DNA of 64,000 nt from Styela clava. Taxonomy: Eukaryota > Chordata > Ascidiacea > Stolidobranchia > Styelidae. Positions within the stretch are counted from its first letter, which is position 1. Each line of letters opens with the position of its first letter. The position numbers and the translations under genes were made by a program. Under the pieces are notes generated by a model. That model searched no databases and was not told the origin of the DNA. It saw only the letters and a list, made by a program, of their open reading frames with translations. Location of the stretch: positions 23,613,395-23,677,394 of the forward strand of contig NC_135250.1 in the NCBI RefSeq assembly GCF_964204865.1, written 5' to 3'. Shown here piece after piece: positions 1 to 64,000 of this stretch.

Positions 1-680
1 TACATATTTTTTGCGCGGAAAAGTGGATTATTTAACATTCCTAATTCATGACAGCAACGTTTTGCTAACAGCTAAACTCAGGATAGTTGAATAGATATAG
101 AAATCTTGTATATTTGTTTTACTAGGATGTTCTCAATCTATTAAACCTTTATAAAAGTTTCTCCAGTTTCCCAGATTTTCCCAATCTTCTGTGTATTCAT
201 TGTTTATGTTTTGTGTATGATTTTTTTGCGGGAAAATATACTTATATATTCTGCGATAGAGATAGAATTTAATATTCAAGTCTTCAGGAATTTAGATTAT
301 ATTTATTGTTGAATAAATTGAATGGATTTCCAAACTTTTGTGAATTTATTGTATTGCATTGACAAAAATATTTGTCTGGCCCGTTTCAACACAGTTTGAG
401 TCGTACCCGGCCAGCAGTCAAAAATGTTTGGTGATAATGCACTAATGCATTAAAAATCTGGGCCTCTTTCTTTGGATAAATATAAAAATCTAAAAAAAAA
501 ACTTTTTCGAACTTTTTTCCCCTCAGAACCCTATATTATTAATGATAAGCCTAACTAAATTTGACTGATCAATGCCAAACAAGCAATGGAATTTTGCATT
601 CACAAACTGATACCACTGCATATTTTCCACCCTAGTACCGTAGTCCATAGTCCCGTCCGAATTGAATATTTATGTTCTAC
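1..680. other. Intron of the DPP8/9-like gene, no further exon found
   Basis: This AT-rich stretch lies downstream of the second coding exon of the dipeptidyl peptidase gene. I looked on the minus strand for the next conserved block of the beta-propeller and did not find it, so the next exon should lie beyond the left edge. A short GC-richer patch near 375-425 resembles the end of a DNA transposon but has no partner. Confidence 0.5.
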
Positions 681-1938
681 CCGTCCAAGTTCTTTTGCAT
701 CATAATAGTACATATCTCCACCAGCAGGAAAGAATATTCTGGATCTGTCCTGGGATATTTCATAAGAAATCACTCCGTGAACTCCGACCCTTTTTCTCTC
801 CCTCAGCAACTCTTCTTCACGCGAATAAGAAGGCTGTAGTGAACCCTGTAAAAAAACCTTACATGAAATATCCTACAGAATAAAATATTTGAAAGTGTGG
901 TGATTGACCTTTGAACCCTTCAGCTGTTTACAGCCTTAACTCTTGTTATAGCATCTCGAGTAAGTGCACAAGAATTCACTAACACGAGGGCAGAGAGAAA
1001 TCACCCTTTGCTGCATTAAGCCATGGAATGTAAAGTCAAAAACACTAAATTGTGCAGTATTTATAATAAGGGATGACTTAAACCGAATAATGTACTATTC
1101 CAAACACATCCTGAAAGTTTTTTCAGATTTGGAAATCTTGTCAATACAGAATTGATCAGATAGGCATTGCTTTGATTGAGCTTTTTAATTTTTATAGCGT
1201 TAAAAATGAAATACGATGAAATTTATGATTTGTTGGACTTTTTCCTGAAGTTAATGCAAATGTTAAAATTTATTTGATAATAATAAAAAATAGGTGCAAC
1301 TGGTATCTAACCATTGGTAGAAGCAATATTCATCCAATATTTTAAGAAAAAATGACATTAAGTTTAAAACCTCGAAATACACGTTTTCATTATTTTCTAA
1401 AACAGGCTTTCTAAGTTAGTTTTCGCAATTTGGGTTGAACTTAAAGTTCTTAATTTTTATATCATGAATATCTGATTTCAGTCTAAATTTAATTGCAAAG
1501 AACACTCAAAAAACAGCAGTGAGAAAATTGCGCAATGAAAAATACCTGATACATTGCTACGACAGGCTTCCAAGCAACAGCTTTATCAATCCATGCAGCT
1601 TTAGGTTCTTTAGGAACATCCACATACAATAGTTCATTCTCCCTTTTGTTTGGTAATATTCCAAGAAAGAAAATTCTATGAGAATAACTTTCCACGTCTT
1701 TAGGAAACATCCACTTTCTATCTGGATATAACTCCGGATCAATTTTGAAAAATCGAAAATCATGAGGTATCTTGCTTGCAAACTGCATATGAAATTTTCT
1801 CGACATCATGACGGCTTCTTTAATTTCACGCCAGCTTTGTTTTTGAGGTTGCGAGGCGTGTGAATCTCCAGAGTGTATCGGAGAGGAGTCTTTCAAATCG
1901 ACAGACGACGACATATGAACCTCTCGTGTTGATGCCAT
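681..1938 (-). CDS. DPP8/9-like: Dipeptidyl peptidase 8/9-like serine peptidase, first two coding exons (partial)
   Basis: DPP8 and DPP9 are cytosolic post-proline dipeptidyl aminopeptidases of the S9B family. Two exons are visible: exon 1 at 1938-1546 (131 codons, donor GTATTT) and exon 2 at 845-681 (55 codons, acceptor TACAG, donor GTAGAA). Both junctions are phase 0. Exon 1 contains SW(R)EIK, SRKF, APHDF-like KIPHDFRFF, SHRIFFLG and RENELLYVDVPKE, matching in order the N-terminal region of vertebrate DPP8/9. Exon 2 opens with YSREEELLRERKR followed by GV.G..SYE, the most conserved early motif of this subfamily. The start is the first ATG of the open frame and lies where family members begin. 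The propeller remainder and the alpha/beta-hydrolase domain with its catalytic triad are outside the window, so activity cannot be judged. DPP8 and DPP9 cannot be separated from this piece. Confidence 0.86.
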
Positions 1939-2564
1939 TCTCGATAAATAATGTATATAATATGCAAATTAACTTGGAAATGACAATATTTTATTTGAAT
2001 ATAGCAAGATAGTCAGAAATTGATAAACAATTATACTACTACGTGGAAAATATAGTTATGGTTGGTCTATATTTATTGTGAATATATTTGATTAAATTCA
2101 CCAATTTCTGACTGAATAAGCAACAAATACTATACTTTACACTCTAATTGGCTGATTTTGCACATTTTCATACAGAAAAAAAGAATAAACTATACAATGT
2201 ATATATTGTGAATCAAGGGTGCATTTTTATAACAAAATGAATTCTAATCAATACACTTTAGAACTTTTAGAATACAAATATCACGAGATGAAAATATTTT
2301 GAATGTTTATATTAAATATTGTCATATTTAAATTCACACATTATGAAAAATTCCTCAGCTTTCAATTGTAAACAAATCGCTGAAAATGAAAATTTTCTCA
2401 CTAATGTCGACCAAAACGTAGGAAAAAATGGAATCGCTGAACTTCGTGGTATAGACATAATATGCAAATTATGAAATAATTATTTGTATGCGCCGTAATG
2501 ATACGACACTTGCTCTGAGCAAGATTGCACAAGCAGTCACTTTCATAGTTCGGAAGAACTAGAA

Positions 2565-3026
2565 CAAGGGTTCTCAACCTAGCGTTCGCGAACCCCCAGG
2601 GGTTCACAGGAAGAGTTCCATGGGTACTTGGTCGGCAGTTGAGTTTTCATGTGTCGCTATTTTTCAATATCCTATACTACCAGAGGAAAATGCGTGCCGA
2701 TTGAAACTCAGCATGATCTTGCATTGTAGTGCACAACAATGTGAAATACACCACTTTGCAGACAAACTGTGAAATCACTGTCAAAAGACAATGTGCTGCA
2801 AGCATTGCAGAAAGTGATATGCTAATTGAAACTTGAGAATTCATTAGTTAGGTGGAGGACAAGGGTAATAACATCAACACAAAGATTAAATTTAGTTGGT
2901 CAATAAATTGTTGTTGCAGCAAATTGTTATATATTACAACTTTGTTTGGTGTCTGATTACTGGGGGCTCGGATGGATTGTTTCGTGACTCGGGGGTAATT
3001 AACAGGAAAAAGGTTGAGAACCCCTG
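2565..3026. mobile_element. Short non-autonomous hAT transposon with perfect 8-bp target duplication
   Basis: The element begins CAAGGGTTCTCAACC and ends GGTTGAGAACCCCTG, a terminal inverted repeat typical of animal hAT elements (the CAGGGGTTCTCAACC type). It is flanked on both sides by the same 8 bases, AACTAGAA, at 2557-2564 and 3027-3034. At 462 bp with no open frame it cannot code for a transposase, so it is a deletion derivative or MITE. Confidence 0.9.
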
Positions 3027-4826
3027 AACTAGAATCTTCCGGATGAGGGCATTGCCTACCTGGCAGTACACCCCGGGTGAGCTGGTGAACATGGAATTTG
3101 AACAGAGATTTTAATCTTCGATGCCATCATAAATAAATCTAACAACACCACAATCTAAGATCACAGAACCTACAAAATTTGTTTAAACTTTCAGAATTGT
3201 GAATCACAAACTGTGAAAGAATACATTAGGTGTTTCGTATATGTTAAATCTTCCACCATAAGATACTTTGGCACCTTCGTATGATACTTGATGAGAATAT
3301 AGTAGAGAGTGCCTTATATAGCTATAGGATTTTTCATATATAAATATAGGATGGGATTTCATATTTATCCCAGAGAGAGAAAAGTGAAATAAGATATGGC
3401 AAATCAGGGATCTACTATATATACTCCTGATATACAAGTACGGTACACCACACTTTATTTACAGTTTCATATGATAAATATTAAATAACACTAGGACTAC
3501 TTAAGAAGCAAGAAGCTCTACAAAGTTGGAATCATAGAAATTTATTTGATAATGTTCTATGTCACATACAGATTTGAAAATAAAGGGAATGATATGACCA
3601 TAACATAGGTATATAACTGGAATGCAATAGATGTCATGACCAGGTGTAAATTATTGAATCAAACAGTCAAATATATTCAAAATTAGTAAAGAAATTTTGA
3701 TTTTGAAAAGAATTAAAATATTTCAATTGAAATTTATATGACATCTGGTGTCCAGATCATTTAACGTCTACTTTACTTTCGATAATGGTATTTCAGTTTA
3801 TTTAAAATTTTCTGTCTTATAAAAGGCAATCTCCATGAATATGTGAGACTATACCCGTTGAACCTTCACAAATTTAGAATATATTCACAATTTTACATGT
3901 AAAAGTATTACTTTTATTTCAGAATGTATTTGAAATGGTAAAGAATTCGCTCATAGTCATGACATATTGATATGTAATGATAGCTATAAAATGAACAGGT
4001 GATCTGTTATAATCATTTGTAACAATATGCATCCTCTCCAAACACGTTAGTTCAATACTTGAACATGGAATAAAAATGCAGCCCTATTCTATGCAAAAAA
4101 TTTCGATCAGTACAGTAGTGTCTACAGTAGTAGTATCAGTATAGTAAATGTAACATTTTCTCATGCTGTGAGAGGAATATACAACATACTAAAAAGATAC
4201 AACATACATAAGCTCGCCTCTGAATCTATGGTTTTTACCCATTAACAAAAAAGCACAATTCCAGACATAATTTAGAATTTTTGTCGCAAGATAATTATTA
4301 AAATGAAACAATTTATAAATCATGATTGGAGAATTAATAACCAAAACTAAGATAGGCTTGCCATTGGTAAGATTAATTAGATAGAGAAATTTGTGTTGTT
4401 TACTTATACAGTGTATTCAAACCAACTTGTATTAATTTGTGTTGTGAAACCATGGAATTACAGTATTACTGATACCAACCTCCCTTTTTCCTATAAAGCC
4501 CTTCGGTTTCTGAATTTTTTTATATACCTTCTATACATGACAGCAGCGATTGAAATGACATTACAGTTCATCACAAATCAGACAACAGTAACATAATATT
4601 CAAAGATTTGTATTTTATTAATTTATATACTTGAAAAGTTTTTCTAGAAAAGTTTAGTTTTGAATCGATTAGATACCCCATTTGGGGTCAAAGTTTATTT
4701 GATTTCACTCCACAATATAATAATTAGTAATAGTGAAAAAGTTTTAGATGGTGAACGTGAGAAGTGGGTAAAAATTTCATTTCGCTTTCAAGGTATAGCG
4801 AAAATGGCAAAAACTACACAAATCCT

Positions 4827-4842
4827 TTTATTTGATTTTATT
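4827..4842 (-). other. Poly(A) signals of NECAP
   Basis: Two AATAAA hexamers on the minus strand at 4842-4837 and 4832-4827 lie about 90 to 100 bases after the NECAP stop codon. They are the likely cleavage and polyadenylation signals. Confidence 0.6.
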
Positions 4843-4929
4843 AATAGGCAATGATGATTTCAATATTAAAGAAACCGATGAATTGTCACATGGAATGCAG
4901 AGCATTTGATTCAAGTAATATTCTATTGC

Positions 4930-5700
4930 CTAAAACTGTACCCAACCTGGGTCACTATTTGTATTATTAGTAGGATTCGATTGTGCACTTGCGAACTCAC
5001 CCCAATCTGATTGTCCAAAAGGATTTGACGCTTGGGGCTGAGAATTCGAAGCGTTCATACCAAGAAGATCGGCACTAACTGAGCTAGCCGCAGGCTGCTG
5101 ATAGCTTGTTTGTGGCTTTGGCGCAGCTACCCCACCCGGTGGAGGTGGAAGCAATAACCCACCACCTGATAAAGGAGCATTAGTCCTTGGTCGGGCAGAA
5201 CCTTGAGTTTTTGACCCAAGTTTCCCGCCAAGATTTATTTTAAAGGTCTGTCCTTCTTTGAGTTGTAAGTCTAAAGCAGGCTGTGTGTTAACGTTTTGTT
5301 CAATTTCTTTATCTTTCTTAACAGAATTAAAATGATCTTGAAGTGTGACATTAAAGTCAAATGCATCTCCACGATCTGCAAATCCGATTCCAATATAAGC
5401 AGTTCTTCCAGAACCATCTGCGATTTTGAGAACAAAATATCTTGATGAATCTGTAACTGATTCGACAGACATGCCGGGGTAACTATCAATAGGCGCTTGA
5501 GCAAACAATTCACCATTCCTGTCTTCAAGTTTGACAACGACTTTATTTCCGGTAGCAATTATTCTCATTCTGCCAGTCCATGAAGGTTTGTCCAATCCCC
5601 AATCCGCAGCTCTGTAGCCACGATTTGTGGATCTTGGCGGAATCCGATACACCAAAACCTCTGGTTTTACAGTCAATATCCTTTCATATTCTCCCGCCAT
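4930..5700 (-). CDS. NECAP: NECAP endocytosis-associated adaptor protein, intronless
   Basis: NECAP proteins bind the AP-2 clathrin adaptor and regulate coated-pit formation. This 256-aa frame is complete from ATG at 5700 to TAG at 4930, close to the usual family length. The N-terminal PH-like (PHear) domain covers about residues 1-135, with the hallmark blocks [45 protein letters not shown] and [17 protein letters not shown]. The C-terminal half is low-complexity, with a LLPPPPGG segment, the motif WGEF near residue 229 and the C-terminal WVQF, the WxxF motif that binds the AP-2 alpha ear. There is no intron anywhere in the frame, whereas vertebrate NECAP genes are multi-exon. A retrocopy that stayed intact or lineage-wide intron loss would explain this. 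No poly(A) tract or target duplication marks it as a recent retrocopy, and the frame shows no damage. Confidence 0.95.
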
Positions 5701-6004
5701 ATCTCAGTATCTATATACTGATATATTTATTCGACTCAAGGAAAAAATATTCTACAAATAAGAAGAATATAAGGTAATAATGTTGAATTTTTCAATAATG
5801 TTGAAAAGGTTTAGTTGCAAATGAATATCTTAGAATTTCAGTAAAAAATTCTGTTTGAAAAAACATGATTACAATAAAGTAGGCTAGTGCCTGATGTATA
5901 CAAACTGACAAATCACTCAACCTTAATCAGGGTGAATGTTCTGACCGATGTTTGAGCTAACGAGACCCGAAAGCAGATTTTATAAATTCTGAAACGCATG
6001 AATG

Positions 6005-7020
6005 GATTATGCCTTATACCGGTACCAGTATACAGTCATATTTTTAGAAGCAAACTAGGATTTAATCTTGTATTGAGAACATTTACCGGTACCTCGGGCA
6101 CTAATAAAGCCTACTGGTATTTCTGTAGTTCGAGTTATATCTGCAACAAGCTGATGATTTTTCAATAGCCTATGACATTTGAACATTCAGAAAATCAGAA
6201 CATTCTGACATTACAGCATACCGTAATTTTGTAATTGGATTAATCAACTGGCGCGGCTGTGTCGTGTGGCTCAACGGGCTAAGCGTTAGGAATACCTGAA
6301 TACGCTCGCCACCGCACCTCTAATTACTCTGCGTGGGTTTGCAGGTTCGAATCCCATGCAGGGATGGTTATGTCTGTATGTGCGAGAGGATTGCTGGACT
6401 CCTCGCCGTCGTTGGGTGGTTCACGTAACCGCTGGTCGGTTACGGCTTTCTCCACCACCAAGTCCATGCTTCCGAAAACAAACAATACAGTAAGACTAAT
6501 CCCATACCCGACTTGGAATGGTAACCGGACGAGAGGCCGTGGTTGGCCATATGGATAAGCCGTCTTATCGGCTTTTCTCTCCCCCGGGATAAATATGTAA
6601 ATCCTATCCTATCCTAACTTCGTATACAGGTTCGGTACCGGTATAGTATACTTTTGTAAAACCAGATAATATGGTACCGGAATACAGTCTACAGATAATA
6701 AAGAAGTAATACGTCTGTACGAGCCGCAGTACTGGTAAAGGTCGTAAACTTATCACAGTACCTGTACTACCGGTACCGTCCCCTACCGTAATTACCGGTA
6801 CCGTACTTAGTCAATGCAGCAATGGTAGGTATCATAATTCAGTAATTTGAAATGGGAAAATGAATACCGGTACAGACCCCTCTCGTCATACTATTTAATT
6901 GTTTTACCCGCACGAAATTTCCTCACCTAACTGGAGAGTGGAAATCTTGTTAACTACAGGTATTACAGTACCGGTACCGGTACCGTCAGACCGTATTCTG
7001 GTACCGGTATTATAAGCCTG
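6005..7020. repeat. Cluster of TACCGGTA / GGTACC palindromes
   Basis: Within about 1 kb the words GGTACCGG, TACCGGTA and their overlaps occur many times at irregular spacing, for example near 6019, 6085, 6632, 6674, 6770, 6795, 6868, 6970 and 7005. The longest run is three GGTACC units in a row at about 6970-6987. The pattern is dispersed, not a clean tandem array, and it is interrupted by a SINE. CG-containing palindromes at this density stand out in the AT-rich surroundings. Confidence 0.6.
6250..6618 (+). mobile_element. tRNA-derived SINE, copy 1 (full length)
   Basis: The 5' part looks like a tRNA. An A-box-like TGGCTCAACGGGCTAAGC starts at 6267 and a perfect B-box GGTTCGAATCC lies at 6344-6354. 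A tRNA-unrelated body follows, rich in palindromic GC words, and the 3' end is a short (ATCCT)n repeat. A second near-identical copy at 29022-29372 defines the boundaries. The internal pol III promoter and simple-repeat tail mark it as a SINE and not a working tRNA gene. Confidence 0.88.
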
Positions 7021-7299
7021 GAGATCTCGCGGACCTCACGGGAACAACACTTTTCATCAATCACTTCCCCAAGAATTAATGTTTAGTCATGCATAGCAAA
7101 GTATTAATCACGCCATGAAAGTCGTTCATATAAACAACCACTGTGAAGCTAGGTAACCAAACCACACTTACTAGTCTGCTAGTACCGATACGACTTTCAT
7201 ATTTATTTCGACGGAGTCTGAGAGTGGAAAGTCGATCGTCGATGCGGATTAAATATATTGCAAACTACTACGACCTCTCGTTCAGTTACCAGTCCATGT

Positions 7300-7480
7300 C
7301 CGACAGGGAAATAGCAATGACATTAAACAACATGATAGGCAACTCTGACGTCACTCCATAAGACTACAGGCAAAACATTGTATTTCATGATACGCTCCAA
7401 TGCACATATTTCTCGTCGCCTTTCGCGTCCGTTTTCCGCTCGCTTTTGCTACTCGGCGTCTTTTTTACGTGTAGTACCTG
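7300..7480 (+). repeat. Interspersed repeat, inverted partner of 10985-11130
   Basis: The segments CAATGACATTAAACAACATGAT and ACGCTCCAATGCACATA occur here in the same order as on the minus strand at 10985-11130, with differing DNA between them. This is a diverged repeat of unknown class. Confidence 0.55.
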
Positions 7481-8605
7481 CCTTTTTGCGCCTGTAACGA
7501 AACAAAATAATCTCTATATCTAAGAAGTTTTGCTTACTTGGAAAGCTGGAATAACAGGCAAGCTGTAAAGAGCAATTCTGGACATCATAGACGTTTTTTT
7601 TTTATCAGAAAAGATTACAAACGCGATAGCGGAAAGATTTGTGTGGAACATTTTGCAGATAATGACAAAGTTCAAAGTTAGTAATTTTAATGTTTGCGCT
7701 TAATCATTGAAATTTCATTTAAAGAGGGTGTCATACAAAACTGTGCTGCGATACAATTCCATAACACAAAGTTTGCACCTATCGAACTTGCTTTTGTAGG
7801 TGAATTTATTAGACATATTACATATTCAGTTAATCGTAGGTAACATTGCTGGTACATAATGCATCGTAGATAGGTTTGTTTAAATTTAGGAATTTAGCTC
7901 ATAGCCCACTAATTAATATTATCTTCTATGCAGGAGGTTGCAGGGCTGAATTCAACTTGCAGCCTTACCGATCACCTGACGATGCTCATTTAGTTTGGCT
8001 CGAGCAAGTCTTCTTGAAATGCTTGTGTGAATGGAAACTACCTATATTTTTTGCCTTCCTCCGATTTTAGACAAATTTATTCTGAGGGATTTCGCATCTA
8101 ATTCTCACTGATTGTTGGCTGTTTATAATTCCTATTGATTGTGAATTCTGATTATAACAATGAGTTGAAAATTTTTTTACCTAATTTACTGGCACCTTTT
8201 TCTTGTCAATACTCCAAGCTGAGGTAATAAACATGACAATACATTTATGTCATCTGGAAGCAAAATATGCACACAAATTAATAGTTTGGCACATTGAGAT
8301 AATACATCATGACAGAAAATACAAGTTAAAGATATGTATGACCATCACATGGTAATTAAAATTAATAAAAATTAATAGGGGCTGTGGAGTATGGAAAGTT
8401 CAAGACAAAGAAAAAAACAAATGTTCATAGCTCATGAACTCTCAATTTTGCCTCCATTGCTTTGTGAAGGCCAATATATTTCGAGTGGCTGAATTGGTTT
8501 ACCTCTATGATAGCAACGATTTTGTATTTAATATAGCGAGATTATTTCAATTTAATTGAAGTGATATAATTTCCCAAAGCAATGCTTGAATCGTCTAGAA
8601 TAGAT

Positions 8606-9792
8606 CAGTGGTGTCAAACTCATGGGTTTTCGAGAGCCGCATTGCATTTTGAAAATTGTAAAAAGAGCCGCAAACAGTTTTTGATAATGTATACTTAAAA
8701 TATATTTTTAAGATAGTTTTAGTTTGTGACATATATTGTGATGCAACTAAACAGTTGGATTAAGTTTTATTATTTTCTTCAATTTCAACTGCAATTACAT
8801 ATTAATATTTGCATTCCACTATTATTGCAACATTTGCAAGTTACAGTATTTATTATAAAAAATCGTAAAATTCTATGTACAGCCATCAAAATCATTTTTG
8901 AACAAGCTTTGAAAAAGGAAAGAATAATACATACACTAAAAATAACTTAATCTAAATATATGAACCTAAAATTAACAAAAATACTACAGTATAAACTCAA
9001 TGTTTTAATAATTACATTCGTCCTGGCGTTTGGCATCTTTTTTGTGTCACCAGCATACTAAGGTCAGTCTGAAATGATTTTATAGTACCAACTCTAACTA
9101 ACGAGGCCACATGATCATGGGTTTATCTGGATCTTTACGAATGTTTAATTAATTCCAGTAATGCAAAAAAGTTACTTTTATCATTTCATGTATAGATCAG
9201 TAAAAAAACAAATGACAGATTTTTTCGACAAGACATTTCGCACTACATTGCGTGGCATAGGATTGCTTGAATTATTATTGATATTGATTTTTAGTAACTA
9301 AGTCGTTGTATAATTATATTAATATACAAACACATGGAAATTTTCTGTTCGAAGTTGGTCTTCGAATTTGTCATATTGACTGCTGAGCTTATTGTGTTTT
9401 TTGATTGTATTGATGGAAATATGACAAATTAAACAATGTGCTTCAGAATTTTGTGAAGAGCAGAAATGTTACAACTCCCATTTTCTTCGAAAATGCCACC
9501 TTCTTCGTGTACTTTGCGTTTAATTTAATTACTCAAGTGTTTTATTCAAGTATTCTTTTGCTAGCTTGATGTGTATTCTTAATTGGGTCAAAATGTGGAC
9601 AAAAAAAATTAATATTCCAAAACTACTTTCAGTAAATTGTTTTCTGTGTGAATAATCAATTTCACTTTAGAAGGTTTGAAAAATCTATTACATTTAGATA
9701 AAAAAAAAACTTCCAAAATACTATTACAATTATTGTTAGGCGTTCGAGGGCCGCACTGGAAGTTCTCTGGGGCCGCGAGTTTGAGATCCCTG
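8606..9792. mobile_element. hAT-like element, about 1.2 kb, no intact transposase
   Basis: Left end CAGTGGTGTCAAACTCATGGG and right end GCGAGTTTGAGATCCCTG form an imperfect inverted repeat of the hAT kind, followed inward on both sides by GAGCCGCA/GGGCCGCA-like words. The flanking octamers GAATAGAT and GTCTAGAT match at 6 of 8 positions, consistent with an old target duplication. No long open frame is present, so it is non-autonomous. Confidence 0.75.
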
Positions 9793-10984
9793 GTCTAGAT
9801 TGAAGTTGTTCAAAAAATATATTATAGTATTTTATCATGAATGATGATTATACCCCTTTCGGAATTTCTTCTATAGTACTACCAAAAGTTGATGAACCAA
9901 ATATAACACAGGTGCAGTGAGGTACCCGTAATCCTCATTTCCAAAGCTGTTTTAAGTATGTCTGGCGTGTTTTGTGCCTTTTTACAAATAAGACCGCTTA
10001 TGCAATCTTACGCTTTGGAATTTTTAGTTATTTTCCTCAAGCCCTGCAGGATGTGGGGGCCATACACAACTCTACCGGAGGGTCAAATGTCTTTGCATGC
10101 CTCCATAGGTTGTTTTTCTATTGCAATTTTCTATTTTCAATTGCATTATATTTCTTGGAATCACACTGTCCCTGATATGTCGCCAGACTTCTGATATCTC
10201 CACGTCTGCTATAGTTGTCCTGTGAATAAATAATAGGAAATTGAGATTAGACGAATAGTTGAAAGTTTTGCTTTATGTCGGCTTAATTTCTTGATTGATA
10301 TACTTACTATTTCTGCTATTGCCTCTTGTGCTGCAAGAGTCTCACAATGCTTAGACAGGTTTGTCCACAACTTTCACATCTAAAGAAAGAGAGGAGATTT
10401 ATTAATTTTCGTTAAGAATAAATAAAGCAGTCTATATGATTCAGAATGGAAAAGCTAATAAATCCAATATCTCATGTTTTATTTAAAAAATATTTTACTG
10501 AATTTTGGAAAATAAACCAACTAATAAAAGGGTTTAGTCAGAAAATTACAAGCATTCGTGGCTCCAAATACTTGAGAAATCAGACTATACAATATAGACC
10601 GGTATGAGTGAAATGTTAGGTGAACTTGTTAACACTTTGATTAAATACGCAAATAAAAGTGAATGCGTAATAGTATGTTACAATGAGCAGCAATCAACAA
10701 TGAGTATATATCCTCACTGATTAAAAAAATCTAACTGGAGGTGCATGAACTATTTGAAACCATAAGGAGTAAGTAAATATGTAATTTCGGCAAATGGGCA
10801 ACTACGTACCGTACTGAATTAATAACTTCGTAGTATTTGACAAAGGCTGGCTTTCCCACATGTACTTAACAGTGCGATGCCCGGGTGTGATATACAACAA
10901 TAGTATTCACCTTACCTTTTACCGATTTCTTTTTACCCCAACTTTCAAAAATATCATTAAAATCGACAACAACTGTCAAAGCAG

Positions 10985-11130
10985 GCACGAACACCATTCG
11001 TGCTACGCCTTGAAAGCAGCACACATCCGCTCGTTTTCGTCTCGTCAAGTATGTGCATTGGAGCGTGCTATCGAATACGATCTTCGGACAAAAATGCCGG
11101 AGTTGCGCATCATGTTGTTTAATGTCATTG
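10985..11130 (-). repeat. Interspersed repeat, inverted partner of 7300-7480
   Basis: Read on the minus strand, this carries the same two blocks as 7300-7480 (the CATTAAACAACATGAT and CGCTCCAATGCACATA words). The 127-aa open frame on the minus strand across it (10866-11249) has no recognisable domain and is better explained as chance within a repeat. Confidence 0.55.
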
Positions 11131-11646
11131 GAAATAGTTAACCAATTACCGGTATTTAGTTGTACAGACTTTACTAGTAGGTAATGATATTTACGGGTAA
11201 TGTGATTGAAAATTTTAACAACGGGCTCTATATTGTATCGAACGCACAAACAACAGGCTTCCTCATTTCAGAAAATGTATGTATGTCCCTATGTAAGCCG
11301 CAATAAAAAGACACGCTTTACATAAATCTGATACAAAACTTTCAGAAACGCCAAATATAACTCTAATCGTCAGCTGTGGCGCACATTCCACACCTGCTAC
11401 AATCGTCTAACGTCTAAAACGAAAAATAAGAACAATTTTGCTAACTATTACGACATTTCGAAAACGAGTTCCGACCAACCCCACCACTAGAATTATCCAC
11501 CCACAGTCGGTGCAGAAGGATGAGACGAATGCATAAATTCTCTGTCCTAGGAATGATCGCTCATATTGATAATTGGGAGAAATTCGGGTCAGTGACGTAT
11601 AGGTTAAATTTGTCCGAATCCAAATCCTAGTTACATGATAAGTTTT

Positions 11647-11756
11647 GGACCTCCAGAAGTATGTGCACCAAGATGGCGCACAACCTGAACATAGTATGTG
11701 TACCAGGTTAGAGTTCAGGTTGTGCGCCATCTTGGTTCACATACTTCGGGAGCGCC
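11647..11756. mobile_element. Palindromic hAT-type MITE, family M, copy 1
   Basis: Almost the whole 110 bases form an inverted repeat: CTCCAGAAGTATGTGCACCA with AAGATGGCGCACAACCTGAA, then the reverse complement ending CACATACTTCGGGAGCGCC. Further copies of this family lie elsewhere in the window, and several have perfect 8-bp target duplications. Confidence 0.85.
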
Positions 11757-12435
11757 AAAAATAGATAGCCTCTATTAGTCTATTCTATTCAATACCAACT
11801 TCGATTTTGAATCGAAACTCTAAATTTGTTTTTACATTAAATTACCAAAAAAGTGCAACCTCCAGCGTACATAAAAAGCAAGGTAATCCGCGAATAGCTG
11901 TCTCCTGGACCACAAAAAGTCTAGCGCTAACCATAACTGGCCATTCAGAAGCCCTGACATTTTAGTGGCTGATCCGTTAGTAGTCAAAAGCCCCTCAACG
12001 TTTTATTTTTATTTTCTTTACTCAGTGGACTAACGCGTCCCTTCTCAAAGAGTGCTCATAGGTAATATGAAATGCACTAATTCACTTCGTTTTTCGCACC
12101 CCGACTTGTAATATCTCCCTAGATCTATCAATAAAGCGTTGTTCTATCCTGCCTAATCATGTCTATACGGACGATATTGTAGTTAACAATGCAGTCGAAA
12201 TTTTCAATCTAACATTCACCGTACAATAATGAGAATCAAAATATTCAAGACACTGTAGCGTTGTCTTTGCAGTAAAGCGTTCCCAATAAAATCCAGCAAA
12301 CTCATCGTTTTAAAACAAGGTATTTTATTCGAAAACTGAAAACAAATTTATCCTCTGGTGTATATATATATATGACAAAATGATTAAACTCAGTTTGAGT
12401 GTAATTCATACAGTGTATAAGAAACACCTTATCTA

Positions 12436-12441
12436 TTTATT
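12436..12441 (-). other. Poly(A) signal of COX copy 1
   Basis: AATAAA on the minus strand, 26 bases after the stop codon of COX copy 1. A second AATAAA lies at 12329-12324. Either could direct 3' end formation. Confidence 0.6.
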
Positions 12442-12466
12442 AGTACGTCGATGTTACTGCTTTTCA

Positions 12467-15400
12467 TTATAACTCGGTCTTCTGGTTTATTGTTTCTGCT
12501 TTTAATTGTTCACAGTCGTTATAAATCATCCCTGGGTCCTTATCTTCATTGACATCTTCTGGAATCTGAATTAAACAAGTATACTACCAGTTACCCTGTA
12601 TGTGGATTCGGAAGTTTCTGACTGACTGAGAGACCACGGCTGGTCATGTGATTGAGCCGTCATATGGATTCTTATTATGGGATAATTATGAAAATATATT
12701 TCTATGCTATGCGATTTTCAATGTTTCTATTCGTATTTTTACATCAATTCAGATGCAATATATCCAAAACTAGCCAATATCGATATTTCAGGAAAAGTGT
12801 GACTCAACGCACATTACTTTCAAATTCTTTGATTAGAATATACCCGATGTGATTCATATATACAGACAATGCAAAAATACACACGCGGTAACTGAAAAAT
12901 CGAGGTGGTTTTCCTTAAAACTATTGATAAACAGTAACATTTTATACTATACTTATGGGACAAATTACTGATTCTAATTTGTGTTTGATTGCTTCTGGAT
13001 ATAAAGAAATCTTTATATAGGTAACACTTTTACTACCTTACTAGATCCCCAAATTTGCACTATTCGCATTTGTATCATATATATGATTTTTTATTATGTT
13101 ATTAAAATCTATAACGTATTACATATGCTTTCTTCCTCAAGCTTTGTCTCCACAAAATAAACCGCTTATATTAGGCTCTATAAATATATTTTACCTGAAA
13201 TTGTATTTTTGGACATCCTTGAATGTTTCGACAAACAAGATTTTGCATATTTGTTGTTTTAACTAAATCAAATCCAACTTTGCCGCCAAACGTTGATTCT
13301 TTCCAATATTCAGGCGACCCAATGGTGCTGGAGAACACGCTATGAAAAGAAAAGCACATATATATATTGTATTGTTAAACAATTTAACTAATCTTAATTT
13401 AAACAGGAGCTTGGGTGTGAATATTAGTTTGTGACAGTCATATTGTTGAAAACCTCTGCGTTGTGGAAATACACAAAGTCAAGTTTTAATTTGTTTTTCA
13501 AACCATATCATAATATCGATTAGTTCACCATACCTGCGTAGAGAATAACTTGATATTGCCTCGTTCAGTGTGATTCCCCACATTTTCGATTTGTACCGTT
13601 TTTCGACCATTATTCCGATATAAAATTCAACAGCATCAATGTCTCCGCCATAAATGTCGCTCAATACTTTAGCAAATTTAGTTTCTCCTGTTAAAATATT
13701 TAATTGAAGAGTAAACAATTAAAGATTTCTGAGAGGTGAACTTTGCCTCGAGCATTACTTCTTACACATCGACGTTTATAAAAGTATACTGGTAAGAAGT
13801 ACAGTTTTCGAAAGATATTATTAGTTCTTCAAAAGCATGGGCAAGGTGGTAATATATTCTGATATTTTAAGATGTAAACAACATCGATTCTCTGATATAC
13901 AATAAATAACGATTTGGATTTATCTAATATTCCTACAGGCTTCACCATGGTTTGAAATTTTACATTTGGTTTTAAAATCAGGGATGTTTCTCGGTTCAAT
14001 GTAAATGTTTATTCTACTAGTTATTTTGAACTGAGTTAATGTGATTGTCTTATATATACCTGTTAAATCTTCAAACGTCTTGTAAGGTGGAAGTCGAAAA
14101 TATTGTCGATATCTATTGAACGGCTGGAGACGAACTTTCCGGTTCATTTTGACAGTCTCAATTGCAATTCTGTGAAGAGATTCTGGCATGTTTCGACCTC
14201 CAGCACCCTAAATAATAACAAATATATGCCGTATGAGAATAGAATTCTGTCATATTGATCAAATCAATGGGCAGGAACGCCCGTTTACTATAGTTACATG
14301 GACTTGAAAATGATAATGCTTTGTAAGGTGCGATGCAGATAAAATCAATAACTTTATTCACTTGTATTCAAAATGTAGATATCATGATTTGATGTTACTG
14401 TTTCATATTTTATAAAGAGGAACGTTTATCAATCATACCATTGCCAACATATATAACAAAATTTCAAATCCGCTTATATATTACATGTTGGTAGCATAAC
14501 GTGACTTACACGACCAGCTATTTGATTTGATAACGAAGTTGTAAAAACATTCATTCCGTGATCTAGCAGAGGGTTCATGTTGTAATAAATTTCAGGCAAG
14601 CTGTAGTTTCTATCTGAAACGAAATTGAAATAAAAATGAATAATTATGCTTATCATCTGTATTTTAAAAAGGGAACAGCATTAATACACATTGCACATAT
14701 ATACTTCCAATTTTTTCTATGATTATAATCAAAAAATTAAAGTAGATCAAACAGCAAAGCTTACAATGGAACTATAATGTAATAAAATTTGGAATAAGTA
14801 AGTATAAAATCGTCCAAAATGTGTTTTTGTTCCGTATGCTTCATAGCTTAACCTCCCAATATCTGCCCGATTAAAATATACTTTCATCGTTTTGATAAAA
14901 GCTTTCCGGTATTCCACCAGGAAATGTGTTTGTTTACCTCCTATCAGGAAATAGTCTGGTATCAGATTATGCCAGTGATAAAGTGTATTGAATTCTACGT
15001 GAATTCGACTGCTGGACCATCGCATCGGTAAGTCGTGCAATAAATGAGGTTCATATGTCAACTGGAAATGCATCCCAGAAACGTGTTGAACGTACGTTTC
15101 AATGGTGATTTTCATTATTTCACCTGAGAAATAAATGAGTAATGGCTAGTGTTAATAATACAAAACGAATGCTCTATCTATAGACTCCATTTTTAACGAG
15201 AACGTTATAAGTAATTTGATGTCGCCATACGAGTACATCTTATCGGAATTTGCCTCTTCCATGGATAATACTTAAATTCTACACAATCCTATATTACGAA
15301 AGAAGAAAATGATATAGAAATATTTAGAAGTTATAAAGACCAAAAACGTAGCTAAATGTTAGTATTCATTACGAAGTAAATATTTGCACTCCTGTGCTTT

Positions 15401-18400
15401 TTCGTAACTCAAAAGCGTGTAAATTTAGACTAGAGTTCGAAAAGCAAAGTGAAAAATCTCCCTTCACAATATATCATAATTTACCGAGTACGATAAGTTT
15501 TGTAGTTTGAAACAGCCTTTCATCGTCCCAATCCGGATGTAGTTCAGCCATTATATCGCATGCTCTGTTATGTTCCCGTAGCCACAACGTAGTGTAGTAC
15601 ACGAGGCTGGGCAACATTCCATAAAGTGGATGTCCTAATGCAAATTTGTTTTCTTCTTTCACGAATGCTGGATATTGCATGTAGATTCCCGGACAGTCTT
15701 TAACATTGGGGGGATATTCCTGTGAAAAACATGGAACAATTTGGTCACGAGTTTCAGTGAGGCATCACGGAGTGCAGGTCATGCAAATTTTTATTTGAGC
15801 CTACTTCGAGCTGTCGGAAAACTCGACTGTGACTGCGTTTTTATTCCTCGCAACAACAATTCAAACATGGTATTGGTATATTAATTTAAAGGACACAAAA
15901 CAGAATTTTTGATGCCAAACTACTGGATACTAATTCAGTTTTATAAGCTTGAAAATAAGCACGTGAACGTAATACCAGGAAATGGAACAGTATTGAACTT
16001 TGAACAAAAATATGATGCATGCTCTATTTTATTTGACGGATCGTGCATCGCAAAACCTCTAATATATATATATTGTAATTGCATTCGGTGTTCGTCATAA
16101 TATTGCATTTATCTGAAATGGCAAAAAAAAATATGGAATGTTATCCGAAGTGGGGTAAAAAATCAAACCTCTCCATTGTAAATTTGCATCTTCATCTTCC
16201 CACCGCTCATAGTTCTTAATGCGTGCTGTTTCTCTAACGTTTCACCGTAAATATGACTTCCATCCACCTGGATAAGATTTCGATTTGAATTGTTTCAACA
16301 GATATGTATATGCATGGGTCAAAGTCAAAGAATCCTGCTAAGTGATTTTGTCAACAGTCCAAAGATTAAATAAAGCACGTGGGTTTCCTGCTGTCAGATT
16401 AAAGAGAGAGAGAACGAGAGAAAGAGGGGGGTACATTAAAATGAATGAAAAACATCTGAATTCAAACATGTCTCAGGGTGGACAACTACCATGTGCGATC
16501 CCCATGTCATCGAGCGATCTGGCATTCGTGACTTGAATCCTTGGTGAGTAAAGTGTTGTCCATAGAAAGGAACGATGACAGATGTTCCGCGTGGACAAGG
16601 CTTAAATTCAGTCCTTGTGAACACTGTTTTCACAAGTGTTTCAGCATCTGGAAGTTCTCGAGGACCTGCCAATTGTAAAGTGAAAAATTAGTGCGAAAGT
16701 TGTGCTTATGTATACCTTCGAAGCTTTCATCGGGGTGCAGCAAACCAAATTTACTAGGGCATATTTCATTATAGAAATTACAAATACAAACTTCATTTCT
16801 AAATCCACAAAAATTATAAAACAAATATAAAAACTTTTGCTGCATTTTACTCACCGGCAACACCAGCAGGAGTTGGGCAATTCTTTGGAACCGGAGGAAT
16901 AGTCAAAGCCCAATACGTTTTGTTCGCGTATCCATCGAACGTCGTGTAATCTGCAGCTGTATTGTGCGCTTCGGGCCAAACAGGGGACATCGCTTTCACT
17001 AAAATATTAAGCATAGATTTTCTTTGAATGCGAATAACCCAATACACAATAAAAGTATAGCTGGAATCAATAACCGACTGCAGTATTCTGAACTTGAGGA
17101 GTTTTGAAAAATAATATGAAGAAATATCACCAATTGAGCACGTATTGTTGTTGACAAAGTGTAGATATGATCATGATCAAAGGGTTTCATAATTAAACTC
17201 GGGGTCGGCGGTATGGCACATCGTGCTTGTTGCCCCCGCATCACCGATTAGCCAGCGCGGGGTCGCATCCCGTGGGCTGATAACTTTGTGCATGAGGATT
17301 TCATAATCATAAACATCTTATTCTATCCTAAAGTAAGATATGTTGTACGTGGGAAATAGTGGACCGTTTGCGTAGTGCTCACATTAGCAAGTCAAAAAGA
17401 TAAGTACCACGATAAGTTCAATAATTCAATGGCATTTAGCATATTTAATAAACTCACATTGCAATATTTTTGTCATAAAGAATGAGTGTAGCACTTTTAT
17501 ATTGTTCACTATTTGCCAAAACCATTTTCCGTTAGTCAGTATTGCTTGAACAGTGTACGGTGATGGTCGAATGATTTCGGAATACCAATGCTTCCAAGTT
17601 TCTGTGCAGAGACGTTAAGTTAAAATATGGTGTCACTGAATTACGTATGAAATTTCATTTATACTAGTAATTCACTACCATTTTCCTAGGGTGGAATGTG
17701 CAAAACGAAATAAGGCTTATGTCGAGGCTTTACTGTAAGCTAAATGTTCAAAAAGCTTCCTGATAGGATTAAAACATTAAATGATATTTTTTTCTTCAAA
17801 ATTAATCTTTTGGCAAGTACGTTTATCATATTGACGCTAACATGATGATATTATTACACCCAGCCAAGAATTAAGGATTAAATGTTAATCAGTAATCACT
17901 ACAACGATGGAATCAGACAAGCATATTACTCTGAAGCTCAGATTTGAATTTATTTTTTTCAATTTTCAAATTTTTGTAACGTAATTTCCTCCTATTCATA
18001 TAGCAACATTATTTTGAGTAAAATTTGTAGTTTTTAGGATTAAAAATACTCAACACACATTATAAACCTGAACAAGCAAAAAGGACCTACCAATTTCACA
18101 GTTGTCACCATAGTAACCAGTTCTATAGCAATCGCACGTGTATCCATCACTAAAACCAATTCTGGTGCAAATTCCAAAGTGTTGACAAGGGTAGGAACAA
18201 CATGGATCATCTATAAATCACATTTTGGGTTGGTTCAAAAGTTTTACTCCGCAATTTCATAAATTTTATTCTGTGATCTTGATGGTCGTTGTAAACTACT
18301 TGCATGAGAAGTATTACTTTGGTCATGCAGAATCACTTAATACTAACAATTTCGATTTTTACAACAGTGTTCTTGCAGTCCGTACATATGGTTCCACCAA

Positions 18401-19061
18401 CACAAAGTCAGAAAAAAAATGAACAGTATTCCGCAAGTCGATACTCCAATCAGCCATTCATTTTTATTTTTTGGGCACAATCAACATGTATTATTACAAA
18501 GTTGTTACTGAATAAGCAAATGTTAAATCATCAACCATAAACTGTTATTTATTCATCGCGTAATTACTAAGCGATCTGGATAAGCCAGGAAAAACGAAGG
18601 TTTCGAAACTTCAATTGCAATTTTAAAAAGTTGAGAATATGATTTCGGGTTTATCAAATCTACTTGTTTCTGCGGTAATTTAGATTTTCACTAAAATTTG
18701 CAAAATTTAATTCGTATGTGATATGGAAATTGCTCAACTTAATCAATACGACGAGGGTGCCAATTGGTACAGTATCCTATCATTCACTAGCAATACATTT
18801 ACTCACAGTTCTTCTTTTCTGATAAAGCCGGAATAATGAACAGTTGAAGTAAACCTGAAAATAGAATGATTTAATTCATCCAAGGTATAATAAAGAAGTT
18901 ACAGAAAGACAGCGAAATCGGGAATGCTCCTACTATTCGTATCATTTCAATTTCATGTATATATTTTATTTTATGTAATAAATAAAAATTATCTTACATA
19001 TCTTACCTAAAAAGATCAGTATAGTAACGTAAGGCTTCATAATCTTCAGTTTTTCCAGCAT
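12467..19061 (-). CDS. PTGS: Cyclooxygenase / prostaglandin G/H synthase, copy 1 (14 exons, 618 aa)
   Basis: Converts arachidonate to prostaglandin H2 by linked cyclooxygenase and peroxidase reactions at the ER lumen face. Exons: 19061-19007, 18854-18807, 18210-18091, 17601-17458, 16998-16855, 16665-16490, 16267-16169, 15719-15485, 15123-14938, 14613-14510, 14207-14060, 13687-13534, 13339-13195, 12565-12467. Phases agree throughout. Order: hydrophobic signal peptide, EGF-like domain (about 35-74, with CCSYPCQ and [13 protein letters not shown]), amphipathic membrane-binding helices (about 75-122), then the haem peroxidase domain. Seen: distal His211 in QHFTHQ, radical Tyr389 and proximal His392 in EFNTLYHWH, and aspirin-type Ser535 in SSYSLR. 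The Arg120 position is Lys124 and the Tyr355 position is Met358. The C-terminus KTEL is an ER-retention signal like the STEL/PTEL of vertebrate COX. ATG 19061 opens the frame; Met8 also could. Copy 2 is its closest relative here. Confidence 0.96.
17203..17330 (+). mobile_element. tRNA-derived SINE of a second type, in intron 4 of COX copy 1
   Basis: A tRNA-like head (GGCGGTATGGCACATCGTGC) is followed by a B-box-like GGTCGCATCC at 17261-17270. The tail ends TCTTATTCTATCCTAAA, resembling the ATCCT tail of the other SINE. It sits in antisense to the COX gene, inside an intron. A 3' fragment of similar sequence lies near 61222-61268. Confidence 0.65.
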
Positions 19062-19128
19062 TGATAGATCGGAAAATGCAATTCATACCAGACAAGAGTG
19101 ATAGACGTTTCAAGACAACGGGAACAAG

Positions 19129-19144
19129 TTTATATATATATATA
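19129..19144 (-). promoter_or_regulatory. TATA box of COX copy 1
   Basis: On the minus strand a TATATATATATAAA stretch lies about 70 bases before the ATG of COX copy 1, at a distance fitting a TATA box with a short 5' leader. It could also be a simple TA repeat. Position and the AAA ending favour a promoter element. Confidence 0.5.
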
Positions 19145-22100
19145 CTTTCAAACCAAGGGTATTTAGAGGATCTGTCGTCACAAAAATAATCAAAACAGCA
19201 GGTGATATACTAGGCCTACTACATAATAGCTATCCTTTATTTACCTAAATTTTATGACGTTTTGGAATGCTTTTACTATATAAAAATGAACTATTCTAAC
19301 ACTTAAAAATGACTTGTGACTATTTCTGTGTCCGCTGGGAAATAACTTATATTTAATTCGCAACGGGTCAGTAAACAAGTTGAAAATTAGTGCGCAGTGA
19401 TCTCATACCTATTACGTGAACCAATGGCCTGTTTACAAGGATTTCCTAATGGGAGTCATTTTAGGATACAGTGTAGAATTATCGAATAATCTTCTCTCGT
19501 TTGTGAGTAATTGTGTAGGTTTTTTTATTCCCCATTGAAAAAATATATATATAAAAAATGTTGAATTACTCCTAAATGAATGTGAAATTTTCTCTATCAC
19601 CTAGTAAAAGATATCGCGACCATCTATAAATACCGAAAAATACGCCAGAAGTTATGTATTTTCGCATCCACGAGCAGAGTATACCACTAGGCAGTCAGTT
19701 GCTATTTATAGCAAATGAATAATACATTCACTGTCTATAACTCATATTGGCTTATGCTTTGAGTGGTGACTCACTGTGGATGTCCACACCCGGTCATAAA
19801 ATTTAGCAAATACGAAATTCTGGAAATTTTCAGAAGGGAATTTTTGGCAAATTTGTTTTAAACGATACCAGTCTTTTTAACAGTCGCATGAATTATAATA
19901 GAAATTTTGTTTTTGATAATTTTAACCTGGCTATTTTTATTAACCCAACAATGTGCCCACAGGATTGATTCATTGATCCTGCAAACAAAATACGATTATG
20001 TTTATGTTTGAACGGCACTTCAGGCAATCTCATGCTTGTCTATGAAAAGTTTGATGACGAACTTGGTGAAGCAACGCACCGGTTATTGTCCGTTATATAA
20101 ACTTGTTTTGAGTTTTTCGTTGGGCTAAAATCAAAATATATACCGGTACTCGAAAAAAAATGCAGAAAGCTCAAGACAAATAATCAAACATCCATGAAAA
20201 TAAAAATTATATAATAACATACTGTTACTGGACTCAACATTGAGCCCAAAAGCTGACATAGGATTGCAGCGATTCAATAGGGTCATAATAACAAACGTCT
20301 TAAGGGTAGAATATTCAACAATACCGCATGATAACATAGGCTACTACTATACAGTTGCTAACATATGTGTATGGAACAATTTTACCTCAAATCAGATTAT
20401 CATATTCGTCATCTTATGGCAACCATGGCTATGTGAAATGGGTGTTCTTGTTAACCTTAGAACCGGGCCGCGATAAATATTGACCCTTGGCCAACCAACC
20501 ACTGATTTTACGTTCCTGGACAAAACAGCTGTCGTCTTTATTCATTCAACGCTCCCATACTGTCTCAATACTTAGCACTTATATCAAGTTTTCCAACGTT
20601 AACGTTGCTTCACTGTTCTCCGCATCAGTTCTGAATTTGAGATTACAATTGCTCGTGTATTTTACAGAGCCTATACTTCCCTCACGTGCAACAGCCAATT
20701 GTGTTTTTGTCGATATTAATCACCCATTCAGTACCATAGTCCAGTGCGATTAGATTGCTATACCTAAAACACTACAACATATAAAACTTGATTTTTTTGT
20801 CATTCAACTCCACTGGAATGTTCCGCAAGGAATATATTAGACTTATTGGGGTTTGTTCCATATCTTTCATCTGACGCGCTCATACTTGGCGGAATACAAT
20901 ACGGAAAGTATTTGATGTGATAACATAAATATATGCTGATATTTGCTATTTTTATATGTGTAGAGTTGTAACGTGACGCTGTTTTTTAGCATCTGGATGC
21001 TGGAAATCGGGTCTCTGGTTAACACATTGAATTACTGGATTACTTCCTTCCTCGTTAGCAGTAGAAACAAAAATAGCTCATTTATTTCAGTCAATTTTGT
21101 ATTTCTGATTTTTATTTCAAAATTTTGGATTTGAAATACCATGTCAAGGGCACAGATACCTCGTGTGACGGTGGACTTAGCTTGATGATTTACAAAAAAA
21201 AAATACACGCGTGACGCGTCTCATTATATCTAAATATCCAATAAAGTAAAGTCCCTATAATATTTTAGATGTTGCGAATTCCCACCTAGATAAGCGTGAT
21301 TAATTCAGCATGGTGATTTCTAGCTGACATTCTCATTGCTGTCCATAACCAACAAACTGATCACAGCAAACTATGCCGAGTTAATAGCCCCCTACTTGCT
21401 ATTCTTTCGAAGCAAAATTCTAAGATTAACAAATATTTCTCATTTCTTTGCAACTCGCAGTTTTGAAAAAGATACCTTTTCAATTCACAGTCATATCTCC
21501 GATAATTCTAAACACAGAAATATATTTTCCCATAGTTGCTACCAAATGAGACAAAGAAATTTCAATCGTTTATATATCTAAGTGTATAACAAACAGCTGA
21601 GAAACAATCTACGTGCTTCTTACACAAAGTAGTGAGTTGAAAGAAATCGTATCGAAATAAAAACGAAACGAAAATACGAAATTACGTTCCAATCATGATT
21701 AATAGCAAAAGCCCCGCATTTCCGTTTCATCGTCAGGCAAAATTTGTGTATATATTTGAAATGAAAAAAAAAACGAATTCGTTGCATTAGTAGATGACTA
21801 TCACTCTGTGGAAATGCATGCTATGATGCATCACAAAAGGCATGGAGTCAAACAGACAAAATTTCAATTTACAACGGAAACTGACGTTATTATGTATATA
21901 CATTCGAGCTGCATCCAATTCAAAATCAAAATTGAAATCTTTCTATTGTCCAGAACACCGATATCATGATGTTATTTTGGATCTAATAGACTGGTAGTAT
22001 ATAATAATAAGACAAACAAGAAAAAAATCCAATATCTATCTATTGGACTTACATTAATTAAGTGATTGTTACCAATACATTTGAATCAAGGGTGCAATGC

Positions 22101-22730
22101 TCAGATATACGACACGCATCATTATGTCAGTAAGGACATAGCTGAGCATCGAGTTGACTAAAAAGATCGGCGAACAAGATTCACGGAATAAAAAATCACC
22201 GTTTTCTACAAAAATTGTGTATGACATAGAAAATTTCTGTGTACAAACTTGACATCATACGTCATAAAAGATGTTCTCGGAAATTAAATAAGAAATCAAA
22301 AACTTTGGGGTGAAATATCGGGTTCCGTGGAAGTCAAAGGAAATTTAGAAAAAATAAAAGTTGGCTCTTAGTGACATTTTTTCTATGAAAATTAAAACTT
22401 AAAATGGATTCGTCCATTACTTTTGAAAAAAGCGAATTTTTGACAACAACCCAAACAAAAAAAAACGAAAATTTGGCTCAAAGACCCATCGACTCACGTG
22501 CATAAAATGAAGTGTGAGTTTTAAGTGATTGATACCGTAATATATTCAAAATAATAATGAAAGGGAGTTAATGAAGTATAATGAGTTATTTGTTGAACGT
22601 TGAACGTCTAACGTCAGCACTAAATAACCTCAAAAAAGCTGAACTTTGGAGTATGATTAATGCTAAAGTGTCAAAAGCATTGAAAGAAACTATTTTTGTT
22701 TCAGTGTTCGTTAGAACTTCGCTACTGTTT
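19145..22730. other. Intergenic region between COX copies 1 and 2
   Basis: I find no gene here. Short open frames at about 20131-20753 and 21336-21581 have no recognisable motifs. The stretch around 22060-22460 resembles, loosely, stretches near 47780 and 52110, with words such as GCAATGCTC..ATAT and GGTAACATATCGGYTCCGTGG, suggesting a diverged dispersed repeat. Confidence 0.45.
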
Positions 22731-25700
22731 TCAAAGCTCGGTCTTGGTATTTTTCTTTTTCGTTTCGGTGAATTCGATATCGTTGTATACCATAGCTTGG
22801 TCTTCATTGATCGCCTCTTCCATCTATAATCCAGATGAAAATTAATAATTGTGTAATATAAATACAAATCTTTGAATGGCGTGTTATATCTCACTTATAC
22901 TTATTTGTATTATTACTTATCGATTTTAATCGGTAAGTATGTTGATAGGTATTTGTCTGTTTGTCTGTCTGTTTGATGCAAGCGATATCTCACGAAAGCA
23001 AGATTGAATCTGCTCCAGATTTTGCATGTGCATTCATCATATGTCGGACCAGATTGATTTTGGATGAATTATGACGTATAATTAGCGAGTTATTGATTAT
23101 TTAGTGATGGGACACAAGGTGTCACTATGGAGTAAGAGCGCTGTTTTGGGGATCCCCTAAATTTCGATCGATAAGTCTTCGGTCTCTGACCGATATTCTC
23201 GTTTTCTATATTCATATAACGTTGAAACACAAGAGCTTGTTTCTTGTCCCATAGATATCATTGTTAAATGAAGTCCCATCTACACCGGAGGGTACTACCG
23301 TAGTGTAAGTACCAGGATAGGGTCAAGGCAAAATTTTATTTCGATTTTCCTTATTTTAGTGCTATTACAAATTCGGGGACTGTCTATGTTAGTCAGGTGA
23401 ATATACCCCTACCCATAGGCTTTCGTCCCTTTACACAACTTAATGTAAAGTAGGCGTATTAGTTACCTCCATATTGGTACACACACTTCTAGCGCCCATC
23501 GGAATACAACAGTTATACACTGTATAATTCAATTGAGTTTTCGAAAAAATATCACAAAATATGACAGGCTTTGAAAGAACTGTTGAACTTATGTTGTTGT
23601 TGTCTAAAGGTCAAATTCATTTCCAGCTGGCCATTGGGATTTAAAATGAAAGGCAAACGGCTTGAATAAAAAAAAACGTAACATACAGTGCAATATTTTG
23701 CTATTTCGCTTATTTTCATATAGTTAAAGTTTTGCGATAACTTTTACTTTTTATGTGCAAATAAAATGCTTGATAACCAAACTGGACTTATTGAACAATT
23801 TTTTACCGAGAAATACATTTTCCAACAGTAATGGTATTTTGAGTTTATTTTGGCAACCCACAGTCGCTGCTTTACTAACTACTCTACTATTTTAAATGCA
23901 GTTTGCTTTCTTGGAACACTTACCGAGATATTATTGATTACAATAAATTGTGTCCGAAACAATAAATTAATATTTTAAGCATGAAATTTGAAAATTTACC
24001 TGGAAACGAATCTTTGGGCAACCTTCGATGTTTCTACAGACGAGATCTTCCAACGTAGTTGTTTTCACTATATCGAATCCTACTTTCCCACCAAATGTTG
24101 ATTCCCTCCAGTACGAGGGAGAGCCGATAGTGTTGGAAAATATACTGAACAAATAAGCACAAAGTTGATATTGTTGAATATTTTGTACATGTCGCCGTCG
24201 CCGAATGAGATATTTGAAGATATTGGACTATTATCTGCAGTCAGTTACTGGTTATTGTCTGGTAGAGACAGAGAAAATTATATCGACAAATTTCAAATTT
24301 TCTGAAATGTTCAATAGAGCAGCCTAAGAGTTAGTTTTACGACATAAAAGAGAACAATATTCAAATACATGGACACCTAAATTGTATGTCTACCGCAATT
24401 CCAGTCAAATAAGCAAACAATTGGCCCGCGAGTGATGAAAATGTAGCAAAATATGATATGAAATATTAGGCCCTGTAGGAATTAAAAAAGGGAAAAAACT
24501 AATAGCATCCTAGCGATTGCTGTGCGTACAATACATGTTGAATAAAACGATAAACGTACCTTCTCATAGAGTAGCTGGATATTGCTTCGTTCAGTGTTAA
24601 ACCCCATACTTTCGAATCATGTCGTTTTTCAACCATGACCCCGACAAAAAATTCCACTCCATCAATGTCGCCTTCGTACAATTCACTCAATACACGAGCA
24701 AGTTTTGTTTCCCCTGTAAATAAACAGAAACAACACAACTGAAAAATTCAGCAATAGAAGTATACGCATTTTTAAAGCAATGCTCTAATGTTTTAGCGTT
24801 CGTGGTTGAATTAGGTTATGTTTGCTGAAAAATCGTTTTAAATTACATCTCCATCTTTGTGGATAATTATTTAAATGAGGACAGAAACACAGCGCTATTG
24901 AGTGAGTGTTTTTTGATCTCTTGGGCCTACTGTAGCAAACTAGTGAGACATGCATTTATGGTCCGTTTGCGAGTTATAGCCGCTAAACTATATACCATGG
25001 TTGACTGCAGAATACTCCGGGAACTTGAACTGTAACCAAAGACAGTCTGTGTATTCGCATTTGCACGGCTCATTGGAAGCGCGCATGGAGCTTAATGAAA
25101 AAATAATGATGAACGTCTCACTAACTGCATTGCAAATGAGTAAAAATTACCTGTTAGTTCTTCAAATGTTTTGTATGGAGGCAGATGTAAAGATTGCCGG
25201 TATCGATTGAAAGGTTGAAGTCGAACCTTCCTGTTCATTTCCAAGACTCTGATCGCGACTGGATGCAATGATTTATGCATGTTTCGACCTCCAGCACCCT
25301 AAGTAGAAGTGGAATCAGTGAGAAAATGATAATTGATAATGGTTATGAGTTACAATGCTATAAATTAAAGTATGAAACAGATATTTCAATTTTTTTCTGA
25401 TTATGATCCCAATGAATAACAAAATTTGCCTAAAATTTGACGTGTAATTTGGGGAAGAACAAATGAAAAAAAAAAAATATATATATATATATTGGCTCTC
25501 TTTCTATTGGGCGCATTATTTTGTTTCCAGATGATCCAGTAGGTAAAGAGAAAGACATTTTTATCTTCCAATTTCTACATTTCATTCTATTCGTTTACCA
25601 TATGTACAATACAAATATAGGACTGAAGTTATTTTTAACAAAATTGTGGACCGAGTCGATGTTTTGAAAATGTTATTTGTAGACTCGCATAACGGAGTTG

Positions 25701-28700
25701 AATTCACGTACTGTTCAAATTAAAATATACTTGGTGCATTTTAAACAGTTTGATCATTTTTAACTTACACGTCCAGCTAATTGATTTGATAGAGAAGTTG
25801 TGAAAACGTTCATTCCATGATCAAGCAGAGGATCCATGTTGTAATATGTTTCGACAATGCTATAATTTTTATCTAGAAAATATAAAAGATGGTATTGGAC
25901 ATTAATAAAAATGATAAATGTGTAGTTTGCATATTACTTCGCAACCTTTGTCAAAACTTTATTTGCTTTTGTGGACAGAATGGATTGCTTGAGTATGACC
26001 CACAAATTTGCAGATATCATCAAACAATAGTATAAATGATTAAACAGACTACTTCAAATTGGTATATTCTGAAGTATTAGAATGTCAGGAGCAACCTAAA
26101 AAACGTATATTTTGTGTACTCTTGTTATGCAAATTTTCACACTCAATTTTCAGAACGTCTTACCTCCAATTTTGAAATAATCAGGCATCATATTATGCCA
26201 ATGATATACAGTATTAAACTCAACATGAATTCGATTGCTTGACCATGGCATGGGTGTCTCGTGCAATAGATTGGGTTCATAGGTCAACTGCAAATGCATT
26301 CCTCCAAAGTGTTGTACGTAAGATTCCACAGTTACTTTTAAAATTTCACCAATTATGATCAGTCGAGTTGTTTGAAACAAGCGTTCGTCGTCCCAATCTG
26401 GATGTTGTTCGGCTAGTATACCACATACTCTGTTGTGTTCACGCAACCATAAGGTGGTGTAATACAACAGACTAGGTATCTTTGCAAAAAACGGATGAGC
26501 CATGGCAAATTTGTGTTTTTCGTCAACTTCAGGTGGATATTTAATTTTAATTCCAGGGCATTGTTTCAGCGGCGGTGGATATTTCTGAATTTTGGATAGA
26601 GTATGTTATACAAACTCAGTCATTACATAAATATTGTCGGGCGGTCATACAAAAACCAAAATTTATAAGGCGATTTGACATTAATATGACATAAAAATCA
26701 TGTTAATATTGTATAAAACATAAAGATATTTTTTTGGTGAAATTTTTTGGAAACGATTTTTGGGGAGGAATATCAGAAAAACAAAAGTAAGTGTAACAGT
26801 TGGCTGTTAATAACTAAAATGTGTCAATACCAATTAAATACAGTTTTAGAACGTAGATGAAATCGATTCGTAATTCATGGCTCTCTACAGCACACACATA
26901 TTCATATATTATTAAGTACTAATCAAACCTCTCCATTAATCATTTGCATTTTCATTTTTCCTCCTTTCATTGTTCTCAATGAAAACTGTTTTTCTAATGT
27001 TTCTCCATAAATGTGAGCACCATCAATCTGAAATTTGAATTAAGATACGATCACACTAAGCAAGAAAGCCAAACGAGCAGGTATGGCGAAACGGGTGCGA
27101 TGTGTAGTATAAAAGCTTTACGGGATGAATTCGACCGAGACGATCGTACTCAATTTTATGACATTCATATGTGAAAACATGGATCGCATGAATATTCATA
27201 ACTGAAAAATTCTTCACACTATCATTGTATTTTCATGTCATAAACGTCGTAAATTACATTTTCTCTAGAACTAGATGCTGCGTATCGGTATACTGACACT
27301 CTCTAAATTTACTTCCCACAAACTTTTTCCCAGCCCGAATGTGATTTTTTTTTCAAAAACTTGTGATTTGACGGGCCGCCGATAAACTATGACGGGTTAG
27401 TTTGTAAACCGGGAATTAGAGTTAAGCGATCATTAAACCAGAGCAGGGGTTAGCAACCTGCGGCCCGCGAGCCAAATGCGTCCCACAAGAAAAATTATGC
27501 GGCCCACGCAGAAGTGCCAATTTGGAATGGTGTTTGGCCCGCAAAACAAATTTTTAATTTAGTTTAATTTTGTACATGCCAGTAACTCAAATCCCTTTGC
27601 GTTGCAAATACTATACACATGGGTCCATTTTATTATCAATGCTTATGGCGTAGCAGTTAGCAGCTAGCTTGTGCGAAGCCAGCAGCACATGTTATATTGT
27701 TAATAAAGGTGCGGCCAGCGGTTTCCCCTGGTTATTTGTATCAGGTTCTCCTAAATTGAAAGGTTTTACACTTCATAATAGAGCATCGTTGCCGGGTCAA
27801 ATGCAGTAACAATGGAAACCATTTGGGTTAAAATATACAGTATTTTTGAATTTAGTTTTCACTGTGGGTACGAGACAAAGTTGTCTGTTTTCTTTCACTT
27901 TTTATCAAAATTCAATTATCTCAGATTCATCAGAATAATGTTGACGGCAAATAATATCTCACCGAGTGCTCACTCCATGAGAGAGTGTGATCCGAATGAA
28001 GACTCTTGAATCCCTGATGAGTGAAATGCTGTCCGTAAAGTGGAGTTAGCACAGTTGTACCACGTGGACAAGGTTTAAATTCAGTTCTTGTGAATATTTT
28101 TTCGACAACCTTTTTTGTATCTGGAAGTACTTTCGGCCCTGTCAAAGTGTTGTAAATGGTTGTAGAAAGAACTACATTAAGAACAGTTAAGAGCTATCTG
28201 AATACATTAGGCTATAACTAGCCTATTCCAAATGAGTACTATTTTCAGTCTGTGTACCAGACAAAATAAGTTTATGCTGAAACTTTTCAAAGAACTTCAA
28301 TCATGTGTAACCCATTACTCTATATCTATTTTTCCGATCGTATTTAGTGGTCGCTCATAATTCTAAGTAAGTGCGCATCATCTTGCTTTGAGCAAAATTT
28401 AATTAAAAAAAATGTATGCTGAATAAGGTCGGCATGTCGGAATGTGCCCACTTTATTCATGCATTTGAACATTTGGACATGTCAGGAAAAGACGGGTCTT
28501 CATTATCCTAGGTTTACAAAATATTTTAACAGAAAAATATGAAATGAGTCGGAAATCATTTAGGTCAGGGGTGGCCAACCTTTCACATACCATGCGCCAC
28601 GTTTTAAACATAATGTTTCAGATGCGCCGTAAATCTCTTGTATTCCCACGCTTAATGTCCGCTTCTTGTTGAAATTATATAAATTTATAATACACACACA

Positions 28701-31700
28701 TATATACACACGTATATGTAGTTTTTACAATTTATAACTTCACATGAATAGAAATTAAGCAAGGAAGTATAATAAATAAAACTGATCAATTTTATTTAAG
28801 TACCGCCTTTATGAGACTTTTGCTGCTGTTTTACTTTCGCCAGTTTTTTTACTCTTGGAGTTAAGGTTGTTACTGGGAGGAGCAGTGCATTCTTCAAATT
28901 TAAATCTGTAAGACCTCGCTTTGCTTTTAATTAGTTTCATGGCAGAAAATGGTTGTTCACATCTATATGTCGTTCCGAAACGACATATAAAACCCTGGGC
29001 AAATTCTAATCGATTCTAATCGGCGCGGCGGTGTGGCTCAACGGGCTAAGCGTTAGGAATACGCTCGCCACCGCACCTCTAATTACTCTGCGTGGGTTCG
29101 CAGGTTCGAATCCCATGTAGGGATGGTTATGTGCGAGAGGATTGCTGGACTCCTCGCCGTCGTTGGGTGGTTCACGTAACCGCTGGTCGGTTACGGCTTC
29201 CTCCACCACCAAGTCCATGCTTCCGAAAACAAACAATACAGTAAAAACTAATCCCATACCCGACTTGGAATGGTAACCGGACGAGAGGCCGTGGTTCGCC
29301 ATATGGATAAGCCGTCTTATCGGCTTTCCTCTCCCCCGGGATAAATATGTAAATCCTATCCTATCCTATCCTTTGCTAATCAGCTGTTTGGCCTAGCGTC
29401 GCGTGATTTTACTCCAGGCTTCTTCGAGATTAGTACTTGCGTCACAGCAAGCGATTTTACGCTTCGCTTTTGTTGACAACGGTCATTTGAACTTTGGATG
29501 AAAAAGGTGGTATTTAGGGGTCATTTTCAGCATGTTGTGGGTTGATTTATAATAAATTTTTCAGGCTTGGGCAATTCAACTGGTTGTTCAATGGTTATTG
29601 GGAGATATTTGGGAAGTCTGGGCAATGAAAAATTCATGTTTCAAGCTGATAAATGAGGATTTTCTATTTTTCCAGAAGTTCTGAACTTTTTACTTCAGTA
29701 GGGAAAAAATAGTAACTTTTACTAATTTTTGCTAAAAGTCTAGAATGAATGTCATAAAGTCCGTCCAAAAGCTAACGTCGATAATCGCCTGTTGTTTCTA
29801 ATTCCAACAAGCCGTAAGTGGGCGACGTGGAGTAAGGAGAATAGATTTTAGGTACAATCAAAAGTCACCATGTAAATCGCAAAAAAACGGCTTTGCGTGG
29901 AGAAGCCAAGTGCAATTAACAATTTTGGCATGAAAAGGGTTAAAGATGCAATGCGCCACCTCTAATCATGCAATGCGCCACGTTTGGCGCATGCCCCATA
30001 GGTTGGCCACCCCTGATTTAGGTTCTAAACGCTACACTTGTGGTAAGCATCCTACCTGCAATTCCAAGCGGAGTCGGGCAGTTTTTTGGCACAGGAGGTA
30101 GAGTTAGTGCATAATAAGTTTTATTAGCGTATCCATCCCATGTTGTATAGTCGACAAAAGTATTGTGTGCTTCAGGCCATGGTGGTCTCAATGCTTTTAC
30201 TAGAGAAATATAAATATATATGAATAGATGCAGTAGTAATATTTGAAGAAATTATGAATACGACTTCAAGTAAATAAATATGCTTCGATGAAACATACAC
30301 GTTGAGGGATAAAACTTACATAATGTTTTACCAGAATAATACGACACTTGTCTAGATTTTGAAGTAGGAACAAAACAATAGTGAAAACACATTGTGTTGA
30401 GTAATGTTATTTTGAAAAATAGATTGTTCCCAGGTTTTCGTTTTGCCATGACAAATAATAGTTGAATTGAATGGTGTATCATTATGCAGTCCAGGTAAAT
30501 TCTTTGGTACAACTCTGTAACTGAGTATAAGGCATTTGAGGTTTTGTCGAGGACCAAGGTAACCATTGTCTGATTCAATTCAAAACTCTCGTAAGCGTTA
30601 GTAAAAGAGTTTTCCAACAAAGTATGTAAATATCGCAGACAATGATAGTTCTCAATTCCCCGATGTGACTCATCGAGCAGTAGTATGTTCCGCCTCAGTT
30701 GCAATTCTAACTCCTGCCGCACTTGGCTATCAATATTTAGTTTTAGCTGTATTTACGCCATTTCAGGGTATGATACTTGGAATAATTGCAACTCAGCGAA
30801 CAAACAATACAACAATACAAAAGCGAAGCGTGATGTTGTTTTTTCTATACACATTCTCTCCGTGGCGAAGTGTTATATGAATTCCAAATAGACCATAAAC
30901 AACCAATATAAGATACATTTTGAAAAACAGGATGACTCATATGAAATATATGAATATACTGATTTATTTTCTTCCATCGAAAGTCGAACTAAGCATTTTG
31001 CGAACAATCGGCGTGAATAAAGAACAGAATAGTGATGAAAATAATTCCCAATTGTAAGAATACATATTGCAATATATGCAACTTAATAATCAATTAATGC
31101 TGTCTCAGCTTTGTGTCTCACAAATTAAAGTAAAAGGGAAATACCCAAGAACTATTTAACCGAAATAGGCTTTCCGATTTGAGAAGTTCACAACGGCACT
31201 GCAGATATTTTCTAGGGTAGTTCCAAAGACAGAATAACATGTAAAACTGGGTTATTTTTTAGATTTTTCGTTGATATATTCCGGTTCTATTCCTAAAAAG
31301 AGTAACGTTATCACATTCGTGATCCAGAGTATGAATAGGCCTAAGCACCGTAATATTTCAATGGATTGCGGATCTTCATTTCATTCACCTACAGATCAAA
31401 ATATCAATGCGAGCGCTGGTTGATTTATTTAAATAAGGGTATAGTAACTTCACTTACGGGATTGTTAGTAAATAGATCTTATGGTAGATTAATGATTTGC
31501 AGACATATCTATCTGGAATTGCACATTTTTGAACATTATGTCTTTCATTCTGATCGGAGAATCAATCCCACTTGCAAAAAATACTCAACAGGAATAGCGA
31601 AGAATATATTACTTTGTAAAATCTTTGCCATAAGTGAAGAATGCAGGAATCCAACACTGTTTATAAATTTCCAAAAATATTTGTAGTATGTCGTCAGTTT

Positions 31701-34700
31701 ATTGACTGTGTAGGGAGATGGCTGTATCAAGTCAGCTATCCATGAACTCCAATATTCTAAAAAGCAAAAAATCAAATCAATTTTTATAATCTTCAAGTTA
31801 ATTCAAATTAATTGTTAACTTAAGAATTTGAAACATGCGACTGTGAGTGTAAAAACCGTGGGTCGCTTCAAGTTTGCGTTACAAGCTTGGCGAAATTGTG
31901 GTGTGCTGTTTGGCAAACATGGCGAATATGACTAAAATGTCGCGCTTCAGTGATGCGCGACAGCCGAACCTGACTGCGAGTGAGTTGTTATTTTGAACAG
32001 TCGATTAATAAAAATGATTCACGTTTCTTGAAATTCTGAGACTTGATCAATATTATTCTTTTCATGATGAAGTATTTCAGTCAAAGATCATTGTACGGGA
32101 TACAAAACATAGCAAACTGTTTTTACCATAAATCGTACGCCTGAAACCACAAATACTCAACACAATAAGTACTTAGTATTAGTTCGGTAGATAAGGGGAC
32201 CTTTTTGGCCCAAGTTTGATTTCAGACATAAAGTTTTTTTTATTTGTGATTATTCATCTTAGGGTCATTGCCCATCATTTCTACATGGGTGTGGAGTTTA
32301 CAGCCTTGAGCAATTTTTTTTACGGCTCTATAATTGTATTAGGGGTTTTCGTCAAACCTGTGCATTATAATGACGCACAACCTGAACCATAACCTGTTAC
32401 GATACTATGTTCAGGTTGTGCGCAATCTTGGTGCACAAACTACGAAAGCACCAAATTTACTAGGAAATAAAATCAATGACTTTTAGGTATTTGTTGAGCC
32501 AGTTTTGGGTCGCGACCCCTATACAATATATGGAAATACTGTCGAAACATACGCGTAAAATAAAGAGTACTATTTTAAAATACCCGTTTTCGTTGCAATT
32601 AACAATACAAGCCTGCTAATGCAGTCGCCAGTGGTTCAAGTGGATATACACCCGGTAGAGAACAGTCAATTATTTGTTAGCGAGAATTGTTATGCAGCGG
32701 GATGATCACGACGACGCAGTGGAAGATAATGATATCACGAGAACAAGAATGAGAAAATTGCTACATTTTATAGTACATCCTTGGGAAAGAATGTAGTTCA
32801 TTCCTATGTTCCATGCCAATGCTTTTCAATCTACCAAAGACTCTCAACACTTTTGCTTTCTCTTGTATAAAAATGCATTGTTATTATATATTGGCATTTC
32901 CATCTGTTTGTTCGTGCTCTAAGATAACCGATCAGCGGCCTCCAAGGAGGACGGGGTCCACTTTTAAGAAACCATGTCATAAACCAAAAGAGGCAAACAG
33001 ATTTTAATATATTCTCAACAATGAATGAAATACGGGTGGTAAAATGCCAAGTTATTCCAACAACATGATCATGTTTTGCAATTTACAACCGATATTTTGT
33101 ATGTAGCTTTGTTTGACAGAGCCCCAAGAGCTCTAACTACAAATATCAAAAATGTGAGGCCAAAAAATTCACACTACAACATTGTCAAATGTGCTGTATT
33201 TACGATAGATAACAGGTTTACCAAAAAGAATTACATGAAAAATGTTAAAATAAAGATTAATTCAGCAATATCTACTTGGTGATATGCATCTGTTGATAAT
33301 TTTATGTGTTAGTTTCGGAAGTTTAATAACAGAATTAATTGTGGTTGTTGGGGATGTTTTAAAAAAAAGGTTGCATGGAAAAAAGTTTTCACAAAATGTC
33401 AAGGTTTGATAGTAGTAGAGAAGTAGAAAAAATACTCCCATGTTTTTTTTTCATTTGATAACCACGTCACAGAACTTCTCCGATAAGTATACGCAGCAAT
33501 TGCGAGAGGCAGAAATGCCGAGATGGGATTTTATCGCATTGCAAACCAATATTAGCAATTCTTATATATATTCGCGCAATCCCGTCCGAACAGCGTGGAA
33601 AAGATTATACCCATCTACACACTTTAAGAACTATGTCAGATGAGCGTCATATTATCGAATATCAGTAAAGGAATAGTGCAATGGGAAAAGACATATAAGG
33701 CGGAACTTTCAGTAGTATGCAGTAGAATATATATTTAAAAACATTTCGTCACTCCAACTGCAGTCTGAAACTTTTTAGATACCAATTGGCACTCATGTAA
33801 GACTGTAAGAGGCACGCGATGGAGTAGATACTAAGAGTATCCATCCCCCAGCTGTCATTTGAGTGGGTACTGCTGTTTTTATTGCAGATGTTACTGATCT
33901 TTTTGTATTGAAGATTAACTAGCATCACCGATTTAAGGATGTTGGAAACCAACACGCAGAACAGCATACAACTTCTATGGAATGAAATCATACACAAAAG
34001 CTCGTCAAAAACATATAGCTCAATAATCAAGTGGAATTTGATGCATGTGCGCAAAAATGTTACTACGTACAAGCGAAGCACGCAGGAATAGGTGTGTGAT
34101 GTACTAGTATTCAAAACGTTTGACTCAACTATGTTGGCATAACAGGTGAACATCTCGGTTTCGCATACGCATACCTTCTATCTCCACAAGGATATATTAA
34201 TTTTACCACAAAGTCAATGCAGCACTGAAAGGTTGAGGTTCTTCCAAAAGAAAACAGGTTACACATCTTTAGATACCAGTGGATGGTTTTACATGGCCTT
34301 GTTCGGAGTGAAAGACGAGGTCAAATATTCCAATCGAATTCAACTAATGAAATGTTTCCCAAGTCCCTAAGCTTAAACGAGAAAAACGAAACGCGCGTGG
34401 CAACGCAAAAATAGTTTGAAGAGCGCAATAGAAGGTGGCTAGATGCTGTCGATGGATCTTGGCTTCTATTAGTGAAATAAACTACCATTTATTCTACTAA
34501 AATTAAATTTCTGGCATTGTAAGGAGATTCAATGTTACTATGTATGCAAAACTAAACCACGTAGTTATGAAATAATTGTTTTTAACAAAAAGGCGCTCCT
34601 GAAGTATTCGTACCAAGATGGCGCACAACCTGGAGATTGTATGTTTATCAGGTCAGGGTTCAGGATGTGCGTCATCTTGGACCGGATGCTTTGAATCCAC

Positions 34701-36464
34701 TTAAAAAAATTTGCTCAACATTATATATACTCCACATCTACCTGGGTATCATTATATATATCATATACATTATATCTAAACAATAAAAAAAAACTTTATC
34801 GATTCTGCCGGACTATATTGAGAATCGAAGAGTTGAGCAGAGGTGACCGTGGCCATTTTGTCAACGAGGCACAAATGACAGCGATACTACTTTACTTACG
34901 TTTTTCACAGTTGTCCCCATAGCGTCCCGTATTGTAACAGTCACAAGTATATCTGTCGGAAAAGCCTATTCTGGTGCATATCCCAAAATTTTGACAAGGA
35001 AAGGAACAACATGGATCATCTAAAAATAATGACGTCATACATCAATATTATTTCATGCATGTAGCATTCATTATGGTCATTCATTTTCTGACATCTATGA
35101 TATACATTCTAAATGTTTTATCAACTTTAAGTTGCTGCCAATGGTATTAGACTTTAAAATAAATAAATAATGATGACTTATAACCCAAATACATACTGTT
35201 CAGCACCTCCCATTATTTGTCTTTTGAATACTTAATATTTTGTTTACTTTTCACTGTGAAAGTTATTGCGAATATTCAGGGTAGAAATGATTATTCTAAG
35301 TAAGGTACTCGAATGAACTAAACTTACATCCTTTCTTTTCCTGTCCTTTAGCGTTCACGAAATAAAGCGCAGAGAACAAGATACATCCTGAAATGTAACA
35401 TTGTATTTTATTTGTGTTTTATATCAATAATAAACTTTAGCATTAAAACATTTTTACCACAATCGCCAGAATAATGAGATAATATTAATGTTGCTTCTGA
35501 GGAAATCATGATTGAGAGGAATTTTTGGTACATGACGTAAACGGCGAAAGCGCAAACGCAAACGGGGCTAATTTTTAGCAAAAAGAAACGAGTTTTAGGG
35601 ATAAAATATGAAATAGTCACTTGATTATACTTATTACTCTTAATGAATTGAAATTTGTTTAATTAACCTGGTAGTTGGCTTCGTAGCTAAAGCGTTGGAA
35701 TTAGCTATGTTGGTATCGCAGGAAAAATCATGCTTTCGAATGCCATGCCCACCAACTCACACAGGGTGTAATAAATTCGGCAAGCAACGCCGAACAGGAA
35801 GATATATACATAGAGTAGCTTCTTGTACACTGATTGTACTGAGGCCCGGTCGGAGTGAAATGCATATAAAGGTTGTAAAATCATTAGATGAAACATTGGA
35901 CTCACTCGCATTGGCTAAATGTTTTCATCAGGACTGCGTCCTTGTTACTTTTACTAAAGTCACAGCTAGCCACATGAAGGGTTAACAGTCTCGGTTCAAC
36001 GGAATTCTCAAGGGTACACCAAACTGTGTGTACCTTGTACGCACGAACGGTTCAAGGGTGGGTCATGCAGTCGAGACGAAAGTGATCAACAACATTATTG
36101 CATGCTGACGACTACATTGAATATCCCGTAATTAAAAACATCTTCTATCCCTACAGTTCAATTATCTTTGGTAGCAATATATTTACAACCTTCAAGATAC
36201 TATATCGAATGGATTATTGGAAACATGTAATACCCACCCTTTAGAATGCTTATATGTTCAGAATGCCTGTAATATGTGACATGTTCAAAAATTTAAAGCT
36301 GCGATGGCAATATAAAAATTAGGTTGAAAATTTAATTAGTTGTGAACTGCAATTCCCACTATTATTCAACATTATATATTTTTTATTCGATCGAATTGTC
36401 GGTATAATCTATATGAGAAATACTACTTACCTAACACAAGGAGATGATAGTTCAACACCTTCAT
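22731..36464 (-). CDS. PTGS: Cyclooxygenase / prostaglandin G/H synthase, copy 2 (13 exons, 613 aa)
   Basis: Same enzyme family and layout as copy 1, about 3.7 kb upstream of it in array order. Exons: 36464-36431, 35387-35328, 35019-34900, 31756-31613, 30199-30056, 28138-27963, 27027-26929, 26584-26164, 25872-25769, 25298-25151, 24713-24560, 24144-24000, 22823-22731. All phases agree. The 421-base exon at 26584-26164 equals exons 8 and 9 of copy 1 joined (235+186), so one intron has been lost exactly. Signal peptide split by intron 1; EGF-like domain with CCSFPCQ; distal His208; Tyr386 and His389 in EFNTVYHWH; Ser532 retained in SSYSMR. Lys121 and Met355 occupy the Arg120 and Tyr355 positions. 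C-terminus KTEL. Introns are long and full of transposons, including a 1.45-kb hAT element. No clear TATA box is seen. Confidence 0.96.
22912..23205 (+). repeat. 300-bp interspersed repeat, copy A (inverted partner of 38387-38690)
   Basis: Starts TTATTACTTATCGATTTTAATCGG and ends GGTCTCTGACCGATATTCTCG, with a short GTCTGTTT microsatellite near the left end and the palindromic GGGGATCCCC near the right. The same sequence in reverse complement is at 38387-38690. It sits in the last intron of COX copy 2. Class unknown; no coding capacity. Confidence 0.8.
23291..23496. mobile_element. hAT-type MITE, family M long form, last intron of COX copy 2
   Basis: Ends GGTACTACCGTAGTGTAAGTACC and TTGGTACACACACTTCTAGCGCC match the terminal repeats of family M. 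The roughly 160-base interior is shared with the copy at 40279-40492. Flanking octamers CACCGGAG and CATCGGAA match at 6 of 8 bases. Confidence 0.8.
25466..25493. repeat. Poly-A / (AT)n microsatellite
   Basis: A run of A residues followed by about ten AT repeats, in an intron of COX copy 2. Confidence 0.8.
27444..27730. mobile_element. hAT-like fragment in intron 6 of COX copy 2
   Basis: Left end CAGGGGTTAGCAACCTGCGG is a typical hAT terminus. A matching right end, GCGGCCAGCGGTTTCCCCTG, lies 287 bases away. The flanking octamers do not match, so this may be an old or composite insertion. Confidence 0.6.
28566..30015. mobile_element. 1.45-kb hAT element with perfect target duplication, carrying a nested SINE
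   Basis: Terminal inverted repeats CAGGGGTGGCCAACCT and AGGTTGGCCACCCCTG are flanked on both sides by the identical octamer ATTTAGGT (28558-28565 and 30016-30023). Subterminal ATGCGCCACGTTT motifs recur at both ends. There is no long open frame, so it is non-autonomous. It lies in intron 5 of COX copy 2; its right end is about 40 bases from the donor of exon 5. A full tRNA-derived SINE is inserted inside it. Confidence 0.93.
29022..29372 (+). mobile_element. tRNA-derived SINE, copy 2 (nested in the hAT element)
   Basis: Near-identical to the copy at 6250-6618: A-box-like TGGCTCAACGGGC from 29034, B-box GGTTCGAATCC at 29103-29113, and an (ATCCT)n tail at the right end. Its presence within a complete hAT element shows that it is younger than that element or travelled with it. 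Open frames that cross it are not genes. Confidence 0.88.
32343..32452. mobile_element. Palindromic MITE, family M, diverged copy
   Basis: The core GACGCACAACCTGAAC...GTTCAGGTTGTGCGCAATCTTGG and right end CTACGAAAGCACC match the short form of family M. The left terminus is degraded. It lies in intron 3 of COX copy 2. Confidence 0.7.
34592..34698. mobile_element. Palindromic MITE, family M, copy in intron 3 of COX copy 2
   Basis: GGCGCTCCTGAAGTATTCGTACC, then AAGATGGCGCACAACCTG and its inverted counterpart CAGGATGTGCGTCATCTTGG. The right end is diverged. Confidence 0.75.
35670..36080 (+). mobile_element. Possible tRNA-derived SINE of a third type, intron 1 of COX copy 2
   Basis: GTAGTTGGCTTCGTAGCTAAAGCG resembles a tRNA 5' half with an A-box, and CTTTCGAATGCC about 50 bases on resembles a B-box. 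The right limit is not clear and no second full copy is present in the window, so this is tentative. Confidence 0.35.
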
Positions 36465-37634
36465 AATATTTTTAAACTAAGATGCTCTGTAACGCAAGTA
36501 TACAACACCAATGAAAAAACAAAACCAGACCAAGCGTTTATGTACGCGTCGGCTAACTCTTCAATCGCCAGAAAAACGTCACGTGCAAACCGTAAACATG
36601 CTTTCTCTATACTTCAAAAACTTTTTCTTTTACTGATCTATCTGTTACATACTTCATCGGCAAAATAGGAGTGAAATAATAAGGAACGTATTAACCCGTT
36701 TCTGATAAAGAACGCGATAAAAATGCAACATGTAGGGTGCTCGTGCTATATCAAATCCATCATTTTTTGCGAAAATATTTTCAGATGCGGATTCAAGATA
36801 TTTGAATGCATTGCTATTCTCATTACACAATTAGTTTTATTTTTCAGAATTTTTTCGATATTCTGCATGTTTTTGAGATATACGTATAGAAAGAAAATTA
36901 GGTTGTAGAAATAGCCGGCTGATCTGATCTTTACGTATATGGAAATGGAGGAAAATAGTTTGATCTAACTGTTACCAGTGCGGATAAATTGGCAGAAATC
37001 ATAATGATTTTCATTCACTATATTATGAAAGGATATCTTTACTGACCAGTCACGTACACTGAAAAGTAGGTAGGCTTGAACTCATTTTATACTAATACCA
37101 ACGAAATCAATTACAACTGTTTGCTGTCAGCGACTGGGTTACTGGAACAATGCAATTCCTTTCGTGTCTTAGAAAACTATACAATACGCCCAGAGCGTAA
37201 AACTAAAATACGCATTCAGGGTTTATTACTTGACGCGCTCCTGAATCACGTTCGCTCATGGAGATAACATCTATTGCCGTGTTTCCCAACTCGAATCCGC
37301 GGTCTCAAATGAGTCCGCGAAGCGTTTGAATGAGTCCGCAACGAGCCAGAAATTCACTGCTAATAACAAACGTTTTTGCAGAAGTTAAATATCAGCCAAG
37401 TTACGATTTACTATAAAACATCAAAAGCAAGTTTATTCACATCACATTATTCAAGTCAATTATTACCAGTTACTGAGTATGGCTGGGCATATATTCGAAT
37501 ATTCAACTATTAGAATAGCAATTCACTATTCGACAATTTGGTAACAGGTGACACGACAGGTCAAAACGATTGAATTTCACAACTGACATGCGAATTTCCG
37601 ACGAAAACCCGAGCACACGCGTGGTGTTTCTCGC

Positions 37635-37821
37635 GGTGACCGTACATTTGAACCCATGCGTATATCCACGGGTTCAATCTATATGCAGGTGCTAAAACCC
37701 ATGGGTTAGGGTTAGTATGGGTTTAAGTATCCGTAAAACAAAAAAAATTCCATAGGTGCAATAGCTTACAGGTGAAATTGTCATGGGTTCAAATGTATGT
37801 GGGTTCAAATGTAATGGAACC
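37635..37821 (+). mobile_element. Foldback MITE, family F, copy A
   Basis: Runs from GGTGACCGTACATTTGAACCCA to TGGGTTCAAATGTAATGGAACC; these ends are inverted repeats of each other. The interior carries further GGGTTCAA/TTGAACCC words and a telomere-like GGGTTAGGGTTAG. The reverse-complement copy is at 43045-43234. Confidence 0.8.
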
Positions 37822-38007
37822 GTTTCTCGCGAGTCGCGAGTTCGTTTTTTTTAGTAGGTGTCAATGGTGGAAACCCAAATTTTCTAAATTAAAAAGCGGC
37901 AATACAAAAAACTGAAAATAAAAAGGAGGAAACCATAACTTTTGTTTTATGATTGTACGCGACCGATTAAAAACGCTTTTTGAGACACTGCAAATCGCAA
38001 AATTTCG

Positions 38008-38080
38008 GGTGATACTGTAGTATAGGTACCAGGCATTTTCCCTTAGGCCTCCACATTGGTACGTACAGTACTGGAGCGCC
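38008..38080. mobile_element. Family M MITE remnant
   Basis: GGTGATACTGTAGTATAGGTACC and CCACATTGGTACGTACAGTACTGGAGCGCC are the two ends of a family M element with most of the interior deleted. Confidence 0.65.
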
Positions 38081-38386
38081 GTAAGTGTTGTACGAACAGC
38101 TCAGATTTGTCGAATTAACAAAAATACGAATCAAAACAAAATATAATCGGGCACATTATCACGCATTTTTGTGTCCACGGATTGTCATGATATTTTCTGA
38201 TTAATATTGCTTTTATTTCGTCAACACAACCGCAGATTAAAATGATTACCATCAAATTAATAATAAAGCATGGCGGTGAATATGTATTTTTGATTTACAA
38301 ATATATATACTTTAAATATATTTTTAATAAGTACTAAATCAAGTTGCACTTTCTGGAAACTTTGTATCAAAACTAAATACGAGAAT

Positions 38387-38690
38387 ACCGGTCAGAGACC
38401 GAAGACTTATCGATCGAAAGTTAGGGGATCCCCAAAACAGCGCTCTCACTCCATAGTGACACCTTGTGTCCTATCACTAATCAATTAATAACTCGCTAAT
38501 TATACGACATAATTCATCCAAAATCAATAGGTTTCTGGTCCAACATATGATGAATGCACATGCAAAATCTGGAGCAGATTCAATCTTGCTTTCGTGAGAT
38601 ATTGCGTTCATCTAACAGACAGACAAACACACAGGCAAACACACAGACAGACGAATACCTATCAACATACTTACCGATTAAAATCGATAA
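38387..38690 (-). repeat. 300-bp interspersed repeat, copy B (inverted partner of 22912-23205)
   Basis: Reverse complement of the copy in the last intron of COX copy 2, with the same end words and GGGGATCCCC palindrome. The microsatellite part differs in length (CAGACAGACAAACACACAGG type here). Confidence 0.8.
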
Positions 38691-39392
38691 GTAATAATCG
38701 GGCAATATGTTACCAGATTGCTGTGGCATTTTAAAGAAGTAATGCTATCATCTTGTCGTAAGTCGACGCAACCGCGAGTTACCACGAACACAAATAAAAT
38801 AAAAAGACATTTCAAATTCTCATCGTTGTCATGAATTGAATATAGTGCGACAGAAAAGACCAATACACACTAACAAAATCGACTGTTTTAACGGACGCGT
38901 AATTGCGGCGAATTTCCGATTTTGAAATTCGTTCAAATTCCATTGTGTTTGGTTTTATTGCTCCTTCAATCTTCACACAGAGTACGGTTGCAATAAACGC
39001 ACCTTGAGTCCGCAAGGGTTTTCGCCGGTGAGAAATTAGTCCGCGATCAAAAAAAGTTGGGAAACGCTGAGTATCGATAACACTGCAGTTTATTCGTTCC
39101 TGCATGTGCCTCAAGCAGTATAATCTATTTTTACACATTCAACACGAAGAATATCAGAAGCATATTATCCTATGTGTTCGCTTATTACTGCTGTCCATAT
39201 GATGGCTAACTCTGTGTGGACAAGAGCATTCAAATGACCATTTATATTGTTATTCTATACGAAAAATTGGAAATATGTCAAAGCGAAATCTACATAAAAA
39301 AGCTGAAGTCATTAATATATTCCCATGCGGGGATAATTATATATGTGCGAGATTGCTGACTGCCACTGCCTTCTAACATATGGGATTCAAAG

Positions 39393-39502
39393 GGCGCTCC
39401 AGAAGTATATGCACCAAGATGACGCACAACCTGAATCCTAACCTGGTACACCTACTATGTTCAGGTTGTGCGACACCTTGGTGCACATACTTCTGGAGCA
39501 CC
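39393..39502. mobile_element. Palindromic MITE, family M, with perfect 8-bp target duplication
   Basis: GGCGCTCCAGAAGTATATGCACC...GGTGCACATACTTCTGGAGCACC, flanked by ATTCAAAG on both sides (39385-39392 and 39503-39510). The 8-bp duplication assigns the family to the hAT superfamily. Confidence 0.92.
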
Positions 39503-40278
39503 ATTCAAAGTTATATGTTGAATTTGTTCAATCAGAGAAGCCTAGACGTCTTGTGAACCTTCAAGCGCATCCATGTCTAACCCAAAAGCTTTTTTGGGCC
39601 TCAAATTATGTTTCAGTTTTGCCCCCATTTACACATCAAAAATGCATTGCCATTTATCCTAAAATGGGGAACTTATCCCCAACAACGTACGTTTGGTATA
39701 CATTTTTTACCTAGAATGAGTGCCATAAATCCGTTGTTGCCTGGAGGTCACCTTAATGTAGAATGAACACATTAAAATTATGAATAATGGTGGACTGTTT
39801 GTTTCAAGCTAAAGTGACATTTCCGACTTACATTCCCGTTAGGTTCAACAAAAAATATCTCCTGCGCAAATTTGTCTGGCGGGCCGCGGATTGGCCACCG
39901 CTCGACTAGAAAGTTTCTGCTCGTTGAACCCTGTAGGAAGATGGCTACTGAATACAATTTTAACGTAATTCATATATAGACATAGAGTCTTTGCAATGTC
40001 AAGAAGTCATATATATAATGAATAAGATTATCAAATCGAACCCAAAAATTGAAATTAACGAAAAAAATGAGACAACAGAAACTGGTTGAAAGTTTGCTCT
40101 TGGTACATAACATAATAAATGAAATGTTTTGTCTGAAGACATTTATAAAGTGCGTAATTTCATGCCCGGCAATGCATATTTCTGCTCCTAAATATGATCA
40201 AGTTTAGTTAAGAAAATTTATTCTCCACCCATTACATTATAAACTTAAAAATGTTAAATTCAGATCAGAATTACAGAG

Positions 40279-40492
40279 GGTACTGCCGTAGTATGTGTAC
40301 CAGATTAGGGTTAAGGCCATGATTTTATTCGATTTTCCTTATTTTAGTTCTGTTACGCGTTCGGAGACTGTCTGTGTTAGCCAAATGAATACACCATCTG
40401 TCCATAGGCTTCCATTCCTTTACAAAACTTGATGTAAAGTAGGCGAACAAAATTAGTTACCTCCATATTGGTACACATACCTATGGAGAGCC
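40279..40492. mobile_element. Family M long-form MITE with perfect 8-bp target duplication
   Basis: GGTACTGCCGTAGTATGTGTACC to TTGGTACACATACCTATGGAGAGCC, flanked by TTACAGAG on both sides (40271-40278 and 40493-40500). The interior is shared with 23291-23496 and partly with 46016-46220. Confidence 0.92.
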
Positions 40493-40957
40493 TTACAGAG
40501 TTGGATATCAATTTTCAAATTTATCACCTTTTTTCAGGTTTCGTTCAATTGCATTGTTTTGAGAGAAACAAGACAATTTAGAGTGGAATTAATCCTGATA
40601 TAGCGTCATTAGGGCAAGATTTACTGTCTGTTTTGCAGTGCAATGACGCCGATGGGTCACATTCCGCCAATTTTAAAAAATTCAAAATTAAGACAACCTT
40701 CAATTTTCTACGTTCTAAAAAGAGAGGATAGCTGATCGTCGCCCAGCAATTATCCACTACGTCCACATCGACTGACAAATCATTCCATAAGCCTCAGCAA
40801 TAATTCGTACTCAAATATACTCAATCACTATTACCATATATCTATGATCACATGCTTTATAGTGAAAAACAATATAATTTGATTTGTTGCATAAAAATTG
40901 CCATCAAATTTTTGAAGTATAATTATTAATGTAAAATCAATCAAACAACGAATATAT

Positions 40958-43900
40958 TCACAATTCCTTTTTCGACAATATATCGACGTCTTTCAATTCG
41001 GCGTAGTTCATTTCATGATTTTGTTGTGTGCTCTTCTTATCGCTTACCTGATGAAGAAGACAATATTGAAATACACATTTAGAAAAACAAACAATCAACA
41101 ATATCAATCAATACAGGAAAGTTTTAAATGGAAGTGAAACATTAGATATTGTATATTATGTTAGTATAAGATTTTTTATGGCGTAAAATACCCCTGATGT
41201 TATAAGCGCCACAAAACATATAACAGCGAGAGAGAGAGAGAGAGAGATTTTATTATTTCGTCAACCAAAAAACGTGAAAAATAGTCATCAGTAAAATAGC
41301 ACTAGCAAAAAAATTTTTTTTTTGGTATGGACAGGAGGAAGCGATACGACCATACGGTCATCGAAGTCAGCTCCCACCATATATGCTGATTTTATTAAGA
41401 TAACACTGAAAAATGACCAGTGACAAAACTTAAACTGTTACATTAATATTTTTACAATAAAATTCTGAATAAAATTAGGAGACTCGTGGGTAAATGCATT
41501 GTTATGAGTATTTTTAAAAGAAAGAAAATAGAAGAAAACAAAAACAAAAACAAAACAACTTTTGCGCGATGTGTTATGCATTGTTTGCAGTCGTTTGCTA
41601 AAGAGATACTAAGAGCCATGCTTGGCTTACTCTTCTTATCCTGTTTATCAGAACAAGCAAAAGTACCAAAATACGAAAACGGTATTTTCTTACAAGAATT
41701 TACTCACAGCATGGTCACGCGCACTCACTCAGAAGTACAGTTACTCATCTCTGACCAAACTTACAGGCATTTACTGAAATGCCAAGATCTATTCTTTACC
41801 GCATTGTCAGTGGGGTCAAAAACAATACATACAGAAAAATGTACACTTTTATTTACATCAAAAAAGTCAAACCTTAAAACTAATCCTTGGACATTCTTTT
41901 ATATTTCGACAGACGAGTTTTTGCAATGTGGTAGATTTTGCCATTTCAAACATTTCTTTACCCCCAAAAGTCGATTCTCTCCAGAATTGCGGGGAGCCAA
42001 TGGTATTGGAAAATACACTGAAGTAAAGGATTTTAAAAATAAGAAAATCAGTATTTCTTTTTAATAAAAATAAAACTTTGTTCGTTGTTTGGTAACGGGG
42101 TGGGAATGAACGTTGCTTATTTTTTTACACAAATTCTTGACCACACAATATCATTTTGCTTAGCTAAATTGCATCAGTGTCGGTTTATTTCACGAGCCGA
42201 TGGTCGCTCATTGAGAAAAGTTCTATTACGGGCGCTCCAGAAGTATGTGTACCAATATGGTGGTAACTAGCTTTGTTCGCCTATTTTACATCAACCTGGT
42301 ACACATACTACGGGAGTACCCTATTACGATGATAATAACTGCCAGATTCTGCTTAATGTTATTGCAGTTAGATAGAATTTAGTGAAAAGAAAGTATGGAA
42401 ATGGAGGTATAAACTTCAAAAAAAAAATAAAAATTATCAAAAACGGCATCTGTAGCTACAAATGCCCATATGAACTGATGTAAGCGGGTTTACTTGCGAA
42501 AAGCATATTGTCCGATTATTTCAATGAGACCAATTCCTGCTATCGCTGTGGGATGCCTTTGTTCAACGATCATTCCGATAAGAAATTCAACGGCATCGAT
42601 ATCATTTGCATAGATTTCTTTTAATGTATTTGCTGTTTGGGCATCCCCTAAACAAAAACAAAAAACGATTATTGCATATCGTAATAATAAAACTATTTGT
42701 GGTTGTTGCAGAAACTAAAACTCGACGTGGTATCGATTTCCACATTAAATTAAAAGTTGCTTCGCTTCAAATTATAAAGTTGTTAATCGTCTTCGATGCG
42801 TCCCCCAAGGTTTTATAGCTCACTAGTGACTCTTAGTGGTTGATTTAATATTATACTTGTTTTTATACGGAAGCGACATACATGATTTCTTAGCTTATTG
42901 GCTAAAAGGAAATGCTTATCTTTTACTTATGTAATAGCCTGCTTACTACGTCAGAATTCAACAAGCATGTCCGACCAGAAAAAGTAAAACCCACATTGTC
43001 CAACAAGTTCTGATATGTTGCACTTAAGTTGCATGATTTATTTAGGTTCCATTACATTTGAACCCACGTACATTTGAACCCATGGCAATTTCACCTGCAT
43101 ACTATTTTTTTTTGTTTTTCGGATAGTTGAACCCATACTAACCCTAACCCACGGGTTTTAGCACCCGCATATAGATTGAACGCGCGGATATACACATGGG
43201 TCCAAATGTCCGTGGGTTCAAATGTACGGTCACCTTTATTTAGGTTAAATTCCTCGCGCTGAGGAATACCTCATAGATACCTCAATGAACTCTAACATGA
43301 TTTTTATCTAGTTTGTTTCGAGTAAAGACAAATATAAAATTTCGAATGCCTGTAAGCTCTTCAAATGTGTTGATCCGTGGTAATCTGAAATATTGTCTGT
43401 ATCTATTATATGATTGCAGTCGAACTTCGCGGTTTAATTCTAATGCTCTCGCGATGGCTTTAATCAGAAATGCAGGCACAATGTTCCCACCAGACGCCTA
43501 GAAATTCAAAACCTGTTACCTTGTTATATCAAAGCAAAATGTACAAGGTTAAAAATCCAGAAGAATAGAAGACGAAAACTTCAGTATAATGTCAAACCAC
43601 TTCAAACTTACTTGTCCCATCGGTTGATTAGATAGTGAAGTTGTGAATGTTGCCATTCCGACTTGAGTGAGAGATTTCGTGTTGTACATCATATCCGACA
43701 GAGTGTAATTTTTACCTAAATAAAATATTGCATTAGGAGGAGCCTCAGGTATAGGTAAACAGTTTGACAAAAAATCACCCAGCAGTTGTGTTGTTTGCTG
43801 AATTCACAGTATTGGATTGGTATAAGTTGCCATGTGGCACTATTTGAGGAAATAAAAAACTAATGGCTAATGTGTTTTAAGAAGAACGATATCCCGATAA

Positions 43901-46900
43901 GTCTACTTAATTCTGACAGTCCTATGTGAAGCTTGGATTTATCGACGGTGAGGCTCAAAATTTGTGCCCAATGCTCGCGCTGTAGAGCCAATATGCTAAC
44001 CAATGCATCAGATCTGCTCGTGAAATTGACACCAAACCTCATGTCAACCGATACTTCCTGTGTTATGCCAAGTATGCCAGTTTGTAGTTGTTATTGCAGA
44101 TTGTGTTAGACACATCGAAAACCACGGGGTCATATTTCACAAATGGTACTGACTAATATCAGAAACAGTTGTAAAAAAAGGTGATACAAATGTTGGCAAC
44201 AGTATGGCACTTCACTGTTGTATTCATAGTTGCGGTGTCGTGTTGTATGTTTTGATAACTGGTTACAGATAACGAAACGAATATGCATTACTGCACAGAA
44301 TGAGAATAAGTCCCGGATTTATTACGAAAATGCTACTGTTGTTTGCAAAACAAAGTGAAGTATTGAACTCTGTATTATATTACTGTGGTTTAGGCCTAGC
44401 ATCCAATACAATTTTCCCACCAATTTAAGAACATTTAATTTTATTAATCAAGCTTTAAATACATAAAACAATCGTTCTATGTTTAAGGATATTGTTTCAT
44501 AATGACCATTTTTTCAGTATAGGGTAGGATTTTTCAAATTTATGCCGGGAGATTGGAAAGCCGATAAGCCGGCTTAGTCATATGGCGAGTTACGGCCTCT
44601 CGTCCGGATACTAGTCCTTGTCGAGTACGAGAATAATGAGCCGATTAATTGTTTTAGATGCATGGACTTATATTACCTCCGATGTTGAATACATCTGGAA
44701 CAGTGCCGTGCCAATGGTACATACTGTTGAATTCGACATGAATTCGTCCGCTAGACCAAGCCATTGTTGAGCCATGGATCAGTTCTGGCTTGTAGTCTAA
44801 CTTCAAGTGAGTGGCCGATATCTGTTGTGCGTAGTCTCCGATAGTTACGACCATCGTTTGAGCTGAAATTGAATTTATATAAGAATTATATATATTCATT
44901 GTGTATGTAAAAAAGCAAAATATCGTCGATGTACATAATCGCACATTGCGCTATGTAGGATAGGACGTATAGTCGTCATATTATCTCGTATATAAATTTT
45001 ATTATATCTCTGGGAAGAATTTTTTTACTATAACACATAAACACTTCTTCAATCTAGATTCTAGAAGTATCCATTTGCCATGGTTCATAAGTATACAAGC
45101 TATAAGTCAGAGAGCTTTACTTTAGGAAATATTATTGGACTAATTTGGAGTAATGACAAAACTAAAATTTTGACAATTGACACTGAAAGTTTCGTAATAA
45201 ATAAAATCTGTTGTAAGAGTTGGGATCACTTAACGTTCAAATGAGAAGCGTCCACGCGAAGTGCTTCAGTGGTGGTAACTGATAATAATTCTCTTTATCT
45301 CAAAGGTTGCTTCAGTTATTACTACCCACACCACACCAAATCATTAAAAACTATTCGGCTTATAGCTTACCATGAATATTGTGCCTTGCTGTTTGAAAAA
45401 TTCTTTCATCGTCCCAGTTTGGATACTCCTGGGCTAGAATGTCGCATACTCTATTGTGCTCTCGCAACCATAACGTGTTGAAATATAATAGAGAAGGGAA
45501 CGAGCCAAAGAACGGATGCCCAAGTCCAAACTTGTGATCTTCGGTAATTTCGGCTGGATACCACATGTTCAATCCAGGGCAATCTTTTAACTTTGGCGGA
45601 TAAGTCTGTAAGATCGAAAAAAGTAATGTACAAGAAATGATTTTTATCACGTCGATAGCAATACCATATTGCAACCATTAAAAAGACAGATGTTTAAAAC
45701 GATTTTCTACCAGACACATATGATATACTACTAACTGAATTGTAAAAATTGATTACAAAATTTTGATATGAATAGAAAAGGGGAGGGATTAACCTCGACC
45801 TTTGGGCGGACAAAAAAAAAACAAGATGGCGGCGATTCGGAATTTCCGTCTGAACCGATTCGAATAATTTACTATTCGGTTCGATATGCCCAGCTTTATA
45901 TAATGTAACGAATTGCAGTTTGTCATATAGATATTACGCTACAATTGAACTCAAAATTATATTAGGTTGATGTCATACGATTTGCTCTAAGCAAGGTTCA
46001 AACACCTCAACAAGGGGTCCAGAAGTGTGTGCACCAATATGGAGGAAACGAATTTTGTTCACCTACTTTGCATCATGTTGTGCAAAGGGACTGGAACCCA
46101 TGACCAGGGAGTTGGTTATTCACTTGACTAACACAGACAGTCCCCGAACTCGTAATATAAATAGAATGAGGAAACTCTGAATAAAATAATGGCCTAACCG
46201 TAACCTGGTACACACACTACGGGATTACCCACAAAAGTATACTAATAAAAAAACGCACTATGGAATTCATATTGTGTAGATTTTTTTTCATAAAATTACC
46301 TCTCCATTAATTTTTTGCATTTTCATTTTACCGCCTTCCAAAGTTCTCAACAATAATTGTTTTTCCTTTGTTTCACCGTACAAATGAGATAAATCCATCT
46401 GAAAATTCAGAAAGAAATCATACATAGACATTTTTAGTGCAATTTATAAGTAGTTCGTCCGTACATTCTCTATATATATTACCTCGTGACTTCCCCACGT
46501 CAATTTGGGATCGTCTTGATATGATTTGAACGATTGATGAGTAAAATGTTGTGCGTAAAGAGGAAGGAGTACAGAGGTTCCCATCGGACAAGGTTTGAAT
46601 TTTGTTCTGGTGAAAATTTTCTGTAAAGTCTCCATTACTCCTGGGAGAAATTTAGGACCTATAATGTAGAATTTTGTTAAAACTTGCAATATGCTAAGCA
46701 AAGCAAAGGGTGCATAGCAAAAATTGAGATTTATTTAGAGAACGCCTACCGTGTTTCCCCAAAAATAAGACAGTCTTACTTCAATTTTCTTTCTAAAAAT
46801 TACTTCAGGTAATTGAATTGAAATCATTTTAAACGAGTAGGAGAGATCTCTTGCTATCGAATACGTAAAAAAGAAATTCGTCTTATTTTCGGGGAAACAC

Positions 46901-49900
46901 GTAAGTGTTTAACAGTCCTGCTTTAAATACGAGTGTATAACCAGATCTAATGACCTGTTATTCAACATAGTTAGAGAAAGCACTAGGCCAGGGTGCAGAA
47001 CGCACATGAAGATACGTCCAATATTTTTAAAAGATCTTATCGCGTACCATGCCACGTTCGAATAATTGTGGGTTGTGTAAACGAACCGTAAAACACATAA
47101 TACCTGATAACATGGGCACGAGCTATAGAAATGTGTAAATAAACATAGTGATTCCAGTATAAACCTGAGTTATTACGATGTATTATAATTACAATAACTA
47201 CTTTTTACCAAACGTCTGGTGTTCGAATTTATGACGTGTTACATTGAGCACGCCGCCCTGTTTTGTGCATCCCTATATTAGGCCATATAAAATTAGTAAC
47301 AATTAGTACAAACAATTAGTAAATAAATATTTCCCAGGGTCGAGGGTGTGCCTACCTGCGACTCCCATAGGTGTTGGACAATCTTTCGAAACTGGTGGCA
47401 GAGTTCTTCCATAAAATGTCTTGTTTGCATATCCTTCATATGTGGGAAAATCTGCGCCTAAACTAGTCGATTCAGGCCAGGGTGGTTGGTCGCTTTTTAC
47501 TGTAACAAGTTATGGCATTGAGAGAGAAAATGGGTTATCTCACATTTATATTCAAAGTATATAAATAACATACATATGATTATAATTTTAAGAAGAAAAT
47601 CGTGTAAGAATTCTACTTTGTTAATCAAATCCCAGAATAATTTCCCGTGTGTTGTTAGCCATCTCACAAGAGCAGGTGAAGGTTTGATGGTGTCTCCAAT
47701 CCAAGTGCTGATGTAGGCTAAAAATAAAACATATTGTAAAGTTTTACAATCTACAATACAAACTAATTATGATATATAAAAAATAACAAAGCGATGCTCG
47801 AATATATGGACACGAAACCCAAAACGAAGTCGTACGGTTATGCAATCCGTCACAGTAGACTACCGCCACAAAGTTCAATTTTGAAGACGTCATGGCACAC
47901 AATAAAAACAAATCTTATAGAGCCCACAGAATTTTTTAAAATAAATATGCGATTAACAAAACAATCCATATGTACATTTCGTGTTCACTGAAAGCTTTGT
48001 CCAAATATGTTGCAGATTTCATTTTTGCAAAAATTGCGTTTTTTTTCGATTACCTTAAACTTTCGACCGGCTAAAAACGGCATTCATTGATTCGCCCCAA
48101 ATTTCATTCGATTTTAAAAAAGACGAAATGACAAGAATTTTACACATGATTGATTTGGATAATCAACAAACAACGTCTATTTTGTTTCCATCAAACCAGG
48201 TGATGATTGATGCCAGCTATAGAAGTTCTGGAGACAGTGATGCTTTAGTTTTATTTAGAAACTGTGTTTATGCAGACAAAGTAAACGAATTATCTACATC
48301 TACCATTCTGTAATTTTTGAAGTTCACTCTATGACTTCCCAGATGGACACTTATTTTTTTTCGAAATTACCGATAGATGGCAACGTAGTATTTCCAATAA
48401 ATCGTTATTTCGAGCACCCGTTGTAAGGCTAATTAGCAAACGAATCGGCGAGACCTTCTTGCGTTATTACCACGAACCACATGCCAAACGATATTTGCTG
48501 TGTTTTATTCAAGTACCCCATTTTTAGTTGTTTTTGCAAGTTGTGTTCAAGTGAATACACATTCAAGAAGACGGGATCATATTTCACAAAAAGTACTGGA
48601 TAACATAAGATATCGTTGCAAAAAATAAGGATTTAGATGTGGGATATTGTATGGTACTCAGTGGTGTATATGCTTGAAATGGCTCCCATGGCAAAGTTAA
48701 AAAGTGCGCTCTCTTTATTATTTGATTGACGATTTATAATGAATATTGACTGTTATTGAAATGAGATAGTCTACTTGTACGTTATTATTTGAATAAAAAT
48801 TCAAGTTCCAGTTATTTCCAATCTGGATTTATTTTATTGAAGCACTTTACGGTTAAAACATTTGCCGTTTTTGCGCACCTGTCCAAACGGCGCCCATGGC
48901 ATGAGCCAAGACTGCCACACCATAGATACGGCATTGATGGTACTTCATTGTTTATGGTTTTGACATTTGGAGTAGGTATATATTTGGTTACAGCTAATTA
49001 ACAAAACGAATATGCATTACCTCGCAGAATGAATAGATGGAAAGAAATTTCCCGCAAGCTTATTTTGAAAACTGTACATTTATTCCCAGACAAAGTATTT
49101 TTATTGTATTTATTTATTTTATAATTATATATACTTCTCAGTGTTGTCTTATTTCTTTCAAAATAACCAATTTTGATTAAAAAAAAAACGGAAAATCTAC
49201 ATTGAATCGTATTAACGTTAACTCACGAGTTTGACAATTGTCTCCATAATATCCCGTTCTATAACAATCACAGTGGTATTGGTCAGTGAATCCAATCCTA
49301 TTGCAAATCCCGAAATTTTGACAAGGAAAGGAGCAACATGGATCGTCTAATTCAAAATATAAAACATACAGGGTCACAGTATAAATATAGTACGGGTGTG
49401 CAATTTGTCACAGTAGACTGCTGGTACCAGCCGTCACGGTGTCATAAAAGCGTGTGAGACAGTAATCACGATGTCATAAAAACGTGTTTCTATAATTAAA
49501 AATTATCTGCACAATTTAGATAAAATATCAGAACTCACAGAAATATTCGGATCAAATAAAAGTAATACCTTTTTATCAATAAATACAATCTTTAACCACT
49601 GAAAATTTCGAATCAATTGGTCGAGTAATTAATTAATTAAAGAGAAAGGCGTTTTTTTTTCATAATGATGGTATGAAAATATCTAACAACAAGAACGATC
49701 CATAGGGCCATTTCGTTTCCAATAAAGGCGGTTTGGCCACTCCTTTGTTGAGGAGGAAGCGAGGACACCTGGTAGCCTACTGGTAAATCTTCATTATCTG
49801 TATACTTTGTTGAGTTTGGGTAATACGTGATTGACATCAAGGCCCTCTATTCGCGACAATACACGTGCAAGGCGTGAAATTTTATAGTTTACTGATTTTA

Positions 49901-50069
49901 CACCGGTTGTGGATTGTGTTGCTCATAATATATATATTTTTGAAAGTACTGTATATTTCGATGTACGGTACAGAAATATTATTACATAAAAACACTACTT
50001 ACATTTTTCAGCAAAAGTTGACCTCACTAGCAGCAAAATAAGAATATACAATTTCATAGTAGAATGCAT
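40958..50069 (-). CDS. PTGS: Cyclooxygenase / prostaglandin G/H synthase, copy 3 (13 exons, 603 aa), lacks the aspirin serine
   Basis: The most diverged of the three. Exons: 50069-50003, 49346-49227, 47717-47574, 47499-47356, 46658-46483, 46398-46300, 45605-45371, 44862-44677, 43715-43612, 43497-43350, 42647-42494, 42017-41873, 41047-40958. Phases agree and exon sizes equal those of copy 1 except the single first exon and the last. Two in-frame ATGs, 50069 and 50057; the shorter start gives 599 aa. Numbered from 50057: Lys108 at the Arg120 position, distal His195, Thr342 at the Tyr355 position, Tyr373 and His376 in EFNSMYHWH, and Ala519 (codon GCT) where copies 1 and 2 have Ser (TCT). C-terminus KKEL. 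Intron 10 starts with GC (ACAG|GCATTC); the donor at 41872 is GTTTGA. Haem ligands and radical Tyr argue for an active enzyme, altered in the channel. Confidence 0.94.
41227..41247. repeat. (GA)n microsatellite
   Basis: About ten GA units, in the last intron of COX copy 3. Confidence 0.85.
42231..42320. mobile_element. Short family M MITE with perfect 8-bp target duplication
   Basis: GGCGCTCCAGAAGTATGTGTACC...GGTACACATACTACGGGAGTACC, flanked by CTATTACG on both sides (42223-42230 and 42321-42328). The interior is shorter and differs from the palindromic form. It lies in the intron after exon 11 of COX copy 3. Confidence 0.92.
43045..43234 (-). mobile_element. Foldback MITE, family F, copy B
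   Basis: Reverse-complement copy of 37635-37821, running from GGTTCCATTACATTTGAACCCA to GGGTTCAAATGTACGGTCACC. It lies in the intron after exon 10 of COX copy 3. Confidence 0.8.
43955..44370. repeat. Diverged dispersed repeat, partner of 48410-49110
   Basis: Shared words with 48410-49110 in the same order and orientation: GGGGTCATATTTCACAAA (GGGATCATATTTCACAAA), GGTACT, CAGTATGGCACTTCA and ACGAATATGCATTAC. Both copies lie in introns of COX copy 3. Class not recognised. Confidence 0.55.
44523..44640 (-). mobile_element. 5'-truncated SINE, antisense orientation to copies 1 and 2
   Basis: On the minus strand this matches the 3' part of the SINE at 6250-6618: GACGAGAGGCCGT, CATATGRCTAAGCCGGCTTATCGGCTTT, a CTCCCGG-like word and a final ATCCTACCCTA tail. 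The tRNA-like head is missing, as expected for a 5'-truncated retroposon. It lies about 37 bases downstream of the donor of COX copy 3 exon 8. Confidence 0.8.
46016..46220. mobile_element. Family M long-form MITE in intron 6 of COX copy 3
   Basis: GGTCCAGAAGTGTGTGCACCAATATGG ... CCTGGTACACACACTACGGGATTACC, with interior CACTTGACTAACACAGACAGTCCCCGA shared in reverse with 23291-23496. The flanking duplication is not clear. Confidence 0.75.
46750..46901. mobile_element. 150-bp MITE with 21-bp inverted ends, intron 4 of COX copy 3
   Basis: CGTGTTTCCCCAAAAATAAGAC at the left and GTCTTATTTTCGGGGAAACACG at the right are near-perfect inverted repeats. TA dinucleotides flank both sides. There is no coding capacity. 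As I recall it, ends of this type occur in repeats of many invertebrates. Confidence 0.85.
48410..49110. repeat. Diverged dispersed repeat, partner of 43955-44370
   Basis: Direct-orientation partner of 43955-44370, also in an intron of COX copy 3 (between exons 2 and 3). Shared words include GGGATCATATTTCACAAA, TGGTACTCAGTGGTGTA, TTTGGTTACAG and ACGAATATGCATTAC. Confidence 0.55.
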
Positions 50070-50104
50070 TGACTTGATTACGCTAAAACGATCATTGTTG
50101 ACTA

Positions 50105-50120
50105 CATATAATATATATAG
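50105..50120 (-). promoter_or_regulatory. Possible TATA box of COX copy 3
   Basis: CTATATATATTATATG on the minus strand lies 36 to 50 bases before the first in-frame ATG of COX copy 3. This resembles the arrangement at copy 1. If used, the leader would be very short and might favour the second ATG at 50057. Confidence 0.4.
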
Positions 50121-53100
50121 AGTGTTATATCGTTATGAATTAGCAGAAAACGATCGAGTATGACGATAATGTGGCGAAAATGGGGGTTTATACATTTCAG
50201 GGATTTCTCAAGTACATGAAACTTTGATATGTTAAACCAATAATATCTAAATAAAACTGATCGCGGACCTGATTTGAAAGGTTACAATAAAGGTCAATTG
50301 TAGCAATATTAAATATCTGTCTTCTCGTTAATCTGTGCTGATTTTAACCTTTAACTTTGACTTTGAAATACTTTAGCTTATCCTGTCTGTTAGATACCAA
50401 ATACCATATCGTAGTCGTGATTATTTTCAATCATATGTCGTGCTATTTTATGAATCAATTTAAAATACGAAGTTGTAGGATTGCTTATTCTTGACTTAAC
50501 TTGGCAAGCGTTTATAGGAAACTATAAACTATTTGTTATAAACTGCTACCATACTCTATTCTATACTAAAAAGCGCATATGTTTCAAAGTCAACAACTCG
50601 ACATTAAATGCCTATTTCAAATTGATCGTTGGCAGTTATGTGAAAGAATTATCGTTTTCGACAGACATAATAACCTAACCTAAAATTGATTCAAGTCTGT
50701 GAAAGTAGATGAGTACTTCTGATAAAGAGAGTTAGAATCGATTATGGTGTTGAGACCGATATTTGGTTGATACTTGGCAACTATTGAAAATCCTGCTTGA
50801 GTAGTTTTAATCAAATGTGAGTATTATTATCACAGTATTATTAACTGCAGGACAAAACCAACACCGTACCCGGCGGCTTGCTTTTAAATTTGAATAGCAA
50901 TTTGACTCAATCTCAATTACACCCACGAAAGAATTTTTCTAATGTTAGGCAATTCAGGAATTCAGGATTCTTATTAAAACGTTCCCTCTAATAGGTAACC
51001 GCTATTTAATAACAAATAAATAAATACATCATTGCTCAAGGCGTAAAATTTGAACAACAAATAAAATATTATATATTGGTCAGTTTGTAACAAACTTTAT
51101 AATATGTTCCCATGTCAGAAACTTCACTCTTTTTTTTAACCAAAAGTACTTCTAAACAAATAGTATTTATATTTTTAAACTGATTAGTTAGGTACCTCAG
51201 ACAATTTCAATGTCGCCTCTATAAATTAATATTTAGCTGACCAATGTTGTATGGAACATACTCCCCTTCATTTCAAAATTTATCCGGCTCGAAATGCGAC
51301 AAAATTATTCATATACGATAAAAAAGTTTTAAAACCAGACAGCAGTAATAATTTTCGTGCTAAGGTCATATACACATTAGTCGCTTCTTAAATGCGTAAC
51401 GCCCGATATCGATATTAGCTCACATTATTTTGTCTACTACGTTATAGCGGTTTCACTGTCTCGAACATCTGAAGATAACATCTATGTAATACGTCTTTAT
51501 GTAATGAAGAAATGCGCAACGTTTTGACAAAACAAAATATTAGGAATCGCTATTCTTAGCAATTAATATACCAAAATATCGATTTTACAGAATCTGAACT
51601 TTCTCGACAAGTATCAGACGACCGTTCTACGACGTGGCTCTGTGTAGCCCACATTCATAAAAATATGGGTAACAGCTGGATAATTCGATAAACAAGGTTG
51701 AAAGTTTACAACGTGGTCCAGTATATCATCCCAAACCTAAATTATACCTAAGAGAAATCTAAAATCATTTCGACTTTGCTAAATTATAGATATTTCGATT
51801 CTTTCAGATATGATAGATTTTACCTGCCTCTATACGAGTAAACGATACAGTAATTTAAAAAAAAAGAACTTTTCTTAGATATAAACTACATTCCTGTCGC
51901 TCTGCCGTGGTTATAGCTCGCGAAGGCGAAGCTTCAATTTCCTACAACTCATTATTACAATAGATTCATATTTTTAGTCTGCCGCCTCGACTGCATGGTG
52001 CGTAGTTAATTTATAGGCGGAAATGGTTCAGTTCAATTGATTAGACGTTTTAAATCATCGTACGTGACTCGAAGCTTCACGAAGAAGGACGCAGGAGAGC
52101 ATTGTGATATGGAACAAGAAAGCAATGCTCAAATATATAAATACGAAGGCTTAATGAGTACCACAAAGTCAACAAAATTCTAACCCGGAATTAAATTTTT
52201 TTTACCGATTGTCATATGAAAGTGTGCCCGTAAATTATATAAGAATAGCAAAATTTGAGGTAACATATCGGCTCCGTGGTAAGAAATTAAAAAATATATA
52301 TAAAAGCCATATCCTGTTAGCGAAAAAAAAAATCTTTAGCCACTGAAAATTTAAAAGCAATTGTTCCTAAAGTTAAGGAGAAAATTCTCTCATAACAACA
52401 TTAACGAGAACGAGAATGAAAAGGATTCTAGCAGCATAATAACAGAACGATCCATATGTACATTTCGTTTCTAATAAAGTAATACCCTTTTAGCGCCTTT
52501 TCTATCTCCGAGCACTGAAAATTGAAATTGATTAGTTCCTTAGAAAGAGAAAAGCGATTTCATAAACCCAACTACAAAAACAATAATTTAGCTGAATAAT
52601 CCAGAAATTCACTCTGTGTCCAACAATGAATTCTAACTCTCTTTTCGCTTTTAAATTGTCCTTAAATTAGAGCACTAATTCTACTACATTTTCTGCTACT
52701 TAGTAAAAGTTTCTCGAATAAAAGCACCACGGTGTTACATTGGAATATATATATTTCTAAAATGAGTGGTGAAAAATTTAGTTTTTTCTTACAAATACTG
52801 AAAGTTACTTTTTTCTCCCAGCACATCAAATTGAAACAAAATGTTTTCTATTCAGCTACAGATGACTTAATGAATGTGAGAGAATATATTATGCTCTACG
52901 TTAGATGCGTCTGTAAGTTATTACACGTCGAGTTTCATAGTGAAATCTTTACGACGCTACAAGACTTCAGCCAAATATGTGTGAGTAAACGCATTAGTAA
53001 GTAAACGCAATAAACGGACTAGCCTCTTTATTACAGTATAACGTACTGTATATATAGTTCATAACAATTGCAAATGAAAACTAAACATCTGCATTATTTT

Positions 53101-53446
53101 TACTGCAAGAGTAGACAACAATCGCGCATTGAATGAACGTGGGCCCGGTTTCGAATATATATATTTGATAACAAGTTGAAATCCGTATTATATTGTTTTT
53201 ACGTCTAGACTGTTACAATCAATAAATCATAATAGGTGAAAATGGATTGATCATACGAGTACCGTGAAGAAAATTTGACTGTGTAAAAAAGCAGTGAGTT
53301 TCTCTACAGTTTTACAGTAAAATTTAAATCTTTCAATACACCTGTACAATGTATGTATCATTCCAGGCATTTTTCGAAAAATACTCAAAATAAAATGAAT
53401 ATGAATGAGCAAAAATTGATACTGTACAATGTGCATTCATTCTACT

Positions 53447-53452
53447 TTTATT
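53447..53452 (-). other. Candidate poly(A) signal of the receptor phosphatase
   Basis: AATAAA on the minus strand about 240 bases after the tentative stop at 53691. Use is not proven. Confidence 0.35.
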
Positions 53453-53690
53453 CAAAAATCTAAAAATAAAAAAAAGTCATTAGAAAATCATCTTAGGCAG
53501 TTTATGCAAGCATTCTAACTACTACGTGTGCAAAGAGCCATCAAATTTTCGAATATGTACAAATATGTGAAAGCCTAAAGTAAAACGGCAATGTTCCGAA
53601 AGTAAAATTTTCATCCATCATATAACACCTGAAATCTGTTTTACACAAATTGGGACCCTGACACGAATGCAGACTTTGAAAATTTTGGCG

Positions 53691-56600
53691 CTAATCAAAA
53701 CATTGTGGTTTCTTCTCCGTCACCTAGAAAATATAAACCCAGTAGGTATCATATGAATTTTTTGTTATAAATAATATTATGAAGAAGTTTAAAATAGTAT
53801 TGAAAATAAATTATAGAACAGGTCGACATTAACTACATGTTTACGTTATGCAATTTTATGCAATACAAATAGCAAATCATTTTAACTCGGAATAAATGAG
53901 ATACATTCACACATAAACATTTATATGAAGCTCGATCATTGTATAGTATATCTGTGACCTATTTCTGCCTTTGAAACCTATGTGTGGTCTATTTGTGACC
54001 TATTTTCTGCCTTTAAGATGTGGCAGTTATGACCCTATACGACGTATGATTTCGTATTATAGTCTCAAAAGCACGGATACTGCATAATGGGCTCACCAGT
54101 GGGAGATCTCACAGAAGACTTTTCCGAAGATACGCTTGTCAAAACGTACGCCAGACAACGATGCAGAAATGAATATTCAGCCTGTTGTAAAAAATATTCA
54201 TTTTTTGAATAAAGTACAAAATAGCGTAACATCGTACGAATTTTGACATTTGCCTGTGTGAAAATTGTCGTGTGACATATTCAAAAACTTGAATTTATTT
54301 AGGAATATGAAAAATATAATGTAGATCAGTTGCGGTTCCCTAATTTCAATCGGTTCAACACCCCATGTGAAAAAGTCACAGCATGAGACAATAAACCTGC
54401 AACTTACAGCCGTTTGAATCATATATGGACGATAATTTCTGAGATCAGCTACAACTCCACACGGATCGATGTTGATTTCTTTGTCAATAGTGTCCATTAT
54501 GATGTCCAATGCAATAAATACCGCTGTGCGCCCCGATCCAGTACTAGATAAATAGGAAATTTTATTTGATATATTACGCAGTTATAACACAAGAAAAGCT
54601 CCTGTTGTAGTAATCGATGTTCTCCCCATGTATCGGAATTGTTTATTTTCATAACAATTACCGATCACGGATAAATTAACTGCGATGTAACAATTGTTAT
54701 ATGTGCAGCCTCTCAGATACTAATTTCACACTAACAGGTTTCAACGTCAGATAAAAACAAATTAGACATTACCATTTAGCCATGGGCTAGTTACCAATTA
54801 TATATAATACATTGGTGACGTGAGCTTATTTTGTTTACATATATAACGAAGTTCTAAAAATGTAACTTATCAAACCAAAACCAAGTTGAAAAGTCTGATT
54901 CAACTTATGTTAAGGTACTCCTGAAGTATGCGCACCAAGATGTCGCACAACCTGAACCCTAACATGGTACACAACCTGAGTTCATATTTTAAATCATCGA
55001 TAATTCAAAAGCAATAGTTACCTGCACATGACGACTGTAGGGCTATCACCCACTGGCTTCCCCATACGAAACGTTTGCAGAAACCTCACGAGCGGTTGGG
55101 GATTGTCTGGCACTCCTCTTACTGGCCACATTGTGAAGTGATATTGGGTCAATTGTCGTCTTTTTTCTCTCTGACAAGAATTGAGAATTAAATAAAGTTA
55201 AAGTAACTAATAAGTTTCACATCTGGAGGCTCGTAAGTGAAGGAAACTTAACATGGCGCTTCGCTAGGATTTTGACAATACGGCTCGTTTTCGGTAATCA
55301 ACAGTGCGTAAGAATTCATTATTGCACACGAAGTGTACATATGTATCGTTTTTCCAAATTTTAAATTTTAGTACCTAAATATGGCTGGAGTCGCTATAAG
55401 GTTATTAGTTTTATATTTTTTGCCAATTCTTACAACCCGTTCCGAATTAAAGCCACAGCTACAGGATATCCATATCTATATAGGTATAAATATTATGTAT
55501 CCAATACCTTTGAAATTGTAAAGTTTCTGATCGTCCATTCGGGTTGTCTTTCTTCATGCAACGACTGTACAGACAAGTTGCCATAATATGTTGTCTGCGA
55601 AGTATTCGGCCAGTACTTTGTACAATGATCCTGTAACGAATTATTTCAAATAAAAATTCGAAAGTATTATCTTAATTTGAATATAAATAAAAATAACATA
55701 ATCTCTTTCCACGAAGTATACTGGACACTATCTCAGTCACGCATCCTTGTGGCAACAGCCACATACGGATCCGGAATAAAAAGTAAACAAGGAGGAAGGA
55801 CCTGCAGTTCAATACACAATACCCCTAGTACACCCCTTAATTTGAATAGGTTACAAATTTTACGTTTCCTTCGAGGTCCACATTTCCAAGCATTATTATT
55901 CTTTTTGCTCCTGTTTCCCAGATCATTCTCCACAAATCATTCTTGGTATGTCCGAGTGGGGACTGAGTAGCAATGTATTGTTCCGGTGTACTTGAACCCT
56001 ATAATTAGGTATTTTGAAAATATAGGTAAAAACCGAATGTATAGAAAAGTCCAATTAAAAGATCCGTTGTATCTATAAGGGCGTTCGTCAGACGCACAAG
56101 CATGCAATCAGGCTGTTTACAAACAGAGCACCTCAATTTATGTCTCTTCTTCATAACCACATCGGCTACGCACAATGAAATTATTGCTTACGGCTTTTGC
56201 CTTGATTTTTGTATGTACTTTAAATTGCAAATTTTACCAATTGGTACACTTTCACTACGTAGCAATAGCAAATTGAACGTAGGCTTATGCTAGTGTTACA
56301 AGAGCATATTGATATATATTTGTCAACAACAACACAACACAGTTGCTTTTAAGTTCATACTCACGGGAATATAACTTGCGTTGATGTATCCAGAACTTTC
56401 TGTCGATCCCAGATTTTCAATTTTCACTCTGTAATGATCGTCTGAAAAGAATATAGAATGTTTCAATTGAACGATTCTTATTTAGGCTAATTTCTGGAAG
56501 AAATGAGCAAAAATGATAACGTATTAGTTACGTATAACGTATTAATTTATACAGTTATTGGAAATACCTCAACGTATATTCAGAGATTTATTACAAGAAC

Positions 56601-59600
56601 ACGAGACAGAGTTACCAATAGTAAAATATAAGATTTTTTCGAAACTTCTTCGAACACAATTTGCTATGTTTAAAGGCCCTGCTCGAAACACTCACTATGT
56701 TCGATTTAATTATTTTCAACACTAACTTGGATTAACGTTACGAATAAAACTCGTCATTAACCACTATAATTCCTTATAGTCTCGATAGCTCTTGGCCCTT
56801 TATTGATCGTCGGTAACATTACTCATCCTATTTTGCGTCTGAGTGACTGCGTATGCTCTTTGTGAGCGATTTGAGCACGTTTTCGTTGGAAAAATATGTT
56901 TCTGTTTCGACTAGAGAAATTGCATTGGAACTTCTACTTACATGGTATAATCTCAGCAAATCTATTCTTCGATTTGTTACACGCCTGACTGCCAATGGTT
57001 TTTGGTCCAAACGGTGTGACCGATTCAATTTCTTCAAATTCTGAGGCAAATCCTTTATCATTGTGAGCAGACATTCTTGTCACGTGATTGGGAAAGTGTG
57101 CTTTCGACACTGGCCTGTTGAAACGTAAATAGGGATTTTTTTCTGTCTCACTCTCTTTATATATATAAATATATACTTGATCGCGAAAAGTTCGAAGGTT
57201 GTATTAAAAAGATATAACTGACAAGGTAAATATTATTTCCAATATATAAAAATATAATTCACGATCACTCACATTACTTCTTATATTGTACTGACAATTT
57301 TATATTTCTGTTTTCATTTAGTTATTCATTCTAGACTCAGGAAATATTCACGTAGAATAAAAAAAAAATACCATGAAATAATCATTTTTGATATCGTTAT
57401 CTGGGGCCTTTCTGGGCACTTTTTTTAAAATAATCCAAGAATAATTTTGTACACCTCAAAATTACACGAATTGACCAATCCAAACAGTTGCTTCAAACAA
57501 AAACATAAATTCAATGATATGCACATTTTATATATTGACGTACAATCTATTACGAACCGTGTTATTGACTTCTTTCCTTTGACATTGGTCGGTTCCATCA
57601 CAAAGGACATATTGTGAGGAGAAGCAGGTAAAGATGAAGTTGCTCGTTTATTTAATGATCCTGATGATCGATCACTTCTTTGAGATTCGTTCAGACTTTG
57701 CTGGGTCAATCTTTTCCTGGCAATCAGAGAAGGATATGATTGGATTCAAAAAAATTAAAACATGTACGGGGTTCTTGCAATATCTCGTTTGACATTTTCT
57801 TATTCACAATATAGGCTACCTAATTCTTCACATTTTTGGAAAGTGATTTTTAATGAAAACTACAAAATATGGCAAAGTGGAAGTTCATATTTAGCTAGAC
57901 CGACATGTAGGCCTTTCAACCAGGGGCAGGACCAGCACACTGAAGAACTGTGGACCGGTTCAAAACTGAATTTTTTGAAGGGTGGCGTTCTGAAGATCTT
58001 TAGCACTGAAATCAGCGTCGAATAACGTTACAAAATTGTTTCCAAGCATTTAACATAAAATTATACAACGATTATATATGTACATTGCAATATAATTACA
58101 CTTAATGCCTGAACTCATATGAACACATATCAATCTATGTGCTTTAGGAGAAGAATTTCTACATACCTTATCACACAAACCAGTATGATTACAAATATAA
58201 CAAAAACTACTATTCCAACGACAAGTCCAACAATCAGATACATATTTGCTTCCAGAAATGATGAACGAGTACGAACGGGATCGGAAAACTCTGTTTCTGT
58301 ATATTCTCCATTTGTGGTCGTGCCTCTTAGTTTGAGTCTAAAATGAATAATTAATGTTACAAAGGTAGGAAGTTTCTCATTTTATTTAATACGCGAATTT
58401 ATGAATCATGAAGTTATTAAGTTGAGTTTAAGACCTGACCTTAAGATTTACTTTGAGTTAACGTAGCAATCGCAAATGCTACCTTATTCGTGGCCACAGA
58501 AAACAGCTCCGCGGCTAACTGGAGGCTGAGGACCAGTTTCACAAACGCCGGTCTAAGCCGTTTATATTTCGTGTAAAATATAACATCAAATTCACTATAT
58601 ACCTGTACGGTGTGTTGGATTTCAGTGGACCGTTACAATACGGTTTCTTCGTTGTTTCACAAGTTTGATCATTACCTAACACAAATTTTGGAGCCTCGGC
58701 TATCGAACGTCGTTTTCTGGTTGACTTCGAGATTTGACCATCTGCATATGAACAAAAAACACACTTTTTTCAGACGTAATTTGATTTGATAATACTACCC
58801 AGAGCACTGTAGTTGGAGTGGAAGTTTGACATGTTGTTATTGAAGCCGGAGCCGCATGTTTGAACTTCTCAGGATCGGGAGTCAAAATTATCAATGCCGT
58901 CTAGTCAAAATTTCAGACTGTGAGTAATGATAAACAAGTCAAAATTTTCCACAGACACCCCAAAGCAACAAGTTTTCTAAGCGTTCCTAGGGAAGGGTTG
59001 CATGCGCCAAAGCTTTGTCATAAAAATTTGATTTTGAATCTGGAGCCAAAGTCAAAATTCATATTTGTTTTCAACTTGGAGTTGTGTAGTTGTCACACTT
59101 ACCAGGACTACAAAACTCAACAGGATTGCTGGTGGCTCTAACCATATAGGGAGGAGACGGTTTCATATAGTAAGCTTCAAACCAATGTGTTGGATCTTTG
59201 TCTATTTTGTCTGAATAAGACATTTAAAGGATTAAGCACAAACACACACTTTTGAAAAGTACAAAAACAAGTTATTGATGTTCTTTGATATATTTTGCAA
59301 ATAATTTCGATAATTTTTTTTCTAGATATATGACCATTTTAAAAAGTTTGCAATGTAATGCAATTTTACTTACATTTTCAATATTTATCTGAAATCATAA
59401 TGCAATATGGGAATGCATTCATTATTAACAATCCAGTATGCTAGTGTCCAATTTCACAAACATATAACACAAAAACTAAGAACATAACACACTTTCATTC
59501 AGCCTACCTTCATCTTCGGCAACAATTACAGTGATGTTTTCTAAAGGTCCATTTTCATCCGAAAACACTCCACAAATATCAACAAGTAGCTTTGACGAAG

Positions 59601-62600
59601 CGGCTTTATTTTCCTCCCCAAATGACGTAATCACTAGAGTAACGTTGGGAACCGGTGGTGCTATAAAGTAAATCACAACTCATTGTTAAATTATTTTAGT
59701 GTTCAAAAAAACACATTTTACCAATATAAGAACTTACAATTTACGGGTAGAAGAATCGGGCTTGACCAGACAGACCATGGTCCAGTTCCTTCTTGAGTCG
59801 CAGAATTCATTCGGAAATAATAATTCCGGCCACCGAGAAGACCAGTCACAATCATCCAGTGTGGAGATGTGTTAGTAACTGGTTCTCCCGTATAAGGGAG
59901 ATCCGCATCAAGAATGTGAATTGTCATGTTATGATTAGCCTGTTTGAATTCAAACAAAAAATGTAAAGACATTATAGGAAATTGTGTAATTACATGTCGG
60001 TACATACTTTTTCACTTTTGTATTGCAGATTGTATTCGTAAATTGCTCCGTTTGGATCTCCGGGCGGCAGAAATTCAACGAGTACTGTTGATGTGTTACC
60101 GTCAGTGGTATTCACTCGCAACAAGACAGGGGGATCAGAAGGTGCTAGAATTCAATAATAATTATTAATTTTATGCAACAAATTCATTTAGAGGATATTC
60201 ACAAATGGAAGAAAGATTATGGGAAGTAATTTTTCGTTTAATGGTGACAAATGTCTGAAAAGGGCTCATTTCGCATTCGTGTTTGTTTTACAGTACGGCA
60301 TAGTGGCCGTATGACGCTAAAATACTTTAACTACTTGCTATGTGTACACATAAGAGTATGGGATGGCATTCCCTTCATACACCGAGTTGAACGTCAAGTC
60401 GAGCCACGGATTACTCTAGTTTTGATTCCGATGTCGATTCAATTACTCAGATGAGTTTCGTTGACGATGAGCTGAGTCATTTCATTCAGATGACTTTGAG
60501 TCTAGCTAGAGTTAATGATTCGAGTTTCCCCAACACTTACCGTCTTCGTCCGTTCTAATCATTGTGTTGCCTGAGCTCAGTTTCCCAGCAGATGTAATTG
60601 CAGATACAGACACAGCATATCTGGTATCTTTGTCCAAATCAGCGACTGTGACCTCTGAAATTTCCGACGGATATTCGTCGCTTTCTTTTATCTATGCGAT
60701 ACAATTGGAAAATATGAAATTTGTTTTTGTTAGGTATACAAAAGGAGGTATATTATGAATTTGGTTTCTTCTGTCTGCTTTTAGTAGTTTTTTAAAACTG
60801 TAATTTTCATAATTAGGTACACGAGTTTTGCTGTCACATTCTCTATCTTTGACATAGGGCTAGAATGACATAGTATATTAGCCCATCTCTTATCCAGTTC
60901 CTGAGATTTTAGGTACTTTTAAAAAATGTTCGATTATGCAAATATCTTACAGTTTTTTCTCCAAGTTTCACAACAATTTGGTAAGTAGTTGGTCCAGCCA
61001 GCACCAGTGGTTCTGTCCACGTTACATTTATTGCAGTCGAAGAAATTGCATGACCTTTGACATTACGAGGTGGGTATGATGGTGCTGAAAACAATGTTAC
61101 TAAACTTTTATTTTTGGCTAAAATAAATAAGTTCATAAAAAATGAATGATGGAAAATAATAGTTTATTGAGAATGTTTAAGCAATGAGAACTTGGTGAAC
61201 GATGATGACTTTTATATCCACCAGCTGCATGAGAAACAAGTTCATCCAAAACATCTTATTCTATATTCAGTTTTTCTCTATTATATCGAATCTCAATATT
61301 AATATTAGTAATTAAAGTTTTTTATATCACTAATGAATACTATACTATATCATTTCTCAAACAAAAATACCTGTTGATGAAATTTGTGATATACTAGTGT
61401 ACTTTTTAAATTTATATACCGTAGTTATACTATGAATAATGAAAAAGAAAAGAATAGAAAAGGCAACGTATTATGGTACTACGTTTCTGTATCTACGAGA
61501 CAAAACTATTATTGTTTATTCACAAATACATTACTACAACAAAAAATGTACTTTACTTACTTCCCGTTATGATAATGAATTTTAAAGCAAACATCTTTGG
61601 AGATTTCACAACTAACTTCAAAATAGAATTAAAGGGTATTTCACAATTCAAAAATTCCATTTTTTTATGTTACCTCCCACTAATGTTTTAAAAGTGCGTT
61701 TAAGACCAACTTTGCCCAGACCGGCACCAGTGACAGCTGCCACGCTGACAGTATATATAGAGTAATTTTCCAGGTAGAATATTGTTTTTGTTGTTTCTGC
61801 CGACTTCAGTTTGCACACCTTAATAGAAATATAATAGAATACCTTTTGTGTATTATTGCTGTTACTTCTTCGTTCTATGTAATCCCACAAACTTTGCTGA
61901 AGTAACTTAAGACGTCGACTATATTCTGTACAATTTCCGAGATAAATTTTAGGGTTTGGTATGTTTTTCAAGCAGATATTTATAAACTGAGAATGTACAG
62001 TTGACAAAAATGAAACGCATACAAATGGACAGATCGCCGTATATCCGAACGAAAAATCCAAAAGAATAATTGGTCAAAAATCCAATGTATGATATGCAAA
62101 TCCTAATAAGCATACTGGACCTCATATATTTATAAACTGGTATGCTACATTCATTGAAACTTTAGTAAAAATTCTGTTGAAAATTGAACCTCTTTCATAC
62201 CTCTCTGTCAGACACTGTTACCACCGATCCCAAGTTTTTCCAACAGTAATGCGGCGGTCGGTATAAAACAGCATAATGCAAAAGTTGACCATTGAACTGA
62301 TCCGGTTCCATCCAGTTCACTGATAGTGATGTGCTTGTTTTATTTGTAGTATGAATTGCTTTGGGTGGATCCGCAACTGAAATTTTAAATATGTTCAATG
62401 ATTCTGTAGTAGTAGTAAAATCAACATGAACACATTGAAATAAAAACTAAAAAAGATTTTATATCACAACTAGTTTTGTCTTACATCCTTCGCCAGTTCT
62501 AACACGACATGACGCTGGTTCCCCAATTCCTGGCTTCGTTTCAGCTTGTAATTCAAATATGTAATACGAAAAAGGAAGCAATCCCGTTGCAATGTACGAA

Positions 62601-63691
62601 TCTTCATCTCCATTTGTAACGTTATTTATTTTATCTGATGGTTTTGCTTCCAGATAATATTTTATTTTGTAAGAAATTATATTTCCATTCGGATTATTCG
62701 GAGGTTGCCAAGTCAAGATGATGTTGTTTTGATTCAAGGGATTACATTCGAGTATTGGTGCAGCGGGCACTGGAATAAAAAAGAACAATAAAACAATTGA
62801 TCTGAGATAAGTTAAAGTCCCATAATATTAAACAATTTATAAATTGCCACCACCTTTCAACCTTAATATATATACATATATATATGCAAGAAATTTGGTT
62901 TGTTGAAGACTGCGATTAGACCGATATTGTATAAAACAAGGATACTAATTACATTGTACAAATGTGTCAAATAGACTCTTTAGTTGATATCAAAAAGCCT
63001 TATAAGTCGTGAAATCGTTGTTGAAAATGACTCCACTGTATATTAAATAATACTAACCGTCCTCAAGAGTTGTGAAAAATTCCGGAAGACTGTGAATTGG
63101 GCCAACTCCAGCCGAGTTAGTGCTGAAAATAATTAGCTTATACGTCGTGAAAGCTCGCAAATTTTCAAGTGTATAGTGGGTTTCGGGTGTTGGCAAAATA
63201 ACAAATTTTTCCGTTTCATGATCTACTTTATTGTCGTCTGCAATTTCGTAATACACTATTTTGTATGTTACTATTCGTCCATTTGGCTTTGCCGGAGGAT
63301 TCCAAGTTATACTTGCTTCATTTGACGTGATTGTGGCAATCTGAAAAAAAAGGAATATGAACACTCGAAAAATATTACACTCGAAAAAATTATTCAAGAT
63401 GATATTGTTTCAATAGTTCGATAGTAAATGCGACCAAATCACAATATAATGATATATATATATTGAATTAACAGTGTTTTTTTTATTATATAATACGAGT
63501 CAAAATTTAGAATTCTACTTCAACATTGGTCGCAAAATCTTCTGGTAGTCCTTCTGATGTTGTAAATTGAACTGATTCCTTTGGGCCTGTTCCGACTTTA
63601 GTCTTAGGAGCTACAAATGCAACGTATGATGTGTGCGGTAGCAAATTTTTAACAGTGAATTCATATCTCGAAGTTGGTTCTGGTGTCTCAG
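53691..63691 (-). CDS. Receptor-type tyrosine phosphatase with FN3 repeats and a degenerate catalytic domain (5' partial)
   Basis: Exons: 63691-63519, 63340-63058, 62769-62485, 62376-62201, 61818-61674, 61084-60951, 60691-60541, 60144-60008, 59939-59738, 59660-59508, 59210-59103, 58741-58603, 58337-58167, 57716-57558, 57114-56942, 56441-56365, 55998-55864, 55630-55508, 55170-55022, 54543-54408 and, tentatively, 53723-53691. All phases agree; about 1079 aa in the window. Five to six fibronectin III domains are followed by a membrane-proximal domain with a furin-type RKRR site, the CNGPL...YRLKLRG motif, one transmembrane helix (MYLIVGLVVGIVVFVIFVII), a Ser-rich juxtamembrane segment and one phosphatase domain. 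Motifs: KNRF, INASYI, YIATQSPL, WRMIWE, KYWP. The WPD loop reads WPV and the signature reads MCSTGSGRT instead of HCSAGxGRT. The nearest type is R3 (PTPRB/PTPRJ-like), to which a single domain points. The 5' end lies beyond the window. Confidence 0.92.
54914..54980. mobile_element. Family M MITE, truncated, in an intron of the receptor phosphatase
   Basis: GGTACTCCTGAAGTATGCGCACC then AAGATGTCGCACAACCTGAACC; the right half is missing. Confidence 0.7.
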
Positions 63692-64000
63692 CTGCAATAA
63701 AAACAATCAAATTAATGATCAAAGCGTTTGAAATTTGCTAAACTTTGGCAATCATCAATTTGTTTTAAAAGGGTAGCAAAGTAATTTATCTACGTTTCAA
63801 GTTCAGAGTTGCTGGACCTCGCTTTAATTGTTAGAAGAAACATCCGCGAATAAGTATGCTCAAAAACTACAAAATATATAAAAAAAAAACTAAACCTGAC
63901 AAAAATGTGAATACTTTTGAAAATTATCAACTAATAATTAATCACAACCAAAGATAACTCTCTCCCACAACTCAATTTGCACTCGTACGTTTCTGTTACC
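63692..64000. other. Intron of the receptor phosphatase gene
   Basis: No exon is clearly present. The last 40 bases, read on the minus strand, could begin an exon, but there is too little sequence to decide. Confidence 0.4.

Follow-up and report, generated by a model that had tools for sequence, protein, structure and literature searches.

A Styela clava receptor gene of the R3 type with a predicted pseudophosphatase domain

Can a receptor phosphatase whose only PTP domain has lost both the general acid of the WPD loop and the histidine of the signature motif still be an enzyme, or would it act by binding? The question is raised by a gene in a stretch of 64,000 nucleotides of the Styela clava genome (C1:23613395-23677394; assembly of 376.6 Mb in 379 contigs), referred to here as the window. 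An initial annotation, made from the letters of the window, had described these two losses and called the gene a likely pseudophosphatase. Human receptor PTPs without any active PTP domain are few, namely PTPRU, PTPRN and PTPRN2 (PMC7320164).

Gene structure and reading frame

The gene lies on the minus strand, starts beyond position 64000 and ends at a stop codon at 53695 (Table 1). From 5' to 3' it comprises many FN3 exons, a long juxtamembrane module, a membrane helix, a juxtamembrane stretch, a single PTP domain and a short tail. Further FN3-like ORFs of the gene were found upstream, beyond window position 64000; the ectodomain consists of FN3 repeats as far as it was read, and its N-terminal end is located outside the DNA read. 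Upstream of 60144, exons were identified by eye and the joins of the hand-spliced ectodomain are approximate. From 60144 down to the stop codon, all introns checked are GT-AG and the frame is unbroken through the joined exons. Spliced translation that starts at the membrane-helix exon yields a single frame of 10 exons and 411 residues up to the stop codon, and the tail, TSVSSEKSSVRSPTGDGEETTMF, contains no tyrosine. The juxtamembrane module occupies 59660-58603 and part of the next exon, and the PTP domain spans 57114-54097. The exons had been described as intact with agreeing phases, and this was borne out: the 55022/54543 join is flanked by GT and AG and preserves the frame, and neither a stop nor a frameshift is found over the 10 exons.

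Table 1. Positions of the receptor gene features in the window and of the canonical R3-like domains on contig C10.
Feature	Position	Strand	Basis
FN3 exons of the ectodomain, running past the window edge	60144..64000	-	ORFs; Pfam fn3, 5 stretches; joins approximate
Last ordinary FN3, exon 1	60008..60144	-	GT-AG, in frame
Last ordinary FN3, exon 2	59738..59939	-	GT-AG, in frame
PTP_tm (long juxtamembrane FN3), exon 1, cysteine in DICGVF	59508..59660	-	splicing; PF18861
PTP_tm, exon 2, cysteine in EFCSP	59103..59210	-	splicing
PTP_tm, exon 3, furin-like RKRR and TCETTKKPYCNGPL signature	58603..58741	-	splicing; PF18861 19.8 bits in genome scan, below cut-off
Last part of juxtamembrane module, then transmembrane helix MYLIVGLVVGIVVFVIFVIILVCV	58167..58337	-	ORF, splicing
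Cytoplasmic juxtamembrane exon	57558..57716	-	splicing
PTP domain exon, phosphotyrosine loop KNRF	56942..57114	-	splicing
PTP domain exon, YINASYIP	56365..56441	-	splicing
PTP domain exon, QYIATQSPLGHTKNDLWRMIWE	55864..55998	-	splicing
PTP domain exon, HCTKYWP (first place K in active-type comparators)	55508..55630	-	splicing, column comparison
PTP domain exon, WPVRGVP and VVMC (acid Asp to Val, signature His to Met)	55022..55170	-	splicing, column comparison
PTP domain exon, STGSGRTA and start of Q loop	54408..54543	-	splicing, column comparison
PTP domain exon, AEYSFLHRCLAYVL and beginning of tail	54097..54181	-	splicing
Final coding exon, closing part of DGEETTMF with stop codon; no tyrosine in tail	53695..53723	-	splicing
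Canonical R3-like domains, two copies	C10:19086000-19090800 and C10:19144200-19148200		WPDHGVP and HCSAGVGRTG

Assignment to the R3 class

By its FN3 repeats, PTP_tm module, CNGPL signature and one PTP domain, the predicted product is an R3-type receptor phosphatase. Five stretches of the hand-spliced ectodomain match Pfam fn3; PF16656, PF25059 and PF16893 also pass their cut-offs on the ectodomain and were read as cross-matches of FN3 folds. The hand-spliced protein matches PTP_tm (PF18861), a module proximal to the membrane that was described from PTPRJ, with 32.9 bits at a cut-off of 26.3. The juxtamembrane module carries the C3XnC4NGPL signature (TCETTKKPYCNGPL), two more cysteines and a furin-like RKRR. 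According to PMC5242461, the C3XnC4NGPL signature is confined to R3 receptors and uroplakins. Two features of the class are present, the long juxtamembrane FN3 with C3XnC4NGPL (TCETTKKPYCNGPL; PF18861) and the single cytoplasmic PTP domain. The module shares its four cysteines and its internal introns with the descriptions in PMC5242461 and PMC5336234; it differs from them in its intron phases, 1,1,1,2 as determined by hand and with no intron directly before the membrane helix, where these papers give 1:1:2:1. NCBIfam, a library for prokaryotes, assigned no family to the protein.

Comparison of the PTP domain with known chains points in the same direction. Two-domain chains top the raw score table because the scores of their two domains are summed, and the ranking is therefore based on one-domain scores. 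The R3 chains score 247.3 (Ptp10D), 230.7 (PTPRB), 213 (PTPRQ), 211 (PTPRJ), 205 (PTPRO) and 199 bits (PTPRH), compared with 194.5 bits for PTPRZ (the best other single-domain chain), 189.5 for PTPRM and 185.9-191.7 for D1 of three PTPRS entries. The alignment with Ptp10D extends over 279 residues with 41% identity and zero gaps. In a tree of nine sequences, which includes neither Ciona nor PTPRQ, the window gene and Ptp10D were separated from the rest with a support of 72, and the same two together with the C10 genes with 66; this tree has long branches and its grouping is not relied on.

Catalytic motifs and active site

The two losses are evident at codon level. The WPD loop reads TGG CCA GTA AGA GGA, translating to W-P-V-R-G, so that valine (codon 55122-55120) stands in the place of the general acid Asp of active classical PTPs. 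The signature reads GTC GTC ATG TGC AG/T ACT GGA TCG GGG CGC ACA GCG, in which intron 55021-54544 splits the serine codon; it translates to V-V-M-C-S-T-G-S-G-R-T-A within the full motif VVMCSTGSGRTA. In place of the HC(X)5R of active classical PTPs we thus find MCSTGSGR, in which Cys (codon 55026-55024) and Arg are present and His is replaced by Met (codon 55029-55027); past this motif, in GRTA, a Gly is replaced by Ala, all as the initial annotation had read them. As dual-specificity phosphatases have Ala at this Gly position, the Gly-to-Ala replacement is the weakest of the changes. The ORFs that carry these motifs are not chance ORFs, since PF00102 covers positions 1-233 of 234 with 238.6 bits.

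Within the genome the combination stands apart. Across 51 sampled loci and the window, a partial sample of the PTP loci, 44 non-redundant WPD-loop exons were collected, none of them from the adjoining stretch into which the gene continues, with 29 reading WPD, two having the D but lacking W or W-P through truncation, eight reading W[KR]S, one WSL, two WPE, one WPN (in a gene on contig C3 that we take to be IA-2-like) and one WPV, that of the window gene. The signature is reached by 41 of the 44 exons; 40 read HC, and MC was found at the window gene alone among the sampled loci.

The domain was further compared column by column with six comparators of active type: Ptp10D, the two R3 genes on C10, PTPRS D1 and two single-exon PTPs from the same genome, the last two called active by motif alone. 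For the columns we assumed PTP1B numbering and its list of active-site positions. Six of the 26 active-site columns that are invariant in the comparators differ in the window domain; beyond the acid and the signature His, the changes are K120H, A217T, G223A and Q266E. Among the positions preserved are Cys, Arg, the two P-loop glycines and the first Gln of the Q loop. When each comparator was tested against the rest, 0, 0, 0, 1, 1 and 2 changes were counted (from 0/23 to 2/28 active-site columns). The inactive-type PTPRS D2 has 2 of 26 active-site columns changed and the IA-2-like gene 5 of 26. K120H and Q266E had not been listed by the initial annotation, whose pseudophosphatase call is well supported by sequence.

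The changes are not limited to the active site. Of the 48 invariant columns 13 are altered. These are 6 of the 26 active-site columns and 7 of the 22 others, which is no enrichment of changes in the active site (Fisher p 0.53). As changes spread beyond the active site, general relaxation accounts for them no less well than targeted retuning does; the domain as a whole is loosened, and its catalytic machinery is clearly part of this. In the P-loop, Thr replaces Ala and Ser occupies the next variable place, and both may weaken phosphate binding.

Sequencing error had been named as an alternative. To reach the nearest codon for the canonical residue takes a minimum of 2, 2, 3, 1, 1 and 1 base changes in the six altered codons, 10 together, which makes an error unlikely.

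Search for an intact domain or exon

A second catalytic domain or an alternative exon with intact motifs could restore activity to the receptor, and the initial annotation had named both as observations that would count against its reading. With tblastn over the whole window, using Ptp10D and PTPRS D2 as queries and E up to 10, no second PTP domain and no alternative exon with intact motifs was found; apart from the gene's own exons, matches had E values of 2.2 or worse. A six-frame word scan of 50000-58400 contains no WPD, and its sole HCx5R word is HCYSVPTR at 55975, which runs off-frame across exon 55998-55864 and is followed by a stop. Words interrupted by an intron, like the signature of this gene, could evade the word scan, but hardly tblastn. 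Among the matches listed by the genome scan with PF00102, just two are exons of the gene within the window. The membrane-proximal domain is thus the only one found in the window, as had been noted; this is no peculiarity of the gene, however, because one PTP domain is normal for R3 receptors.

Other PTP genes in the genome

The window gene is not the only R3 gene of the animal, a possibility that two canonical R3 domains on contig C10 refute. Genome-wide, PF18861 gives three matches: the window gene accounts for one, and C10:19098260-19100389 for the other two. All are below the cut-off exon by exon. PTP exons are located approximately 8 kb downstream of the C10 matches, with a second copy 58 kb away. 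The C10 domains read WPDHGVPETTETLVKFIRYVRR...GPTVVHC/SAGVGRTGTFIAMDRLLQ. Over five joined exons each, the copies show 93% mutual identity, 55% identity to Ptp10D and 46-47% to PTPRS D1; the window domain is 39-40% identical to them over the common region. Four of five introns compared by hand occupy the same place with the same phase in the window and C10 genes, including the one at the place of the 55022/54543 join, which both C10 genes carry, and the one near HCTKYWP/KCYQYWP is displaced. With two canonical R3 domains in the same genome, the window gene is a further R3 paralog, divergent and fast-evolving; additional R3 genes may exist in the genome.

A search of the genome with PF00102 gave at least 152 matches (150 of 319 candidates scored). 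PTP genes are clustered in a large expansion at C1:24.80-26.37 Mb, C2:6.4-11.45 Mb and C3:17.95-18.24 Mb. In those C1 tandem genes that were read, W[KR]S exons lie downstream of the WPD exons, the order seen in two-domain receptors. Membership of the window gene in this large tandem family is unsupported, as the C1 genes have WPDHGAP and this order of exons. With the window domain as query, 88 matches were listed (130 of 147 candidates scored), and the best of these outside the gene are three single-exon PTPs with 31-33% identity, followed by short exons of other genes, the best at C1:8483483 with 39%.

The presumed IA-2-like gene is a single-exon PTP at C3:11270831-11271571 that reads WPNDRVP and HCSDGVGRTG, with K120, D181, G183, A217 and Q262 changed. 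Its sequence makes it a second likely pseudophosphatase in the genome.

Comparison with known divergent receptors

Two types of R3 receptor are described in invertebrate deuterostomes, a PTPRB-like and a divergent one (PMC5336234). The divergent sequences read WPQ in Ciona, WSV in Ciona_2, WPI in the acorn worm, and WVD and WTD in two sea urchin sequences, and those of Ciona, Ciona_2 and the acorn worm are given no predicted tail phosphotyrosines (PMC5336234). The window gene resembles these last three in its R3 architecture, the non-acidic replacement in the WPD loop, the tail without tyrosine and the presence of canonical R3 sisters. The altered WPD and tyrosine-free tail of the PTPRQ-like divergent type were both found, and the sequence of the window gene fits this second type. 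In the window gene the signature His is lost as well; HCSAG is absent from the main text of PMC5336234. As far as that paper describes it, the kind is already known from Ciona and the acorn worm, and the loss of the signature His is what the window gene adds. Neither the window gene nor an R3 receptor with Met at the signature His was found in the open-licence part of PMC, with queries broader than that exact change.

With the active R3 receptors Ptp10D and PTPRB the window gene has the single PTP domain and the FN3 ectodomain in common, whereas Ptp10D has WPD, HCSAG and KCDQYWP and the window gene WPV, MCSTG and HCTKYWP. K120, D181 and A217 are also lost in the IA-2-like C3 gene, a likeness to the IA-2/PTPRN type, but that gene retains HC (HCSDG), has WPN and is not R3, in contrast to WPV and MC in the window gene.

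PTPRU offers a model for function, according to the description in PMC7320164. Its D1 is without activity, yet binds the substrates of active relatives; several of its loops are changed, and single and paired restorations did not rescue it. As in the window gene, a membrane-proximal receptor PTP domain has its WPD and P-loop altered and retains the catalytic Cys. PTPRU is, however, an R2B receptor with a second PTP domain, WPE, GSRQ and measured inactivity, while the window gene has WPV and KNRF. The D1 plus D2 arrangement of R2B receptors was not found in the window gene, which is single-domain with an R3 module. The rearranged PTPRU P-loop would interfere with pTyr binding (PMC7320164).

Predicted function of the altered domain

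We favor an R3-type receptor whose PTP domain is a pseudophosphatase, sequestering pTyr ligands or scaffolding, and give this reading a probability of about 0.72. PTPs that lack just the acid are slowed by orders of magnitude and become substrate-trapping mutants, and loss of the signature His upsets the nucleophile. With acid and His lost and Cys and Arg kept, the domain is probably unable to catalyze but may bind phosphate. The domain would fold and hold phosphate through its Cys-x5-Arg loop, while being unable to protonate the leaving tyrosine or to properly activate the nucleophile. It would then sequester phosphotyrosine ligands or scaffold partners, in competition with the canonical R3 phosphatases of the same genome. 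A binding or decoy role is probable by analogy with PTPRU, and from the same model, transferred to this genome, we infer competition with the C10 sisters. The proposal that the whole receptor may work by binding rather than catalysis is partly supported; R3-class catalysis as such is kept in the animal through the C10 domains. The window gene and the two canonical R3 domains form a matched set in which competition between an inactive receptor PTP and its active sisters can be studied. The gene also bears on the origin of R3 relatives without PTP, for which PMC5242461 describes tunicate sequences lacking the PTP domain and uroplakins.

That the Cys-x5-Arg loop alone provides a slow turnover relevant in the cell is doubtful: the domain retains Cys, Arg and the first Gln of the Q loop, and HD-PTP, with an altered Asp181, has been reported both as inactive and as active (PMC8269279), but several catalytic positions are gone together in the window domain. 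About equally improbable is a wider scenario, in which a PTPRQ-like R3 lineage lost catalysis first and kept the juxtamembrane module, the window gene being a living intermediate and a natural substrate trap. If true, the intermediate, its acid and signature His both gone beside intact R3 sisters, would link PTPRQ-like enzymes to the uroplakins and the tunicate receptors without PTP, and would serve its active sisters as a trap.

Less probable still is a lipid phosphatase like PTPRQ, in which the altered WPD would shift the substrate from phosphotyrosine to phosphoinositide instead of ending catalysis. Among R3 receptors the WPE of PTPRQ accompanies phosphoinositide activity, and the WPQ, WSV and WPI sequences of deuterostomes, without predicted tail phosphotyrosines, are placed near PTPRQ (PMC5336234); the window gene likewise has a tail without tyrosine. 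Val, however, cannot serve as an acid, the signature His and the E-loop Lys are gone too, and the window domain scores lower against PTPRQ (213 bits) than against Ptp10D (247) and PTPRB (231).

A young decaying gene, in which catalysis was recently lost and the whole gene drifts to a pseudogene, is comparably improbable: its branch is long (1.31 substitutions per site versus 0.40 for Ptp10D, with three other branches at 1.10-1.34) and 7 of 22 invariant columns outside the active site are altered too, but the juxtamembrane exons and the 10 exons that begin with the membrane helix are free of internal stops and frameshifts, the introns checked are GT-AG, and simulated neutral drift rarely leaves such a frame open. 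In this simulation the 903-base region of domain and tail acquired a mean of 4.7 stops and stayed open in 0.8% of 20,000 runs; the drift level was taken from the 26 active-site codons (78 bases), changes were assumed neutral with base preferences of our choice, and stops alone were counted, indels being ignored. The earlier statement that this is not simple decay agrees with the open frame in 10 exons and with this value.

Other features of the window

COX1 (PF00115) gave no match in the whole assembly, which therefore probably lacks a mitochondrial contig. In the window, ORFs at 6327-6608 and 29009-29365 (minus strand) have a 23-letter peptide in common and probably belong to a dispersed repeat. 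A single-exon ORF of 257 aa at 4930-5703 on the minus strand resembles what we take to be NECAP (adaptin-ear-binding coat protein). Three tandem copies of one gene, read by eye from ORFs, are located on the minus strand at 13174-17614, 23970-31802 and 41870-47766; they are presumably cyclooxygenase-like (prostaglandin G/H synthase).
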